This document shows positions 1-64,000 of a stretch of DNA of 64,000 nucleotides, piece by piece. Origin of the DNA: Methylosinus trichosporium OB3b. Lineage in GTDB: Bacteria > Pseudomonadota > Alphaproteobacteria > Rhizobiales > Beijerinckiaceae. The position numbers and the translations under genes were made by a program. Location of the stretch: the NCBI RefSeq assembly GCF_002752655.1, contig NZ_CP023737.1, positions 3,682,001 through 3,746,000 on the forward strand. The letters run 5' to 3'. Within the stretch, counting starts at the first letter, position 1; each line of letters opens with the position of its first letter. Below the pieces are notes generated by a model. It was given only the letters and a program-made list of their open reading frames with translations. It had not been told where the DNA came from and searched no databases.

Positions 1-1002
1 GGTTTCGCCCGGGCGCAGGAATCGGCGCTCGCACAGCTCTATCCGCAATTCGAGGCGATCGCCTCGGCGGCGGAGGCCGCGTCCCCGGCGGTCTCGACCA
101 TGCGCGAGATTTTCGCGCGCCATCCGCAGATCGAGACGCGCATTCTGCATTCGACGGCGCGCTTCGCGGCGAGCCCCAAGGTCGATAATCTGTTCCGGCC
201 GTTCAACGACGCCGCGAACGATGTGATCTTGATGAAGGATTCCAACATCGTCCTCGAGCCGGACGATCTCGCCGAGACGATGCGCCATTTGAAAGACGGG
301 ATCGGCATGGTCTGTGGGATTCCCTATGCCTCCGCGCCGACCAATTTCGCCGCCCATGTCGAGGCGGCGATCATGAACGGCCCGCATCAGCGTATGCTGT
401 TCGCGGCCTCGGCGGCCGGCCATGGCTTCGGCGTCGGCAAGATCATGCTGTTCCGCCGCAGCGATTTCCTGCGCGCCGGCGGCTTCGCGGCGATCGCCCA
501 TACGGTCGGCGAGGACAACGCCACCGCCAAGGCGCTGAGCCGGATCGGCCTCAAGACCGTGTTCTCGCACCGGCTGGTGCGGCAGGAGCTGGGTCTGCGT
601 ACTTTCCGCGATCTCTATGAGCGCCAGCTGCGATGGAGCGTCGTGCGCCGCGACGACGAAATATTGTCCTTCCTCGCGGAGCCGTTCTGTCAGGCGCTGC
701 CGTCCTTCGCCGCCTCGCTCGTCGTCGCGCCGCTCGCCGGCCTCTCTCCCCTGTGCGGCCTCTCCGTGACCTTCGGTCTGTGGCTCACGCTCGAGATGCT
801 GCTCTCCATCGTCAAGGGCTGGCCGCTATCCTGGTATGCGCCGGCTGTATTTCTCACTCGCGAGGCGACGATGCTCGCGGTGTGGCTGCACGCCTGGACC
901 GCCACGCGGGTGGTGTGGGCGCAGGCGACGATCGACACGCGCGCCGCGGCCGGCGACACGGTCGCGCCGGCCCCGCTTCCCGTCGCGAAAGAAGAAGGAT
1001 AG
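1..1002 (+). CDS. GT21/GT2-like glycosyltransferase, 5' end missing
   Basis: The frame is open from the first base, so the N terminus lies outside the window; 333 residues are visible. The order of motifs resembles ceramide glucosyltransferase-like (GT21) enzymes: KVDNLFRP, then DSN in LMKDSNIVLEP (where a DxD is usual), then GEDN and the acceptor motif QLRW. The last ~120 residues hold hydrophobic segments, so it is probably a membrane enzyme moving a sugar from a nucleotide-sugar to a lipid or glycan acceptor. It ends at TAG 1000-1002, five bases before the next glycosyltransferase, so the two are probably co-transcribed. The acceptor cannot be told from sequence. Confidence 0.7.
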   Translation, partial: GFARAQESALAQLYPQFEAIASAAEAASPAVSTMREIFARHPQIETRILHSTARFAASPKVDNLFRPFNDAANDVILMKDSNIVLEPDDLAETMRHLKDGIGMVCGIPYASAPTNFAAHVEAAIMNGPHQRMLFAASAAGHGFGVGKIMLFRRSDFLRAGGFAAIAHTVGEDNATAKALSRIGLKTVFSHRLVRQELGLRTFRDLYERQLRWSVVRRDDEILSFLAEPFCQALPSFAASLVVAPLAGLSPLCGLSVTFGLWLTLEMLLSIVKGWPLSWYAPAVFLTREATMLAVWLHAWTATRVVWAQATIDTRAAAGDTVAPAPLPVAKEEG

Positions 1003-1007
1003 AGCGC

Positions 1008-2309
1008 TTGATCATCGCACTTCTGCAGTTGCTCGCCGATGGCGTCTGCCTCGCGGCGGCGCTCATTCTGATCCTGATCGGCGCGGGCTTCATCGCGATC
1101 ATCGCCCGCTTTCTCTTCGATCAGTTGCGCGGCGTGAAGGATCCTGTGGCCGCCGCGCTTCCCGAGGACGAGCTGCCGCATGTGCTGCTGCAGATCCCGG
1201 TGTTCAACGAGCCGGCGGTGACCGAGCAGGCGCTGCGCTGCGTCGCTCTGCTCGATTGGCCGCGCGATCGGCTGCACATTCAGCTGCTCGACGATTCGAC
1301 CGACGAGACGCCGGAGCGCGCCGAGGCGGCAGCGCGCGAATTGCGCGCGCAGGGCGCCGATATTCTGCATGTGCGCCGCGAGGATCGCTCCGGCTTCAAG
1401 GCCGGCGCCTGCGCGGCCGGCCTCGCTCTCTATGACGCGCCCTATGTCGCCATGCTCGACGCCGATTTCCGGCCGCCGGCGGACTGGCTGAAGCGCACCG
1501 TGCCGCTGCTGGTGAAGGACGACCGCGCCGGCTTCGTCCAGTCGCGCTGCGAATTCTCCAATTTCCGCAAGAATTGGCTGACGCGCGCGCAAGGCCTGGT
1601 GCAGGACGGCCACTTCCTGATCGAGCAACGCACGCGCGCGCGCGCCGGCTGGCTGTTTCAGTTCAACGGCACCGGCGGAATCTGGCGCCGCGAGACGATC
1701 GAGAAATCGGGCGGCTGGTCCGATTACTCGCTCTGCGAGGATCTCGACCTCACCGTGCGCGCCGCGCTCGGCGGCTGGCATGGCATTTTCGTCACCGAAC
1801 CGCCGATCCCGGGGCAGGTGCCGGAAGAGCTGCGCGACTTCCGCCGCCAGCAGCGGCGCTGGTCCAACGGCTTCGTGCAGGTGGCGAAGAAGACCGTGCT
1901 GCCGCTCTGGCGCGCGCCCTGGACGCTGACGCAGCGCGTCGCGGCGATCGTGCTGATCGTGCATCAGATTTTCTTCCCGACGGCGGCGCTCGGCCTCATC
2001 GCGCTGGTGCTCGGCGCGCTGCTGCGCGGCTCGCTGCTGCCCTATCTGCCGATTTTGAAATTCATCGGCGCCGAGACGGCGATCGTCGTCCTCGGCTTCA
2101 CTCTGCCGCCCTATCTCGCGCTGAAGCGCGGCTCCTTCGTCGATTATGTGAAGACGATGCTGTCGGTGCCGCCCTTGATGATCTATCTCGCCTTCTCCAA
2201 TGGCGCGAAGATTTTGCAGACGATGCGCGGACGCAAATCCACCTTCAAGCGCACGCCGAAGATCGAGCACGCCCCCGCCGCACCGGCGCAGGTGCGCGAG
2301 GCGGAGTGA
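1008..2309 (+). CDS. Processive family-2 glycosyltransferase (cellulose-synthase-like)
   Basis: This 433-residue membrane glycosyltransferase starts at TTG 1008, chosen because AAGGA (994-998) sits 9 bases upstream and the residues that follow form a hydrophobic N-terminal segment; the open frame runs further upstream but overlaps the previous gene. Catalytic motifs are in order: LLDDSTDET near residue 90, MLDADF near 150, LCEDLDLT near 244, and the processivity motif QQRRW near 281. Several hydrophobic segments follow. The layout fits the CESA/glucan glucosyltransferase group, building a beta-linked polysaccharide from UDP-sugar at the inner membrane. No PilZ domain or cellulose-operon partner is visible, so the polymer is unknown. 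Confidence 0.8.
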   Translation: MIIALLQLLADGVCLAAALILILIGAGFIAIIARFLFDQLRGVKDPVAAALPEDELPHVLLQIPVFNEPAVTEQALRCVALLDWPRDRLHIQLLDDSTDETPERAEAAARELRAQGADILHVRREDRSGFKAGACAAGLALYDAPYVAMLDADFRPPADWLKRTVPLLVKDDRAGFVQSRCEFSNFRKNWLTRAQGLVQDGHFLIEQRTRARAGWLFQFNGTGGIWRRETIEKSGGWSDYSLCEDLDLTVRAALGGWHGIFVTEPPIPGQVPEELRDFRRQQRRWSNGFVQVAKKTVLPLWRAPWTLTQRVAAIVLIVHQIFFPTAALGLIALVLGALLRGSLLPYLPILKFIGAETAIVVLGFTLPPYLALKRGSFVDYVKTMLSVPPLMIYLAFSNGAKILQTMRGRKSTFKRTPKIEHAPAAPAQVREAE

Positions 2310-2323
2310 AGGAAAAGGTGTGA

Positions 2324-2390
2324 GAGAGCGAGCCTGAAGGCTCGCGGTCCAAGCGCGGGCCCTGGACCGCGAGCCTTCAGGCTCGCTCTC
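2324..2390. repeat. Intergenic hairpin repeat, copy 1
   Basis: Two perfect 28-base arms (2324-2351 and 2363-2390) flank an 11-base spacer (AGCGCGGGCCC). Each arm also contains the smaller inverted repeat GAGCC-TGAA-GGCTC. The same hairpin recurs at 59037-59101 with almost the same spacer. It lies 15 bases after the glycosyltransferase stop and has no T-tract, so it looks like a dispersed REP-like element more than a simple terminator. The rest of the 308-base gap up to the methyltransferase shows no gene. Confidence 0.85.
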
Positions 2391-2617
2391 GAGGGTCGTC
2401 GATCGCGTCGGTGCGAGCGAGGATTGCTCGCTTTGCTCGCACCGGGAAAGCGGTCGCCGATCAGTCGCGTCGCGCGCGCTCTCGTGGGCGAAGTCCCTTT
2501 TTGTAAAGCAAATTCCGGCTGTCGTGCATTTCGCAGACCCTTGATCGGCGCGATGACATCGGTTAACACTACGTAGGTGTTCGCTCGGCGGTTCGCTGCT
2601 GCTTTTGGAGACGAGGC

Positions 2618-3265
2618 GTGCTCGAAAAAATAGGTCTTCCCAACTATCAGACGATTTCCAAAGCCGATCCGATCGTTCTCCGATGCATAGCAGAGTTGAG
2701 AGATCGTCTGGCCGACAAGAATGAGTTTGTATTTTATGAAATTGGCGTCGGCATCGGCGCCACCACGCAGGCGGTGGCGAAGCTGATGGACAATTTGGGG
2801 CAGATCTATCTGTTCAGCCGCGATAAGGACGTGCAGGAGCTCACCAGAGATCTCGCCGGCCTCGGCTATACGAATGTGAACAGCGACTGGGGGTCGCCGC
2901 CCGGCGTGTTCGCGGGATATCACTTTCAGCTGGCGATGGGCTTCGTCGAGAAAAAGCTGCCGATGTTCGACCTGGTTTATGTCGATGGCGGGCATATTTT
3001 CCATCTCGACGCCCCGGCCGCCTGCATTCTCAAAGAGCTGTGCAAGCCGGGCGGCTATATGCTCTTCGACGACTGGGGGTGGTCGATGGCGAAGTCGCCG
3101 TCACGAAATCCCGATGTTCGTCCGCAGACCCTCAAGGAATATGATCCGCAGCAGATCAAGGTCGCGCATGTAAAGCTGGTCTGCAACGCGATCATGGACC
3201 CCGACACGCGGTTTCAATTCCACGGCCTTGAGAGCGGCACTGCGATCTATCAGCGAAAAGCTTAA
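2618..3265 (+). CDS. Class I SAM-dependent methyltransferase
   Basis: The 215-residue protein starts at GTG 2618 with a GGAGACGAGG ribosome-binding region just upstream. It has the class I methyltransferase pattern: motif I EIGVGIGATT near residue 42, an acidic segment LVYVDGGH (motif IV) near 124, and GGYMLFDDWGW near 145. This arrangement resembles Methyltransf_24-type enzymes often found in glycan and secondary-metabolite loci. Neighbouring glycosyltransferases suggest a sugar or polysaccharide O-methyl transfer, but that is inference. The flanking DNA is richer in A and T than the genes on either side, which hints at recent acquisition together with the next gene. Confidence 0.7.
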   Translation: MLEKIGLPNYQTISKADPIVLRCIAELRDRLADKNEFVFYEIGVGIGATTQAVAKLMDNLGQIYLFSRDKDVQELTRDLAGLGYTNVNSDWGSPPGVFAGYHFQLAMGFVEKKLPMFDLVYVDGGHIFHLDAPAACILKELCKPGGYMLFDDWGWSMAKSPSRNPDVRPQTLKEYDPQQIKVAHVKLVCNAIMDPDTRFQFHGLESGTAIYQRKA

Positions 3266-3642
3266 GGCCTGTTTGTGGTCCCGCGAGGAAGCGTGCTTAA
3301 GAGCTGGAGTCGCTGGCTTCATCTGCTCTTTTGATGAATTCCTTGTTTACGGGACATTTCGTGTCGAGGGAAGAAGTTCGTGCCTTTCGCGCTTCGCTCG
3401 CTGCTCGAATGAATCAGGCGAGAGATGCGGCGAGAATGTAACGGTTGCGATGAAATCGTCGCAGCTGAGGTCGTCTTCACGTCCGGGACGGCTTCAATCA
3501 CAAGCTAGACTTGCGCGCATGGTCGATACGGCTGTGCAATATAGATTTCTTGCCGAGATTGTCGGGCGAGCGCGTAGCCCCATGATATGTAGCTCGTTGA
3601 TAAGCTCTGGCACCTTTGAGTTTGGCTAGAGGAGATGATGCC
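3266..3642. other. AT-richer intergenic stretch, no gene seen
   Basis: About 377 bases between the methyltransferase and the beta-helix gene. The open frame crossing it lacks any recognisable protein pattern. It probably holds the promoter of the downstream gene, whose ribosome-binding site AGAGGAG is at 3628-3634. Nothing else is supported. Confidence 0.5.
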
Positions 3643-5403
3643 ATGACTACGATGGACACCACTGTCTACGACCCAACCAACAAGCATGCGGATGCTTTTA
3701 ATAGCGCCAATCATGTCTATCTCGCCAGTCATACGGGAGCATATGCGCATCCTGTAGCCGACCGCCTCAATCAAGAAGTGTGGGTTACTGACTATTGGGA
3801 CCCATCGTACGGGTCGGACTGGCGAATCCCAATTCAACGAGCTATTCAAGCAGGAGGACTCGTGCGGTTTCCTCCTGGTGAGTTTTATGTTTCTAGAGAT
3901 TCAAATGCTATTGGCGTGCAGCTCGTCAGCAATACATTTCTAGTCGGAGCAGGTCAAGGAGTAACTGTTATCAAAGCCTTGGATGGTACGGGAAATATCC
4001 ATCTCGTCTCGACGATTGGCACGGGCAACACCAATATCGGTATTTTTAATCTAACGTTGGATCATAATGGGACGGCTATCGGCGCGACTACCGGATGCCA
4101 CGCGGTTCGTATCAATGAGGTTGATGGTTTTTACATGCGAGGGGTCGCGGTAAAGAATAGCGACCAACACGGTATAGTAACCGAGGTCGATTCATCATCG
4201 CACACAGTTTTGGATCGTGTTAACAAGAATATATTTATCAGTGATGTTTATCTTGAGAATATAGGTGTAAGCGGGCGTGGCGGCGGCGATGGTCTGCGGC
4301 TGTTCTATGGCGCGAAGGATGTGGTTGTAAATAATGTCATTGGATACGGAATTGAATATCACGGCATTCACGTCGCCTATGGTGCCGCGACGGTCAATAA
4401 TGTGATCTTATACAATGTTGGAAATGTTGCAATATCGCCCCAAAGCGATGGTGTCGTTATGTCTAACATCCATGTCGAATGGGAGAGTGATCATCTGATA
4501 TGTGACCTCTTAGCCAATCGACCGACTGCCGGCACTTTCGGGCGCCATTTCTACGCGTCTGATACGGGGGATTGGTTTTATGACAATGGGGTGCAATGGA
4601 TGTCCGCGCAGAGTGACCCTTCGGGTCTTTGGGCTATCACGCGGAGCGGCACTCCTCTCTTTCCCGCAGGAGGAAAGTCACATTATTCAAATGTCAAGAT
4701 CGTAATGAATATAACTGAAAATACGTCTTTCAACAATTGGGCGAGTTCAGATGGCTTTCGATTGGACACAGATTACAACAGCGCCGACAATATATATGTT
4801 TCTGGAAAGTTTCGCTTTGGCGCTTACATTACTGGTGATAATAATAATGTATCAAAAATCACAATTGATGGCTGTCGTGAAGATGGTATACGAATATCCG
4901 GTGGCGCAAATAATATTCTGGATAACTGGCGGGTTGTTACGGCTAATCTCGCTAATAATAGCAGCAGGGCCGTTAGGCTATCTAGCTGTTTAAATAATAA
5001 GATTATAAACGGATATTCGCTCGATAGTCGCACGACCATAGCAATTTCGGAGGAGGGGACCACCAACCTTTCCATTATCACTGGGAACGACGTGAGGCCT
5101 GCTAGCTCGACGAAGATATCGCCTATCGGAGTGGACAGCGTCGTTCGCGGGAACCTCGGCTACAAGACTGAGGCTAAGGGAACAGCGACTATTCCCAGCG
5201 GGAGCACGTCTGTCAGCGTGACACACGGGCTCAACCGGACACCTAGTAATGGTAGCATTATCGTGACGCCAACAAACAATCCGACCACTAATCCAGGATA
5301 TTTCTGGGTGTCTGGAACTACCTCAACCGTATTTGTCATTAATTGCCAAAACAACCCTGGCTCGTCGGGAGCTAGTTTTTCATGGAATGCAGAAGTTCTC
5401 TAG
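3643..5403 (+). CDS. Right-handed beta-helix protein with phage-tail-like C-terminal domain
   Basis: 586 residues. ATG 3643 was chosen because AGAGGAG sits 8 bases upstream; a TTG start at 3616 is possible but has no good site. Residues ~45-75 (IPIQRAIQAGGLVRFPPGEF) match the N-terminal signature of pectate-lyase-superfamily beta-helices, in which a position along a sequence list is turned into a parallel beta-helix. Many repeats of the form xxVxNxxI follow. The last ~75 residues (from GTATIPSGSTSVSVTHGL) resemble the end of phage tail fibres or spikes. No signal peptide is visible. Base composition and codon use are clearly more AT-rich than the neighbours. Likely a polysaccharide-binding or -cleaving protein of phage or transferred origin; the catalytic residues cannot be assigned. 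Confidence 0.6.
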   Translation: MTTMDTTVYDPTNKHADAFNSANHVYLASHTGAYAHPVADRLNQEVWVTDYWDPSYGSDWRIPIQRAIQAGGLVRFPPGEFYVSRDSNAIGVQLVSNTFLVGAGQGVTVIKALDGTGNIHLVSTIGTGNTNIGIFNLTLDHNGTAIGATTGCHAVRINEVDGFYMRGVAVKNSDQHGIVTEVDSSSHTVLDRVNKNIFISDVYLENIGVSGRGGGDGLRLFYGAKDVVVNNVIGYGIEYHGIHVAYGAATVNNVILYNVGNVAISPQSDGVVMSNIHVEWESDHLICDLLANRPTAGTFGRHFYASDTGDWFYDNGVQWMSAQSDPSGLWAITRSGTPLFPAGGKSHYSNVKIVMNITENTSFNNWASSDGFRLDTDYNSADNIYVSGKFRFGAYITGDNNNVSKITIDGCREDGIRISGGANNILDNWRVVTANLANNSSRAVRLSSCLNNKIINGYSLDSRTTIAISEEGTTNLSIITGNDVRPASSTKISPIGVDSVVRGNLGYKTEAKGTATIPSGSTSVSVTHGLNRTPSNGSIIVTPTNNPTTNPGYFWVSGTTSTVFVINCQNNPGSSGASFSWNAEVL

Positions 5404-5419
5404 AACGCTCCCTCTAATA

Positions 5420-6583
5420 CCAATCCTCACTGATTAAAACCCATGCGCCCAGCCGCGTAGCCCGATGGACATGATGCGCCACGGCTGCTCGATGAGCTTG
5501 TTCCAGGCGGCGCAACAATGATCGACGATATCGTCATAGGATTTGAAGACGCGGTTGGACAGCCAGTTCTCGCGCAAAAACTGCCAGACGTTTTCGGCGG
5601 GATTCAGCTCTGGACATTTCGCCGGCAAGGGAACGAGCGTGATGTTGGAAGGAACGACCAGCTTGTCGGTCATGTGCCAGCCGGCGCGGTCGACGATGAG
5701 AGCGGCGTGGGCGCCTGGCGCGACAGCTTTGCTGATTTCGACGAGGAGCAGATTCATCGCATAGGTGTTGCAGGCGGGGAGAACCAGCGCCGCGCCCTTG
5801 CCGTCCTTTGGACAGATAGCGCCGAATATGTAGGTCGAGGCGGTCCGCTGATCGTGGGGCGCGCTCGGCCGCGATCCGCGTTTCGCCCATCGGCGCGTGA
5901 TCTTGTTTTTCTGGCCGACGCGCGCCTCGTCCTCGAACCAGATTTCTATTTTGTCGGAGGCGACGCGCTTTTCGTGCGCGATTTCCTCCAGACGAGCTGG
6001 GAAACTTTTTTAAAATCCTCGATAGCGCCTTCGGCCTGCGCGTGATGACGCGGCCGCGCCGACAGCTTGCGATAGCCCATTTTGCGCAGCTCGCGGCTCA
6101 TGGTCTGTTCCGAGACGACGACGCGAAGCTCCTCGAATGTCCACTGGCACAGATCGACGATCCGCCAGCGCACGACGCCATGAATGGCAGGCGTCGGCCC
6201 CTCTTCGATGAGCGCCGCCAGCGCGGCGCGATGCGCGTCGTCGAGCCGCGAGGGTTGTCCGGGCGCCTTGCGGTCGACGAGCCCGTCGGGCCCCTCGGCG
6301 TTGAAACGCAGCACCCAGTCGCGAACGACCTGGAGTGTGACGCCGCCGATCTTCGCCGCCTCGCTGCGCGCGCCGCCATCATAGATCGACGCCAGGGCGA
6401 GGAGACGGCGCGCTTGCGGCCCGTCCTTCGAACGCTTCGCTATCGCCCGCAGGGAGCGCGCGTCGTAATCGCCTCGAAGCCCAATCGCCGCCGCCATCGC
6501 GAACCTCCGTGTGTTCGCCATGTCGAATCAAATTTCAGCCGATTCGGGAATCCCTCACGTGAGTCGGCCTCTCGGAGGGTTGG
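5420..6583 (-). mobile_element. IS630-family insertion sequence
   Basis: The element is 1,164 bases, flanked on both sides by TA (5418-5419 and 6584-6585), the target duplicated by IS630/Tc1 elements. The ends match as imperfect inverted repeats: the left begins CCAATCCTC and the right, read inward on the other strand, begins CCAACCCTC. It carries one transposase split into two frames (see the entry at 5434-6521). It sits 15 bases after the beta-helix gene stop and may mark the edge of the foreign patch. Confidence 0.8.
5434..6521 (-). pseudogene. IS630 transposase in two frames (frameshifted or programmed)
   Basis: The first frame runs 6521-5946 and carries an N-terminal helix-turn-helix region (GVTLQVVRDWVLRF). 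At the run TTTTAAAAAAG (around 6006-6016) the reading frame must step back by one base. The other frame then stays open to the stop at 5434 and gives the DDE core: EIWFEDEARVG (first D), ALIVDRAGWH (second D) and LNPAENVWQFL (E). All three acidic residues are therefore present. The run of six A residues could support programmed slippage, which would make a working fusion protein, or it may be a simple inactivating frameshift. I cannot decide from one copy. Confidence 0.8.
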
Positions 6584-6643
6584 TATAAACGGAGGTGGGC
6601 AACCGAGCGATCAGAATTTGCTTGGGACAAAGGGGCTGATTCG

Positions 6644-6669
6644 GTTTCCGATCCATTTGGATCGGAAAC
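6644..6669. repeat. Perfect 12-bp hairpin
   Basis: Arms GTTTCCGATCCA and TGGATCGGAAAC are separated by two bases. It lies in the 193-base gap between the IS and the yqgE stop. There is no T-tract on either strand, so it is not a clear terminator. The core GATCCA/TGGATC resembles part of the 104-bp repeat family elsewhere in the window and may be a remnant. Confidence 0.6.
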
Positions 6670-6776
6670 TGCCCCAATGGGGTGTTTCACCCGAATTGCA
6701 GGCCGACGCCCCTCCCTCATTTCGCGTTTCTTCGCGGGTGGGAGCGGGCGTTTTCGCTTCCAGTCACCGCCCGCCG

Positions 6777-7478
6777 TCACCCGTGGCCGGCGGTCGAGGA
6801 GAGGCGGCCGAGGTCGATGCCGATCAGCCGCAGCGCGCGCGCATATTTGGACTCGAGATCGCTGTCGAATACGATCGAGGGATCGGCGGGGCAGTGCAGC
6901 CAGCCATTGTGCTGGATCTCGTTCTCGAGCTGTCCCGAGTCCCAGCCGGCGAAGCCGAGCGCCAGCAGCGCCTGCCGCGGCCCCTCGCCCTGGGCGATGG
7001 CGCGCAGAATATCGACCGTCGCCGTCAGCGACACCGTGTCGTCGATCGGCAGGGTCGAGTTGTCGATATAGAAATCGGCCGAATGCAGCACGAAGCCGCG
7101 GTCGGTCTGCACCGGCCCGCCCTGCAGCACCTGAATCGCCTCGGCGCCCTCCGGCAGCTCGATGCGCTCCTGCGGCTTGATGATCTGCAGCTGCACCAGA
7201 AGATCGGGGAAATTGCGCACCTGCGAGGGCTGATTGACGACGAGCCCCATCGCTCCGTCTTCGGAATGGGCGCAGAGATAGATCACCGAGCGGGCGAAGC
7301 GCTGATCGCTCATGCCGGGCATGGCGACGAGCAGCTGACCGTCGAGATAGCGGCGGCCCGAGGTTTTCGTCCCATTCCCCCAAGGCCGGGAAGGCTCGGA
7401 TGCGCCGATGATCGGCTCGCCGCGCTTGGCGCGGGAAACCGGCTGCTTATGGCCTTGTTTCTTCCCGATCGGGCTCAT
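6777..7478 (-). CDS. yqgE: YqgE/AlgH family protein (UPF0301)
   Basis: 233 residues. The conserved body starts near residue 43 with [13 protein letters not shown] and continues with [20 protein letters not shown] and [15 protein letters not shown], the family signatures. The family is a small soluble alpha/beta protein of unresolved function, linked to alginate regulation in Pseudomonas only through the AlgH name. The first ~40 residues are basic and poorly conserved, so the true start may be an internal methionine. It is divergent from the DsbD-like gene 87 bases away. Confidence 0.85.
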
Positions 7479-7565
7479 AGCATCCGATATTACGCCTCGG
7501 GCGCCCCCTTAACAAGCGGCGTTCGACGCGCGAAAAAGCGGCGCTGGGCATTACGGACATCTCTC

Positions 7566-8363
7566 ATGACCAAAAGACGAATCGCCGAGCTGGCGGCCTG
7601 CGCGCTGCTCGCGTTGCCTCTTCTTTGCGCCGCGAGGGCGGAGCCTTTCGCTTCGGAGCCGGCGCGCGCGACGCGCTCGACCGCGCGCCTCATCGCCAAT
7701 TCGGCGCCGGGCGCCGGCGGCGTCTATCACGCCGGCGTCGAGATCGCGCTCGATCCCAAGACCATCACCTATTGGCGCCAGCCGGGCGATTCCGGCGCGC
7801 CGCCTGTGTTCGATTTTTCGGGCTCGGAAAATCTGGCCTCGGCCGAGCCGCTCTATCCGGTCCCCAAACATCTCGATGAAGCGGGAATGATCGTCGCCGG
7901 CTATGACGAGAGCGTTGTCTTTCCCCTGCGCGTCACGCCTGCGGACGCCGGCAAGCCGGTCGTCTTGAGGCTGGCGCTGGATTACGCCGCCTGCGGCGAT
8001 ATGTGCCTGCCGGCCAAGGCGAAATTGTCGCTGGCGCTGCCGATGAGCGGCGCCTCGCCCTATGCGGAGCGGCTCGCGGGCGCCGAGGCGCGGGTTCCCG
8101 AACGCGTGGGCGAAGCGCAGGCGCGCGCCCTGGTCGCGGTCGCGAAGAACGCCGATGGGTGGACGCTGCGGTTTCTCGGCAAGGGAAAGGCCGAGGACGT
8201 CTTCGTCGAGGCGCCGGAACCTTACATCATCGACGTACTGCGCGACGAGGCGGGCGGCTTTTCGTTGAAGCTCGGCGCCGGCGAGCGCGACCGACCGATC
8301 GGCGCGCGTGCGACGATTCGTCTGGAGAAGGGCGGGGTGGAGCTGCCGTTGCGGCTGGAGTAG
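7566..8363 (+). CDS. Secreted protein with DsbD N-terminal-like domain
   Basis: 265 residues. ATG 7566 gives a clear signal peptide (basic MTKRR, hydrophobic core, cut after ARA near residue 25), so I reject the much longer frame that opens at 6042 across the IS and yqgE. The body (TYWRQPGDSGAPPVFDFSGS; LDYAACGDMCLPAKAKLSL) matches the periplasmic N-terminal domain of thiol:disulfide interchange protein DsbD, with a cysteine pair CGDMC. The membrane and thioredoxin domains of full DsbD are absent, so it would act in the periplasm with a separate membrane partner not seen here. Confidence 0.75.
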   Translation: MTKRRIAELAACALLALPLLCAARAEPFASEPARATRSTARLIANSAPGAGGVYHAGVEIALDPKTITYWRQPGDSGAPPVFDFSGSENLASAEPLYPVPKHLDEAGMIVAGYDESVVFPLRVTPADAGKPVVLRLALDYAACGDMCLPAKAKLSLALPMSGASPYAERLAGAEARVPERVGEAQARALVAVAKNADGWTLRFLGKGKAEDVFVEAPEPYIIDVLRDEAGGFSLKLGAGERDRPIGARATIRLEKGGVELPLRLE

Positions 8364-8366
8364 GGG

Positions 8367-8400
8367 AAATAAAACCGGCGCGGCCGCCGCGGCCGCGCCC
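8367..8400 (-). terminator. Rho-independent terminator after rnhA
   Basis: Stem of ten G/C pairs (8377-8386 with 8390-8399, three-base loop). Read on the minus strand it is followed by TTTTATTT (8374-8367). It sits 45 bases past the rnhA stop, so it probably ends the ispH-thrB-rnhA run; the plus-strand gene ending at 8363 meets the A-rich side and gains no T-tract. Confidence 0.65.
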
Positions 8401-8444
8401 GGAGTGGAGAAGAAGAGTCCTACCCCAAGCGAAATGGGCGCCGG

Positions 8445-8924
8445 TCAGCCGCCCGACAAGGGGTCGCGGGCGGCGGACCGGCGATTTCGCTGGAACGGAG
8501 CCATCCCCTTGCGCGCCAGCGCGTCGGCGCGCTCGTTCATCTCGTCGCCGGCATGGCCGCGCACCCAGTGCCAGGCGACGTCATGGCGCTCCTGCGCCGC
8601 GTCGAGCCGTCGCCACAGCTCGGCGTTCTTCACCGGCTTGCGGTCGGCTGTCTTCCAGCCGCGCGCCTTCCAGCCGTGAATCCAGGAGGAGACGCCGTCG
8701 CGCACATATTGCGAGTCGGTGTAGAGATCGATGGGGCAGGGCCGCGTCAGCGCCTCCAGCGCCATGATCGCCGCGGTCAGCTCCATGCGATTATTGGTGG
8801 TCGCCTCCTCGCCGCCGCAGAGCTCCTTCTCGCGGTCGCCGAAGCGCAGAATCGCGCCCCAGCCGCCGGGGCCGGGATTGCCCGAGCAGGCGCCGTCGGT
8901 CCAGATGGCGACGCGGCCGCTCAT
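8445..8924 (-). CDS. rnhA: Ribonuclease HI
   Basis: 159 residues, the usual length. It cleaves the RNA strand of RNA-DNA hybrids. Catalytic acidic residues are in place: D in [14 protein letters not shown] (near residue 9), E in [10 protein letters not shown] in LYTDSQYV and the later H and D in [18 protein letters not shown] 8924 overlaps the thrB stop by four bases (ATGA), so the two are translationally coupled. The open frame runs further upstream inside thrB, but that part has no family similarity. Confidence 0.95.
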
Positions 8925-9883
8925 GCGAGGCCATAGTCGCGCGCGGCGCCGATGCCGCGGTGGAAGCGCAACCGCGCCAGATATTCGCGCGGGTCCTTGG
9001 GCCGCACCAAGGCGCCGGCCGGCACATCGAGCGAATCGACGAAGCGCGTCAGCAGGAAGCGCATCGCCGCGCCGCGGGCGAGCAGCGGAAACGCCTCGAT
9101 CTCGGCGGCGGTCAGCGGCCGCAGGCTCTGATAGGCGCCCAGCATCGCCGCGCCCTTGGCGGCGTCGAAATTGCCCGCCGCGTCGAAGCACCAGGCGTTG
9201 AGGCAGACGGCGAGGTCATAGGCGAGCGCGTCGGTGCAGGCGAAATAAAAATCGATGAGGCCGGAAATCTGATCCCCGAGGAAGAACACATTGTCGGGAA
9301 AGAGATCGGCGTGGATGACGCCCTCGGGGAGATCCCGCGGCCAGCCGCGCTCCAGGACGTCGAGCTCCGCAGCGACGATGTCGCCGAGGTCGGGAGCCAC
9401 CTCGCCAGCGCGGGCGGCGCAGGGCGCATAGAGCGGCCGCCACGCCGCGACCGACAGCGAATTGGGGCGGCGCATCGAAAAATCGGCGCCGGCGAGATGC
9501 AGCCGCGCCAGCGCCGCTCCGAGCTGCGCGCAATGGGCCGCCTCGGGGTGATGGATGGAATAGCCGTCGAGAAAAGTGACGATGACGGCGGGCCGTCCCG
9601 CGAGCCGGCCGAGCGCCCTGCCGGCGCGGTCGCGCACCGGCTGGGGGCAAGTCACTCCTCGCGCGGAAAGATGTTCCATCAGGCCGAGGAAAAACGGCAG
9701 ATCGGCCTCGGCCACGCGCTTCTCATAGAGCGTGAGGATGAAGCTGCCGGCGCTGACATGCAGGTAGAAGTTCGAATTCTCGACGCCCTCGGCGATGCCC
9801 TTGCAGGAGAGCAGGGCGCCGAGGTCATAGGCGCGCAGAAATCCGATCAGCTCTTCGTCGTCGACATCCGTATAGACGGCCAT
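8921..9883 (-). CDS. thrB: Homoserine kinase, ThrB1 (APH-fold) type
   Basis: 320 residues. It phosphorylates homoserine for threonine synthesis and belongs to the aminoglycoside-phosphotransferase fold type used by many alphaproteobacteria, not the GHMP type. Visible motifs: start [23 protein letters not shown], the catalytic loop [14 protein letters not shown] (D as base) and [18 protein letters not shown] (metal-binding D). ATG 9883 was chosen because family members start with this segment; the open frame extends 39 codons upstream. Lies 34 bases after ispH and overlaps rnhA. Confidence 0.93.
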
Positions 9884-9917
9884 GATCTTCGCAATTTCGA
9901 GAGAGACGGCGCGCGCA

Positions 9918-10886
9918 TCACGCGTGCGCGCGCAATTCCTTGGGCAGCGGGAAGGAGACGTCCTCGTCGGCCGCCGAGACGGTCTCGACGCTGATCTCAT
10001 AGCGTTCGGCGAATGCGTCCATGATCTCCTCGACCAGCACCTCGGGCGCCGAGGCGCCGGCGGTGATGCCGAGCGTGGCGATGGAGCCGAACAGGTTCCA
10101 GTCGATCTCGGCGCGGCCCTGCAGCAGCCGCGCCGGGGCGCCGGCGCGCTCGGCGACCTCGCGCAGGCGCTGGGAATTGGAGGAATTGGGCGAGCCGACG
10201 ACGATCACCGCGTCGACATGCGGCGCCACCTGCTTGACCGCCGCCTGGCGATTGGTGGTGGCGTAGCAGATGTCCTCCTTGTGCGGCCCGACGATCTGCG
10301 GGAAGCGGCGGGTCAGCGCCCCGACGATCTCCTGCGAGTCGTCGATCGACAGCGTGGTCTGCGTGACATAGGCGAGATTGGCGCCGTCGGCGAAGTCGAG
10401 CTCCGCGATCGCGCCGACCGATTCGACCAGCACCACCGCGCCCGGCGGCAATTGCCCCATGGTGCCGACCACTTCCGGATGACCGGCGTGGCCGACGAGC
10501 AGCACGGTGCGCCCGCGCTTCCAGTGGATTTCCGCCTCGCGATGCACTTTGGTGACCAACGGGCAGGTGGCGTCTATGGCGAGCAGGCTGCGCTCCTCGG
10601 CCGCCGCGGAGACGGATTTGGCGACGCCATGGGCCGAGAAGATCACCGGCGCCTGCGTGTCCGGCACCTCCTCGAGCTCCTCGACGAAGATCGCGCCCTT
10701 GGCCTTCAGCGCCTCGACCACATAGCGATTATGGACGATCTCGTGGCGCACATAGACGGGCGGACCGAATTTGGCGAGGGCGCGCTCGACCGCGTCGATG
10801 GCGCGCACGACCCCGGCGCAGAAGCCGCGCGGCGAGCACAGCAGAATCTTCAGCGGCGGCTTCGGCGGGCGGGGCTCGAACGTCAT
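9918..10886 (-). CDS. ispH: 4-hydroxy-3-methylbut-2-enyl diphosphate reductase
   Basis: 322 residues. It is the last enzyme of the methylerythritol phosphate pathway, making IPP and DMAPP with an iron-sulfur cluster. The three cluster cysteines are in [24 protein letters not shown] and [12 protein letters not shown]; the catalytic glutamate region follows in QTTLSIDDS. The true start is ATG 10886 ([13 protein letters not shown]...); the frame continues upstream by 177 codons without family similarity. First gene of an ispH-thrB-rnhA run common in Hyphomicrobiales. The 218 bases upstream show no gene. Confidence 0.95.
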
Positions 10887-11104
10887 GGCTTCACGCCTCT
10901 CCTTCAAAGGGGCTGCGGGCCTTCGCGCCGCTGAGTTGTAATGTCTCGCGCAGGGAAAGGCGTCAAGCGGCTGGCCGGGTGGCGAGCCGGGAGCAAGACG
11001 TGCGCAGCCCGCCCGCGGTCTGGCGCCGCTGGCGGGTCTGTGACGGGTGAAGCCCGGGCCCGGCGAGCGCCGGCGATCCCGGCAGGCTCGCCACGCGGCG
11101 GTCT

Positions 11105-13585
11105 TCAGAAAGAAAATCGCAAGGTTCCTCCGATCAATCGCGGGAAGCGGTAGAAATTCACGGTCGCCGGGGCCGTGGCCGTGCCCGGATCGATCGCCGT
11201 CGCCCCCGTGTTCACGATCGGAATTTGATTGGTCAGATTCTTCACCCAGGCGTTGAGGCTGACGCTCTCGTCTTCCGTTTTGACGCCCAATCCGAGGTTG
11301 GCGATGGCGTAGGCCGGCTGCCAATAGGTGTAGACCGCGTCCGGATTGGTAACCTGCGTCTTGTCCTGCCAGGCCACATTCACATAGGCGACGCCGACCA
11401 GCGGCCGCGTCCACCACTCGCCCCCGCCCTGGGCCTCGTCGAAGAGACGTCCGAGCTTGGTCTCGTAATTGGCGCCGACGTTGAACTGGAAGGTCGGCAC
11501 CGCGTTGAACCGCGTATTGCTGCGGCTGACCTTCACCGGCGCCCGGAGGCCGGCGAACGGACCCGTCGTCGCAATAGTGGTCCAGGTCCAGGAGGCGTCG
11601 ACCGGCGCGTCGTCGAAATCGATCCAGCGCGCCTCGACCACGGCGCCGGAATAATTGAACCAGAAGCCCTCGAAGGCGTTCCAGCGGCCGTCGAACTCGA
11701 AGCCGCGCAGGCGCGCATGGGGAGCGACGCCGAGATAGGTCTGCCGCAACGGCACGCCATTGCCGTCGAGGATCGACGCGTCGACGAAATTGGTCTGGAA
11801 ATTATAGATGTCGTTCCAGTAGAAATTGCCGTTGAGGACGAGCCGACCCTCGTTCCAGACAGTCTTGACGCCGACCTCATAGTCCCAGGACACCTCAGGC
11901 TTGGTGACGATCGGCTGGAATTTCTGGAACACGTCGCCGACGAAGATCGCCTGGGCGGCCGTGTTGACCGCGCCGGCCTTCTCGCCGCGGCCGACGAGAC
12001 CGTACGCCATCACATTCTCGGTGACCTTGTATTGCGGATTGAAGAGGCCCGTGAGCGCATTGAGCGTCGATTTTTGCCCGCCGGTGTCGAAGAAGCGCTG
12101 CCCTCCGCCGGCGACGATGGCGGCCTGCTGCTGCTCGAGCGCGCCGTTGCCGGGGACGAGGGTGATCCAGCTGAAATCGGAGCCGGACCGCACCTCCCAG
12201 CTGTCGCGCAGCCCGAGCGTCACGCTCAGCTGATCGTCGAGATGATAAGTGCCGTTGCCATAAGCCGCGAGTTGCAGATCGCGGGCCTTGCCGTCGCGAT
12301 TGCTGGCCATGCCGCGCAACAAATGGGTGTTGCCGAACCAGGCGGCGGCGTCGCCGCCGAAGATGGTGTTGTTGCGGTTCCAGACATAATCATAGAAACC
12401 GAAGAAGCCGACCTGCCATTCGAGCGGCTGGTCGCGCGGCGACGTCAGCCGGAATTCCTGCGAGAACTGATCGACATAAGTGTCGGTGGCGCCCTTGCTG
12501 ATCTCGGTCAGATTATTGCCCTGCTGATTGCGCGGCAGCAGCCGGAAGTTGCCGTAGGCGCTGATCGAGGTGAAGACATTTTCGCCGATGTTCACGTTCA
12601 GCTCGTTCGACACCATGTGCAGGCGTTGGTCGAGCGTGCCCTGATCGGTGTTGGCGGGGCTGTAGGGATCGAGAGTGAGCAATGACCGGCCGAGCCGCGA
12701 CGCGACATTCTGCGCGTAGGTGCTGCCCGGGCGCGTTCCATTCCAATACGTCTGAAACGTGTCGGCGTAAGGGCCGCTCGCATTATTATTATATTCATGA
12801 GATTGTGAAATATTAAAGATGAGGCGATCAGTGAAGTTATCACCAACATAGAGTAGCTGTCCACGTACACCCCATCGATTATTATTCAGCAACGTCGCTC
12901 CGGAAACCTTATCGGTGATCCAGCCGTCGCCGTGATCGTAATAGGCGGCAATGCGGTAGGCCAGCCTGTCGTCGATGATCGGCCCAGTCGTGTTCACCTG
13001 CTGGAGCACATGGGAATAGCTGCCGAATTGCGTCTCAAACGTCGTTTTGCGCTCGAACGAAGGCAATTGCGTGCGGATGACGAAGCTTCCGACCGTCGTA
13101 TTCTTGCCGCCAGCCGTTCCCTGTGGTCCGAGGGCGACCTCCGCCGAGTCGATATCGATGAAATTTGCCCATTGGAAGCCGACATGCTTCCAAAACACAT
13201 TGTCGATCATGAATCCCGTGTCGAATTCCGCGCCGTCGCCAGTTCCAGCGCCAGCGCTGACTCCGCGAATGGCGGGGCGCGCCGTTCTCGGATTGCCCGA
13301 GCCGGGATTATAGTTGGGAATTTTTTGGGCGAAGTCCTCGAGGCGATACAATTGCTCGCGCTGCGCTGTCTTCGGGTCGACGACGACGATGGGGCGCGGG
13401 ATTTTCTGCACCTGGGTCTTTCGTTTCGACAATTCTCCAGGTTTATTTTTGTCGCTGCTGGTGACGATGACGTCCTGCACAGCGGCGTCCTCGGCGCGCG
13501 CCGCGCCAAGGACCGAGATCGACGCGACCATACTCAAAAACGCGCCACCACGAAGAGAAATCGAACGTGCTACGACGAGGACCAT
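11105..13585 (-). CDS. TonB-dependent outer-membrane receptor
   Basis: 826 residues. ATG 13585 was chosen over GTG 13594 because GGAG lies 8 bases upstream. It has a signal peptide (cut near ARAED), a TonB-box-like DVIVTSSDK, a plug domain with [11 protein letters not shown] and [16 protein letters not shown], and a long beta-barrel ending in the aromatic signature GGTLRFSF expected for BAM-dependent barrels. It would import a scarce ligand (siderophore, metal complex or vitamin) using TonB energy; the ligand cannot be read from sequence. No partner transporter is adjacent. A palindrome at 13611-13629 lies upstream. Confidence 0.85.
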
Positions 13586-13610
13586 CACACTCACTCCAAA
13601 TAAAATACTT

Positions 13611-13629
13611 TCATACTAGAAAAGTATGA
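13611..13629. promoter_or_regulatory. Palindromic operator candidate upstream of the TonB receptor
   Basis: TCATACT-N5-AGTATGA, perfect 7-bp arms, centred about 35 bases upstream of the receptor start. The surrounding 40 bases are AT-rich in otherwise GC-rich DNA. Position and symmetry fit a repressor site; which regulator binds is unknown. It does not match the classical Fur box by eye. Confidence 0.45.
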
Positions 13630-13844
13630 TTTAAGCGCGAGCGCAAGCGCAATTTGCAGATCCCGGCAAAAAAATGACGGAGGACGCCAGTCCGAGCGCA
13701 CGCCGGGCTCGACCTCGCGACCGATCCGCACTCGCCCGACTTCCCGAAATCCATTAATGAAGGTTCGTTGGTGATGACGACCGGCCGCTCCCGGGGTCTC
13801 ACGGCCCTAGGACTCGCGGCCTCGCAAGGGGACGGGAGGGGCAT

Positions 13845-14591
13845 ATGTCGAATTTGGGCGATATAGTGAAAGCCGCCCATGGCGGCCAGTTCGTCAACGA
13901 ACTTTCCGAGCGGCGCGGACTGGCGCCCTGGCAGACCGAGGCCGCGGTAGAAGCGCTGTCGCCAGCGCTGGCCACCGCTCTCGCTCATGCATGCCGATCG
14001 CCCGACGCCCTTCGTTCCGTCATCGCCGCTATCGGCGAGCCGCGGCACAAAACCTCCTTCGAGAGCGTGGAAAGCGCGCATTCGGACGAGGGCGTTGCGG
14101 CTGGAGACACGATCGTCGTCCATTTGTTCGGCTCGGCGGCCGCGGCCGGCGAGGTCTCACAATTCGCCGCGCGCGGCTGCGGCCTGCGCGCCGATGTGCT
14201 GCAGAGCCTGCTGCCGGTCTTCGCCTCGATCGTCGCGGGCGGGCTCTCGTCGACCTTGGCGGAGCGCGGCCTCGATGTGGCGCTGGCGCCGACGGAGCCG
14301 CCCGGCGACTCCGCGCCGGTGGAACCCGCGCCCGCCGAGCCCGCGCCTGTCGCCGCCCGGCCGACCGGGGGCGGCGTCATCGGCTTCCTCGCGTCGCTGT
14401 TCGGTCTGCGCGCGCCGCCGCCGGTCGCCGAGCCCGCGCAGCCGGCTCCCGCGCCGGTCGGGGCCGTGGGCGGGGAGGACGAGGTTCTGGTCCGGATTCG
14501 GCGGATCGTCGCGACCGACGCGCCCATGGCCGGCGACCGCAAGGCCGATCTCGACGAGCTGCTCGGCCGGATTTTCGGCCCCGAGCGCTGA
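13845..14591 (+). CDS. DUF937-domain protein
   Basis: 248 residues, ATG preceded by GGGAGGGG. The first ~130 residues (IVKAAHGGQFVNELSERRGL; EAAVEALSPALATAL; VVHLFGSAAAAGEVSQFAAR) follow the DUF937/YidB pattern of helical repeats. A proline- and alanine-rich linker (residues ~150-205, many PAP and PAE units) leads to a short C-terminal helix ending LGRIFGPER. No signal peptide. The cellular role of the family is not established. Confidence 0.65.
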   Translation: MSNLGDIVKAAHGGQFVNELSERRGLAPWQTEAAVEALSPALATALAHACRSPDALRSVIAAIGEPRHKTSFESVESAHSDEGVAAGDTIVVHLFGSAAAAGEVSQFAARGCGLRADVLQSLLPVFASIVAGGLSSTLAERGLDVALAPTEPPGDSAPVEPAPAEPAPVAARPTGGGVIGFLASLFGLRAPPPVAEPAQPAPAPVGAVGGEDEVLVRIRRIVATDAPMAGDRKADLDELLGRIFGPER

Positions 14592-14669
14592 CGTGCGCCC
14601 GCGCTCGCATCATAGCGGTTCCGAGAAGCGCGCCTCGCGGGGCGCGCTCCTTCGACGCTGCGCGCCGGT

Positions 14670-14837
14670 TCAGGTCAGATTGCCGACGACGGGCATGAGA
14701 TAGGCCGAGGACAGCTTCGTCCCGATGACCTTGGTCGCGGAGTAGATCAAAATCGATACGAAGGCGCCGATGGTCGCATATTCGATCGAGGTCGCTCCGA
14801 TCTCGTCGGCGAGAAATCTACAGAGCGATCTTTGCAT
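14670..14837 (-). CDS. Flp-family type IVb pilin
   Basis: 55 residues, start MQRSLCRFLADE at ATG 14837, with AGAGG 10-14 bases upstream. It shows the Flp signature: short basic leader, cleavage site G-ATSIEY with the conserved E5-Y6 pair, then a hydrophobic helix IGAFVSILIYSATKV. After prepilin peptidase processing it would polymerise into a tight-adherence (Tad) pilus. No tad/cpa assembly genes are in the window, so this is an orphan pilin copy here. Confidence 0.85.
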   Translation of the reverse strand: MQRSLCRFLADEIGATSIEYATIGAFVSILIYSATKVIGTKLSSAYLMPVVGNLT

Positions 14838-15154
14838 GCGCTGAACCTCTCGCCGCGGCGCCGGCCGCGCCCGATGGAAAACGAAGCCTTTCCGGATCGG
14901 GCGGGACCGCTGGAAAGCCGTCAACCCGATGATAAGCCTGCCGCCTGTCGAAAGCGTTAATGGCTTTAAAGAGCGGAGTTTTCCGCCGCGCACTTGCGCG
15001 CGGGCGGCTTTTCCGCCAATTCACCGGCCGGAACGCAGTTTGCTTCGGCGCCTTCCGCCGGAGGCGTCTCGTTCAAGCCCGCCTTCCGCCCCGGCGGAAG
15101 GCCGAAAGATCACCGAGGACCGGGACGCCCCGCGGTCCGATACGAAAGTTGCCG

Positions 15155-16528
15155 ATGGCTCGCGACGTTAACGATTCGACGCCGGTCACGTCGCGAGACG
15201 CGCTCGTGGAATGGCTCGAGGCCGGCATCAAGAGCCAGGATGCGCTCGCGGTCGGCACGGAGCACGAGAAAATCCCCTTCTTCGTCCGCTCTCGCGCGCC
15301 CGTCCCCTATGATCCGCCCGGCGGCGGCATTCGCGCGCTGCTGGAGGGATTGGGCTCCGCTCTCGGCTGGGCGCCGATCATGGACCGTGACGCGCTGATC
15401 GGCCTCTATGACGAGCATGGGGGAGGGGCGGTCTCGCTGGAGCCGGGCGGCCAGTTCGAATTGTCGGGCGCGCCGCTCGCAACCGTCCACGGCACCAAGG
15501 CGGAGACCGACGCCCATTTCGCCGCCCTCGAGCCGGTGGCGCAGCGGCTCGGGATCGCCTTCCTCGATCTCGGCGCCAGCCCGAAATGGCGGCGCGACGA
15601 GACGCCGGCCATGCCCAAGCAGCGCTATAAGATCATGGCCGCCTATATGCCGAAGGTCGGCGCGCTCGGGCTCGACATGATGTTCCGCACCGCGACGGTG
15701 CAGGTCAATCTGGACTTCGTCTCAGAGCGGGACATGGTGGAGAAGCTGCGCGTCGGCCTGGCGCTGCAGCCGATCGTCACCGCGCTGTTCGCCAATTCTC
15801 CCTTCATCGACGGAGCGCCGTCCGGCCTTTTGTCGCAGCGCTCGCAAATCTGGCTCGACACCGACGCCGCGCGCACCGGAATGCTGCCCTTCGCCTTCGA
15901 GCCGGGCATGGGCTTCGAGCGCTATGTCGACTATGCGCTCGACGTGCCGCTCTATTTCGTCAAGCGCGGCGACCATTATCACGATGTGGCCGGCGCGAGC
16001 TTCCGCGACCTGCTCGAAGGCCGGCTCGCCGCTCTGCCGGGCGAGCGCGCCACCATGGCCGACTGGACCAACCATCTCGGAGCGATTTTCCCGGAGGCGC
16101 GGCTGAAGCGCTATCTGGAGATGCGCGGGGCGGACGCCGGGCCGCGCTCGCATATCGCCGCGCTGTCGGCGCTGTTCGTCGGCCTGTTCTACGACCGCAT
16201 CGCTCTCGACGGCGCGCTCGAGCTGATCAAGGGCTGGAGCGCCGAGGAGCGCGAGGCGCTGCGCGCCGACGTTCCGCGTCTGGCTCTGCGCGCGCGCATC
16301 GGCGGACGCGAGGCGCGCGACATCGCGCTCGACATGCTGGCGCTGGCGCGCGGCGGCCTCGCCCGCCGGGCGGCGCAAGACGCGCAGGGCCGCGACGAGA
16401 CCATCTATCTCGCGCCGCTCGAGACGATCGCCGAAACCGGCCGCACCCTGGCGGAGCAGCGCCTCGAGGCGTTTCGCGGGACCTGGCGGGGGTCGGTCGA
16501 CCCGGCGTTCGAGGAATGTGTGATGTGA
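15155..16528 (+). CDS. gshA: Glutamate-cysteine ligase, plant/alphaproteobacterial type
   Basis: 457 residues. It makes gamma-glutamylcysteine, the first step of glutathione synthesis, and belongs to the GCS2 family. Visible: LAVGTEHEKIPFF near residue 30 (glutamate-binding E), SLEPGGQFELSGAP near residue 95, PKQRYKIMAAYMP, RTATVQVNLDF and the late RDETIYLAPLETI. ATG 15155 fits the family start (ARDVNDSTPVTSRDAL); the frame runs ~65 codons further upstream without similarity. In many relatives it stands next to rsmE; here ~3.1 kb of accessory DNA separates them. Confidence 0.93.
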   Translation: MARDVNDSTPVTSRDALVEWLEAGIKSQDALAVGTEHEKIPFFVRSRAPVPYDPPGGGIRALLEGLGSALGWAPIMDRDALIGLYDEHGGGAVSLEPGGQFELSGAPLATVHGTKAETDAHFAALEPVAQRLGIAFLDLGASPKWRRDETPAMPKQRYKIMAAYMPKVGALGLDMMFRTATVQVNLDFVSERDMVEKLRVGLALQPIVTALFANSPFIDGAPSGLLSQRSQIWLDTDAARTGMLPFAFEPGMGFERYVDYALDVPLYFVKRGDHYHDVAGASFRDLLEGRLAALPGERATMADWTNHLGAIFPEARLKRYLEMRGADAGPRSHIAALSALFVGLFYDRIALDGALELIKGWSAEEREALRADVPRLALRARIGGREARDIALDMLALARGGLARRAAQDAQGRDETIYLAPLETIAETGRTLAEQRLEAFRGTWRGSVDPAFEECVM

Positions 16529-16875
16529 AGGGGGCCACCCACTGTAAGAGGAGGCCGCGTGAATTTCCCCAGGCGCCCCTATCTCGGACGTTCAAAAACT
16601 CTGCTTGTCGTAGAAGGTGACTCTCCGAGCCGGCGTGGAGTCTTTTAGTGCGCTTTGCGATCGAACGGAATCGTTCGATCGATCAGAATTCGCGCAAACG
16701 AAAGAATCTAGAGCGCTAGTCGATCCAATTGGATCAGAAAGCGCTCTAGATCAAGGGCCAGCGCTCATGGCCGGGGTTTCGACAACACGCGTGCGTGTTG
16801 GTCCGAGTGGAAGCCGAAACCGGAAAGCCTGCGACGCCCCTGTGGGCGGGGGCCGAGCTGCGGAAGGAGAAAGCG
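16529..16875. other. Intergenic region carrying the 104-bp repeat
   Basis: The 347 bases after gshA hold repeat copy A (16646-16748) and no supported gene. The ribosome-binding site GGAAGGAG of the next gene is at 16861-16868. Confidence 0.6.
16646..16748 (+). repeat. ~104-bp palindromic repeat, copy A
   Basis: Related to 17414-17517 with scattered substitutions. Outer ends are inverted (TAGTGCGCTTTGCGATC... ...AAAGCGCTCTA) and the interior has ACGGAATCGTTCGATCGATC followed by AGAATTCG. It is non-coding and lies between gshA and an unknown secreted protein. Confidence 0.8.
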
Positions 16876-17388
16876 ATGAAAGCAGGTCCTATCCGACCGG
16901 CGTCTGTCGGGATGTTCCTGACGTGCGTCGGCCTCATAATTCTTTTTCCCGTCATTGGCGCTTGCGCCGAAGAGGCGAAAGCGCTTGCGCCGCAAGTGGC
17001 GCTGGCCGAAACCTACAACGCCGTGACCAGGATTTATTTCACGAACACGGCCGCGCACAAGGGCTCATACAGGCCCGGCCTCGTCGAACGACGTTTTAGA
17101 GCCGACGTCAAATATTGGCTGAAAGACGCCAAGTATTACGAGCAAGGCGAACTCAGCGTGGGCAACCCGCCCTTGGTGGATTTGGTGCGAAAGCTGGGCA
17201 GCGAGAATCTGCCGGCATCGGAACCGACCACGCTTTCTGCGATGGCTTATATGATCGCACGCGGCGTTATGGAGCAGTATCCCATCATGCAACGGATCGA
17301 AATTCGCTTGATCCATTTTTCCAAGGGGCTGGAGAGCAAGGACGAGACGGAGGACAATCATGTGGTGAACCTCGTCTTGCAGCGTTGA
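16876..17388 (+). CDS. Unknown secreted protein or lipoprotein
   Basis: 170 residues. ATG 16876 has GGAAGGAG 8 bases upstream; the frame runs 27 codons further without such a site. The N terminus is a signal peptide with hydrophobic core GMFLTCVGLIILFPVIGAC. The segment VIGAC could be a lipobox (lipid-modified cysteine) or the protein may be cut after ACA. The mature part is mixed charged (residues YNAVTRIYFTNTAAHKGSYR; ARGVMEQYPIMQRIEI). I recognise no family. It sits between two copies of the 104-bp repeat. Confidence 0.55.
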   Translation: MKAGPIRPASVGMFLTCVGLIILFPVIGACAEEAKALAPQVALAETYNAVTRIYFTNTAAHKGSYRPGLVERRFRADVKYWLKDAKYYEQGELSVGNPPLVDLVRKLGSENLPASEPTTLSAMAYMIARGVMEQYPIMQRIEIRLIHFSKGLESKDETEDNHVVNLVLQR

Positions 17389-17789
17389 GTCGAGAAAGCC
17401 GCTGCAAGCTCGTTAGAGCGCTTTCCGATCGAACGGAATCGTTCGATCGATCAGAATTCGCTCAAACGAAAGAATTCTAGAGCGCTATCCGATCCAATCG
17501 GATCGGATAGCGCTCTAGTTCGATAGGCGCTGCGCTGCTGCTCTTGGCGCGTCGACGCCATTCTGGTCTGCAATCCATTCTTCGAGTTCCAAGCTCCAGC
17601 GAGCATTCCGACCAGTCGGCGGAAGGTGTCGGTCTCCGGACCCGAGTTGCCGCCGACTCGTGATCGGTTGACGCAGCCATTCACGGGCAGTTCATGCGCA
17701 AACTGCGATGCTTGCCCTGGTCGTCGCCGCGCTACAATGACTTCCGTTGTGGGATGGCGCGAGTCGAGTGACTGCGGAAGGGAATGTTT
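17389..17789. other. Intergenic region carrying the 104-bp repeat
   Basis: 401 bases: repeat copy B at 17414-17517, then ~270 bases with no frame I can support on either strand. The end holds the GGAAGG ribosome-binding site of the His-rich gene at 17776-17781. Confidence 0.5.
17414..17517 (+). repeat. ~104-bp palindromic repeat, copy B (fullest copy)
   Basis: Outer inverted ends TAGAGCGCTTTCCGATC and GATCGGATAGCGCTCTA. Inside are two smaller palindromes, one around CGGAATCGTTCGATCGATC and one around AGAATTCT, and the right third repeats the outer end as AGAGCGCTATCCGATC before closing. The structure could fold into two stem-loops as RNA. See the finding on the repeat family. Confidence 0.85.
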
Positions 17790-18197
17790 ATGGACAAGAA
17801 GACAGCCGGACTTGTCGGCGCAATTTCAGCGCTGCCGCTCGCTGCGACAACGCCGGCGGCCGAGGCGAGAACACTCGGCGAAGTGATGTCGCCCAGTTCC
17901 TATACGGAGCTTCTGCAACCGATTCCAAACGCCGCAGCGCTCCTGAAGGAGGCCATGGCGCGAGAGGCTTCGCAGCCCGAGCCGCACATCCAGACGGCGC
18001 AATATTACGGCTACGGCGACCCCTATTATGGCGGTTACGGCTACCCCTATCGCCGCCGCTGGCATCACCACCATCACCACCACCACCATCACCACCACCA
18101 CCACCACCACCATCACGGCTGGGGTCGGGGCGGCGGGGGCTATTACTACGGTCCGCCGCGCTATTATCACCACCACTGGAATGGCGGTTGGTGGTAA
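17790..18197 (+). CDS. Secreted protein with an 18-histidine run
   Basis: 135 residues. ATG 17790 is preferred over ATG 17784 because GGAAGG lies 8 bases before it. A signal peptide ends near AAEARTLG. The middle contains YYGYGDPYYGGYGYPYRRRW, then 18 consecutive histidines (18062-18115, mixed CAC and CAT codons), then glycine, tyrosine and more histidines, ending HHHWNGGWW. The composition suggests a periplasmic or surface metal binder (Ni, Cu, Zn), but no family supports a specific job. Codons alternate, which argues against simple repeat slippage. Confidence 0.6.
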   Translation: MDKKTAGLVGAISALPLAATTPAAEARTLGEVMSPSSYTELLQPIPNAAALLKEAMAREASQPEPHIQTAQYYGYGDPYYGGYGYPYRRRWHHHHHHHHHHHHHHHHHHGWGRGGGGYYYGPPRYYHHHWNGGWW

Positions 18198-18234
18198 AAA
18201 CGACCAGTCGCGCCTTTCATCGAGGGCCTGGTTG

Positions 18235-18957
18235 TTACTTCTTCTCCGCAGTCGAACGCGCCGCGCCATAGATGTGGCGATAGGTGCCGTCGAAAACCGT
18301 GTCGGTGCTCGACAGCCATCGCGAGGCGGCGCCGAGCGTTTCACGGCTCGCGTAGATGCGTCGCGACTGTAATTCGCGTTCAGCCGCTTCGTCGAAGCTC
18401 ATAGGCTCCAGTTCGACATCGCTTTCCGCCGGGATCATTGTGAATTGGGCCATCGGCGTGTCTGCCCGGAAGATATGCGTTTGCCCTTCCGTCGGCGACT
18501 TGAACACGAGAAAATAGACCATCGGCCACCATTCGCGGATGATCGCCGGCACGGCGATCGGCGCTGTGCCGGTGCTATCTGTATAAAAACTCGGATGCGT
18601 CTCGACCTTGATCGAATAACCGGGCTCGGGTTTGAGATCGAGCAGAAGCTGATAGGTGTAATAGCTGGCGCCAAAATCGCGGAAGGGCGGCCAGCTGCGG
18701 ACGGGATCGGGCGGGGAGCCGAAGTCGCCATCGAGAATCAGTCGACCGTTCTGCGTCGAAACGCGCAGCTCGTTTTTGTAGGGGTAGAAGATTTCGACGC
18801 CATATTTGGCGTATTCGGAAAAAGGCACACAGTGCCAAGCATGCTCATGTGAGCCATCTGTGCGCTTCTCCGGCTGGCCGGCCCAGCCGGGAATTTCCAT
18901 GCGGGTGCGGCGGGGTTTTAGATCGTCGCCGCTCATCCGGAATTTGATCTTGTGCAT
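18235..18957 (-). CDS. Hypothetical protein, DUF6065-like layout
   Basis: 240 residues starting MHKIKFRMSGDDLKP. No signal peptide. The order of segments (EIPGWAGQPE; WHCVPFSEYAKYGVEIFYPY; DLKPEPGYSIKVETHPSF; REWWPMVYFLVFKSP; HIFRADTPMAQFTMIPAE) resembles DUF6065 proteins, often found as small cytosolic proteins linked to glycan or secondary-metabolite genes. This is a visual comparison only. Transcribed toward the His-rich gene with 37 bases between the two stops. Confidence 0.45.
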   Translation of the reverse strand: MHKIKFRMSGDDLKPRRTRMEIPGWAGQPEKRTDGSHEHAWHCVPFSEYAKYGVEIFYPYKNELRVSTQNGRLILDGDFGSPPDPVRSWPPFRDFGASYYTYQLLLDLKPEPGYSIKVETHPSFYTDSTGTAPIAVPAIIREWWPMVYFLVFKSPTEGQTHIFRADTPMAQFTMIPAESDVELEPMSFDEAAERELQSRRIYASRETLGAASRWLSSTDTVFDGTYRHIYGAARSTAEKK

Positions 18958-19158
18958 GACGATTTCCCTGCATTTGGACTCGCCGGGGATTGCGCGGCGC
19001 GCTCTGGTCCGAGGAAATTGAGAAAGAGAGCTTTTGCAAGGAGAGCCGCGCCAGAATGGAGTCGTTTATGTTTGGCGCAATGGAGGATCGGCGCGCCGCT
19101 CGCTCTCGAGCGCGCGACCTGGTCGAAGCTCTTTTTGAAATCGAGAGGCTTTCGCCAC

Positions 19159-19470
19159 TCAGCGCGGATAGAGCCCGGTCCAGCCCGATGGCGCGCGCAC
19201 ATAGGAATGTCCGACCGGCCGCAGCTCGCTGCGCGCGCCGGCCGTCGCGATCGCGCCGTCGACGCGGACATGGCCGCCGAGGCGCACGCAGGAATTGGAG
19301 CCCGCGACGGGCACGAAGCCCTCGCCATAGCGCGCGCAGGGGCTGGGCGCGAGCGAGCCGGTCGTCTGCGCGAAGGCGGCCTGCGGTGCGAGCAGCGCAG
19401 CGCCGAGGCACAGTCCGGCGATAAAGCGCGGGACGTCGAGCCCGAGCGGTTCGGCGGTCGAAACTTTCAT
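19159..19470 (-). CDS. Short porin-like secreted protein
   Basis: 103 residues from ATG 19470, with GAGG about 10 bases upstream. Signal peptide up to AAFAQT. The mature part has PCARYGEGFVPVAGSNSC followed by VRLGGHVRVDGAI, the first strand signature of the alphaproteobacterial Porin_2 family, including its two cysteines, but stops after ~75 residues. It is either a small relative with only this motif or a truncated porin. About 200 bases on the 3' side show no gene. Confidence 0.5.
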   Translation of the reverse strand: MKVSTAEPLGLDVPRFIAGLCLGAALLAPQAAFAQTTGSLAPSPCARYGEGFVPVAGSNSCVRLGGHVRVDGAIATAGARSELRPVGHSYVRAPSGWTGLYPR

Positions 19471-19667
19471 GCGTCGATTAGCCTCGATAAAATATCGCAT
19501 CGCAAAGGCGCGGGGAGAGCGTCGGATCGTGCGCCATGGATCGATGTTGCCGGCCGATTGCTTACCAACTCGTTACAATCACGCTCGTGACAAGTACCCG
19601 GTGGGGCTCGGCGGTCGCGCTGGACCGTGGCTTCACTAGAGGGGAACATCATGGCGGGATCGTGTCG

Positions 19668-20411
19668 TCAGCGCCAATCACCGATCGTCGTCTGCACGAT
19701 CGCCAGCGCCGCGACCGCCGCCGTATCCGCCCGCAGGATGCGCGGCCCGAGCGCGAGGCGCGCGACCTTGCCCGCCGACAGGATCGCTCGGCGCTCCTCC
19801 TCGTCGAATCCGCCTTCCGGCCCGATAATCACCGCGATCCCTTCATGCTCGGGCGCCGCACGCAGCGCCGCGACCGGATCGGCGATCTCGGCCGCTTCGT
19901 CGCAGAAGACGAGCAGGCGGCTCGCGCAGAGGCCGGCCAAAAAGGCGTCGAGAGAAACCTCCTCGGCGACCTCCGGAACGCCGAGGACGCCGCATTGCTC
20001 GGCGGCCTCGATGGCGTTGGCCCGCAGTCGCGTCAGATTGACCCGTCGCGCCTGGGTGCGGCGGGTGATGATCGGGACGAGCCGCGACGCGCCCATTTCG
20101 GTCGCCTTCTGAGCCATATAGTCGAGCCGCGCATGTTTGAGCGGGGCGAAGCAATAATGGAGATCGCATGGCGCCGTCTGCTCTCGCGCGCGCGTCGTCG
20201 CGACGAGCTCGGCGGAGCGGCGCGTGACCTTCTCGAGCCGCGCCAGCCATTCGCCGTCGCGGCCGTTGAACAGCAGAACGCCGTCGCCCTCGCGCAGGCG
20301 CAGTACATTGAGCAGGTAATTGAGGCGATCCCCATCCGGAATCATACGCGCGCCGGCCTCGAGGCGCTCATCGACGAAGAGGCGTTGCGCGGCGAAATCG
20401 TAAGAAGGCAC
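19668..20411 (-). CDS. rsmE: 16S rRNA (uracil1498-N3)-methyltransferase
   Basis: 247 residues. A SPOUT-fold enzyme that methylates U1498 of 16S rRNA. Signatures: start PSYDFAAQRLFVDERL, IIGPEGGFDEEE and LALGPRILRADTA (the knot and SAM site). GTG 20411 is chosen since family proteins begin just here; the frame continues 19 codons upstream. In relatives it is often next to gshA, from which it is separated here. Confidence 0.93.
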   Translation of the reverse strand: MPSYDFAAQRLFVDERLEAGARMIPDGDRLNYLLNVLRLREGDGVLLFNGRDGEWLARLEKVTRRSAELVATTRAREQTAPCDLHYCFAPLKHARLDYMAQKATEMGASRLVPIITRRTQARRVNLTRLRANAIEAAEQCGVLGVPEVAEEVSLDAFLAGLCASRLLVFCDEAAEIADPVAALRAAPEHEGIAVIIGPEGGFDEEERRAILSAGKVARLALGPRILRADTAAVAALAIVQTTIGDWR

Positions 20412-20516
20412 TGTCCATCCGGGGGAGGGCGGCGCGCCGCCATCAAGCCGCCGCTTTGGAGGCGACACTGCCCAAAGCTTGCAAGCGGCGCAAGTGTCTT
20501 GCTAAAACCTCGGGCC

Positions 20517-20978
20517 ATGAACAAGGGGATCTCGGCAATGATCGCAGGAGGGGGATCGCGCGCACGCCTCGGCGCGCCGGTTTTGGGACTGCTTCTCGCT
20601 GTCGCGGGAGCCCAGGCGGCGTCCGCCCAGTCCTGCCAGGAGGATTTTCAGAAGCTGTCCGAGAAGCGCAATGCGCAGATGCTGGCGCTGAACAAGATCG
20701 GCAAGGCCGCCAAGGGCAAGATGGACCCGATCGCCGCCTGCCCGGTGGCGCGCCGCCTCGTCGTGATCGAGACCGAGATGTTCGCTTATCTCCAGAAGAA
20801 CAAGGAGTGGTGCAACATCCCCGAGCAGATGGTGGAAAATTTCAAGCAGCAGCGCGCCAAGACGCAGGGCTTCGCCTCGCAGGCCTGCTCCTTCGCCGCC
20901 AAGGCGAAGAAGATGCAGGAGGAGCAGGCCGCCGGAGTGGGTCCGCAGGCGGTGAAGCTGCCGGCCGGCCCGTTGTGA
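20517..20978 (+). CDS. Small secreted protein, cysteine-containing
   Basis: 153 residues (ATG 20517; ATG 20538 also possible). Signal peptide ends near ASAQSC. The mature protein is helical and basic, with four cysteines (QSCQEDF, IAACPVA, EWCNIPE, SQACSFA), which could form two disulfides in the periplasm. I recognise a pattern common in Hyphomicrobiales hypothetical proteins but no named function. Its TGA overlaps the GTG start of ubiA, so expression is coupled. Confidence 0.6.
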   Translation: MNKGISAMIAGGGSRARLGAPVLGLLLAVAGAQAASAQSCQEDFQKLSEKRNAQMLALNKIGKAAKGKMDPIAACPVARRLVVIETEMFAYLQKNKEWCNIPEQMVENFKQQRAKTQGFASQACSFAAKAKKMQEEQAAGVGPQAVKLPAGPL

Positions 20979-21925
20979 GAGCAGCCGAGAGCGCCGACGA
21001 GCGCCTGCCCGACGCGGTCGCGGGACATTTTCTGCTGCGATGGGCGCCGGCGCCGCTGCGGCCCTTCGTCCAGCTGGCGCGGCTCGACCGGCCGATCGGC
21101 TGGCAGCTGCTGCTGCTGCCCTGCTGGGAGGGGAGCGCGCTCGCCTCCGCCGCGCTGGGGCGCCCGCTCGACCTCCTGCATCTCATTCTGTTCTTCATCG
21201 GCGCGGTGTCCATGCGCGGCGCCGGCTCGACCTATAATGACATCGTCGACCGCGACATCGACGCCAAGGTGGAGCGAACGCGCGGCCGGCCGCTCGCCAG
21301 CGGCCGGGCGAGCCTGCGCGCGGCGATCGTCTTTCTCGTCCTGCAATGTCTCGTCGGCCTCGGCGTGCTGCTGTCGTTCAACGGCTTCACCATCGCGCTC
21401 GCCTTCGCCTCGCCGCTGATCGTGCTGATCTATCCTTTCGCCAAGCGCATCACCTCCTGGCCGCAGGCGGTGCTGGGCCTCGCCTTCGCTTATGGCGCGC
21501 TGCTCGGCTGGACCGCGCAGGCGGGCGCGCTCGGCTGGCCGGCGGTCCTGCTCTATCTGGCGGCGATCCTGTGGACGATCGGCTATGACACGATCTATGC
21601 GCTGCAGGACAAGCGCGACGACGTCATCGCCGGCGTGCGTTCGACGGCGCTGCTGTTCGGCGCGCGCGTGCGCCTCGCGGTCGGGACGCTCTACGCCGCC
21701 TCGGCGCTCTGCGCTGAGCTTGCCGTGCTGACTGCGCATCTCGGCGTGGCCGCTCACCTGGGCGTGCTCGCTTACACGGCGCATCTTAGCTGGCAGGTCT
21801 CGCGCACCGGGCCTAGCGTCGCGCCGGCGACGGCGCTGATGCTGTTTCGCTCCAATAGAGACGCGGGCTTTCTGCTGTTCGCGGGGCTGGCGATCGCAGC
21901 GCTGTTATCTCAGGCCAGCGCGTAA
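20975..21925 (+). CDS. ubiA: 4-hydroxybenzoate polyprenyltransferase
   Basis: 316 residues. An inner-membrane prenyltransferase of ubiquinone synthesis. The two aspartate-rich motifs are present: NDIVDRDIDAKVERTRGRP near residue 88 and YDTIYALQDKRDD near residue 205; eight or nine hydrophobic helices lie around them. GTG 20975 overlaps the upstream stop (GTGA); family proteins begin shortly after this point. Confidence 0.93.
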   Translation: MRAAESADERLPDAVAGHFLLRWAPAPLRPFVQLARLDRPIGWQLLLLPCWEGSALASAALGRPLDLLHLILFFIGAVSMRGAGSTYNDIVDRDIDAKVERTRGRPLASGRASLRAAIVFLVLQCLVGLGVLLSFNGFTIALAFASPLIVLIYPFAKRITSWPQAVLGLAFAYGALLGWTAQAGALGWPAVLLYLAAILWTIGYDTIYALQDKRDDVIAGVRSTALLFGARVRLAVGTLYAASALCAELAVLTAHLGVAAHLGVLAYTAHLSWQVSRTGPSVAPATALMLFRSNRDAGFLLFAGLAIAALLSQASA

Positions 21926-22011
21926 ATAGCTTTTCTGTGCGCCTCCCGCCTGCTGCGGCTCATTGACTAGGGAACTACGCTTTTACAGTCGGTTGTGATA
22001 AGGTTCGCGGA

Positions 22012-22285
22012 ATGAATCTCACGATCTCCCTTACAGCAGGCTTGGCTCGCCGCGCAGGTCGCGGCCGGCGCCTTCCCGACGATGCAAGCGGCGCTGCAAC
22101 AAGCCCTTGCCGAAAGGATGGCGTTCGGGAGCGCCAGCATTGCGGACGACGATCTGGCGTGGGCGAAGCCGCTCGTCGATGAAGCGCGTGCGTCCGGCGC
22201 GCGGCGACATTCATGGCAAGCGCGACATCACGACACGCCTGCTGCGCGGCGCCCGCCTCTGAGCATTCGCGCGCCTTTTAACTGA
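22012..22285 (+). pseudogene. ParD/CopG-like antitoxin remnant, frameshifted
   Basis: ATG 22012 gives MNLTISLT in one frame, then a one-base shift gives QQAWLAAQVAAGAFPT and, further on, ALQQALAERM and DDDLAWAKPLVDEARA in the next frame. Together these read like a ParD-type antitoxin (beta strand, then two helices). The shift would disable it. No ParE toxin frame is visible beside it. The rest of the 400-base gap (21926-22325) shows nothing else. Confidence 0.5.
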
Positions 22286-22325
22286 AGGTCGCGGAGTGAG
22301 AACGATGCGTCTGGCGGTCGCCCGC

Positions 22326-22859
22326 TCACTCGTAACAAATAATCTCCCGCTCATCCTCATGCACCACGCCGGCTCGCGCCGGCTCGCCGATCTTGCGGCG
22401 CGCGGAAAAGCGCGGGCGGCGCTGCTGCACGACGATGTTGCGCCGGCGCTCCAGAGCGCCGCGATAGGCCACCTCGCCGATGCGCGGGTCGAGCGTCTCC
22501 AGCTCTCCCTCCTCGCGGGCGAGGCGCGGCAGGTCGAGATAAGCGGCCCAATATTTCCAGTCGGCAGAGACGGCGCCGCCGTCGGCGGTCTCGGCCAGCA
22601 CCACATCGAGATCGGGGTCGCGATGGGCGAGCGACAGGCGATAGGAGGCGCCGCCGTCGCCGCGCGGCTCGACCTCCAGCGCGACGCCGCGATAGGCGCG
22701 CACCGGCACGGTGATCATCATCGAGACGCCGGCGAGGCGCCGGGTGATCAGAATGTCGCGGCGGCCGACGCTGACGCGCCGCTCGCCCTCGTCGGCGCGC
22801 CGATCGGGCTGGACTCGGAATTGCGGGAGGGCTTCCGCCGCTTTGCCGTGCTCGAACAT
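22326..22859 (-). CDS. DUF6101-like protein
   Basis: 177 residues; ATG 22859 has GGAGAGA upstream. Conserved body RVSVGRRDILITRRLAGV, VPVRAYRGVALEVE, ADWKYWAAYLDL and the C-terminal ARRKIGEPARAG with EREIICYE match, by eye, the alphaproteobacterial DUF6101 family found next to cysQ and waaA genes. No signal peptide or membrane segment. Function unknown. Confidence 0.6.
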   Translation of the reverse strand: MFEHGKAAEALPQFRVQPDRRADEGERRVSVGRRDILITRRLAGVSMMITVPVRAYRGVALEVEPRGDGGASYRLSLAHRDPDLDVVLAETADGGAVSADWKYWAAYLDLPRLAREEGELETLDPRIGEVAYRGALERRRNIVVQQRRPRFSARRKIGEPARAGVVHEDEREIICYE

Positions 22860-23087
22860 GTCGTCTCTCCGAAAAGTGAGGCTCTCGTCTCGTTGGACGC
22901 ATATTGCCCGAGGCCCCTGGCGAAGCTTGCTAACGAGGCTGGTGAATCGGGCGTAAACCATTGCTTTTGAGGTCAAATCGCCGAGATTGGGTGAACGGGT
23001 GGCAAATGCGGTCGGTCAAATCGACGACAATTCGCCGCAAAAAGGCGCCTTGCGGGGCGGGCCCGGCTCGCTTAACCAATCGTTCCA

Positions 23088-23906
23088 ATGGCCGATAATC
23101 GAACAGACCTCGCGGCGAAGCTGCCGCTGCTCGAAGCCGTTGCGCGGCGAGCGGGGGAGATCGCTCTGGCCTATTTCCGTCCCGGCGCGCGCACCAGCGC
23201 CGAGATCACTTATAAGGACGGCGGCTCGCCGGTCACCGAGGCCGATTTCGCCGTCGACCGTTTCCTGTTCGAGGCCGCGCCCGCGCTGTTTCCGGACGCC
23301 GGCTGGCTGTCCGAGGAGACGGCTGACAGCGCCGAGCGCCTGTCCCATTCGCGCATCTTCGTCGTCGATCCGATCGACGGAACCTTCGCCTTCTCGCGCG
23401 GCGACACGCGCTGGGCGGTGTCGATCGCCCTCATCGAGAACGGGCGTCCCGTTCTCGGCGTCGTTCACGCGCCGGCGATGGAGGCGACCTTCACGGCGGC
23501 GGCGGGCGCCGGCGCGCGGCTCAATGGCGCGGCGATCCGGGTCTCGACGCGGCCCTCCCTCGATGGCGCGCGCATCGTCGCGCCGCGCGGGCTCGCCGGC
23601 TATTTCGCGCGCTCGCCCCATCATTTCGATCTGCAGACGCGCACGCCCTCGCTGGCCCTGCGCCTCGCCGACATCGCCTCCGGGCGCAACGACCTCGCCA
23701 TCGCGTCGAAGGATTCACGGGACTGGGACATCGCCGCCGCCGATGTGATAGTCACGGAGGCTGGCGGCGTGCTGTCGGAGCTCGAGGGCGCGCCGCTGCG
23801 CTACAATCGTCCGGAGTCGCGGCGCGACATGCTGGTCGCGGCGCCGCAGTCGATCTTTCCCGAGAGCCTCGCTTTGGCGCGAGCCGTTTCGAAAGGCGAA
23901 ATATGA
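23088..23906 (+). CDS. Inositol monophosphatase-family phosphatase (CysQ-like)
   Basis: 272 residues. Metal-dependent phosphatase fold with GGSPVTEADFAVD (near residue 46), WLSEET, the metal motif FVVDPIDGTFAFSRG (near 90) and the late DWDIAAADVIVTEAGG. Candidates are 3'(2'),5'-bisphosphate nucleotidase (cysQ) or inositol monophosphatase; the neighbourhood favours CysQ-like. The TGA overlaps the ATG of the DUF4170 gene. Confidence 0.85.
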   Translation: MADNRTDLAAKLPLLEAVARRAGEIALAYFRPGARTSAEITYKDGGSPVTEADFAVDRFLFEAAPALFPDAGWLSEETADSAERLSHSRIFVVDPIDGTFAFSRGDTRWAVSIALIENGRPVLGVVHAPAMEATFTAAAGAGARLNGAAIRVSTRPSLDGARIVAPRGLAGYFARSPHHFDLQTRTPSLALRLADIASGRNDLAIASKDSRDWDIAAADVIVTEAGGVLSELEGAPLRYNRPESRRDMLVAAPQSIFPESLALARAVSKGEI

Positions 23907-24160
23907 GCAAATCGGCAGTGGAGGCCGGCGCCGCGCCGGCGCAGCCCCTTCATCTCGTGTTCGGCGGCGAGCTCGCCGATCTGCAGGGCGTCGCCTTTCG
24001 CGACCCCGCCAAGCTCGACATCGTCGGCATTTTCTCCGACATCGACGCCGCCGTCGCCGCCTGGAAGGCGAAGGCGCATGCGAGCGTCGACAATGCGCAT
24101 ATGCGCTATTTCGTCGTGCATCTCGACGGTCTTCTCGACCCCGAGGCGAAACGGGCCTGA
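23903..24160 (+). CDS. DUF4170 protein
   Basis: 85 residues. Coupled to the phosphatase gene by an ATGA overlap. Pattern LHLVFGGELADLQGVAFRDP, KLDIVGIFSDIDAAVAAWKA, MRYFVVHLD matches the small alphaproteobacterial DUF4170 family that usually sits between cysQ and waaA. Function unknown; likely soluble. Confidence 0.8.
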   Translation: MSKSAVEAGAAPAQPLHLVFGGELADLQGVAFRDPAKLDIVGIFSDIDAAVAAWKAKAHASVDNAHMRYFVVHLDGLLDPEAKRA

Positions 24161-24172
24161 AGACCGATCGGT

Positions 24173-24211
24173 CCCGCGCCGCCCCCGCGGCGCGCCGTCG
24201 GGTTTTCTTTT
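24173..24211 (+). terminator. Possible Rho-independent terminator between DUF4170 and waaA
   Basis: GC-rich hairpin (24175-24182 with 24187-24194, four-base loop) followed after a few bases by TTTTCTTTT (24203-24211). It ends 17 bases before waaA, so it may only attenuate transcription into waaA. Confidence 0.4.
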
Positions 24212-24228
24212 CCTGTCTCGGAACATCG

Positions 24229-25506
24229 ATGCCGTTGCTGACGATCTACCGATTGCTGACCATCGGCCTCACGCCCTTCGCCGGCGGCGCGCTCGCTTGG
24301 CGGGCGCGGCAAGGCAAGGAGGATCCGGTCCGGCTGAAGGAGCGCGTCGGCGTCGCCAGCGCGGAGCGCCCAGAGGGCCGTCTCGTCTGGCTGCATGGGG
24401 CGAGCATCGGCGAGAGCCTCGCCCTGCTGCCGCTGATCGACCGCTTCATCCAGCGCGGCGTCGAGGTGCTGGTGACGACCGGCACGGTCGCCTCGGCAAA
24501 GGTGGTGAAGGCGCGCCTGCCCGCCGGGGCGACGCATCAATATGTGCCGCTGGACGCGCCGCGCTTCGTCGAGCGCTTCCTTTGTCATTGGCGGCCCGAC
24601 ATCGTGCTGTTCGCCGAATCCGAGCTGTGGCCGAATATGATCCGCGCCGTCCATGCGCGGCGCATGCCGCTCATCCTCGTCAATGCGACGATCTCCCGCC
24701 GCTCGGCCGAGCGCTGGCGCCGTCTGCCGGGCGGGCCGGGACGGCTGCTCGGCAAGATCGATCTCTGCCTCGCCCAGAACGCCGAGAGCGCGGCGCGCTA
24801 TCTCGGCCTCGGCGCCCCGCGCGTGCGCGTCTGCGGCAATCTCAAATTCGACGTGCCGCCGCCGCCGGCCGGTCCCACGCGGCTCGCCGCCTTCACCGGC
24901 GCCATCGGCGCGCGCGCGGTCTGGGCCGCCGTCTCCACGCATGAAGGCGAGGAGAAGATCGCCATAGAGGCGCATCTCGCGCTCGAGCGCGACATTCCTG
25001 GCCTTCTCACCATCATCGCGCCGCGCCGGCCCGAGCGCGGCGGCGAGATCGCGGCGCTGGCGCGGGCCGCCGGGCTCCTGGCGACGCAGCGCACGCTGGA
25101 CGGCGAGCCGCAGCGCCGGACGCAAATCTATGTGGCGGACACGGTCGGCGAATTGGGCCTGCTGCTGCGCACGGCCGGCGTCGTGTTCATGGGCAAGTCG
25201 CTGACCGCCGCCGGCGGCCACAGCCCGATCGAGCCGGCCAAGCTCGGCTGCGCGGTGCTGCACGGGCCGCATGTGGAAAATTTCGCCGACATCTACGCCG
25301 AGCTGGCGACGGCGCGCGCGGCGGCGCGTGTGATCGACGCCGAGACGCTGGCGCGCGCGCTGCAATATCTGCTGGCCGACCCCTCGCGCATGCGCAAGAT
25401 GGGCCGCGCCGGCGCCGATGTGGTGGCGCGGCTCGGCGGCGCCTCGCAGAGCATCATGGCGGCGATCGAGCCCTATCTCGCGCAATCGGCGCTGGAGCAG
25501 AGATGA
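24229..25506 (+). CDS. waaA: 3-deoxy-D-manno-octulosonic acid (Kdo) transferase
   Basis: 425 residues. It attaches Kdo to lipid IVA at the inner membrane. N-terminal membrane segment (LLTIYRLLTIGLTPFAGGAL), then LVWLHGASIGESLALLPLI (catalytic E), DIVLFAESELWPN, VCGNLKFD and the sugar-nucleotide motif GGHSPIEPA. The family usually has GGHNP or GGQNP, so the asparagine is a serine here. Overlaps lpxK by four bases (ATGA). Confidence 0.93.
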   Translation: MPLLTIYRLLTIGLTPFAGGALAWRARQGKEDPVRLKERVGVASAERPEGRLVWLHGASIGESLALLPLIDRFIQRGVEVLVTTGTVASAKVVKARLPAGATHQYVPLDAPRFVERFLCHWRPDIVLFAESELWPNMIRAVHARRMPLILVNATISRRSAERWRRLPGGPGRLLGKIDLCLAQNAESAARYLGLGAPRVRVCGNLKFDVPPPPAGPTRLAAFTGAIGARAVWAAVSTHEGEEKIAIEAHLALERDIPGLLTIIAPRRPERGGEIAALARAAGLLATQRTLDGEPQRRTQIYVADTVGELGLLLRTAGVVFMGKSLTAAGGHSPIEPAKLGCAVLHGPHVENFADIYAELATARAAARVIDAETLARALQYLLADPSRMRKMGRAGADVVARLGGASQSIMAAIEPYLAQSALEQR

Positions 25507-26489
25507 TCCGCGCGCCCGGCTTCTGGCGGCGCGGTTTCCCCTCTCCGCTGGCGCGCGCGCTCGCCCCGCTCGGGGCCGTCTATGGCGCCGCGGCCGGCGC
25601 GCGGCTGGCGCGGCCAGCGCCGCGGGCGGAGCTTCCCGTGATCGTCGTCGGCGGCCTCACTCTCGGCGGCGACGGCAAGACGCCGACCGCGCTCGCGCTG
25701 GCGGCGCTGCTGCGCGAGCTCGGCGAGGCTCCGGCTTTTTCCACACGCGGCTATGGGGGAGCGGCCGGCCGACCGCCTTTTCGCGTCGACCCCGAGCGTC
25801 ACACCGCCGCCGAGGCCGGCGACGAAGCGCTGCTGCTGGCGCGCAGCGCGCCGACCTTCGCTGGCGTCGACCGCCTCGCCGCGGCGCGGGTCGCGCAGGC
25901 CGCCGGAGCGAGCGTGCTGATCTTGGACGATGGGCTGCACAGCCGCCGCATCGACGCTGATCTCGCTCTCGTCGTCGTCGACGCCGGCCATGGCGCCGGC
26001 AATGGTCTGTGCCCGCCCGCCGGCCCGTTGCGCGCGCCGCTCCTTCGCCAGCTCGCCATCGTCGACGCGGTCGTCGTCATCGGCGCGGGCGCGGCCGGCG
26101 ACGCCATCGCCGCGCTCGCGCGATCTTCGGGCAAGCCCGTGTTTCGCGCCGCCGTGCGCCCGGACCCCGAGGCCGCGCGCCGCCTCGCGGGCGCGCCGGT
26201 TCTCGCCTTCGCCGGGATCGCGCGTCCGGAAAAATTTTTCGCGACGCTGGAGGAGACGGGGGCGCGGCTGGTCGGGCGGCGCGCCTTCCCCGATCATCAT
26301 CGCTTCTCGCGGCGGGATCTGTTTGCGCTGGACCGGCAGGCGCGCACGCTCGGCGCGCGGCTCGTGACCACGGAGAAGGATGCGGCGCGCTGTCCCGGAG
26401 TCGGCTCGGTGCTGCCGATCGTCATTCGCTTCCAGCAGGAGGAGGCGCTGCGCGCGGCGCTCGCCGGCGCGCTCACTGCGGCAGCTTGA
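25503..26489 (+). CDS. lpxK: Tetraacyldisaccharide 4'-kinase
   Basis: 328 residues. It phosphorylates the lipid A precursor at the 4' position. Opening AFP-like basic segment, Walker A VVGGLTLGGDGKTPT near residue 49, LILDDGLHSRRIDADL near residue 140 and TTEKDAAR near residue 286. DDGL replaces the more common DDGFQ. Its 3' end overlaps the convergent DUF2093 gene by 17 bases. Confidence 0.93.
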   Translation: MIRAPGFWRRGFPSPLARALAPLGAVYGAAAGARLARPAPRAELPVIVVGGLTLGGDGKTPTALALAALLRELGEAPAFSTRGYGGAAGRPPFRVDPERHTAAEAGDEALLLARSAPTFAGVDRLAAARVAQAAGASVLILDDGLHSRRIDADLALVVVDAGHGAGNGLCPPAGPLRAPLLRQLAIVDAVVVIGAGAAGDAIAALARSSGKPVFRAAVRPDPEAARRLAGAPVLAFAGIARPEKFFATLEETGARLVGRRAFPDHHRFSRRDLFALDRQARTLGARLVTTEKDAARCPGVGSVLPIVIRFQQEEALRAALAGALTAAA

Positions 26490-26694
26490 CGCCGATCCGC
26501 GTCAGCTTGGCCTGCGGGCTGCTATAGGGCTCCTGCAGGTCGACATTCCAATAGCGCAGCTCCTCGAGCGGAATGGGCTCGCCGGTGACGGCGCAGCGCA
26601 CGAAGGCGCCGGCGCGGCGCACGCGGAACTCGCCGTCGCCATACTCGACCTCGGCTTCGCCCGCGGCTTGCGGTTGTCGCTCGAACCTGTTCAT
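26473..26694 (-). CDS. DUF2093 protein
   Basis: 73 residues from MNRFERQPQ (ATG 26694); the frame continues upstream. GEAEVEYGDGEFRVRRAGAF, VRCAVTGEPIPLEELRYWNV and QEPYSSPQA are the family's pattern. Small soluble alphaproteobacterial protein of unknown role, typically beside lpxK. Converges with and overlaps lpxK. Confidence 0.8.
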   Translation of the reverse strand: MNRFERQPQAAGEAEVEYGDGEFRVRRAGAFVRCAVTGEPIPLEELRYWNVDLQEPYSSPQAKLTRIGVKLPQ

Positions 26695-26897
26695 TCTCAT
26701 CCTGCGTCTGGCGCGCGTCAGAAGGCGGCGCGCTGACGAAATAATCGAGGTCATGAGGAATTTTCAATAGGCGCGCGGCGCTTGGCAAGAGGGAAAGCGC
26801 AAAAACGCGCGAAAGCGGTGGTCGTCGACCAGAGCCGAGCCGCTTTTCGCCGGACAGGTTCGAGCCCGCGCGGCGCCGTCGGTCCTGCGCGCATCCC

Positions 26898-28118
26898 CTA
26901 TTCGCGTCTCAGCGCGTCGATCGGATTCATCGCCGCCGCGCGTTGCGCCGGAAGATAGCCGAACAGAACGCCGATGCCGACGGAGACCAGAAAGGCGGTC
27001 AGAAGGCTCGAGGAGGAGAGGACCAGGGGCCATTCGACCACATGCGCCACGATCACGCTCGCCGCGAGGCCGAGGGCGAGGCCGAGCAGTCCGGCGAGGA
27101 GGCACAAGGTGACGGCCTCGGCCAGGAACTGCAGCAGAATGTCGCGCTTGCGCGCGCCGATCGCGAGGCGGAGCCCGATCTCCTTGGTGCGCTCCGTGAC
27201 CGACACCAGCATGATGTTCATGATGCCGACGCCGCCGACGAGGAGGAAGATCGCCGCCGTCGCGCCGAGGAGGCCCGTCAGAATCGACTGCGTCGTGTTC
27301 ATCATCTGAATGAACTGCGTCGGATCGTTGATCTCCACCTTGTCCTCCTGGGCGCCGCTGAGATGCTTGCGCTCGCGCAAGAGCTCGAGGATCTCCTTCT
27401 TCACCATGTAGCGGTCCGCCCCGGCGGCGACCTTCATGTCGATCAGGCTGAGCTGCCGCGCGGTGGTCATTTGCGAGTTGGGGAGATGCGCGCGCGCCGT
27501 CGTGATCGGAACGATGATGAAATTGTCCTGATCCTGCCCGCCGACGGAGCCGCGTTTGGCGCGCACGCCGATGATGCGAATCGGCGCGTCGCCCATGCGC
27601 ACCACACGATCGATAGGCGTCTCGGCGCCGAACAGCTTGCGGGCGACAGTCGCGCCGAGCACCGCGACCTTGGCGCCGGTGCGAACCTCGGCCTCGTCGA
27701 AGAAGCGCCCTTCCGCGATCTTGACGCCGAAGACGTCGAGATAGGCGGCGTCGACGCCCCAATATTCGGTGATCCAGCTGGAATTTCCCAGCACGAGGGT
27801 GACGTTGCTGTAGACCTCCCGCGAAATATGCCGAACCCCGGCCACGAGCTGGCCGATCGCCTTGGCGTCCTGATCCGTGAGAATAACGGCCGCGCCGCGC
27901 CGCAGAGCATTCTCCACCTTCACGGCATGGGCGATCAGCGTGTCCGTGCCGAGCTCGCCGATCTGGCGCTCGATGAGCTTGTCCGCACCCGCATTCGCCG
28001 AAGTGATGACGACGAGCCCGCTGACGCCGAGGATGACGCCCACCGCCGTCAGCGCGCTGCGCAGCAGATTGAGGCGAAGCGCGGTGATCGCCTCTCGAAG
28101 CAGCGTGCGAGGAGTCAT
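26898..28118 (-). CDS. MacB/FtsX-type ABC transporter permease
   Basis: 406 residues. N-terminal membrane helix (RSALTAVGVILGVSGLVVI), a large periplasmic MacB_PCD-type domain, then three C-terminal helices starting at LGATAAIFLLVGGVGIMNIM and the FtsX-type segment EIGLRLAIGARKRDILLQFL. Works with the ATPase and adaptor genes just upstream as an extrusion system for peptides, lipoproteins or small molecules. ATGA overlap with the ATPase. Confidence 0.88.
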   Translation of the reverse strand: MTPRTLLREAITALRLNLLRSALTAVGVILGVSGLVVITSANAGADKLIERQIGELGTDTLIAHAVKVENALRRGAAVILTDQDAKAIGQLVAGVRHISREVYSNVTLVLGNSSWITEYWGVDAAYLDVFGVKIAEGRFFDEAEVRTGAKVAVLGATVARKLFGAETPIDRVVRMGDAPIRIIGVRAKRGSVGGQDQDNFIIVPITTARAHLPNSQMTTARQLSLIDMKVAAGADRYMVKKEILELLRERKHLSGAQEDKVEINDPTQFIQMMNTTQSILTGLLGATAAIFLLVGGVGIMNIMLVSVTERTKEIGLRLAIGARKRDILLQFLAEAVTLCLLAGLLGLALGLAASVIVAHVVEWPLVLSSSSLLTAFLVSVGIGVLFGYLPAQRAAAMNPIDALRRE

Positions 28119-28852
28119 CCGACCGCCTCCGCGCGCGTTCCGCAGCGCTTCTGCCGGCTGTCCTCGACGATGCGGCCGTCGCGAAACCGCAGCAGCCGGT
28201 CGCCATAGGCGGCGATATCGGGTTCGTGCGTGATGACGATCAAGGTCAGCCCACGCGCGTTGAGGGAGGAGAGAAGCGTCATGATCTCATGCGAGTTCTG
28301 CGTGTCGAGCGCGCCGGTCGGCTCGTCGGCGATGACGATCCTCGGGTCGTTCACCAGGGCGCGGGCGATGGCGACGCGTTGCTGCTGGCCGCCGGAGAGC
28401 TGGCTCGGGCGGTGTGTCTGCCGCGCCTCGAGGCCGACCTCGGTCAGTCTCGTGCGCGCCCGCTCGTCCGCCTCGGCGTCGGAGGGCGCCTGCGCCGCAT
28501 AGACGAGCGGGAGCTTCACATTCTCCAACGCCGTCATTCGCGCCATCAGATTGAACTGCTGGAACACGAAGCCGATGCTCTCGTTCCGCAATCTGGCCAG
28601 CTCGTCGCTCGACATCGCCGAGACGGGCCGCCCGGCGATGCGAAGCATGCCGGAGGTCGGCGTGTCGAGCGCTCCCAGCAGATTGGCCAATGTCGATTTG
28701 CCCGACCCCGATGCGCCCATGATGGCGACGAATTCTCCCGCGGCGATCGAGAAGTCGACGCCGCGCAGAGCTTGCACTTTTTCTTTCCCGAGGTCGTAGG
28801 TCTTGGTCAGCGCGCAGGCCTCGATCATGGGCGCCGCAACCGATCCCGACAT
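28115..28852 (-). CDS. MacB/LolD-type ABC transporter ATPase
   Basis: 245 residues. Walker A GASGSGKST near residue 46, signature LSGGQQQR, Walker B IVIADEPTGALD and H-loop ITHEP are all intact. In MacB of E. coli ATPase and permease are one chain; here they are separate. It abuts the adaptor gene (the stop ends at 28853, this ATG begins at 28852) and overlaps the permease. Confidence 0.92.
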   Translation of the reverse strand: MSGSVAAPMIEACALTKTYDLGKEKVQALRGVDFSIAAGEFVAIMGASGSGKSTLANLLGALDTPTSGMLRIAGRPVSAMSSDELARLRNESIGFVFQQFNLMARMTALENVKLPLVYAAQAPSDAEADERARTRLTEVGLEARQTHRPSQLSGGQQQRVAIARALVNDPRIVIADEPTGALDTQNSHEIMTLLSSLNARGLTLIVITHEPDIAAYGDRLLRFRDGRIVEDSRQKRCGTRAEAVG

Positions 28853-30070
28853 TCACTTTCTCCCTTGCGCCGCAGCATCGGCCGTGCGCAGGACGATCAT
28901 GTCGCCCGGTCGAACCTCGCCATCCAGAATCTCGGTGGTCGCATCGCCCTCGAGTCCGAGCCGCGCCAATTTCGGCAAAATCGCATTGCCGCCGCCGAGA
29001 ACCCACAGACGCGCATGTCCGTCGACCGGCCCGAGGCCGCCGAGGAGCGCGGCCTCGGGACGAAAGCGGATCGCCTCGTTGCGCACGATCATCACGCCTT
29101 CGCGCCGCGCTGTGATGATGCGAACGGTCGCGGTCATATCGGGAAAGAGCCGCATGTCGCGGTTTTGCGCGCGCACGACCACCGTATAGGTCACGACGCC
29201 GCTGGTCTTGGCGGCGGCCAGCCGGATCTGGTCCACGACGCCCGCGAAGCTCTCCTCCGGAAAAGCCTCGACGGTGAAGCGCACGTCGTCGCCGCGATGC
29301 ACGGCGCCGATATCTGCCTCGTCGACCTGCGCCAGCACCTGAATCTGCGAGAGGTCCTGCGCGATCTGAAACAAGATGGGCGTCTGATATTCGGCCGTCA
29401 CGGTCTGTCCCGGCTGCATGCGCCGGTCGATCACCACGCCGTCGATCGGCGAGCGGATCAATGTGCGGTGAAGATTGATCTCGGCTTGATCGAGCTCGGC
29501 CTGGCGCAGCACGACGGTCGCCCGCGCCGAGTCGAGATCGGCGCGCGCGGCGCCGAGCTCGTGCCGTGTCGTGTCGCTCTGCGTCTGCGCCTGATCGAGC
29601 TGCTGACGCGAGACGCCGGCCGAGGAGGCGAGCGCCTTGTAGCGCTCGACGTCGCGATCGAGCAGCCCGAGCTGCTTCTGCACCTTCGCCATCGCCGCCT
29701 CGCGCCGTGCGACCTCGGCCTTGGCGATCGCCAGATTCGCCGAGGCGGCCTGGACTTTCGCCTCGAAGGGGGCGCGATCGATGACGGCGATGAGATCGCC
29801 GCGCTTCACCTGGCTGTTGAAATCGGCCTTCATGTCGATGATCGGACCCGAGAGCTGCGAGCCGACGTCGACCGTCACCAAAGCTTTCACCGTGCCGGAG
29901 GCGGTGACGCTGCGCTCGACGAGGCCGCGCCCGAGGGGATGGGTCTGAAATCGGCCGGCGGCGCTCTCATCGGCCGCGAGCCATCGCCACCAGCCGAACA
30001 CGCCCGCGAAAATAATGGCGAGCGCCAGCGCCGTCCGTGCGGACGCAAAGCTCTGCAATGTGATTTTCAT
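28853..30070 (-). CDS. MacA-like periplasmic adaptor (HlyD/RND type)
   Basis: 405 residues. N-terminal membrane anchor (ALALAIIFAGVFGWWRWL), barrel-sandwich start VERSVTASGTVKALVTVDVG, helical hairpin residues ~105-190, and the second half LIRSPIDGVVIDRRMQPGQT. It bridges the ABC pump to an outer-membrane channel not present here. First gene of the adaptor-ATPase-permease operon. Confidence 0.9.
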   Translation of the reverse strand: MKITLQSFASARTALALAIIFAGVFGWWRWLAADESAAGRFQTHPLGRGLVERSVTASGTVKALVTVDVGSQLSGPIIDMKADFNSQVKRGDLIAVIDRAPFEAKVQAASANLAIAKAEVARREAAMAKVQKQLGLLDRDVERYKALASSAGVSRQQLDQAQTQSDTTRHELGAARADLDSARATVVLRQAELDQAEINLHRTLIRSPIDGVVIDRRMQPGQTVTAEYQTPILFQIAQDLSQIQVLAQVDEADIGAVHRGDDVRFTVEAFPEESFAGVVDQIRLAAAKTSGVVTYTVVVRAQNRDMRLFPDMTATVRIITARREGVMIVRNEAIRFRPEAALLGGLGPVDGHARLWVLGGGNAILPKLARLGLEGDATTEILDGEVRPGDMIVLRTADAAAQGRK

Positions 30071-30439
30071 GGTTTATGACTCGCGGATCATCTGTCGCGC
30101 GCGGCGCGTTTTCCGTCGAAAGAAGGCTCCGGCGCCCGCGAGGACGACGCTGTGAGCGGGATGGGCTCGATCCGATGTTGAAGTGAAATGATGAAACGCC
30201 GCATTTGGATTTCTCCCGAACGCCCGGGAACATGCTGGATCTCGCGTGGCCTGCGATCGACTCCGCCGACGACGGCGAAGATGCGCGTCGCAAGACGCGA
30301 CGCGATCAGGGTGCTGATAGTAAATTTGATCGAGCATATTCTCCAGGTTGAACGGGAGCGTGCTCGCCTTCGCTCGAGGAGTCAAGCGTCCATGGACGAG
30401 GGCGCGCCTCGTCGCCGGCCGCGCCGCTCTTTTGCGAGA
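30071..30439. other. Upstream region of the exporter operon, no gene seen
   Basis: 369 bases between the adaptor start and the DJ-1/PfpI gene stop. Short frames here lack family patterns. It must contain the exporter promoter; I cannot place it. Confidence 0.4.
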
Positions 30440-31273
30440 TCAGAACGATTTCGATCTCTCATAGGCGTCTCGTCCGATGCGGTCGGCGGAGGCGCGGAAG
30501 CCGGCGAACATGTCTTCCATCATCGTTCTGACGGCCGCCGGCGCGCGCTCCGGCTCGCCCGCGTCGAAGGGCGGCTCGGGCGCATATTGCGCGATGAGCT
30601 GCATGCTCTCGGCGTAAGTGCGGTCGCGCAGCTCGGCGACGAGGGCCAATCCGAAATCTAGGCCCGCCGTCACGCCGGCCGCGGTGATGCGATTGCGGTC
30701 GCGGACGAAACGGCCGGGCGCATGCGTCGCGCCGAAGATCGGCAGCAGCGATGTCGCCGACCAATGCGAGGTGGCGCGATAGCCCTCGAGCAGGCCCGCC
30801 GCGCCGAGCAGCAGCGAGCCCGTGCAGACCGAGGTCACATATCTCGCGCGTGCGCCGCGGCTTCTGATGAAGCGTAGGGTCGCCTCGTCCTGCATCGCGG
30901 CGAGCGTGCCGGACGCGCCGCCGGGGACGCAGAGAATATCGAGATCGAGCGGCGCGTCGTCGAAGCTCGCATCCGGCGTGATCGTCAGTCCCGTATCGCT
31001 GACGACCGGCGCCTTGCTCTTGCCGATCACATAGGCCGTCGCGCCCATCAGCCCGGTGAGCATGAAATGCGGGCCGATCATGTCGAGCGCCGTGAGTTGC
31101 GGATAGATCAGAAAGCCGATCTTCTCATTGCCGGACCATAGGGCCGGCATGTTCGACATGTCGTGATCGGCTGTGATCCGCGTGGCGGCGCGCGCGTCGA
31201 AGGCGCCGCCGGCGACGAGCGTCGCGAGAGCGGCGAGGCCCTCGTTGAAGCGGCGGCGATCGATAACGTCCAA
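30440..31273 (-). CDS. DJ-1/PfpI family protein with Tat-like leader
   Basis: 277 residues. Starts MDVIDRRRFNEGL with a hydrophobic segment, like a twin-arginine signal, so it may be exported folded. The core has IGFLIYPQLTALDMIGPH, LCVPGGASGTLAAM and the nucleophile elbow YVTSVCTGSLLLGAAGLL, the Cys site of the class I glutamine-amidotransferase-like family that includes isonitrile hydratase and GlxA-type regulators. No AraC DNA-binding domain follows. Nine bases after the TonB receptor stop, so in its operon. Confidence 0.8.
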   Translation of the reverse strand: MDVIDRRRFNEGLAALATLVAGGAFDARAATRITADHDMSNMPALWSGNEKIGFLIYPQLTALDMIGPHFMLTGLMGATAYVIGKSKAPVVSDTGLTITPDASFDDAPLDLDILCVPGGASGTLAAMQDEATLRFIRSRGARARYVTSVCTGSLLLGAAGLLEGYRATSHWSATSLLPIFGATHAPGRFVRDRNRITAAGVTAGLDFGLALVAELRDRTYAESMQLIAQYAPEPPFDAGEPERAPAAVRTMMEDMFAGFRASADRIGRDAYERSKSF

Positions 31274-31282
31274 TTTTCCCTC

Positions 31283-33538
31283 CTACATTTTAACGGAGAC
31301 GGTGGCGAAGATCGTGCGTCCCTCTCCCGGCGCGACGCGCGAGAAATAGGGATATTGAACGTAGTATTGTCGATCGCCGAGATTCTTGCCCGCGATCGAG
31401 AAGGTGAAGTTCTGATGCTTGTAGGCGAGATTGGCGTCGAATGTGATGTAGCCGGGCGTCGTCCAGTCGCGGCCGAGCTCGACGAATTGCGAGGAGGCGG
31501 CGTAGAAGCCGGCGCCGAGGGACCAGCCCTGCAGCGCGCCGTCGAAGGCGTAATGGCCCCAGAAGCGGCCCGAGTCGCGTGGAACTCCGACGAGGCGCGC
31601 ATTCATGAATTGCGGATTCTCGTCTTGCGTGACCTTGGCGTCGATATGAGCGAAGCTGCCGAGGAAGGAGAGGCTCGGCGTCGGCTGCCACACGAGATCG
31701 GCCTCGAATCCATGCGAGTTCTGCTCGCCGGTCTGAACCGAGGTGAGCGAGCCGGGCGCATTGGTCGTCACATTGGTGCGGGTGAGATCGAAATAGGCGA
31801 GCGTGCCGGAGAGGCCGAAGGGACCGTCGAGCTTCACGCCGCCCTCGAGCGAGCGTGTGCCCTCGGGCTTGGGCGCCTGGCCGTCGCCGACGAAATAGCT
31901 GACGCCGCGCAAGCCCTCCGAATAGCCGCCATAGACCGACAGCCAGTCGGTCACATCATAGGTCGCGCCGACGCGCGGCAGGACGCGCGTGGCGCTCGCG
32001 TCATAATGGCTCGGCGGCGAGACGGCCATCTCGATGAAATGGATGTCGACGGTGGCGAAGCGCAGCGCGCCGAGAAAATGCAGCCGCTCGAAGATCGTCG
32101 ACTGCAGCTGGACGGTCGCGCCGGCGTTCTGATAGCTGTTGTCGATCTTCGACATGACGTACGAGTCCGCCGCGCCATCGACCGGGAGACGAAAGGGCGG
32201 AAAATAGGGCGAGCGGAAGTCGATGAGCTGCGGCAAGCCGAAGGCGCCGAAGACCGGATCGAGACCGGTCGCATTATTGAGAACCATCACTCCACGGTCG
32301 GTGACGCGATTGAAGTCGCCGCCGACGAGCACGCGGTTCTGCGTCGGACCATAGTCGAATTTCGCGACGAAATTGGAGGTGATGGAAAGCTCGGTCATCC
32401 GCTCATCCATCAGATCGTTGTACACGGCGAAAGAGGACGGCCCGCCATAGACGCCCAAAGGCGCGCCGAAATCGATCGCGGTCGGATCATTGCTGAGGAT
32501 GAGCTGCGAGGGCTCCCAGATGCGCGAGGTCGAATAGCGCGCCGAGGTGAAGGTGGAGAAGGTCTCGTCGAAGGCGTGATCGAAGCGCGCCGTCACCGAT
32601 TGCAATTCGGTGGAGGTGACGGGAACATTGGGATCGGAGAGAAAGGCCGTGCGGCGAATGGAATAGGCCGAGCGATCGACCGAGCCGACGGCGGGCAGCC
32701 CCGGATAATCCTGCTGCTGGCGGCGCGCGACGTGACCCTGCAGGGTGAGCGAGGTGCCGGCGTTATCGGTGATGGTCAGCGTCGGATCGAGCGTGTAGCT
32801 CTGGCGTTGGATCGTGTCGACGATCGAATGGGTGGACTGGAACTGGCCGGCGAAGCGGAACAGCAGCGTCTTCGCGTCATTGAGCGGCTGATTGATATCG
32901 AGATAGGGGCTGACGAAACGATAGCCGCCGGCGCGCACGCCGGCTTCCGCGAATCGGTCCGGCGTCGGCAGCTTCGACACGATGTTGACGACGCCGCCGA
33001 CAGGGCTCTTTCCGCCCTCGAACAGAATATTGGCGGGACCTTTCAGCACCTCGGCCCGCTCGACATTGACGAGGAGGTCGCGCTCGCCGAGATAGCCGAA
33101 CGTCGGCAGTCCGTCGATGTAGCGCTCGGCGTCCATGCCCCTGAGCTTGATGTTGACGCCGCCGGGAAAGCGGGGGTCCACCGGCACGAGGCCCGAGACG
33201 TTGAGGAACACCTCGGCCTGCGAGACGGCCGCCTGATCGTCGATGAGCTTGCGAGGAACCACGACGACGGAGATCGGCAGCTGCTTGATCGGCGTGTCCA
33301 TGCGGGCGACGCGCGCGGTGAGCGCCTGATAGCCGCGCACCGGCCCGGCCGTCGTGTTCTGGACGTCCTTGGCCTCAGTCCTCGCGGCCGGCCGCCGCTC
33401 CTCGGCGGCGATGGAAATGGGCGGCAGCGCCTCCTGCGCCGAAACGGCGCCGGGCAGGCCGGCCGCCGCGGCGAGGACGAGAGCGCTGACGGATCGCAGT
33501 GGCGAATGGGGATTCAGCAGTGGCGAACGAGAATTCAT
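31283..33538 (-). CDS. TonB-dependent siderophore-type receptor
   Basis: 751 residues. ATG 33538 has an excellent AGGAGG site 6 bases upstream; the frame runs 30 codons further. Signal peptide ends VSAQEAL. Plug features: PIKQLPISVVVVPRKLI, VNIKLRGMDAERYIDGL, VEVLKGPANILFEGG-like segment (RAEVLKGPANILFEGG) and GGVVNIVSK. The beta-barrel ends RTIFATVSVKM. The plug resembles FecA/FhuE-type siderophore receptors. Ligand unknown. Followed in the same operon by a DJ-1/PfpI protein and divergent from a two-component pair. Confidence 0.88.
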   Translation of the reverse strand: MNSRSPLLNPHSPLRSVSALVLAAAAGLPGAVSAQEALPPISIAAEERRPAARTEAKDVQNTTAGPVRGYQALTARVARMDTPIKQLPISVVVVPRKLIDDQAAVSQAEVFLNVSGLVPVDPRFPGGVNIKLRGMDAERYIDGLPTFGYLGERDLLVNVERAEVLKGPANILFEGGKSPVGGVVNIVSKLPTPDRFAEAGVRAGGYRFVSPYLDINQPLNDAKTLLFRFAGQFQSTHSIVDTIQRQSYTLDPTLTITDNAGTSLTLQGHVARRQQQDYPGLPAVGSVDRSAYSIRRTAFLSDPNVPVTSTELQSVTARFDHAFDETFSTFTSARYSTSRIWEPSQLILSNDPTAIDFGAPLGVYGGPSSFAVYNDLMDERMTELSITSNFVAKFDYGPTQNRVLVGGDFNRVTDRGVMVLNNATGLDPVFGAFGLPQLIDFRSPYFPPFRLPVDGAADSYVMSKIDNSYQNAGATVQLQSTIFERLHFLGALRFATVDIHFIEMAVSPPSHYDASATRVLPRVGATYDVTDWLSVYGGYSEGLRGVSYFVGDGQAPKPEGTRSLEGGVKLDGPFGLSGTLAYFDLTRTNVTTNAPGSLTSVQTGEQNSHGFEADLVWQPTPSLSFLGSFAHIDAKVTQDENPQFMNARLVGVPRDSGRFWGHYAFDGALQGWSLGAGFYAASSQFVELGRDWTTPGYITFDANLAYKHQNFTFSIAGKNLGDRQYYVQYPYFSRVAPGEGRTIFATVSVKM

Positions 33539-33793
33539 ATGTGGCCTCCTTGTCGCCGTCCAATCGACGGCGAGGTCGTTTCGCGATGGGAGACGGGCCC
33601 GCCGCCCCTCGATTCCCACCCGATGCACAGAGCCCTAGGGGCTCCGCTTAACCCGAACATAACGTGAGCGCCGGCGGAATGGCTTTTCGTGGACTGTGGC
33701 GCTCGAGCAACAGTCGCGCTCGCGCCCGCTTGCGTCCGCCACAATCGGCGGGGATAATCGCCGCTCCCGATTGACGCGAGGCGGCGCTCAGAG

Positions 33794-34477
33794 ATGCGGG
33801 TTCTGATGGTGGAGGACGAGCCGGAGATGGCCAGGCTCGTCGAGAGAAAGCTCGCGCGCTCGGGCTTTGTGGCCGATCGCGTCGGCTCGCTCGACGAGAC
33901 GATCGAGGCGCTTCGGCAGCACAAATATTCGCTGGTTCTGCTCGACCGGCGCCTTCCGGACGGCGACGCGGTCTCCGTCCTGCCCGCCATTCGTCGTCTG
34001 CAGCCGTCGATCCGCATCGTGATGATGACCGCGCGCAACGCGGTCGACGATCGGATCGAGGGGCTCGACGCCGGCGCCGACGATTATGTGACCAAGCCCT
34101 TCGACGCCAATGAGCTGGTCGCGCGTGTGCGCGCCTGCCTGCGGCGGCTGGGCGGCGGCGAGGCGCCGCCGCCGATCGCGGTCGGCGGAATCGTTTTCAA
34201 CCCCGAAACGCGCGACGTCAGCGTCAATGGAGCGAATGTTCTATTTCACAAGCGCGAGCGCGCCCTGCTCGATATTCTGCTGCTGAACGCCGGGCGCGCG
34301 GTGCTGCGCGACCGGCTGCTCGCCGAAATCTACGGCTTCGCCGACGATGTGCAGGCCAATGCGCTCAGCATGCTGGTGTCGCGCCTGCGGCGCCGGTTGC
34401 TCGATCTCGACGCCGGCGTCGAGATCCACACCGCGCGCGACGTCGGCTATCTGCTGTCGGAGCGTAAGGAGAAATGA
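33794..34477 (+). CDS. OmpR-family response regulator
   Basis: 227 residues. Receiver domain with the acidic patch VEDEPE, phosphoacceptor D51 in LVLLDRRLPDG and the conserved lysine in VTKPFD near residue 101. C-terminal winged helix from ~130 (FHKRERALLDILLLNAGRAV; LRRRLLDLDAGVEIHTAR; GYLL). Overlaps the kinase by four bases (ATGA). Divergent from the TonB receptor, 255 bases apart, so it could control it. Confidence 0.92.
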   Translation: MRVLMVEDEPEMARLVERKLARSGFVADRVGSLDETIEALRQHKYSLVLLDRRLPDGDAVSVLPAIRRLQPSIRIVMMTARNAVDDRIEGLDAGADDYVTKPFDANELVARVRACLRRLGGGEAPPPIAVGGIVFNPETRDVSVNGANVLFHKRERALLDILLLNAGRAVLRDRLLAEIYGFADDVQANALSMLVSRLRRRLLDLDAGVEIHTARDVGYLLSERKEK

Positions 34478-35832
34478 GAAGCCCGTCGCTGCTCGCGCGG
34501 CTCGTGCTCGCCATCACTGTGGCCGAGCTGATCGTTCTGTTTCTCGTCTGGCCGAGCGTGACGATCCTCGTCACTTATCTGGGCCTCGCGGCGACCGAGT
34601 CCAACACTGTCTGGGCGGAGTTCCACGCGATCGAGGTGATCGAGAACGCGCTCAGAAAGGATTCGGACGGCTCCGTCCATATCGAGGCGACGCCCGCGCT
34701 GCGCGCCTATCAGGCCCGCAATCCGAATTTCCGTTTCGCGATCATCGACGAGCGCAGTGGCGCCGCGCTCGCCGGCTCGTCGGAGGAACTCGCGCGCGTC
34801 TTGCCGAGCGGCGGCGCGATCATTTCCATCAAAACCTATTTCCGGATTTCGAACGATCCGGACCCCGATGCGCGCGGCGTCTACATGCGGATGACGACGC
34901 CGAATTATTCGATGGTGATCCATGGCTACGCGCTGCATCCGGAGGATCTCATCGCCGTGATGCGGGCGCATACGGACATTGCGCAGCTCGTCCCCTTCTC
35001 GCCCTACGTCGTATTTGCGATCATCGGCTCCTGGCTGGCGACGCGCTTCGGATTGGCGCCGCTCTATGCGGCCAAGGAGCGGCTCGCGAAGATCGATCTT
35101 TCCTCCATCGACCAGCGCATCGACGCCGCGAAGGCTCCGAAGGAGATCGCGCCTCTGCTCGATGCGATCAACGCCGCGCTGGCGCGGCTCGAGGACGGCG
35201 CCAAGCGGCAGCGGCGCTTCACCGCCAACGCCGCGCATGAGCTGCTCACGCCGATCGCGATTCTGCGCGCGCGCCTCGACGCGCCGAACGAGCCGGGCTT
35301 TCTCTCCGATCTCGGCCGCGACATGCGGCGCATGCAGTCCGTCGTCGAGCAATTGCTGGTTCTCGCCCGCGGCGCGGAGCGTGGACGTCTCGCCGTCGCG
35401 GACCTCGATCTCGGCGCGCTCGCTCGCCATATAATCGCCGATTATCTGCCGTTGATCGTCGACAGCGGGCGGTCGATCGCTCTCGATCCGCCGGCGGCTC
35501 CGGTGATCGTTCGCGCCAACGGCCAAGCGCTCGAATGCATGCTGTCCAATCTCATCAACAATGCGCTGCGCGCCGAGCCTCTGGGCGGCACGATCGTGCT
35601 TCGCGTCGGCCCGGACGCTCGCCTCGAGGTCATCGACCATGGCGAAGGCGTCGCCGCGAGCGAGCAGGACCTCGTCTTCGAGCCCTTCTGGCGCCGGACC
35701 GAAACGACGCGCGGCGCCGGTCTCGGACTTTCGATCGTCAAAGAGCTCGCGGAAAAGCAGGGTGGCGGCGTCTATGTCACGCAGACGCCTGGAGGCGGCG
35801 CGACATTCGGCCTCGCTTTCCCGTCGCCGTGA
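34474..35832 (+). CDS. Sensor histidine kinase
   Basis: 452 residues. Two hydrophobic segments (residues ~9-35 and ~170-192) bracket a ~130-residue periplasmic sensor region. HisKA domain with H255 in AAHELLTPIAILRARL, then N-box LSNLINNALRAEP, D/G boxes and GAGLGLSIVKELAEK. Partner of the preceding regulator. The stimulus is unknown. Confidence 0.92.
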   Translation: MRSPSLLARLVLAITVAELIVLFLVWPSVTILVTYLGLAATESNTVWAEFHAIEVIENALRKDSDGSVHIEATPALRAYQARNPNFRFAIIDERSGAALAGSSEELARVLPSGGAIISIKTYFRISNDPDPDARGVYMRMTTPNYSMVIHGYALHPEDLIAVMRAHTDIAQLVPFSPYVVFAIIGSWLATRFGLAPLYAAKERLAKIDLSSIDQRIDAAKAPKEIAPLLDAINAALARLEDGAKRQRRFTANAAHELLTPIAILRARLDAPNEPGFLSDLGRDMRRMQSVVEQLLVLARGAERGRLAVADLDLGALARHIIADYLPLIVDSGRSIALDPPAAPVIVRANGQALECMLSNLINNALRAEPLGGTIVLRVGPDARLEVIDHGEGVAASEQDLVFEPFWRRTETTRGAGLGLSIVKELAEKQGGGVYVTQTPGGGATFGLAFPSP

Positions 35833-36095
35833 TCCGGCGAGCGTCGACCAGACGGCGCTCGATGCGCGCGCCGATGCGTATTATGGGCGAGGTCTCGCCT
35901 CGACCGAAACCGGTCTGTTGCTTTTTCGCTGCGACGCCCTATATCAGGTAAATCGAGTTTCGGCCGAATAGACGAGCTTTCCCGCCTTTTCAGGCGCGTC
36001 GGCGTGCGACTTTCCCTCCAGAGCTTCGATTCTTCACGTGCTCGCGTGCGCGCGACCGCCAACTGCCTCTCACGTAGAGGAAAAAAGGAAAACTC

Positions 36096-36308
36096 ATGCA
36101 GACCGGCGTCGTAAAATGGTTCAACTCGCAAAAAGGCTTCGGCTTCATCCAGCCGGATTCCGGCGGAGCGGATGTGTTCGTTCACATCAGCGCCGTGGAG
36201 CGAGCGGGGCTGCGCGGGCTCGCGGAAGGCCAGAAAATCTCCTACGAGACCGTCATCGACAAACGTAGCGGAAAATCTTCGGCCGACCAGCTGCAGGTCG
36301 AGGCGTAA
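36096..36308 (+). CDS. cspA: Cold-shock-domain protein
   Basis: 70 residues. RNP1 and RNP2 motifs KGFGFIQP and DVFVHIS, start [12 protein letters not shown]. Binds single-stranded RNA or DNA. AGGAAAA ribosome-binding site just upstream. The 263-base region before it (35833-36095) has no gene and is consistent with a long cold-shock leader. Confidence 0.93.
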
Positions 36309-36429
36309 CAGCTGCTCATAGCCTGTTCCCGTCGACTGCGGAGACGCCGCGACGGGAGCGAGGCCGGGGCGCGTCGTCATCGCTCATGGGTGGCTCATGG
36401 GCGTGACGATCACCAATGAGGAGAACGCC

Positions 36430-36765
36430 GTGGCGAAAGCCGAACTTGGCGCCAAGCGCCGATGCCTGAGCTGTGGCGTGGCGTTTTTCGATCTCAATCG
36501 CGATCCGATCGCCTGCCCGAAATGCGCGGCGATTTTTCAAGTCGTGGAGCTGCCTCGCTCCGCGCCGCGCGGCAAAGGGCCTTATCGCCCGATGCAGAGC
36601 GACGCGCGCGTCCCCGCCGAAGATGCCTCTAGCGACGAAACGGCGTCCGCGGAGACAGATGACGCGGAAACGGAAGCGGATGCGGATGACGCGGAGACCG
36701 ACGACAGCGTCCCTCCGCCGCTCGAGGAGGACGACGAAATCGAGGAGATCGACGACCTCATCTAG
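36430..36765 (+). CDS. TIGR02300-type zinc-ribbon protein with acidic tail
   Basis: 111 residues from GTG 36430, chosen because GAGGAG lies 8 bases upstream and family proteins begin AKxELGxKRxC; the ATG at 36397 is possible. Zinc ribbon CLSC...CPKC around the family's FFDLNRDPIACPKC, then a C-terminal half rich in D and E. Nucleic-acid-related role is suspected for the family but unproved. Its TAG is the first three bases of repeat copy C. Confidence 0.8.
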   Translation: MAKAELGAKRRCLSCGVAFFDLNRDPIACPKCAAIFQVVELPRSAPRGKGPYRPMQSDARVPAEDASSDETASAETDDAETEADADDAETDDSVPPPLEEDDEIEEIDDLI

Positions 36766-36820
36766 AGCGCTTTCCGATCGAACCGTTCGATCGATCAGAA
36801 CTCGCTCAGCGAACAGAATG
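36763..36820 (+). repeat. ~104-bp palindromic repeat, copy C (truncated)
   Basis: Begins TAGAGCGCTTTCCGATCG as in copy B but loses a few bases of the interior (AACCGTTCGATCGATCAG) and fades after CTCGCTCAGCGAACAGAAT. The TAG is also the stop codon of the upstream gene. Lies before the NRPS stop. Confidence 0.7.
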
Positions 36821-36877
36821 TCGCCGAGCTCGTCCTCGATGATGGCCGCTGAGCCTGTTCCCGAATCCAATGCGCTC

Positions 36878-39800
36878 TCACAAGTCGATCACCTCGTAAT
36901 CACCGTTCGCAGGCGACGCGATTTCGCGGCCGGCGCGCGCGGAAAGTCCGGCATTCACGACCTCCGCCATTTCCGCGACCGTGCGCGCTTCGAAGAGCGA
37001 CCGCAGCGGAATCTGAATGTCGAAGGCCATCTGGATGCGGGATGCGATCTGCGTCATGAGCAGGGAGTGCCCTCCGAGCTCGAAGAAATTATCGCGGACG
37101 CCGACGGCGTCGACGCGCAGGACGTCGGCCCAGATTTTGGCGAGGGCGCGTTCGGCGTCATTGCGCGGGGCGACGAATTTGTCGGCGAGCTGCGCGGCGA
37201 TGTCGGGCTCCGGCAGGGCCTTGCGATCCACCTTGCCGTTGCGCGTCAGCGGCAGCGCGCCGAGGTTCACAAAGGCTGACGGAATCATATAATCGGGCAG
37301 GCTCTGGCGCAGATAGGCGCGCAGCTCCTCCGGCTCCGGCTCACGATCGCGGCCGACCACATAAGCGACGAGTCGATAGACGCCGCGCGACGCTTCGCGC
37401 GCGACCACAGCGGCCGCGCAGACGTCGACATGAGCGGAGAGACAGGCTTCGACTTCTCCCGGCTCGATGCGATGGCCGCGGATCTTCACCTGATGATCGA
37501 CGCGGCCGAGAAACTCGATGACGCCATCGGCGCGATAGCGGCCGAGATCGCCGGTGCGATAGAGGCGCGAGCCGGGCGGGCCGAAGGGATCGGGCGCGAA
37601 AGACGCCGCGGTGAGATCGGCGCGTCCGAGATAGCCACGCCCCACCTGCACGCCGGCGACGCAAATCTCGGCGTCGACGCCGATCGGCGCCGGATCGAGC
37701 CAGCGATCGAGAAGATAGATCTTCGTATTGTCGACGGGGCGTCCGATCGGAACGCTGAGCTCATCGCCCATCGGCGGCTCGATGATCGGATGATAGGTCA
37801 CATCGTCCGAACATTCGGCGGGGCCATAGGCGTTGAGCAGTCTCACCTGCGGATAGCGCTCCATGAATCGCCGGCACAGCTCCGGCGCGAAGGCTTCGCC
37901 GCAAGGCAGCAGCCAGCGCAATCCGTCGATCGACGCGTCGCTGTCGGCGAGCTCGAGCAGCGCGCGGATCATCGACGGCACCGCCTCCAATATGGTGACG
38001 CCGCGCGCGATCTCCGCGGCGAGACGCTGGGGATCGCGCGAGACGGCGTCGGGGAAGATCTCGACGCGCGCGCCGATGGTGAGCGCGGTGAGGAATTGCC
38101 AGACGGAGATGTCGAAACATTGCGATGCGGTCTGGGCGATCACATCGTTTTCGGTGAGGCCGAGCGCGGGAATCTTGGTGACGAGATTGTTGAACATTCC
38201 GCGATGCTCGACCATCGCGCCCTTGGGCTTTCCAGTGGAGCCGGAGGTGAAGATGACGAAGGCGAGATTGTCCGGCGCCTGGCGGCGCGGCGGATTGTCC
38301 GTGCGGCTCTCGCTCGCTTCGAGCGTTGCGAGATCGAGCAGGCGCGGCTGGTCGTCGCCGAGCGTCGCAGCGATGTCGCGGGCGCGGTTGCGCAGGGCAG
38401 CGCCGGCGGCGAGCAGAGCGACCTCGCTCTCGGCGAGCACTTGCGCGATGCGCCCGTCGGGATGCGCGGGATCGAGCGGCAGATAGGCGCCGCCGGCCTT
38501 GAAGATCGCCAGAATGGCGACGAGGAAGTCGACGCCGCGATCATCGAGCAGAGCGACGACGACATCGGGTCCGACTCCGCATCGGCTCAAGGCGTGCGCG
38601 AGCTTATTGGCGCGCATGTTCAGCTCGCCATAGCGAATGGAGACGTCGCCGCAGGCGACGGCGATGCGGTTCGGCGCCGTCGCCGCTTGCGCCTCGAAGC
38701 GCGCGACGAGATCGAGCGGCTCGCCATGATCGCGATCCGTCGCGTTCCAGGCGACCGTCAGCTCCTCCACCTCCGCTGGCGACAACAGCGCCAGCTCGCA
38801 GACGCGAGAATCGGGCGTTCGGATCATGCCCTCGAGCAATCGACGATAGTGATCGACCATTCGGTCGGCCGACTCCGCATCGAGCAGCGTCTGATTATAG
38901 GTCAGGCGCAGATGCAGCCTCTCATTGGGCATGACGCTGAGATTGAGCGGATAGTTCGAATGCGTCCGCGACGAATAGCTCAGCACTTCGAGCGGCAGCT
39001 CGCTGCGACGCAGCGATTCGTTCACCGGCACATTCTCATAGACGACGAAGCTGTCGAAGAGCTGCTCGCCGCGTTCGATCTCGCTCCATTTTTGAATGTC
39101 GGTGAGCGGCGCATATTCATATTGCCGCATCTCCGCCGTTTGCGACAGCAGACGGCGCAGCCAGTCGGCGATGCGCGCGGACGGCTCCACCGTGACCCGG
39201 CAGGGCAGAGTGTTGATGAACAGCCCCGCCATGTCCTCGACGCGGTCGAGCTCGCCCGGACGCCCGGCCACAGTGACGCCGAACACTATTTCGCTGCGGT
39301 TGAGATAATGGACCATCAGCAGCGCCCATGCGCCCTGCAGAAACGCGCTGGTCGTCAACCGATGCCTGCGGCAGGCCTCATGCAGCGCGGTCGTGTCCTC
39401 CTTGGAGAGCTCGGCCTGCGCATCGGTCACCTCGACCTCTCCCGGCGCGAGCGAGCGCCGGGGACGTTTCGCCGCTAGAAACGTCGGCGTCCTGAATCCT
39501 GCGAGCGCCTCGCGCCAATAGCTCTGCGCCGCGTCGAGGTCCTGGCGCTGCAGCCATGCGATATAGGCGCGATAGGGCGTGGCGACGCGCGTCGGCGCCG
39601 GCGCGCCCCTGAGCGCCGCCTCATAGTAGCGCAGAAAATCGGCGAGCAGCAGCGGCAGACACCAGGCGTCCAGCATGATGTGATGATGGCTGCGAATATA
39701 GGTCCAGCGATCCGGCCCGGTGCGGATGAGGCGCATGCGCAGGATCGGCGCGCGATCGAGAGTGAGGCCGGAGGTAAGCTCGTCATGGAGCATCGTCTGC

Positions 39801-42800
39801 AGCTGCAGTCCTCTCTCCTCCTCTTCGAGGTCGCGCCAGTCGAACAGCTCGCACGGCATTGGGACCGATTTCAGCGCGATCTGGTGAGGCCGCTCGTCCG
39901 TCGTCCAATAAAACGCCGTCCGTAGCATCGAATGCGAATCGACGACCTGGCGCCATGCATGCCGGAACGCGTCGACGTCGAGATCGGCCTTCAGCTCGAT
40001 CACGTCCTGCATCAGATAAATGCCGGAATGTGGGTCGAGCAGCGTGTGCAGCAGCAATCCCTGCTGCATCGGCGCCGCGGGATAGATATCCTCGACATTG
40101 GCGGGATCGGTGATCAGCCTGTCGAGATCGGCTTGTCCGAGCGTCGACAGCGGGAAGTCTGATGGCGTGAAGCTCGATGTCTCGACGTCGAGGCAATGAC
40201 GCACGAGCCCTTCCAGCTCGCGCTTCCATTCGGCGGCGAGAGCTTCGATGGTCGAGCGCGAATAGCGCTCTGCGCTGAAGCGCCAGCAGAGGCGCAGGCA
40301 GCCGTCGGTCACATCGCCGACAATCTCCCACTCATGGCTGAAGCTTCCTTCGAGCGAGAGATTTTCCCCGCTCGCGCCCGTCGCCGGGGCGAAGGGCGAA
40401 TCGGGCGAGAGGGCCTGATCGAGCCGGCCGAGATAGTTGAAGAGGATATCGCCGCGCGCGCCGCCTTCGTCGCGCAGATAGCGCCGAACGCCATGATAGA
40501 AGCCATTGGTCGGTATGCGCCGCAGCTGCTCCTTGACCGATTTGATCAGCTGTTCGGGATCGCTCTCGAGAACGTCCTGCAGCCGCACCGGATAGATGCT
40601 CGTGAACCAGCCGACCGTGCGGCTCACATCGACTCCGGCGATCACATCCTCGCGCCCATGTCCTTCGAGATCGATCGTGACCACGTTCGATCCCGTCCAG
40701 GCGCAGACAGCGCGCGCGAAGGATGCGAGCAGCAGCTCGTTGATGCGCGTGTGATAGGCCGCCGGCGCGTCTTGCAGTAGCGCCCGCGTCGTCTCGGCGT
40801 CGAGCGCGACCCGCGCTTCGGCGCCGTGCCGCCGCCGGCGCGACCCGCGAGGGTTCTCGACGTGAAGCGGCTGCGCCTCGATCTCGTCGAGCGCCGACCA
40901 ATAGTCGATGTCGCCGGGTGGAATCGCCGTCTGCGACAGGCGTCGCGCCCATGTCCGGTAGGAGGTCGTCTTCGCCGGGAGCGTGATCGCTCGCCCGCTC
41001 TTCGCCTGCCGGCAGGCGCTTTCCATATCCTCGAGCAGGATGCGCAGGCTGACTCCGTCCACGACGAGATGATGCGCGGCGAGGAGAATGCGTGGTTTTG
41101 CCGACGCGCCCAAATCGAACCAGACGATGCGAAACAGCGGCCCGGCCGCAAGATCGAAACGTCGCTGCCACTGCGTCGCCCGCGCGGCGATCGTCTCTTC
41201 ATGTGCTTCGGCAGGAACCGAGGACAGGTCTTCCACGTGAAAGACGTCGCCTTCCTCCGAGGGCGCGACGAAAGCCGACCAGCCTCTTTCTCGCTGGGTG
41301 AAGCGCATGCGCAGCGCGTCATGATGCTCGACGAGACGGCGCGTCGCCGTCTCGAAATCAGCCGGCGTCATTTCGTCGCGCAGCTCGAGCAGGACGGCGA
41401 GATTCCAATGATGGGGCTCGTCGAGCTCCTGCTCGAAGAACCAATGCTGGATGGGCGTCAGCGGCGCCTCGCCCGCGACGACGCCTTCTTCCACGATCGC
41501 CGACTGCGCGCGCGCTGCCTCGGCGAGCTGCGCCACCGTGGGAAGGTCGAAGATCTGCTTGGGCATCAGCGTCAGCCCGGCGCGGCGCGCCCGGCTGACG
41601 ATCTGAATGCTGAGAATGGAATCGCCTCCGAGCTCGAAGAAATTATCGTGGACGCCGACGGCGTCGACGCGCAGGACGTCGGCCCAGATTTTAGCGAGGG
41701 CGCGTTCGGCGTCATTGCGCGGGGCGACGAATTTGTCGGCGAGCTGCGCGGCGATGTCGGGCTCCGGCAGGGCCTTGCGATCGACCTTGCCGTTGCGCGT
41801 CAGCGGCAGCGCGCCGAGGTTCACAAAGGCTGACGGAATCATATAATCGGGCAGGCTCTGACGCAGATAGGCGCGCAGCTCCTCCGGCTCCGGCTCACGA
41901 TCGCGGCCGACCACATAAGCGACGAGTCGATAGACGCCGCGCGACGCTTCGCGCGCGACCACAGCGGCCGCGCAGACGTCGACATGAGCGGAGAGGCAGG
42001 CCTCGACTTCTCCCGGCTCGATGCGATGGCCGCGGATCTTCACTTGATGATCGACGCGGCCGAGAAATTCGATGACGCCATCGGCGCGATAGCGGCCGAG
42101 ATCGCCGGTGCGATAGAGGCGCGAGCCGGGCGGGCCGAAGGGATCGGGCGCGAAGGACGCCGCGGTGAGATCGGCGCGTCCGAGATAGCCGCGCCCCACC
42201 TGCACGCCGGCGACGCAAATCTCGGCGTCGACGCCGATCGGCGCCGGATCGAGCCAGCGATCGAGAAGATAGATCTTCGTATTGTCGACCGGGCGTCCGA
42301 TCGGAACGCTGAGCTCATCGCCAATCGGCGGCTCGATGATCGGATGATAGGTCACATCGTCCGAACATTCGGCGGGGCCATAGGCGTTGAGCAGTCTCAC
42401 CTGCGGATAGCGCTCCATGAATCGCCGGCACAGCTCCGGCGCGAAGGCCTCGCCGCAAGGCAGCAGCCAGCGCAATCCGTCGATCGACGCGTCGCTGTCG
42501 GCGAGCTCGAGCAGCGCGCGGATCATCGACGGCACCGCCTCCAATATGGTGACGCCGCGCGCGATGTCCGCGGCGAGACGCTGGGGATCGCGCGAGACGG
42601 CGTCGGGGAAGATCTCGACGCGCGCGCCGATGGTGAGCGCGGTGAGGAATTGCCAGACGGAGATGTCGAAACATTGCGATGCGGTCTGGGCGATCACATC
42701 ATTTTCGGTGAGGGCGAGCGCGGGAATCTTGGTGACGAGATTGTTGAACATTCCGCGATGCTCGACCATCGCGCCCTTGGGCTTTCCAGTGGAACCGGAG

Positions 42801-45800
42801 GTGAAGATGACGAAGGCGAGATTGTCCGGCGCGTGACGACGCGGCGGATTGTCCGTGCGGCTCTCGCTCGCTTCGAGCGTTGCGAGATCGAGCAGGCGCG
42901 GCTGGTCGTCGCCGAGCGTCGCAGCGATGTCGTGGGCGCGGTTGCGCAGGGCGGCGCCGGCGGCGAGCAGAGCGACCTCGCTCTCGGCGAGCACTTGCGC
43001 GATGCGCCCGTCTGGATGCGCGGGATCGAGCGGCAGATAGGCGCCGCCGGCCTTGAAGATCGCCAGAATGGCGACGAGGAAGTCGACGCCGCGATCATCG
43101 AGCAGAGCGACGACGACATCGGGTCCGACGCCGCATTGGATCAAGGCGTGGGCGAGGCGATTGGCGCGCGCATTCAGCTCGCCATAGCGAATGGAGCCGT
43201 CGCCGCAGGCGGCGGCGATGCGGTTCGGCGCCGTCGCCGCTTGCGCCTCGAAGCGCGCGACGAGATCGAGCGGCTCGCCATGATCGCGATCCGTCGCGTT
43301 CCAGGCGACCGTCAGCTCCTCCACCTCCGCTGGCGACAACAGCGCCAGCTCGCAGAGGCGAGAATCGCAATTGACGATCAGCTGCTCCAGCGAGCGCCGG
43401 AACGCCTCTGCGATCCGCTGCACCGTCTCGGCGTCGAAGCGCTCGCGATCATAAGTGAGGCGCAGGCCGAGGGTCTCGCCGGGAATGGCGACGAAGGTGA
43501 GCGGATAATTGGTGTGAACGCGCAGCTGCAGCAGATCGATGTCGAGCACGTCCTTCTCCCCTCGCACGGATGGGTCGAGCGGCGCGTTCTCGAAGGTCAG
43601 CAGATGCTGGAAGAGCGGCGCGTCGGAGCGCGAGATGGCGCTCCAGCGCTGGATGTTCGTCTGGGGAACGAACTCATATTGGCGCATCTCGAGATTGTCC
43701 GCGAGAATCTCGCGGAGCCAATCGATGACAGGCTTGCGTCGGTCGATCCTGACGCGCAAGGGCAGGCTGTTGATGAATAGCCCGAGCGTCGCGTCGGCGC
43801 CGTCGAGATCGATCGGCCGGCCGGACGCGGTGACGCCGAAGACGACATCGTCGACCCCGCCGGCGCGTCCGAGAGTGAGCGCGAGCGCTCCTTGCACGAA
43901 AGTGTTCAGCGTCAGCCGGCGTTGCTGAACGAGCGCTCTGAGCCGCTCGTACATCTCGTTGGAAAGGTCGACGACGATATCCTCGACGAAGGAGACGGCG
44001 TCGCGTGTCGACGGTTTCGCCCCGACGAGCGGCGTCGGCTCGACGAATCCGTCGAGATGGGCGCGCCAGAACTGCTCGGCTGTCCGCTCGCTCTGTTCCG
44101 CGATCCATTCGATATAGCGCCAGAACTGCGGCGCCGGCGCAAATTCCGTGGCCTCTCCCTTTCGCACAGCGGCATAGTGCCGGCGAACGTCGAGGATGAG
44201 CAAAGACGTGCACCAGTCGTCCAATATGATGTGATGGAAGCTGCGCACGCAGATGTGACGATCATCTGCGAGGCGAAAGATGCGGATGCGCATGAGCGGC
44301 GCCTGCGCGAGGTCGAAGCCCGCTTCCCTTTCGGCGGCGAGCGCGCGATCGATCGCGTTCGTCTGCTCCTGTTCCGTGGCTCCGCTCAGATCCGTGACCT
44401 CGAAGGGAAGCGCCGCGGCGCGATGCACGATTTGATGCGGCCGTCCTTCGCTCGACCAGTCGAAGGAGGTGCGTAGAATGTCGTGCCGGTCGATAACGCG
44501 CCGCCACGCTTCTAGGAAGGCGTCGATATCGAGCGCGCCTTTGATCTCGTAGCGGTCCTGCATCAGATAGAGGCCGGTCCCCTGCTGCGAGAGCGCATGG
44601 AACAACATGCCTTCCTGCATGGGCGTGAGCGGATATATATCCTGAGCGTCACCATGCACAGCCTTCAATCGCTCGACATCGGTTGCGCCGAGCTGGGCGA
44701 GAGAGAAGGGCGTCGAACGCCGCTCGCGAGTCGGCTCCGTCCCGTCTTTCGCGACGCGCAGGCGCGGAGCGAGAGACGCTGCGGTCGGATATTGGAAGAA
44801 ATCGCGCGGCGCCGCCTCATATCCTCGCAGTCTCAGCGCGCTCGCCGCCTGAATTGCGCGGATCGAATCGCCGCCGAGATCGAAGAAGTCGTCGTCGGCG
44901 CCGACGCGCGCGAGGCCGAGCGTCTCGGCGAACACGGCGCAGATCGCTGCTTCCGTCTCGGTCGTCGGCGCGACATAGCGTTCGCTAAGCAAAGCGTCGA
45001 CGTCCGGCGCGGGAAGCGCCTTGCGATCGACCTTGCCATTGTCGAGCCGCGGCAGGCGCTGCAGCGCCACGACGAAATGCGGCGTCATATAGTGCGGGGC
45101 CTCGCTTCGAAACGCCTCTTTCACCGCCCGCGGCTCGAGCTCGCCGACGACATAAGCGACGAGCCGCTTGTCTCCGGTTGCGTCGGCTCGCGCCACGACC
45201 GCCGCCTCGCGGACGCCGGGCAGTCGCGACAGCACATCCTCCACTTCGGAGATTTCGATGCGATGACCGCGAATCTTCACCTGCTGGTCGGAGCGGCCCA
45301 TGAATTCGAGCTTTCCATCCGCGCGATATCTCGCGCGATCCCCGGTGCGATAGAGACGCTCGCCGAAGCCGAACGGATCGGGTGTGAATTTCGTCGCGGT
45401 CAGCTCCGCGCCGCCGCGATAGCCGCGCGCGACTCCTGCTCCGCCCACGCAGAGCTCGCCGGCGATTCCGACTGGCGCGAGTTCGCCATTTTCATCGAGA
45501 ACATAAGCGCGAGAGCCGGGAATCGCGCGGCCGATGCTGACGCCCGATGAGAGATCGTCTTCCGTGCTCAGCTGCTCGGCGGCGCACCAGACCGAGCATT
45601 CCGTCGGACCATATTCATTGATCAGCGCTGCTTCTGGAAGCGTGTGAAAATGGCGCTCGACCACATCGGCGCCGCAGGCCTCGCCGGCGACGATGCAGCA
45701 TTTCAGCATCGTCCGCTCTCCGCGCGAGAGCTCTCCGAGCAGCTCGCGGTGGAAGGAGGGGAGACAGAGGAAATGGGTGATGTCGCGGCTCGCGATGATC

Positions 45801-48800
45801 TCCTTCAACGCGACGGGATCGCGGCGCGTCGTCTCGGCGACGAGATGGAGCCGTCCGCCGCGCGCCAGCGTCCAGAATAATCCCGCAAAGGAGCTGTCGA
45901 AGGAAAGCGAGGAGAGAAGCAGAAAGTCGTCGACCGTCTGCGGATAGAAGGCGAAGCGCGCGAGGAGGGACGCGACCGCATTGCGATGCGTCGCCATCAC
46001 GCCTTTGGCGCCTCCCGTGGAGCCGGAGGTGTAGACGATATAAGCGAGGTTGTCGGGATGGGCACTGGAGACCACGGCGTCATTCGAAACATCCGCGAGC
46101 TCGTCGGCGTCGACGAGAATCTTAGGAATCACGCAGTCGAGGCGTGGCAGGCTTTGCGCGGAGATCAAGGCGCGCGCGCCGGAATCTGCGAGCATGTAAC
46201 GCAGCCGCTCCGACGGATAGGCCGGGTCCAGCGGAACGAAGGCGCCGCCCGCCACGAGCACGCCGAGCACAGACGCGACATAATCCAGTCCGGGATCGAG
46301 GAGCACGCCGACGGGCGTCTCCGGCCCTATTCCCGCTCGTTGCAGCAGGCGCGCGATTTGATTGGCGCGCAGACGCAATTCGCCATAGGTCAGCGATCCA
46401 TCCTCGGCGACGACGGCGATATCGTCGCTGCGCGCGTCCGCGCCGATGAGGTCGTGCAGCAATGTTTCGCGCGGCGCGCTCAGCTCATCGCCTGTCGATC
46501 GGACGAGAATCGTTCGCCGCTCGGCTTCGTCGAGCATGTGGGCGTCGCCGATGCGACAGTCGGGCGATCGCAGCAGAGCGTCGAGGAGCCTCGCATAGCG
46601 ATCGGCCATCGCCGCGACGGACGAGCGCGACAGCACCTGCTCGCTGAATTGAAAGGAAAGGGCGAGACGACCCTCGTGCTCCGCCGCCATCACCTTGAGG
46701 TCGAACATTTCGACGCGGTTGCTCAGCGCCACGGGCTTCGCCGCCACGCCGAGCAGATCGATCGCGCCGAGCTCCTCGCCCAGCGACAGAGCCGCCGCGG
46801 CGCTGGGCGCGCCGCCCTGCGCTTGCTGCAGAACGAACCAGGTCTGATAGATCGGCCATTGATCGTCGACGCGGACGGGATTGAGGCGCTCGACGACGAG
46901 CTGGAACGGAAAGCGCTGATGGACGATCGCGCCCTTCACTTGTTCATTCACTCGGCGCAGCAGATCGATGAAGCGATCCTGAGGCGCGATCTTCGATCTT
47001 ATGGCGATGGGATTGACGCAATTGCCGACGGTTGCGGCGGCGGCGTGGTCGAGACGCCCGCTCGCGGCGCCGCCGACGATGATGTCGTCCTGTCCGCAGG
47101 AGCGTCGCAGCAGCGCGAAATAGACGGTGAGCAGCGCCGAATAGAGGCTGACGCCCTCGCGTCTGGCGAGGTCCTTCAGTCGACGCGTCGCGCTGTCGTC
47201 GATCATGAGAAGCGTCGATCCGCCGCGATAGTCGCGGCGGCCTGCGCGGCGAAAATCCTGCGGCAGATCGAGAACCGGAAGCGGCCCGGCGAGCTGCTCG
47301 CGCCAATAGGTCCAATCGCGCTCCGCCGCGGCGGAGGCGAGATAATCGGCTTCAGCGGCGACGAAGGCGCCATAGCGCGGCTCGGCGGCCGTCTGCGCCT
47401 CGCCGCGATAGCAGCGGTCGAGCTCGTCGAGCAGCAGGACCAGCGACCATTGATCGACGGCGATGTGATGCGCGACGAACAAGAGCGCATGGCGGTCCTC
47501 GGTGACACGATAGAGCACGACCCGCAGCGGCGGCTCGTTCTCTATGTCGAATGACCGGCGCGCCTCCTTCGACATTGCGTCGCGCAGCTCCGCATCGCTC
47601 CAATGCGCGGCTTTTTCGACGCGCAGGACCAGCGGCGCGTCGTTCAGAGCGACGCGCTCGGCCATGTCTTCGCCGGCGCATGGCCGAAACACGGTTCGCA
47701 GCTGCTCGTGCCGCTCCACCAGGCAGTGAATTGCGCGCTGCAGACGCTCGACGTCGATCGGCGCCTCGAAGCCGATCGCAAGATGCAGATTATAGGCTTC
47801 GCCCGCGCCTTCGAGACGATGGATCGTCCACATGGAGCGCTGCGTGAAGGAGAGGGCCGAATCCCTACGCTCATGCGGCGCAGCGCCCAGTGAGGGCGGC
47901 GTGCTCCCATCGACGATCCGCAGCATGGCGTCGGCGGCCGTCGCCATGCTCACATTCGAGAGCAGCAGCTCGATCGGCGCGTCGATGTCGAGAGCGGCGT
48001 CGATGCGATGCTTCAGCTCGACAGCGCGAAGCGAGCTCAGCCCGACGTCGACGAAGGAGGCGGCGTCGCTCACCTCGCGCTCGGACATGTCGAGAATCTC
48101 GGCGGCGCTCGTCGACAGGAACCGTCGCAGCAGCGCAGCGCGTTGCTCGGCGTCGACATAGCTCATCGCTTGCCTCAGGAAGGCGCTCGGGCGCGGCGCC
48201 GCTTCGTGTCGCTTCAACGTCGCTTCGGCCTCGGGCCGCGCGCGGCTCCATTGCGCGATCACGGTCAATTCATCGGCGAGGAGCAGCCGGCGGCATTCGG
48301 AGCGGCGCAGCTTTCCACTCGATGTCTTGGGAATGGAGCCTGGGCGCGCCAGCACGACATGCGCCGGCTCGACGCCGAGATCTTCGGCGACGCAGCGGCG
48401 AATGAGAGTGAGGATGTCGGCGTGAGCGCTCTCGCTCGCCGCGGCGGCCGCGCGATCGGGCTCGGCGATCACGACGAGCCGCTCCTCGTCGGCCTGTGTG
48501 AGCGAGAGAGCGGCGACGGCGCCCGGACGCAGATCGGCGACGCGCTGCTCGATCGCCGCCTCGACATCCTGCGCGTGAATATTGCGTCCGGCGACGATGA
48601 TCATGTCTTTCAATCGTCCAGCGATGAAAAGCTCGCCATCCTCGAAGAAGCCGAGATCGCCGGTCCGCAGATAAGGCCCTCGATCTTCGCCGGCGATGCG
48701 CGCCCCGAACACGCGCGCGCTATCCTCTGGCCGTTCCCAATAGCCGCGTGCGACTCCCGGCCCGGCGACCCAGATCTCTCCGACGGCGGCGGGACCGCAG

Positions 48801-49990
48801 CGCGTCGAGCGCTCCGGATCGACGATCGCGACCTCATAGCCCGGCCAGGCGTGGCCGCATCCGACGAAGGAGAGCGAGCGTCCGGTCGCGGCGCGCAGCA
48901 TGCGCCCGGCGTCGAGCGCGGCCCTGTCGATCTCGATGATCGGAATCGGACGCTCGCCCGTCGGCGCCGTCACGACGAGAGTGGCTTCGGCGAGTCCGTA
49001 GCAGGCGGTGAAGGCGTCGCGGCGAAAGCCGCAATCGGCGAATGCGCGTGCGAAGCCGTCGAGCGTCTTGGCGCGCACCGGCTCGGCGCCGCTGAAGGCG
49101 ACACGCCATTCACTCAGGTCGAGGTCGCGCTTGTCCTCCTCCTTCATCTTGCGCACGCAGAGATCATACGCGAAGTTCGGTCCGCCGCTGGTTCGCGCGC
49201 CATAGCGAGAGATCGCCTGCAGCCAGCGCGCCGGCTTTTCCAGAAACGCCATTGGCGACATGAGATAGGCGGTGGCGCCGACATACATGGGCTGCAGAAT
49301 ATTTCCGATGAGACCCATGTCGTGATAGAGCGGCAGCCATCCCACGAGATCGGAATCGGGGCCGTGGCCGAAGCTCTCGGCGATCAGCGCCTGATTGCTC
49401 ATGAGATTGCCATGGGAGATCATCACGCCGCGCGGCTCGGCGGTGGAGCCGGACGTATATTGCAGGAAGGCGAGGTCGCCCGCGGTCGGAGCATAGGGGC
49501 GCCAGTCGGCGCTCGCGGCGACGTCGATCTGGTCGGTGGCGATCCAGCCGGCCGCGGTCGTCGGAATGTCCTCGCTCGTCTCGAAGCGAAGCCTCATAGC
49601 CTCGGTCGTCAGAATGATCGAAGGTTGCGAATCGAGGACGATCGATCGCAGGCGGTCGAAGTGACGGCCCGATGGAGGATAGGCGGGAACGGCGACGACG
49701 CCGGCGTAGAGGCAGCCGAAGAAGGCTTCGATATAGGGAAGTCCCGGCGGATACAAAAGCAGCGCGCGCGCGCCTTTTGCTCCGGCGGAGGCGAGACGCG
49801 CGGCGATGGCGCGCGCACGAAGATCGAGGTCGGCGAAGCTCGTCCGCGCGCCTTCGCGCTCGCCGTCGTCGAGAAAGAGATAGGCGAGCTTCGTCGATTG
49901 ATCGGCGGCGCGCATGCGCAGAAGATTCACCAGATTGTCGCTGTCGGGGCGCACGCTCGCGCTCGTGAATTTCGTCGATGACAAGGTCAT
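36878..49990 (-). CDS. Lipopeptide nonribosomal peptide synthetase, 4,370 residues
   Basis: Starts at ATG 49990 with GAGG 8 bases upstream. Domains by motif, with residues: FAAL ~25-600 (YTSGSTAEPRG at 178, GRLKDMIIVAGRN), ACP (S653 in GLSSLRAVEL), C1 (HHIAVDQW 841), A1 (YTSGSTGGAKG 1320), PCP1 (S1709, GGDSI), C2 (HHIILDDW 1919), A2 (FTSGSTGKPKG 2396), PCP2 (S2791, GGDSI), E (HHLVVDG 2973, EGHGRE), C3 (HHHIMLDAW 3435), A3 (FTSGSTGKPKG 3914), PCP3 (S4309, GGHSL), then 61 residues and stop. All C and E histidines are intact. Predicted product: fatty acyl-X-D-Y-L-Y, with Y the same residue twice. No thioesterase or reductase; no MbtH-like or phosphopantetheinyl transferase gene in the window. 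Divergent from fabD. Confidence 0.93.
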   Translation of the reverse strand: MTLSSTKFTSASVRPDSDNLVNLLRMRAADQSTKLAYLFLDDGEREGARTSFADLDLRARAIAARLASAGAKGARALLLYPPGLPYIEAFFGCLYAGVVAVPAYPPSGRHFDRLRSIVLDSQPSIILTTEAMRLRFETSEDIPTTAAGWIATDQIDVAASADWRPYAPTAGDLAFLQYTSGSTAEPRGVMISHGNLMSNQALIAESFGHGPDSDLVGWLPLYHDMGLIGNILQPMYVGATAYLMSPMAFLEKPARWLQAISRYGARTSGGPNFAYDLCVRKMKEEDKRDLDLSEWRVAFSGAEPVRAKTLDGFARAFADCGFRRDAFTACYGLAEATLVVTAPTGERPIPIIEIDRAALDAGRMLRAATGRSLSFVGCGHAWPGYEVAIVDPERSTRCGPAAVGEIWVAGPGVARGYWERPEDSARVFGARIAGEDRGPYLRTGDLGFFEDGELFIAGRLKDMIIVAGRNIHAQDVEAAIEQRVADLRPGAVAALSLTQADEERLVVIAEPDRAAAAASESAHADILTLIRRCVAEDLGVEPAHVVLARPGSIPKTSSGKLRRSECRRLLLADELTVIAQWSRARPEAEATLKRHEAAPRPSAFLRQAMSYVDAEQRAALLRRFLSTSAAEILDMSEREVSDAASFVDVGLSSLRAVELKHRIDAALDIDAPIELLLSNVSMATAADAMLRIVDGSTPPSLGAAPHERRDSALSFTQRSMWTIHRLEGAGEAYNLHLAIGFEAPIDVERLQRAIHCLVERHEQLRTVFRPCAGEDMAERVALNDAPLVLRVEKAAHWSDAELRDAMSKEARRSFDIENEPPLRVVLYRVTEDRHALLFVAHHIAVDQWSLVLLLDELDRCYRGEAQTAAEPRYGAFVAAEADYLASAAAERDWTYWREQLAGPLPVLDLPQDFRRAGRRDYRGGSTLLMIDDSATRRLKDLARREGVSLYSALLTVYFALLRRSCGQDDIIVGGAASGRLDHAAAATVGNCVNPIAIRSKIAPQDRFIDLLRRVNEQVKGAIVHQRFPFQLVVERLNPVRVDDQWPIYQTWFVLQQAQGGAPSAAAALSLGEELGAIDLLGVAAKPVALSNRVEMFDLKVMAAEHEGRLALSFQFSEQVLSRSSVAAMADRYARLLDALLRSPDCRIGDAHMLDEAERRTILVRSTGDELSAPRETLLHDLIGADARSDDIAVVAEDGSLTYGELRLRANQIARLLQRAGIGPETPVGVLLDPGLDYVASVLGVLVAGGAFVPLDPAYPSERLRYMLADSGARALISAQSLPRLDCVIPKILVDADELADVSNDAVVSSAHPDNLAYIVYTSGSTGGAKGVMATHRNAVASLLARFAFYPQTVDDFLLLSSLSFDSSFAGLFWTLARGGRLHLVAETTRRDPVALKEIIASRDITHFLCLPSFHRELLGELSRGERTMLKCCIVAGEACGADVVERHFHTLPEAALINEYGPTECSVWCAAEQLSTEDDLSSGVSIGRAIPGSRAYVLDENGELAPVGIAGELCVGGAGVARGYRGGAELTATKFTPDPFGFGERLYRTGDRARYRADGKLEFMGRSDQQVKIRGHRIEISEVEDVLSRLPGVREAAVVARADATGDKRLVAYVVGELEPRAVKEAFRSEAPHYMTPHFVVALQRLPRLDNGKVDRKALPAPDVDALLSERYVAPTTETEAAICAVFAETLGLARVGADDDFFDLGGDSIRAIQAASALRLRGYEAAPRDFFQYPTAASLAPRLRVAKDGTEPTRERRSTPFSLAQLGATDVERLKAVHGDAQDIYPLTPMQEGMLFHALSQQGTGLYLMQDRYEIKGALDIDAFLEAWRRVIDRHDILRTSFDWSSEGRPHQIVHRAAALPFEVTDLSGATEQEQTNAIDRALAAEREAGFDLAQAPLMRIRIFRLADDRHICVRSFHHIILDDWCTSLLILDVRRHYAAVRKGEATEFAPAPQFWRYIEWIAEQSERTAEQFWRAHLDGFVEPTPLVGAKPSTRDAVSFVEDIVVDLSNEMYERLRALVQQRRLTLNTFVQGALALTLGRAGGVDDVVFGVTASGRPIDLDGADATLGLFINSLPLRVRIDRRKPVIDWLREILADNLEMRQYEFVPQTNIQRWSAISRSDAPLFQHLLTFENAPLDPSVRGEKDVLDIDLLQLRVHTNYPLTFVAIPGETLGLRLTYDRERFDAETVQRIAEAFRRSLEQLIVNCDSRLCELALLSPAEVEELTVAWNATDRDHGEPLDLVARFEAQAATAPNRIAAACGDGSIRYGELNARANRLAHALIQCGVGPDVVVALLDDRGVDFLVAILAIFKAGGAYLPLDPAHPDGRIAQVLAESEVALLAAGAALRNRAHDIAATLGDDQPRLLDLATLEASESRTDNPPRRHAPDNLAFVIFTSGSTGKPKGAMVEHRGMFNNLVTKIPALALTENDVIAQTASQCFDISVWQFLTALTIGARVEIFPDAVSRDPQRLAADIARGVTILEAVPSMIRALLELADSDASIDGLRWLLPCGEAFAPELCRRFMERYPQVRLLNAYGPAECSDDVTYHPIIEPPIGDELSVPIGRPVDNTKIYLLDRWLDPAPIGVDAEICVAGVQVGRGYLGRADLTAASFAPDPFGPPGSRLYRTGDLGRYRADGVIEFLGRVDHQVKIRGHRIEPGEVEACLSAHVDVCAAAVVAREASRGVYRLVAYVVGRDREPEPEELRAYLRQSLPDYMIPSAFVNLGALPLTRNGKVDRKALPEPDIAAQLADKFVAPRNDAERALAKIWADVLRVDAVGVHDNFFELGGDSILSIQIVSRARRAGLTLMPKQIFDLPTVAQLAEAARAQSAIVEEGVVAGEAPLTPIQHWFFEQELDEPHHWNLAVLLELRDEMTPADFETATRRLVEHHDALRMRFTQRERGWSAFVAPSEEGDVFHVEDLSSVPAEAHEETIAARATQWQRRFDLAAGPLFRIVWFDLGASAKPRILLAAHHLVVDGVSLRILLEDMESACRQAKSGRAITLPAKTTSYRTWARRLSQTAIPPGDIDYWSALDEIEAQPLHVENPRGSRRRRHGAEARVALDAETTRALLQDAPAAYHTRINELLLASFARAVCAWTGSNVVTIDLEGHGREDVIAGVDVSRTVGWFTSIYPVRLQDVLESDPEQLIKSVKEQLRRIPTNGFYHGVRRYLRDEGGARGDILFNYLGRLDQALSPDSPFAPATGASGENLSLEGSFSHEWEIVGDVTDGCLRLCWRFSAERYSRSTIEALAAEWKRELEGLVRHCLDVETSSFTPSDFPLSTLGQADLDRLITDPANVEDIYPAAPMQQGLLLHTLLDPHSGIYLMQDVIELKADLDVDAFRHAWRQVVDSHSMLRTAFYWTTDERPHQIALKSVPMPCELFDWRDLEEEERGLQLQTMLHDELTSGLTLDRAPILRMRLIRTGPDRWTYIRSHHHIMLDAWCLPLLLADFLRYYEAALRGAPAPTRVATPYRAYIAWLQRQDLDAAQSYWREALAGFRTPTFLAAKRPRRSLAPGEVEVTDAQAELSKEDTTALHEACRRHRLTTSAFLQGAWALLMVHYLNRSEIVFGVTVAGRPGELDRVEDMAGLFINTLPCRVTVEPSARIADWLRRLLSQTAEMRQYEYAPLTDIQKWSEIERGEQLFDSFVVYENVPVNESLRRSELPLEVLSYSSRTHSNYPLNLSVMPNERLHLRLTYNQTLLDAESADRMVDHYRRLLEGMIRTPDSRVCELALLSPAEVEELTVAWNATDRDHGEPLDLVARFEAQAATAPNRIAVACGDVSIRYGELNMRANKLAHALSRCGVGPDVVVALLDDRGVDFLVAILAIFKAGGAYLPLDPAHPDGRIAQVLAESEVALLAAGAALRNRARDIAATLGDDQPRLLDLATLEASESRTDNPPRRQAPDNLAFVIFTSGSTGKPKGAMVEHRGMFNNLVTKIPALGLTENDVIAQTASQCFDISVWQFLTALTIGARVEIFPDAVSRDPQRLAAEIARGVTILEAVPSMIRALLELADSDASIDGLRWLLPCGEAFAPELCRRFMERYPQVRLLNAYGPAECSDDVTYHPIIEPPMGDELSVPIGRPVDNTKIYLLDRWLDPAPIGVDAEICVAGVQVGRGYLGRADLTAASFAPDPFGPPGSRLYRTGDLGRYRADGVIEFLGRVDHQVKIRGHRIEPGEVEACLSAHVDVCAAAVVAREASRGVYRLVAYVVGRDREPEPEELRAYLRQSLPDYMIPSAFVNLGALPLTRNGKVDRKALPEPDIAAQLADKFVAPRNDAERALAKIWADVLRVDAVGVRDNFFELGGHSLLMTQIASRIQMAFDIQIPLRSLFEARTVAEMAEVVNAGLSARAGREIASPANGDYEVIDL
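37071..38813 (-). repeat. NRPS internal direct repeat, copy 2 (module 3 A-PCP)
   Basis: Aligns base for base, without an indel, with 41625-43367 (constant offset 4,554). Covers the A3 domain from the linker CELALLSPAEVEEL through to the start of PCP3. Outside these limits the two modules diverge sharply. Confidence 0.85.
41625..43367 (-). repeat. NRPS internal direct repeat, copy 1 (module 2 A-PCP)
   Basis: Partner of 37071-38813. By eye only about a dozen amino-acid differences separate the copies over 580 residues (for example AACGDG/VACGDV, IQCGVG/SRCGVG, AADIAR/AAEIAR, VHDNFF/VRDNFF). Confidence 0.85.
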
Positions 49991-50411
49991 GCCGCAACCT
50001 CGATGCTGTGCGACGTATCGGGAGATCGTCGTCTCGATGTCGGAAAATGTGGATGAAGCCGGAGCGCCATGCGCAACGAAGAACAGCGACGGCGAAGGCG
50101 CAGCGTCTGCTCTATCGACGCTCGACGATCGATGCGCTCATGAAGGCGAGGCGTGCCGCGAAGGCGGGATCCTGATCATGTCATCGGTTCCGTCGCTCGG
50201 CATTCGAGCTCCTCCACAGCGCAATTGATTTGTCGGCCGCGAGGCTCGGCGAGCGGCGGCCATCCTCGCTTTGCGCATAGACGCGCCAAGCGGCGCGATC
50301 ATGCCAGCGCGAGCAGCGGCGGCCCGCGCCGGTCGGGCGCGCACTTGACAGGCTTGCGTCCTTGCGTCACTCGGCGCGCTCATCGAGGCAATGAGACGAG
50401 GCGAGCAGCGC
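49991..50411. other. Divergent promoter region between the NRPS and fabD
   Basis: 421 bases. Short frames in it have no recognisable pattern and no convincing ribosome-binding site. It must carry the promoters of both directions; I cannot place them. Confidence 0.4.
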
Positions 50412-51353
50412 ATGGCGAGGGCTTTTGTTTTTCCGGGTCAGGGGTCGCAGGCGATCGGCATGGGCAAGGCGCTCGGCGAGGCTTTCGCGGAGGCGCGCGC
50501 CGTCTTCGCCGAGGTCGACGACGCGCTCGGCGCATCGCTCTCGCGCGTGATGTTCGAGGGCCCGGAGGCCGAGCTGACGCTGACCGCCAATGCTCAGCCG
50601 GCGCTGATGGCCGTGTCGCTCGCCGCCATCCGCGTGCTCGAGGCGCAGGCCGGGCTCGATCTTTCCCGAGACGCTGCTTTCGTCGCCGGTCATTCGCTCG
50701 GCGAATATTCGGCGCTCGCGGCCGCTGGCGCGCTCTCGCTCGCCGATACGGCGCGGCTGCTGCGGCTGCGCGGCGAGGCGATGCAGGCGGCGGTTCCGGT
50801 CGGCGCCGGCGCGATGGCGGCTCTCCTCGGCGTCGAGATGGCGGCGGCGCGCGAGATCGCCGCGGAGGCGGAGCAGGGCTCCGTCTGTCAGGTGGCCAAT
50901 GACAATGGCGGCGGCCAGATCGTCGTCTCCGGCGCGAAGGCGGCGGTGGAGCGGGCGATCGAGATCGCCAAGGGGCGCGGCGTCAAGCGCGCCGTCGCGC
51001 TGCCGGTGTCCGCCCCCTTCCATTGCGCGCTGATGCAGCCGGCGGCCGAGGCCATGCGGGCCGCGCTGGCGACGACGACCATTCATGCGCCGCGCGTCGC
51101 GGTCGTGGCCAATGTCACGGCGAGCCCGGTGATGCAGCCGGAGGAGATCCGCCGGCTGCTCGTGGAGCAGGTGACGGGAACGGTGCGCTGGCGCGAATGC
51201 GTCGCCTATATGGCGGAGCAGGGGACGGGCAAATTCGTCGAATGCGGCGCCGGCAAGGTGCTGACCGGGCTGTTGAAGCGCATCGCGCCGCAGGCGGCGG
51301 GGATCAGCGTCGGCGCGCCGGCCGATCTCGACGCCTATCGCAGCTTTTTCTAG
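50412..51353 (+). CDS. fabD: Malonyl-CoA:ACP transacylase
   Basis: 313 residues from MARAFVFPGQGSQ (ATG 50412); an ATG at 50391 is in frame but adds seven residues not typical of the family. Motifs: FPGQGSQAIGMG, nucleophile GHSLGEYSALA, PVSAPFHCALM (catalytic H). It loads malonyl onto ACP for fatty-acid synthesis. Its TAG is the outer edge of repeat copy D. Confidence 0.95.
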   Translation: MARAFVFPGQGSQAIGMGKALGEAFAEARAVFAEVDDALGASLSRVMFEGPEAELTLTANAQPALMAVSLAAIRVLEAQAGLDLSRDAAFVAGHSLGEYSALAAAGALSLADTARLLRLRGEAMQAAVPVGAGAMAALLGVEMAAAREIAAEAEQGSVCQVANDNGGGQIVVSGAKAAVERAIEIAKGRGVKRAVALPVSAPFHCALMQPAAEAMRAALATTTIHAPRVAVVANVTASPVMQPEEIRRLLVEQVTGTVRWRECVAYMAEQGTGKFVECGAGKVLTGLLKRIAPQAAGISVGAPADLDAYRSFF

Positions 51354-51454
51354 AAGCGCTATTCGATCCGATCGGATGAGATAGCGCTCTATAATTCTTT
51401 CGCTCGAGCGAATTCTGATCGATCGAACGATTCCGTTCGAATCGGAAAGCGCTC
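51351..51454 (-). repeat. ~104-bp palindromic repeat, copy D (inverted)
   Basis: Reverse-oriented copy: AGCGCTATTCGATCCGATC at the left, ending near GGAAAGCGCTCC. Contains TAATTCTTTCGCTCGAGCG and CTGATCGATCGAACGATTC as in copies A and B read backward. TAG at 51351-51353 is also the fabD stop codon. Confidence 0.8.
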
Positions 51455-51459
51455 CGAGC

Positions 51460-51491
51460 AAAAGAAAAGCCCGGCCGCGAACGGCCGGGCT
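51460..51491 (-). terminator. Rho-independent terminator of the outer-membrane protein gene
   Basis: Ten-pair stem AGCCCGGCCG (51468-51477) with CGGCCGGGCT (51482-51491), CGAA loop, and on the minus strand a following TTTCTTTT. Lies 27 bases beyond the gene's stop. Confidence 0.8.
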
Positions 51492-51517
51492 CTCTCAGCC
51501 TCGTGAGACAGAGGCGA

Positions 51518-52351
51518 TCAGTAGCGGGCGACGACCGGAGCGGGCGTGAACAGGTTGAAGTGATAGTTCACGCCGGCGCGCACCGTGTTGATCTGGGTGC
51601 GGTGACGATTGTTCCAGGCCCAGGCGCCCAGTCCGACCACGGCCGGATTATATCCGGGAAGGGCCGCCAGCAGCCAAGCGCCGTTGTTGTTGTTATTGTT
51701 ATTGTCGAGTTCCGTGTAGAGATATTCGATCTTCGCCGACCAGTTGGGGAGGAAGGCCCATTCGATGCCGCCGCCCGCGGTCCAGCCGGTGCGGAGCTGG
51801 CCGTTGTTGCCGCCCCACCAGCTGAACAGGTCGTTGCGATTCACCTCGCCATAGCCGAAGCCGCCGGTGCCGTAGATCAGCAGGCGGGAGTCGAGCAGAG
51901 CGACGCCGAGGCGGCCGCGGACGGTGCCGAACCACGGCACGCGCTCGTTATTGTTGTTGTTCCACCAGTTGCTCCAGCCCACGCCGCCATAGCCCCACCA
52001 ATTATTGTTGTTGTTGCCGCCGCCGATGCTCGTGCCCTGGAAATCGGTCTCCAGGCCGACGACGAACATCGGGCTCAGCTGATAATTATAGCCGATCTGC
52101 AGGCCGCCCGAGACGCCGCCGTTCGAGCCGCTGTTGTTGTTGTTCCAACCCCAACCGCCCCAATTGTTCCAGTCGTTGTTGCGGGTGATCCAGCTGCCGC
52201 CGAGATTGAGGCCGACATAGGGACCGGTCCAGGAGAAGACCGGCGGCGGAACAAACACCGGCGCCTCCTTGCGGGACGGCAGATCGGCGGCGGCGGCCGA
52301 GCCGGCAACCAGCGCTGCGGCGACCGCGAGGGCGGAAAACTTGATATTCAT
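51518..52351 (-). CDS. Outer-membrane beta-barrel protein with asparagine-rich loops
   Basis: 277 residues; ATG 52351 has AAGGAG 7 bases upstream. Signal peptide ends AAAADLP. FSWTGPYVGLNLGGSW and the final YHFNLFTPAPVVARY are the Omp25/RopB-type (Omp31-like) barrel ends. Predicted loops hold runs of asparagine (for example NNNNNNN near residue 220) encoded by AAC/AAT repeats. Sits in inverted orientation between fabD and fabG and has its own terminator. Confidence 0.82.
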   Translation of the reverse strand: MNIKFSALAVAAALVAGSAAAADLPSRKEAPVFVPPPVFSWTGPYVGLNLGGSWITRNNDWNNWGGWGWNNNNSGSNGGVSGGLQIGYNYQLSPMFVVGLETDFQGTSIGGGNNNNNWWGYGGVGWSNWWNNNNNERVPWFGTVRGRLGVALLDSRLLIYGTGGFGYGEVNRNDLFSWWGGNNGQLRTGWTAGGGIEWAFLPNWSAKIEYLYTELDNNNNNNNGAWLLAALPGYNPAVVGLGAWAWNNRHRTQINTVRAGVNYHFNLFTPAPVVARY

Positions 52352-52691
52352 AGATAGCTCCTTCGATTCATAAAAAATGGCGCGCGCACGCCAATCGCTG
52401 TTCGGCTCGTGCGTCACAAGCATTTGAACCGCCACGAAGCGAAGATTTCGTAAATGAGCCGCGCTGTAAACTGCCTCCTCGCGTGGAACGACATGTTTTC
52501 GCCATTTAAATCGTCGGTGTTGCAAACCAGCACCCTTAAGTATCAGCGAGACTGCTTCGCATTTATACGTAATGTTGCTGGATATACATCCGTAGGCTTA
52601 CCTAGCGCCGTTCCCGCCGCGCCGCTCGACGGGCGATTGCGCGGCGCGCGTCCGGCGCCGTATACAGCCCGCCAAAACGCACGGGGGAGAC
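52352..52691. other. Divergent region between the OMP gene and fabG
   Basis: 340 bases, noticeably AT-richer around 52490-52600. No gene seen. Probably contains the promoters for both genes. Confidence 0.45.
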
Positions 52692-53429
52692 ATGTTCGAT
52701 CTGACCGGCAAGACGGCTCTGGTGACCGGCGCGAGCGGCGGCATCGGCAGCGACATCGCACGCGCCCTGCATTCGCGCGGCGCGGCCGTCGCGCTCTCGG
52801 GCACGCGCCGCGAGGCGCTGGAGGCGCTGGTCGGCGAGCTCGGCGAGCGCGCCCATGCGCTGCCTTGCGATCTCGCCGACAAGGCGCAGACCGAGGCGCT
52901 GGTCCCCGCGGCCGAGAAGGCGCTCGGCGGCCTCGACATCCTCGTCAACAACGCCGGCATGACCCGCGACATGCTGTTCATGCGGCTCAAGGACGAGGAT
53001 TGGGAGGCGGTGCTCAACGTCAACCTCACCTCGGCCTTCCGGCTGTCGCGGGCGGCGCTGCGGGGGATGATGCGCAAGCGCCACGGCCGAATCATCGGCA
53101 TCACCTCGATCGTCGGCGTGACCGGCAATCCGGGACAGGGCAATTACGCGGCTTCCAAGGCCGGCATGATCGGCATGACCAAATCGCTGGCGGCCGAGGT
53201 CGCCTCGCGCGGCATCACGGTCAATTGCGTCGCTCCGGGCTTCATCGCGACGCCGATGACGGATGCGCTGAACGACGCGCAAAAGGAGGCGATCCTGCGC
53301 GCCGTGCCGGCCGGGCGGCTCGGAGCCGGCGCGGACGTGGCCGGCGCCGTCGTCTATCTGGCGAGTGAGGAGGCGGCCTATGTCACCGGCCAGACTCTCC
53401 ATGTGAACGGCGGAATGGCGATGATCTGA
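52692..53429 (+). CDS. fabG: 3-oxoacyl-ACP reductase
   Basis: 245 residues. NADPH site TGASGGIGSDIA, NNAG, catalytic S in GITSIVGVTGNPGQG and YAASK, ending HVNGGMAMI. Short-chain dehydrogenase of the elongation cycle. GGGGGAGAC-type site upstream. Confidence 0.95.
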   Translation: MFDLTGKTALVTGASGGIGSDIARALHSRGAAVALSGTRREALEALVGELGERAHALPCDLADKAQTEALVPAAEKALGGLDILVNNAGMTRDMLFMRLKDEDWEAVLNVNLTSAFRLSRAALRGMMRKRHGRIIGITSIVGVTGNPGQGNYAASKAGMIGMTKSLAAEVASRGITVNCVAPGFIATPMTDALNDAQKEAILRAVPAGRLGAGADVAGAVVYLASEEAAYVTGQTLHVNGGMAMI

Positions 53430-53704
53430 AGCGATGGCGAAGGGGCGCGCGCCCCCTCGCCACGGCGAATGAATTATGCTACCAGACGCGACGCTGGCCG
53501 GGGGGAGACGCCGTTCGTAGAGTCGGGCGAGCCTCCGGTTCGTTTCCCGAGTGGCGATATTCCGCCGCAATCGCGCGAGCCGAGCAACGGGCAACGGGTA
53601 AGGTGAAGAGGTTTACCCCCTGAACGATCGAGCGCGGCCGGGTCGATGTCGTCCGGCGCCGCGAGATCGGTATCAGCAGAACAATCGAACGAGGATCAGA
53701 ACAG

Positions 53705-53944
53705 ATGAGCGATGTCGCCGAGCGCGTTAAGAAGATCGTTGTCGAACATCTCGGCGTCGAGCCCGACAAGGTGATCGACAAGGCGAATTTCATCGATGAT
53801 CTCGGAGCCGACTCGCTCGACACGGTCGAGCTGGTCATGGCCTTCGAGGAGGAGTTCGGCGTCGAGATTCCCGACGACGCGGCCGAGACGATTCTCACGG
53901 TCGGCGACGCTGTCGCCTTCCTGGAAAAAGCCAAGGCCGCCTGA
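53705..53944 (+). CDS. acpP: Acyl carrier protein
   Basis: 79 residues, acidic, with the phosphopantetheine serine in [13 protein letters not shown]. Carries the growing acyl chain; it or a related carrier could supply the fatty acid used by the FAAL of the neighbouring NRPS. Confidence 0.97.
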
Positions 53945-54056
53945 GGGCGGTCGTCGGCCGCGCGGCGCAGACGGTCCGTTTCGGATCGGCGTCGCGTTTT
54001 CTCGTGAGGGGCGGCGTCCTTTGGACGCGGAGTGAGAGCAGCGCTCGAGAGCAATC

Positions 54057-55319
54057 ATGCGCAGGGTGGTGGTTACTGGGCTCGGCATCGTGTCGCCGCT
54101 GGGCTGCGGCGTCGACGTCAATTGGAAAAAGCTGATCGCCGGCGGGCACGGGTTTCGCCGCATCGATACATTCGAGGCGTCGGATCTGGCCTGCCAGATC
54201 GCAGGAATCGTGCCGCGCGGCGACGGCTCGAACGGCAGCTTCGACGCCGACGCCTGGTTCGAGCCGAAGGAGCAGCGCAAGGTCGACGATTTCATCGTCT
54301 ATGCGGCGAGCGCCGCGACCCAGGCGCTGGCCGACGCAGGCTGGAAGGCGGACACGCCGGAGAAGCAGGAGTCGACCGGCGTGCTGATCGGCTCCGGCAT
54401 CGGCGGACTCGGCGGCATCTATGAGACGTCGCTCATCCTGAAGGAGAAGGGCCCGCGCCGCGTGTCGCCTTTCTTCATCTCGGGCCGCATCATCAATCTG
54501 GCCTCCGGCTATGTGTCGATCATGCACGGCCTCAAGGGGCCCAATCATGCGGTGGTGACCGCCTGCTCGACCGGCGCGCACGCCATCGGCGACGCGGGCC
54601 GGCTGATCGCGCTCGGCGAGGCCGAGGTGATGGTGGCGGGCGGCGCCGAATCGCCGGTCAACCGCATCGGCGTGGCCGGCTTCGCCGCCTGCCGCGCGCT
54701 GTCCACCGGCTTCAACGACCGTCCCGAAGCGGGGTCGCGTCCCTATGACCGCGACCGCGACGGCTTCGTGATGGGCGAGGGCGCCGGCGTCGTCGTGCTC
54801 GAATCCTATGAGCACGCCAAGGCTCGCGGCGCGCACATCTACGCGGAGCTGGTCGGCTATGGCATGTCGGGCGACGCCTATCACATCACCGCTCCGGCTC
54901 CGGACGGCGACGGGGCCTATCGCTGCATGTCGGCGGCGCTGAAGCGCGCCGGCCTGAGCATCTCGGATGTGGATTACGTGAATGCGCATGGCACCTCGAC
55001 GCCGCTCGGCGACGAGATCGAGCTTTCCGCCGTGCATCGGCTGATCGGCAATGAGGAGCCGAAGCTGTCGATGTCCTCGACAAAATCGGCGATCGGCCAT
55101 CTGCTCGGCGCGGCCGGCGCAGTCGAGGCGATCTATTCGATCCTCGCCATGCGGCACAATATCGCGCCGCCGACGCGCAATCTCGACAATCCATCGGTCG
55201 AGACGGCGGTGGATCTCGTTCCGCATGTGGCGCGCGAACGCAGAATCGACATTGCTTTGTCCAACTCCTTCGGCTTCGGCGGCACCAACGCCTCGCTGGT
55301 GTTCCGCCGCGTGCAATAG
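54057..55319 (+). CDS. fabF: 3-oxoacyl-ACP synthase II
   Basis: 420 residues. Catalytic Cys in VVTACSTGAHAIG, histidines in NAHGTSTPLGD and SAIGHLLGAAG. Condenses acyl-ACP with malonyl-ACP. Starts MRRVVVTGLGIVSPLG. Confidence 0.97.
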   Translation: MRRVVVTGLGIVSPLGCGVDVNWKKLIAGGHGFRRIDTFEASDLACQIAGIVPRGDGSNGSFDADAWFEPKEQRKVDDFIVYAASAATQALADAGWKADTPEKQESTGVLIGSGIGGLGGIYETSLILKEKGPRRVSPFFISGRIINLASGYVSIMHGLKGPNHAVVTACSTGAHAIGDAGRLIALGEAEVMVAGGAESPVNRIGVAGFAACRALSTGFNDRPEAGSRPYDRDRDGFVMGEGAGVVVLESYEHAKARGAHIYAELVGYGMSGDAYHITAPAPDGDGAYRCMSAALKRAGLSISDVDYVNAHGTSTPLGDEIELSAVHRLIGNEEPKLSMSSTKSAIGHLLGAAGAVEAIYSILAMRHNIAPPTRNLDNPSVETAVDLVPHVARERRIDIALSNSFGFGGTNASLVFRRVQ

Positions 55320-55438
55320 CCGGGCTGTTTCTTTCGCGCTATATGGAGAGCGGCCGCGCCTCCGTCCCTCCACGCGGCCGCGATGCAATTGAGCCGATCG
55401 ACGACGCGACCGACGAAACGCAAAGACGGAGTGCTCCG

Positions 55439-57271
55439 ATGAGCGACGCTCAGAACGGCCCGCCCGACCAGCCGGAGCAAGGCTCGCGCGAGCCGGACGG
55501 TCAGAATTCGTCGTCTTTCTTTCGTCGCCGGGCGAGCCGGCAGGCGCAGCCGGACGCGCCGCCTCCGCCGCCGCGCCGCTCCAAGCGGCGCGAGGGCGCG
55601 CTCTCGGCGCTCAGCGGCTTTTTGTCGGTGCTGCTCCTGTTCGCCATCGCCGGCGTGTTCGGCGTCATCGCGGTCATGCACAAGCTGCGCGAGCCGGGTC
55701 CTCTCGGCGCCGAGAAGATCGTTTATATCGCGCCGCGCAGCGACGTCCCCGACATTCTCGCGACGCTCGAGCGCGAGGGCGTCATCGACAGCCCGATGCT
55801 GATGAATATCGCGCTGCTGATCGAGGGCGCCCGCTCGAAGCTGAAGCCGGGCGAATATTTGTTCAAGCAGAACTCCAGCCTGCGGGAAGTGATGGACGAG
55901 CTCGTCGGCGGCCGCCAGCTGCTGCATGGCGTCACCGTTCCCGAGGGGCTCACCACGGAGCAGGTGCTGGGGCGTCTGCGCGACAATGAGGTGCTCGCCG
56001 GCGACATGCCGGAGACGCCCAAGGAAGGCGCGCTGCTTCCCGAGACCTACAAGGTCGCGCGCGGCTATCCCCGCGCCAAGCTCCTGATCAAGATGCAGGA
56101 GGATCAGCGCAAGTTCCTCGACCATATCTGGTCGCGCCGCTCGCCCGATCTGCCGATCAAGACTCCTTACGAACTCGTCACCCTCGCCTCGATCGTCGAG
56201 AAGGAGACCGGCCGCGCCGACGAGCGGCCGCGCGTCGCCGCGGTCTTCGTCAATCGGCTGCGCAAGGGAATGCGGCTGCAGTCCGATCCGACCATCGTCT
56301 ATGGCCTCGTCGGCGGCAAGGCGACGCTCGGGCGCGGCATTCTGCGCTCCGAGCTCGAGAAATACACGCCCTACAACACTTATGCGATCGAGGGGCTGCC
56401 GCCGGGACCGATCGCCAATCCCGGCAAGGCGGCGCTCGAGGCGGCGGCCAATCCCTCGCGCACGCAGGATCTCTATTTCGTCGCCGATGGGACCGGCGGC
56501 CATGTGTTCGCAGAGACGCTGGAGCAGCATCAGCGCAATGTGCAGCGCTGGCGGCAGATCGAGCGGGACCAGAAGGAGAAGGGCGTGGACCGCGCCGAGC
56601 CCGGCTCGTTCGTCGGTCCGTCGCCGCAGCCTGATCAGGCGCCGCCGGCGCGCCGCCGACGCGGCGAGGCCGATGGAATCGGCCGGCTGATCGCGGTGGA
56701 CGAGCCGCGCGAGGACCATCCGCGCGGGCTGCGCGTCACCGCCGATCATGGCGCCTTGAAGCGCCTCGGCGCCTATCTGCCGGATGTGCCGCCGCAATTC
56801 GCCGGCGAGAATGCGGAGAGCCTGCGCCTCTCCTTCGAGCGCGCCGCCGCGCCGAAGATCGCGCCGCCGCTGTTCACCACGGACTTCGCCGAGCGCGCCC
56901 GGCCGGAGACGGCCAATGTCGCGCTGCTGCTCGCCGCGCCGCAGGAGGAGGAGGCGGACGCCGTCGTCGCCGACACGGGCGACGATCTTTCCGATCCTTC
57001 GGCGACCTATCCCGTTCCCGATCGTCTGCGCGCCGAGCAGCGCGCGCGGGCGGCGCGACTCGGCCTCGCTCCCGAGCCGGCAGCCGATGACGCCGGCGGC
57101 GAGACGGCTGTGGCGGCCGGCGCTCAGGAAGCTGTCGCCGCCGCGGCCGGACGGCGCGGCCGCGCGCGCGCCTTCGACGCTTCGGAAGGCACGCCGCTCG
57201 ATCCGCTGCGCGACAAGAGCTGGGATTTGAGCTCGCCCAAGACGGTGCCGAATTTGGCGAGCTATCGATGA
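55439..57271 (+). CDS. mltG: Endolytic murein transglycosylase MltG with long C-terminal tail
   Basis: 610 residues from ATG 55439 with GGAG 8 bases upstream. One membrane helix (residues ~53-78, LSGFLSVLLLFAIAGVFGVI), LysM-like region, then the catalytic domain with SIVEKETGR (glutamate) and DPTIVYGL, TYAIEGLPPGPI, TQDLYFVADGTGGH. Cleaves glycan strands to end polymerisation. The last ~215 residues are low complexity and have no known domain; typical members are 340-430 residues. Confidence 0.9.
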   Translation: MSDAQNGPPDQPEQGSREPDGQNSSSFFRRRASRQAQPDAPPPPPRRSKRREGALSALSGFLSVLLLFAIAGVFGVIAVMHKLREPGPLGAEKIVYIAPRSDVPDILATLEREGVIDSPMLMNIALLIEGARSKLKPGEYLFKQNSSLREVMDELVGGRQLLHGVTVPEGLTTEQVLGRLRDNEVLAGDMPETPKEGALLPETYKVARGYPRAKLLIKMQEDQRKFLDHIWSRRSPDLPIKTPYELVTLASIVEKETGRADERPRVAAVFVNRLRKGMRLQSDPTIVYGLVGGKATLGRGILRSELEKYTPYNTYAIEGLPPGPIANPGKAALEAAANPSRTQDLYFVADGTGGHVFAETLEQHQRNVQRWRQIERDQKEKGVDRAEPGSFVGPSPQPDQAPPARRRRGEADGIGRLIAVDEPREDHPRGLRVTADHGALKRLGAYLPDVPPQFAGENAESLRLSFERAAAPKIAPPLFTTDFAERARPETANVALLLAAPQEEEADAVVADTGDDLSDPSATYPVPDRLRAEQRARAARLGLAPEPAADDAGGETAVAAGAQEAVAAAAGRRGRARAFDASEGTPLDPLRDKSWDLSSPKTVPNLASYR

Positions 57272-57281
57272 AGTGAGTGGG

Positions 57282-57353
57282 GAGTAGGGAGTGGTGGGCA
57301 GTGAGTAGTGACTCGCTCCGAGACCACTACTCCCTATTCACTACTCCCTACTC
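57282..57353. repeat. Imperfect inverted repeat between mltG and yicC
   Basis: About 30-base arms built from GAGTAGGGAGT and AGTAGTG units, five mismatches, separated by ~13 bases. Fills almost the whole 100-base gap. Confidence 0.7.
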
Positions 57354-57371
57354 GCCCTCCATAGGAGCAAC

Positions 57372-58259
57372 ATGTCCCTCGCCAGCATGACGGGCTTCGC
57401 CCGCGCCCATGATACGCTCGGACCATGGCGCTACGCCTGGGAGATCAAGACCGTCAACGCCAAGGGGCTCGACCTGCGGCTGCGCGCGCCGCCCAATTTC
57501 GACGCTGTGGAGGTGAAGGCGCGCGCGCTCATCGGCGGGCGCGTCACGCGTGGGGCGTGCTTCGCCGGCCTCACCGCCAAGCGCGACGATTCCGTCGTCG
57601 AGACGCGCGTCAATCGCGCCGCGCTCGAGCGTCTGCTGAAAGCGCTCGACGATATTCCTCTGCATGCGTCCCTGCGCCCTGCCTCGCTCGACGGCCTGCT
57701 CGCGGTGCGCGGCATCGTCGAGATTGTCGAGCCGGAAGACGACGAGGAGCAGCGCAATGCGCTGGACGCGCAGATTTTGAAGACGCTCGCCACAGCGCTC
57801 GATCAACTCGCCGCCTCGCGCCTCGCCGAGGGCGCGGCGCTCTCCGCCGTGCTGACGCAGAGGCTCGACCGCATCGCCGGGCTCACGGCGCAGGCCGAGG
57901 CGCTGCCCGGCCGCGGCGCCGAGGCGGTGCGCGCGCGGCTGGCGCAGCAGGTCGCCGCCCTGCTCGACACCGGCGCCGCCTTCGATCCGCAGCGCCTGCA
58001 TCAGGAGGCGGTGCTGCTCGCGGTCAAGGCCGATATTCGCGAGGAGCTCGATCGATTGAAGGCGCATGTGGGAAGCGCGCGCGATCTGCTCGGGAAGGGC
58101 GGGCCGGTCGGCCGCCGGCTCGACTTCATCGCGCAGGAGCTCTCGCGCGAGACCAACACGCTCTGCGCCAAATCCAACGACGGCGCCCTCACCGCGATCG
58201 GCCTCGAGCTCAAGATAGAGGTGGAGCAGTGGCGGGAGCAGGTGCAGAATATTGAGTGA
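57372..58259 (+). CDS. yicC: YicC-family endoribonuclease
   Basis: 295 residues. MTGFARA at the N terminus, WEIKTVNAKGLDLRLRAP, and C-terminal VGRRLDFIAQELSRETNTL are the family marks. YicC proteins act on RNA and are often beside gmk, as here. Confidence 0.92.
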   Translation: MSLASMTGFARAHDTLGPWRYAWEIKTVNAKGLDLRLRAPPNFDAVEVKARALIGGRVTRGACFAGLTAKRDDSVVETRVNRAALERLLKALDDIPLHASLRPASLDGLLAVRGIVEIVEPEDDEEQRNALDAQILKTLATALDQLAASRLAEGAALSAVLTQRLDRIAGLTAQAEALPGRGAEAVRARLAQQVAALLDTGAAFDPQRLHQEAVLLAVKADIREELDRLKAHVGSARDLLGKGGPVGRRLDFIAQELSRETNTLCAKSNDGALTAIGLELKIEVEQWREQVQNIE

Positions 58260-58261
58260 TG

Positions 58262-58335
58262 AGCGAATAGCGAATAGGGAGTAGCCAATAGCGAGCACCG
58301 AGCCTTCCACTCGCTATTCGCTGCTCGCTATTCGC
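58262..58335. repeat. Imperfect inverted repeat between yicC and gmk
   Basis: Arms made of GCGAATAGCGAATAGGGAG and CGCTATTCGCTGCTCGCTA. Same style and position as the repeat at 57282-57353 but a different unit. Confidence 0.65.
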
Positions 58336-58347
58336 CATGGACCGCCG

Positions 58348-58986
58348 ATGCCCCATACCCCCGACCGCCGCGGTATAGTTCTCATCCTCTCCTCGCCCTC
58401 CGGCGCGGGAAAGACGACGCTGACGCGCATGTTGCTGCAGAGTCGGGAGCTCGACCTCACCTTGTCGATCTCCGTGACGACGCGCGCGCGGCGCTCCAGC
58501 GAGGTCGACGGCATCCATTACTCCTTCATCTCGCAGAAGCGCTTCGAAGCGATGCGCGAGTCCGGCGAGCTGCTGGAATGGGCCGAGGTGCACGGCAATT
58601 TCTACGGAACGCCGCGCGCCCCGGTCGAGGAGATATTGAACGAGGGGCGCGACGCGCTGTTCGACATCGATTATCAGGGCACGCAGCAGGTGCGCGAGAA
58701 GATGGGCGCCGACACCGTCACCGTGTTCATCCTGCCGCCGTCGATGAAAGAGCTGCGCGCGCGGCTCGAGCGGCGCGCCGAGGATTCACGCGAGACGATC
58801 GAGCGGCGGCTCGACAACGCCCGCAACGAGATCCAGCGCTGGAAGGCCTATGATTATGTGCTCGTCAATGATGATCTGCAGCGCACCTTCGACGATCTCA
58901 TCGCCATTTTGCGTTCCGAGCGTCAGCGCCGCCCGCGGCGCATGAAGGGAATCGAGGCTTTCGTGGAGCGCCTGCTCAACGAATGA
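58348..58986 (+). CDS. gmk: Guanylate kinase
   Basis: 212 residues. P-loop SSPSGAGKTTLTRML, GMP site VTTRARRSSEVDGIHYSF, and EWAEVHGNFYGTPRAPVE. Makes GDP from GMP. Confidence 0.96.
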   Translation: MPHTPDRRGIVLILSSPSGAGKTTLTRMLLQSRELDLTLSISVTTRARRSSEVDGIHYSFISQKRFEAMRESGELLEWAEVHGNFYGTPRAPVEEILNEGRDALFDIDYQGTQQVREKMGADTVTVFILPPSMKELRARLERRAEDSRETIERRLDNARNEIQRWKAYDYVLVNDDLQRTFDDLIAILRSERQRRPRRMKGIEAFVERLLNE

Positions 58987-59036
58987 TCGCGCGACGGGCG
59001 ATCTTGGCGTGATTCAGCCGATTTGATTGGGCTGAA

Positions 59037-59101
59037 AGAGCGAGCCTGAAGGCTCGCGGTCCAAGCGCGGCCCCTGGACCGCGAGCCTTCAGGCTCGCTC
59101 T
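59037..59101. repeat. Intergenic hairpin repeat, copy 2
   Basis: Perfect 27-base arms (59037-59063 and 59075-59101) with an 11-base spacer AGCGCGGCCCC. Same arms as 2324-2390. Sits 50 bases after gmk. Confidence 0.85.
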
Positions 59102-59148
59102 CGAAGGGCTTCGAATTCGTTTTCACTGATCCAAAGGGGGAAAAGTCG

Positions 59149-59493
59149 ATGCCTGAGACCGGCAATCCATCCTTCGCCGCCGCATTCGCCCTTCTCGCGC
59201 TCGCCGGCTGCAATTCCGCGCAGCCGCCGACGGCGAGCGCGCCTGTCGTCGCGAGCCGCACGGTCACTCCACAGAATTTCGCTCTGCCCGCGGGCGAGGG
59301 CTGCGCCGGCGCGCTCGCCCGCTATCGCGCCGTGCTCGACAACGACCTCGCCATGGGGCACGTCGGCCAGAGCGTCTACGCGACCATCCAATCGGAGCTG
59401 GCGCCGGCCGATTCGGCCTGCGCGGCTGGACGCGGCGGCGCGGCGCTGTCGCTCCTGCGCGCCAGCAAGTCGCGCCACGGCTATCCCGGTTGA
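59149..59493 (+). CDS. Putative lipoprotein
   Basis: 114 residues. Short leader ending LLALAGC, a good lipobox with C21. The mature part is small and alanine-rich with three further cysteines (GEGCAG, DSACAAG) and a segment ARYRAVLDNDLAMGHVGQ. No family recognised. Confidence 0.6.
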   Translation: MPETGNPSFAAAFALLALAGCNSAQPPTASAPVVASRTVTPQNFALPAGEGCAGALARYRAVLDNDLAMGHVGQSVYATIQSELAPADSACAAGRGGAALSLLRASKSRHGYPG

Positions 59494-59688
59494 GCCTCGC
59501 CCCGCGACCATTGGTCCGAGCAAGTTTGGAAGCAATCCGATCTTGCGGCATTGTTGGAGAAACATTGCCATCTTACGATATTATGACAGTTCGATAACGC
59601 TCCTCGCACGCGCACGCTGGGCCAATTCTTGCTTTCCCGGAAGCGGAGCTGGCGGGGGGAGACGTCATTCACTTCGAGAGGCCATGAC

Positions 59689-60021
59689 ATGACACGTTTC
59701 CGCACCCTTCTCGCCATCGCCGCCGCTCTGGCGGGCTCGGCCGCCACCGCCTCCAGCGAGACTGCGCTCGAACTCTCGATCAAGGATCATCGTTTCGAGC
59801 CCGCCTCGCTCACGGCTCGCGCCGGCGAGCCGATCGCCATCACGGTGAAAAATTTGGACGCTACGCCGGAGGAGTTCGAGAGCAAGGCGCTCAAGGTCGA
59901 GAAGGTGGTCGCCGGCAATGGCGAGATCACCGTGCGGCTGCGGCCGCTGAAGCCCGGCCGCTACGCCTTCGCCGGCGAATATCACGAGGACACGGCCAAG
60001 GGCGAGCTGGTCGTCGAGTAA
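59689..60021 (+). CDS. Cupredoxin-domain periplasmic protein (EfeO/P19-like)
   Basis: 110 residues from ATG 59689, GAGAGG 7 bases upstream. Signal peptide to ATASSE. Then a cupredoxin-like sandwich: SIKDHRFEPASLTARAGEPI, KNLDATPEEFES, GRYAFAGEYHED. Coupled by 13 bases to the FTR1 permease. Likely handles iron or copper oxidation/delivery at the periplasmic side. Confidence 0.75.
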   Translation: MTRFRTLLAIAAALAGSAATASSETALELSIKDHRFEPASLTARAGEPIAITVKNLDATPEEFESKALKVEKVVAGNGEITVRLRPLKPGRYAFAGEYHEDTAKGELVVE

Positions 60022-60034
60022 GAGGGAAGCATTC

Positions 60035-60871
60035 ATGCTGGGCGCGCTCATCATCGTCTTTCGCGAGGTCATCGAGGCGGGTCTCGTGATCGGCATCGTG
60101 CTCGCGGTCACGCGCGGCGCGCGAGGGGCGCGGCCCTTCATCTTCGGCGGCGTCGCGGCGGGCGCGCTCGGCGCCGGCGTCGTCGCCGTCTTCGCCGACG
60201 CTCTGTCGCAGGCGGTCGCCGGCCGCGGCCAGGAATTGTTCAACGCCGGCGTGCTGGCCGTCGCCGTCGTGATGCTCGCCTGGCATAATATCTGGATGGC
60301 GCGTCATGGCCGCGAGCTCGCCTCGGAGCTGGCGGCGGTCGGCCGCGCCGCCGTGGCGGGCGAAAAATCCTTTGTGGCGCTCGCCGTCGTCGTCGCTCTC
60401 GCCGTGCTGCGCGAGGGGTCGGAAGTGGCGCTGTTCCTCTATGGCATTCTCGCTTCGGGCGAGACCGGAGCGGCGCTGCTGCTCGGCGGGCTCGGCGGCC
60501 TCGCGCTCGGCGCGGCGGTGAGCGCGCTCACCTATTTCGGCCTCGTCACCATACCGGCGCGCCATTTGTTCGCGGTGACGACGGCGATGATCACTCTGCT
60601 CGCGGCCGGCCTCGCCGCGCAGAGCATCGGCTTTCTGCAGCAGGCCTGGATCGTCACGGCCTTGTCGGAGACCTTGTGGGACACGTCCGCCATCCTGCCG
60701 GATTCGAGCGTTTTCGGGCGCGTGCTGCATACGCTGATCGGCTATACCGACCAGCCGACGCAATTGCAGGTCATCGTCTATGTGGCGACTCTGGCGGGAA
60801 TCGCGATCGCGACCAAGCTCGCCGCGCCGCCCCCGCGCGCGCCGAAGACGGTGCAGGCGCCGGCGGAATAA
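60035..60871 (+). CDS. FTR1-family iron permease
   Basis: 278 residues, seven hydrophobic helices. The two REXXE iron motifs are present: FREVIEAG (residue ~10) and LREGSEVALFLYG (~128). Imports ferric iron with the cupredoxin partner upstream. Confidence 0.9.
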   Translation: MLGALIIVFREVIEAGLVIGIVLAVTRGARGARPFIFGGVAAGALGAGVVAVFADALSQAVAGRGQELFNAGVLAVAVVMLAWHNIWMARHGRELASELAAVGRAAVAGEKSFVALAVVVALAVLREGSEVALFLYGILASGETGAALLLGGLGGLALGAAVSALTYFGLVTIPARHLFAVTTAMITLLAAGLAAQSIGFLQQAWIVTALSETLWDTSAILPDSSVFGRVLHTLIGYTDQPTQLQVIVYVATLAGIAIATKLAAPPPRAPKTVQAPAE

Positions 60872-60908
60872 AGCCGTACGAAGAAAAAGCGGACTCTCGA
60901 CGCTCTCT

Positions 60909-60932
60909 CCTTCTCCCACAAGTGGGAGAAGG
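60909..60932. repeat. Intergenic palindrome
   Basis: CCTTCTCCCAC and GTGGGAGAAGG with a two-base centre, between the convergent FTR1 and Hsp20 genes. No T-tract. Probably a dispersed repeat used as a bidirectional end signal. Confidence 0.5.
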
Positions 60933-60961
60933 GACGCCTTTCCTGAGAGGTCTCTGGGCGT

Positions 60962-61402
60962 CTACTTTCCCGGCTCGTCCGGCGTCGCAATATCGATCTT
61001 GCGGATGACGCGCTCCGGCTCGGGGCGCACGAGGTCGATCGACAACAGCCCGTTGAGCAGATCGGCGCCCAGCACCTGCATGCCCTCGGCCAGCAGGAAG
61101 GCGCGCTGAAACTGGCGCGCGGCGATGCCGCGATGCAGATACTGCCGCTCGCGATCGTCGGTCTGCTTGCCGCGAATGACCAGCTGATTCTCCTCGAGCG
61201 ATATGTCGAGCTGGTCGCGCGTGAATCCGGCGACGGCCAAGGTCAACCGCAGCCGCTCGGGGCTGTCCTCGCTGCGCGGAAGGCGTTCGATGTTATAGGG
61301 CGGATAGCCGTCCGAGGCCGAGCGGGTGACGCGGTCGAGCGCGCGCTCGATCTCGTCGAACCCCAGCAGAAAAGGGGAATTGAGCGTCGGCAGTCGTGCC
61401 AT
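60962..61402 (-). CDS. Hsp20 (alpha-crystallin) small heat-shock protein
   Basis: 146 residues. Alpha-crystallin domain LRLTLAVAGFTRDQLDISLE, QLVIRGKQ, and RAFLLAEGMQVLGADLLNGL. Holds unfolding proteins. Resembles IbpA. A 14-residue N-terminal region LGFDEIERALDR precedes the domain. Confidence 0.9.
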   Translation of the reverse strand: MARLPTLNSPFLLGFDEIERALDRVTRSASDGYPPYNIERLPRSEDSPERLRLTLAVAGFTRDQLDISLEENQLVIRGKQTDDRERQYLHRGIAARQFQRAFLLAEGMQVLGADLLNGLLSIDLVRPEPERVIRKIDIATPDEPGK

Positions 61403-61538
61403 GGCGAAGCCCTCGCGGCGCTTCTCGTGAAATGTCTCGCGAGGCCCGTCATCGGCGCCCCGCGGCGTATATGGAGCCGAAGCTCGACACGATCAAGCGG
61501 CGCTTCCGGCACCGCGCATGATCACGTAGCATCGCGAG

Positions 61539-62609
61539 ATGAGCCTCACGCCTTCCTCCATCGACGCTGCGTTCGTGACGCAGGCCGAAGCCTGTCGCAA
61601 TCTCGGCTCGCCCTTCACCGCGGCGCTCTGCGATATTCTGCGCCGCGATCTCGATGCGCGCAGCGCCTTCGGGCGCCGCATTCTGAGCTGGGGAGAGCGC
61701 GCGACGGCCGATGCGCTGCCGCTGCGCGCCGCTGGCGCTCTGCATTTCCTCGCCCGTTCGGGCCGCGCGCCGGAGCTTGCCGCCGTCTATCCCCCGCAGG
61801 CGCCGGATGAAGCGGCGCTGCGGCGCGCGCTCGCGAGCGCCATCGCCGCGCATGACGCATCGCTCGCCGCCTTTCTCGATCGGCCGCCGCAGACCAATGA
61901 GACGGCGCGATCCTCGATCCTGCTGGGCGCCGCGCTCTGCGTCGCCGATCTGGTGAAGCGGCCGCTCGAAGTGCTGGAGATCGGCGCCAGCGCCGGGCTC
62001 AATCTCCATTTCGACCGCTACGCCTTCGAACTCGGCGTCGGCTGTTGGGGGGCGCCCGACGCCGGATTGAGGCTCGTCTGCGACTGGCGCGGCGAGCCGC
62101 CGCCGCTCGCCGCGCCGCTCGAGATCGCCGCGCGCGCCGGCTGCGACGTCGATCCGCTCGATCCCGCGCTCGCCGCCGATCGCGAGCGCCTGCTCGCTTA
62201 TGTCTGGCCCGACCAGACCGAACGCCTCGCGCGCGTGGAGCGGGCGCTGGCGCTGGCGGCGCGGCGCGACGAGCGGGTCGCGCGCGCCGACGCCGGCGAT
62301 TTTCTCGCCGCGCGCCTCGCCGCGCCGCTCGCGCCCGGCCGCGCCCGGCTGCTGCATCACACTATCGTCTGGCAATATCTGCCGCTGGAAACGAAGACGC
62401 GCGCCAAAGCCGCGATCGCGGCGGCGGGGGCGGCGGCGACGCCACAGGCGCCCTTCGCCTGGGCGCGCATGGAGGCCGACGGCGACATGCGCTCGGCCGC
62501 CGTCACGCTGACATTATGGCCGGGCGGCGAGAGCGTGGCGCTCGGCCGCGCCGACTTCCACGGACGCTGGGCGCAGTGGAATGCGCGGGCGCTGTCTCCT
62601 ATGTCTTGA
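61539..62609 (+). CDS. DUF2332 protein, methyltransferase-like fold
   Basis: 356 residues. VLEIGASAGLNLHFDRY near residue 147 recalls a SAM-binding loop. Further DUF2332 signatures: VDPLDPALAADRERLLAYVW, ARLLHHTIVWQYL and ALGRADFHGRWAQW. Function not known. Confidence 0.75.
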   Translation: MSLTPSSIDAAFVTQAEACRNLGSPFTAALCDILRRDLDARSAFGRRILSWGERATADALPLRAAGALHFLARSGRAPELAAVYPPQAPDEAALRRALASAIAAHDASLAAFLDRPPQTNETARSSILLGAALCVADLVKRPLEVLEIGASAGLNLHFDRYAFELGVGCWGAPDAGLRLVCDWRGEPPPLAAPLEIAARAGCDVDPLDPALAADRERLLAYVWPDQTERLARVERALALAARRDERVARADAGDFLAARLAAPLAPGRARLLHHTIVWQYLPLETKTRAKAAIAAAGAAATPQAPFAWARMEADGDMRSAAVTLTLWPGGESVALGRADFHGRWAQWNARALSPMS

Positions 62610-62741
62610 TGTTGCGACCCAACGACTCCTGCGGCGACGCGTCATGCTTTCATGGTTGCGCGCCGCTCGGCTTGGTGGGAGCATCGCGGTCACGGAGCCG
62701 ACAAGGTTTCCACTCGCCGGCGCCGGCAACGGGAGCGGGTC

Positions 62742-64000
62742 ATGAGTGAGACGAAAACGTCCGGCGAGACGAGAGCCGCAGGCGCGCGTCTGGTCGCGCT
62801 GGTGGGCCCCTTTCAGAGCGGCAAGACGAGCCTGTTCGAGTGCCTGCTGGCGCGATGCGGCGCGATCGCGCGCCAGGGCTTCGTGCGCGACGGGACCAGC
62901 GTCGGCGATTCCTCGCCCGAGGCGCGCGCCCATGCGATGAGCGTCGAGAGCAATGTCGGCGGCGTCGATTATCTCGGCGACCGCTATGTGTTCGTCGATT
63001 GCCCCGGCTCGGTCGAATTCGCCCATGAGCAGCGTCAGCTCCTGCCTGTCGCCGACGCCGCCATCGTGGTCGCCGAGGCCGATCCGCGCAAGCTGCCGGC
63101 GCTTCAGCTCGTGCTGCGCGCGGTCGAGGACGCCGGCGTTCCGCATTTCATCTTCCTCAACAAGATCGACGCCGCCGCCGGCAATCTGCGCGAGACGCTC
63201 TCGTTCCTGCAGTCGGTCTCGCGAACGCCTTTGCTGCTGCGGCAAATCCCGATTTGGAACAACGGCATTGCGGTCGGCTTCATCGATCTCGCTCTGGAGC
63301 GCGCCTATGTCTATCGCGAGCATGCGCCTTCCGAGGTGATCGACATTCCGCCCGGCGAGACCGTCCTCGAGAAGGAGGCGCGCTATTCCATGCTGGAGCG
63401 GCTCGCCGATTACGACGACGCGCTGATGGAGGAACTGATCACCGATATCGAGCCGCCGCGCGATCAGGTGTTCGACGATCTCGCCAAGGAATTGCGAGGC
63501 GGCCATGTCGCGCCGGTGTTCGTCGGCGCGGCCGAGCGCGGCGCCGGCGTCACGCGGCTCATGAAGGCGCTGCGTCACGAGGCGCCGGGGATCGGCGCGA
63601 CGCGGGCGCGGCTCGGCGTCGCCGACGCGGGTCCGGCGCTGGCGCAGGTGATCCGCGCCGTCCATACGCCGCATGGCGGCAAGCTGTCGCTGGCGCGCGT
63701 GCTGCGCGGAAGCTTTCACGACGGCCAGCCGGTCGTCGGCGCCTCGGGCGTCGAGGACAAGATCTCCGGCCTCGCCTCGCTGATCGGCGGCGCCGCGACG
63801 AAGCAGTCCGTGGCCGAGGCCGGCGACACGCTCGCCTTCGGCCGGCTCGAGCATGCCGCGATCGGCGATATTCTGAGCGCCGAGACGCATGGCCCGGCGC
63901 CCGCTCCGGCGAAGATCGAGACGCCGGCTCCGGTCTATGCGCTGGCGCTCGCGGTGAAGGATCGAAAGGACGAGATGCGGCTCACCGCCGCGCTCGCCAA
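62742..64000 (+). CDS. Elongation factor G-like translational GTPase, 3' end missing
   Basis: 419 codons visible, no stop before the edge. ATG 62742 follows GGGAGCGGGTC. GTPase motifs: G1 GPFQSGKTS near residue 22, G3 DCPG in VFVDCPGSVEF, G4 LNKID; then domain II begins near residue 290 (VIRAVHTPHGGKLSLAR). The G1 sequence differs from canonical fusA (AHIDAGKT), so it is an EF-G-like paralogue. Role unknown. Confidence 0.85.
   Translation, partial: MSETKTSGETRAAGARLVALVGPFQSGKTSLFECLLARCGAIARQGFVRDGTSVGDSSPEARAHAMSVESNVGGVDYLGDRYVFVDCPGSVEFAHEQRQLLPVADAAIVVAEADPRKLPALQLVLRAVEDAGVPHFIFLNKIDAAAGNLRETLSFLQSVSRTPLLLRQIPIWNNGIAVGFIDLALERAYVYREHAPSEVIDIPPGETVLEKEARYSMLERLADYDDALMEELITDIEPPRDQVFDDLAKELRGGHVAPVFVGAAERGAGVTRLMKALRHEAPGIGATRARLGVADAGPALAQVIRAVHTPHGGKLSLARVLRGSFHDGQPVVGASGVEDKISGLASLIGGAATKQSVAEAGDTLAFGRLEHAAIGDILSAETHGPAPAPAKIETPAPVYALALAVKDRKDEMRLTAALA

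Follow-up and report, generated by a model that had tools for sequence, protein, structure and literature searches.

The region analysed here, called the window, is the whole stretch of 64,000 nucleotides from the chromosome of Methylosinus trichosporium OB3b (NZ_CP023737.1, positions 3,682,001 to 3,746,000). Coordinates are those of the window unless a chromosomal position is indicated. A very large gene, here named NRPS1, occupies positions 36878..49990 of the minus strand. The open reading frame has an ATG start, no internal stop codon and a product of 4370 amino acids. A database copy is 4358 amino acids long, a length that would fit a GTG start 12 codons downstream. Four AMP-binding, four Condensation, four PP-binding and three AMP-binding_C stretches are found in the protein by Pfam, and with a phmmer domain map they give the order FAAL-T-C-A-T-C-A-T-E-C-A-T, where FAAL is a fatty acyl-AMP ligase. 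Because most of the domain references were cut from NRPS1 itself, the phmmer map restates the boundaries, and independent support comes from the Pfam and PDB matches. The four best PDB chains are all PvdL, and among NCBIfam models PRK05691 scores highest, at 4026.6 bits, slightly short of its cut-off of 4090. E-values are zero in both the profile and the PDB matches, which excludes chance. The first-pass annotation of this DNA, made from the letters alone, described a giant FAAL-primed NRPS gene with this domain order, and the Pfam and PDB matches confirm that the gene is real.

All NRPS1 domains are encoded on the minus strand. The FAAL (residues 19-575; 48266..49936) is assigned by NCBIfam and PDB FAAL matches and, among the proteins compared, is closest to the FAALs of sister NRPS1 proteins (64-66% identity). 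It is followed by the acyl carrier T0 (residues 621-690; 47921..48130), recognised by Pfam, the domain map and its GLSS motif. The first module comprises the acyl-accepting domain C1 (residues 711-1150; 46541..47860; motif HHIAVD), which is assigned by domain map, motif and tree, A1 (residues 1181-1660; 45011..46450) and T1 (residues 1671-1745; 44756..44980; domain map and motif). The second comprises C2 (residues 1783-2228; 43307..44644; domain map, motif and tree), A2 (residues 2247-2745; 41756..43252), T2 (residues 2759-2828; 41507..41716; domain map and motif) and an epimerisation (E) domain (residues 2839-3293; 40112..41476). The E domain is supported by PDB matches, the domain map and the motifs HHLVVDG, EGHGRE and FNYLGR, and it predicts a D-configured second residue. 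The third module contains C3 (residues 3301-3750; 38741..40090; domain map, PvdL alignment and tree), A3 (residues 3765-4263; 37202..38698) and T3 (residues 4277-4347; 36950..37162; Pfam, domain map and the motif LGGHS). No TE follows T3, and neither a TE nor a reductase release domain is found by Pfam and the domain map over the full 4370 residues. The protein ends in PANGDYEVIDL (36881..36913), a docking-type, SLiM-like tail recognised by comparison with the tails of sister proteins. The E domain and all three C domains carry HHxxxD, the lysine motif of the A domains (GKVDR) occurs three times, and the four carrier serines lie in the motifs LGGDS, LGGDS, LGGHS and GLSS. The earlier observation that the core catalytic and carrier motifs are intact thus holds. 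GC content is 64-67% across 36-50 kb and 51-73% over the whole window in 2-kb steps.

The A-domain codes, read by alignment, together with the E domain predict the residues His, D-Dab and Dab, where Dab is 2,4-diaminobutyrate. The A1 code, DSALIAEVWK, is among those listed for His, which can be beta-hydroxylated (PMC12283262). A2 and A3 both carry DIWELCADDK, which is read as Dab. The last A domain of PvdL, aligned at nine of the ten code positions, reads DIWELTADD, and A2 and A3 are the same at eight of these nine. A2 and A3 are 97.8% identical to each other, in DNA and protein alike. A2 is 78% identical to the A2 of the NRPS1 counterpart in Methylosinus sp. C49, in which A2 and A3 show 100% protein identity to each other. 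From these comparisons, gene conversion in both the OB3b and the C49 lineages is the best explanation for the near-identity of A2 and A3.

The first-pass annotation placed the gene in an otherwise housekeeping region. This is accurate for one side, where fabD-, fabG-, fabF- and mltG-type genes are found, but not for the other, where Pfam finds a response regulator, a histidine kinase and a TonB receptor 1-6 kb away. The genes past the NRPS1 stop are a FYDLN_acid gene (36397-36765), a cold-shock protein gene (36096-36308) and those for the histidine kinase, the response regulator and the TonB receptor (31283-33628). The TonB receptor was considered as a receptor for the pathway proposed below, and orthology was rejected (27% identity to the receptor of the C49 cluster). 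Within the window, Pfam finds neither MbtH nor cupin in the interval from NRPS1 to the fabD-type gene (50391), and no NRPS past the NRPS1 stop. Of six helper-gene queries, the ABC transporter alone matched the window, and weakly (28169-28804; 33% identity over about one third of its length). About 870 kb separate NRPS1 from the closest other Condensation stretch of the chromosome, and partner and tailoring genes are not adjacent. fabD and the outer-membrane gene that follows it are conserved in the fabD loci of all seven relatives compared. The relatives' genes upstream of fabD, compared in four of the seven, have no counterparts beside NRPS1 except generic low-identity matches, and a synteny breakpoint is therefore placed there. 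Each flank of NRPS1 was searched separately for repeats; a single tandem pair of 26 nt lies in the left flank, within the FYDLN frame, and the right flank has none.

The lack of any partner or helper gene in the window, the intact NRPS1 frame and a stand-alone thioesterase gene on the plasmid (C4:53073-53975) are consistent with NRPS1 acting alone, as a single-gene system whose N-acylated tripeptide is freed by hydrolysis or by that kind of thioesterase in trans. The first-pass annotation read the gene as such a single-gene tripeptide synthetase. We consider this improbable: NRPS1 has no TE or reductase, its tail is of the kind found at subunit junctions, the genome holds exactly one matching partner, which bears a TE, and PvdL, which has the same architecture, passes its chain onward (PMC9569983). 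The predicted partner was found by a genome-wide search, which located 17 Condensation stretches in OB3b: four in NRPS1, nine on the plasmid contig C4, three in a second chromosomal synthetase, NRPS2, and one on contig C2. NRPS2 (3607 amino acids; chromosome 2839550-2850373) is about 870 kb from NRPS1 and has the order TubC_N, C-A-T-C-A-T-C-A-T-TE (Pfam: three C, three A, three T, TE and TubC_N). Its A-domain codes predict Thr, Ser and Thr; DFWNIGMVHK is among the known Thr codes (PMC12283262). The NRPS2 start is also where the single TubC_N (PF18563) match above cut-off in the whole OB3b genome is found (54.6 bits / 47.8 bits; cut-off 26). The remaining code, DVWHISLIDK, we take to be that of Ser.

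The junction was compared with those of sister species. At PCP/C junctions, short C-terminal motifs are known to dock on N-terminal beta-hairpin domains (PMC9113145). Tails like that of NRPS1 occur in the sister proteins (DYEDIEL in C49 and Ce-a6, HYEDVEL in G006), and there the next subunit begins with a TubC-like sequence. Across 20 successive gene pairs, a tail-bearing NRPS precedes a TubC_N-like N-terminus in 6/6 cases and the other pairs show this in 0/14 (nine sister and five plasmid pairs), where the tail pattern was defined after inspecting the tails, the TubC_N-like domains of the sisters are those similar to the first 55 residues of NRPS2, and some of the ORFs are truncated at contig ends or N runs. 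Only seven of 206 picked ORFs have a docking-type tail, namely those six and NRPS1. One plasmid subunit ends in MSEFEV, a near miss to the pattern, and has no TubC_N partner. In a tree of 49 C and E rows, the first C domain of NRPS2 falls in a clade (100/100) whose other members are precisely the three C domains found after tailed NRPS1 proteins. The same clade is recovered at 100/99 in a second tree of 40 rows from which plasmid and E rows were dropped. Identity to the three is 51-55%, and the end branch of the NRPS2 domain is long (0.54-0.56), a kind of row whose placement the tree tool flags as unsure. The docking part and first C domain are the only parts of NRPS2 that correspond to the partner in C49 and Ce-a6, which is C-A-T-C-T without a TE, whereas NRPS2 has three C-A-T modules and a TE. 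The later NRPS2 modules and the TE resemble other Methylosinus NRPS lines, so the second half of NRPS2 seems to have been exchanged. On these comparisons, NRPS2 is the predicted docking partner of the NRPS1 tail. A TonB receptor gene beside NRPS2 (chromosome 2832735-2835575) encodes a protein 65% identical to the receptor of the sister cluster in G002, and it is the only such receptor among the five OB3b receptors compared.

Among 10 Methylosinus genomes including OB3b, the N-terminal 1197 residues of NRPS1 have strong counterparts in eight of the nine sister genomes (48-57% identity), and this search finds none in G007, the smallest of the ten genomes. A wider genome scan with the same 1197 residues gave 19 loci; three have near-full coverage at 37-39% and none of these is from Methylosinus, in a set from which near records may be missing. 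The surroundings were read in seven of the eight sisters with a counterpart, that is, in all except G003, which is in 460 contigs. In all seven loci another NRPS gene comes after the counterpart and an MbtH gene lies directly upstream of it, with a Cupin_8 oxygenase gene between MbtH and the counterpart in six (all except G008). An aminotransferase gene adjoins MbtH in 4/7 loci and is about 16 kb from NRPS1 in G002. Downstream, an ABC transporter (47-54%) is found in 4/7 loci and a glycosyltransferase and a close acylase (54-60%) in 2/7, counts that include G001 and G008, in which the NRPS run reaches the contig end and downstream genes are not visible. The first residue is Ser-, Asp- or His-coded across the Methylosinus variants, and the second is Dab-coded in NRPS1 and seven sister NRPS1 proteins.

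The best full-length homologue is the NRPS1 of Methylosinus sp. C49 (4367 amino acids). It has the same domain order, the same kind of tail, the same A2/A3 code and 61% identity over 99% of its length. dN is 0.31 and dS is 0.94 (dN/dS about 0.33), and the gene is therefore under purifying selection. The two differ in that module 1 carries a Ser-type code in C49 and a His code in OB3b, and the C49 partner is C-A-T(His)-C-T. In C49 the genes for an aminotransferase, MbtH, cupin, NRPS1, NRPS2, glycosyltransferase, ABC transporter and acylase form a same-strand run (2255376-2228762), whereas in OB3b they are dispersed. The C49 cluster also includes a receptor and a sigma-type regulator.

In OB3b the homologues of the C49 run lie on the chromosome, and all helper homologues belong to the same Pfam families as in C49 and have open frames without an internal stop. 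These are a class III aminotransferase (chromosome 674690-676147; 78% to C49), a PvdQ-like acylase of the penicillin amidase family (PF01804; 927466-929898; 54%), a PvdE-like ABC transporter (PF00005; 929835-931649; 53%), a UDP-glycosyltransferase (931765-933117; 53%), a Cupin_8 oxygenase (1292348-1293250; 61%) and, adjoining it, MbtH (inside the frame 1293312-1293827; 68%). With NRPS1 and NRPS2, these eight genes lie at five places, at about 0.67, 0.93, 1.29, 2.84 and 3.72 Mb of the 4.51 Mb chromosome (genome of 5.18 Mb in four contigs). Plasmid paralogues show lower identity to the chromosomal proteins (aminotransferase 60%, ABC transporter 38%, acylase 27%, MbtH 54%). The acylase was considered as a pseudogene because of one TGA codon, and this was rejected, as that codon is the normal terminator of an uninterrupted 810-residue frame.

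Dispersal of a gene set that is contiguous in C49 also suggests another reading, that NRPS1 is a relic of a broken cluster, intact in sequence and outside any working pathway. A transposase gene about 2.4 kb from the acylase-ABC-glycosyltransferase block is in keeping with it, as is the fact that no shared promoter motif was established at the five places. The best shared 12-mers upstream of these places are GC-rich and occur in 5/5 regions, compared with at most 4/5 in three simple shuffles, a weak test that does not preserve dinucleotides, and there was no conspicuous Fur-, ICE- or PvdS-like site there. We judge the relic reading to have only a slight chance of being correct. The 13 kb frame is open, its core motifs are intact and its dN/dS ratio indicates constraint. 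The homologues of the C49 run are likewise all open frames, where decay would be expected of a relic, though a very recent loss is conceivable.

The preferred reading is that NRPS1 is the first subunit of a dispersed, split, pyoverdine-like metallophore assembly line on the OB3b chromosome, and we regard this as likely. The domain order, the missing release domain, the tail and the presence and open frames of the other genes are read directly from the sequence; the biochemical steps are predictions. The FAAL would load a fatty acid onto T0, and modules 1 to 3 of NRPS1 would incorporate His, then a Dab that is epimerised to D, and then a second Dab. The DYEVIDL tail would then dock on the TubC_N (beta-hairpin) domain at the N-terminus of NRPS2, which would add Thr, Ser and Thr, and its thioesterase would release an acyl-hexapeptide. 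The class III aminotransferase is predicted to make Dab, MbtH to support adenylation and the Cupin_8 oxygenase to hydroxylate a residue. The PvdE-like ABC transporter would export the peptide, and the UDP-glycosyltransferase may glycosylate it. The acyl tail is probably removed later from the hexapeptide, a step assigned to the putative PvdQ-like acylase. The first-pass annotation had expected a lipopeptide as the end product; the presence in the gene set of a penicillin amidase-family acylase, as PvdQ is, suggests an acyl group that is only transient, in which case the pathway may not end in a lipopeptide. The predicted peptide has a single classical chelating residue, beta-OH-His, which is a known chelator (PMC12971057), and this low number counts against a metallophore. 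The fullest version of the proposal is more tentative, and we give it somewhat less than an even chance. It holds that the eight genes, spread across about 3 Mb in five places, form a complete and functioning metallophore pathway united only by docking specificity and shared regulation. The product would be a deacylated, possibly glycosylated (beta-OH-)His/Dab peptide made with a Cupin_8 (JmjC-type) rather than a TauD-type hydroxylase, and sister species would make variants.

OB3b is a reference organism for copper acquisition by methanobactin and for methane oxidation. It secretes a siderophore detected by the CAS (chrome-azurol) assay, and it has two putative antiSMASH siderophore clusters, one on pOB3b3 and one chromosomal, both regulated by copper and carbon source; the text of that study does not specify the chromosomal locus (PMC12811070, 2026). 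Among the papers listed by a literature search, none names the NRPS1 gene, its product or a split or dispersed pathway in OB3b. If the preferred reading is true, one OB3b metallophore pathway is hard to spot by region-based genome mining because its genes are dispersed, and it is the docking pair that points to the two synthetases belonging together. The sister genomes, clustered and dispersed, then offer a natural series for asking how a pathway can lose its clustering and still persist.

It is very improbable that NRPS1 feeds the crochelin-like line of pOB3b3, even though the plasmid carries a Dab-like code (DIWELTADDK) and Dab transaminase, acylase and export genes, since it has its own FAAL and terminal TE and no TubC_N match above cut-off, or that NRPS2 belongs to an unrelated siderophore such as a catecholate, a class represented by the triscatecholate methylocystabactin reported from many methane-oxidizing alphaproteobacteria (PMC13251462). 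No EntB-like isochorismatase was found in OB3b, and the catecholate assignment of NRPS2 was rejected. The sole isochorismatase-family match in the genome is a 224-residue frame, short for EntB with a carrier domain, and the subset of NRPS2 neighbours tested shows no catechol genes.

The pOB3b3 cluster nevertheless shares several features with the NRPS1 gene set, namely a FAAL start, a Dab-like module, a Dab transaminase, an acylase and a cyclic-peptide ABC exporter (PMC12811070). It differs in being a single cluster with a PKS, an ornithine/lysine hydroxylase and PvdF, and its FAAL-T-C part is only 35% identical to that of NRPS1. The corrugatin-type lipopeptide siderophores, histicorrugatin and ornicorrugatin, are likewise acyl peptides of the metallophore kind. 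Their residue order differs from that predicted for NRPS1.

The closest known system is that of pyoverdine. The first-pass annotation knew of no matching characterised product; the literature search likewise found no described product, but the system itself does match a characterised architecture, that of PvdL, in NCBIfam and the PDB. Like NRPS1, PvdL has the order FAAL-T-C-A-T-C-A-T-E-C-A-T without a TE, places Dab at module 3 and belongs to a multi-subunit line; of this order, the E-C-A-T part is represented in the PDB chains. In pyoverdine assembly, PvdL contributes the first units, namely a fatty acid, Glu, D-Tyr and Dab, before other synthetases lengthen the chain. PvdE exports the acylated peptide and PvdQ takes off its acyl group, and the pathway also has PvdH (for Dab) and MbtH (PMC9569983). 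The OB3b set differs in the beta-hairpin docking domain of its partner synthetase, in its dispersed helper genes and in its additional UDP-glycosyltransferase and Cupin_8 oxygenase. PvdL also contributes Glu and D-Tyr where NRPS1 is predicted to code for His and D-Dab, and NRPS1 would therefore make no pyoverdine chromophore precursor. By its predicted codes, the product of NRPS1 must differ from pyoverdine. NRPS1 is thus predicted to work like PvdL, yet on the same codes it is no pyoverdine PvdL.

The two Dab-coded (predicted) adenylation domains of NRPS1, the PvdL-like synthetase of the window, are close copies of each other. At the DNA level A2 (window 41756-43252, minus strand) and A3 (37202-38698, minus strand) are 97.8% identical, and the stretch of module 2 that closely matches its A3 twin covers approximately residues 2200-2800 of the protein. 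Identity to the corresponding domains of Methylosinus sp. C49 is 78%, far below that between A2 and A3 within the window gene, while the two A-domain copies of C49 NRPS1 are 100% identical to each other in protein. On these comparisons, the substrate domain of NRPS1 is best read as having been homogenised by gene conversion.

Near-identical pairs are also found among condensation domains. In the C-domain tree, domains 2 and 3 of NRPS2, the predicted partner synthetase (G000:C1:2839550-2850373), are almost identical, with branches of 0.075 and 0, and the plasmid line likewise contains two nearly identical C domains (C4_32216_C1 and C4_28893_C1). As judged from the tree, these pairs indicate a recent module duplication. 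The sister NRPS2 genes of C49 (G005:C1:2234372-2239435) and Ce-a6 (G004:C38:5274-10349) close with a C-T unit that lacks an A domain, and no TE follows.

The plasmid NRPS cluster differs between two assemblies. The present assembly has one C domain spread over two frames (L017; G000:C4:24261-25594), where record NZ_CP119872 has a single 10.5 kb CDS; conversely, the counterpart of the gene at C4:38842-42156 lies in three pieces in NZ_CP119872. Each assembly may carry sequencing errors of its own. A 12 kb match between C4 and the plasmid record falls into two pieces and spans 13.06 kb of the record. On contig C2, a large multi-KS polyketide synthase set occupies G000:C2:27485-59000 together with one weak Condensation match.

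Near NRPS1, at window 31283-35832, a TonB-dependent receptor gene on the minus strand sits next to genes for a histidine kinase and a response regulator, both on the plus strand; the receptor is only 27% identical to that of the C49 cluster. A FYDLN_acid gene (36397-36765) adjoins a cold-shock gene. It has a 45% identical second copy elsewhere in the genome and close counterparts (69-78%) in five of nine sister genomes; in G001 and G002 some 13 kb separate the counterpart from NRPS1. Window 2001-6000, where GC falls to 51-56% in a region mostly at 65-70%, holds two ORFs (595 and 175 aa) that gave no match in a Pfam search. Outside the window, some 2.4 kb separate the acylase-ABC-glycosyltransferase block from a DDE_Tnp_1 transposase gene (L126; G000:C1:935578-936783), which may hint at the way the genes became scattered.

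A CmlA-type diiron hydroxylase gene follows the His-coded NRPS in four of seven sister loci (G002, L073:4126-5751; G001, L074:7278-8921; G008, L082:574-2229; G009, L081:1887-3485). Directly upstream of NRPS1, six of the seven have a Cupin_8/JmjC-type oxygenase gene; the C49 gene is at L071:7662-8552, its OB3b homologue lies away from NRPS1 at G000:C1:1292348-1293250, and G006 has the gene without any His-coded module among the codes read. In PMC12971057 the siderophore beta-hydroxylases under study are aligned to the TauD Pfam family.
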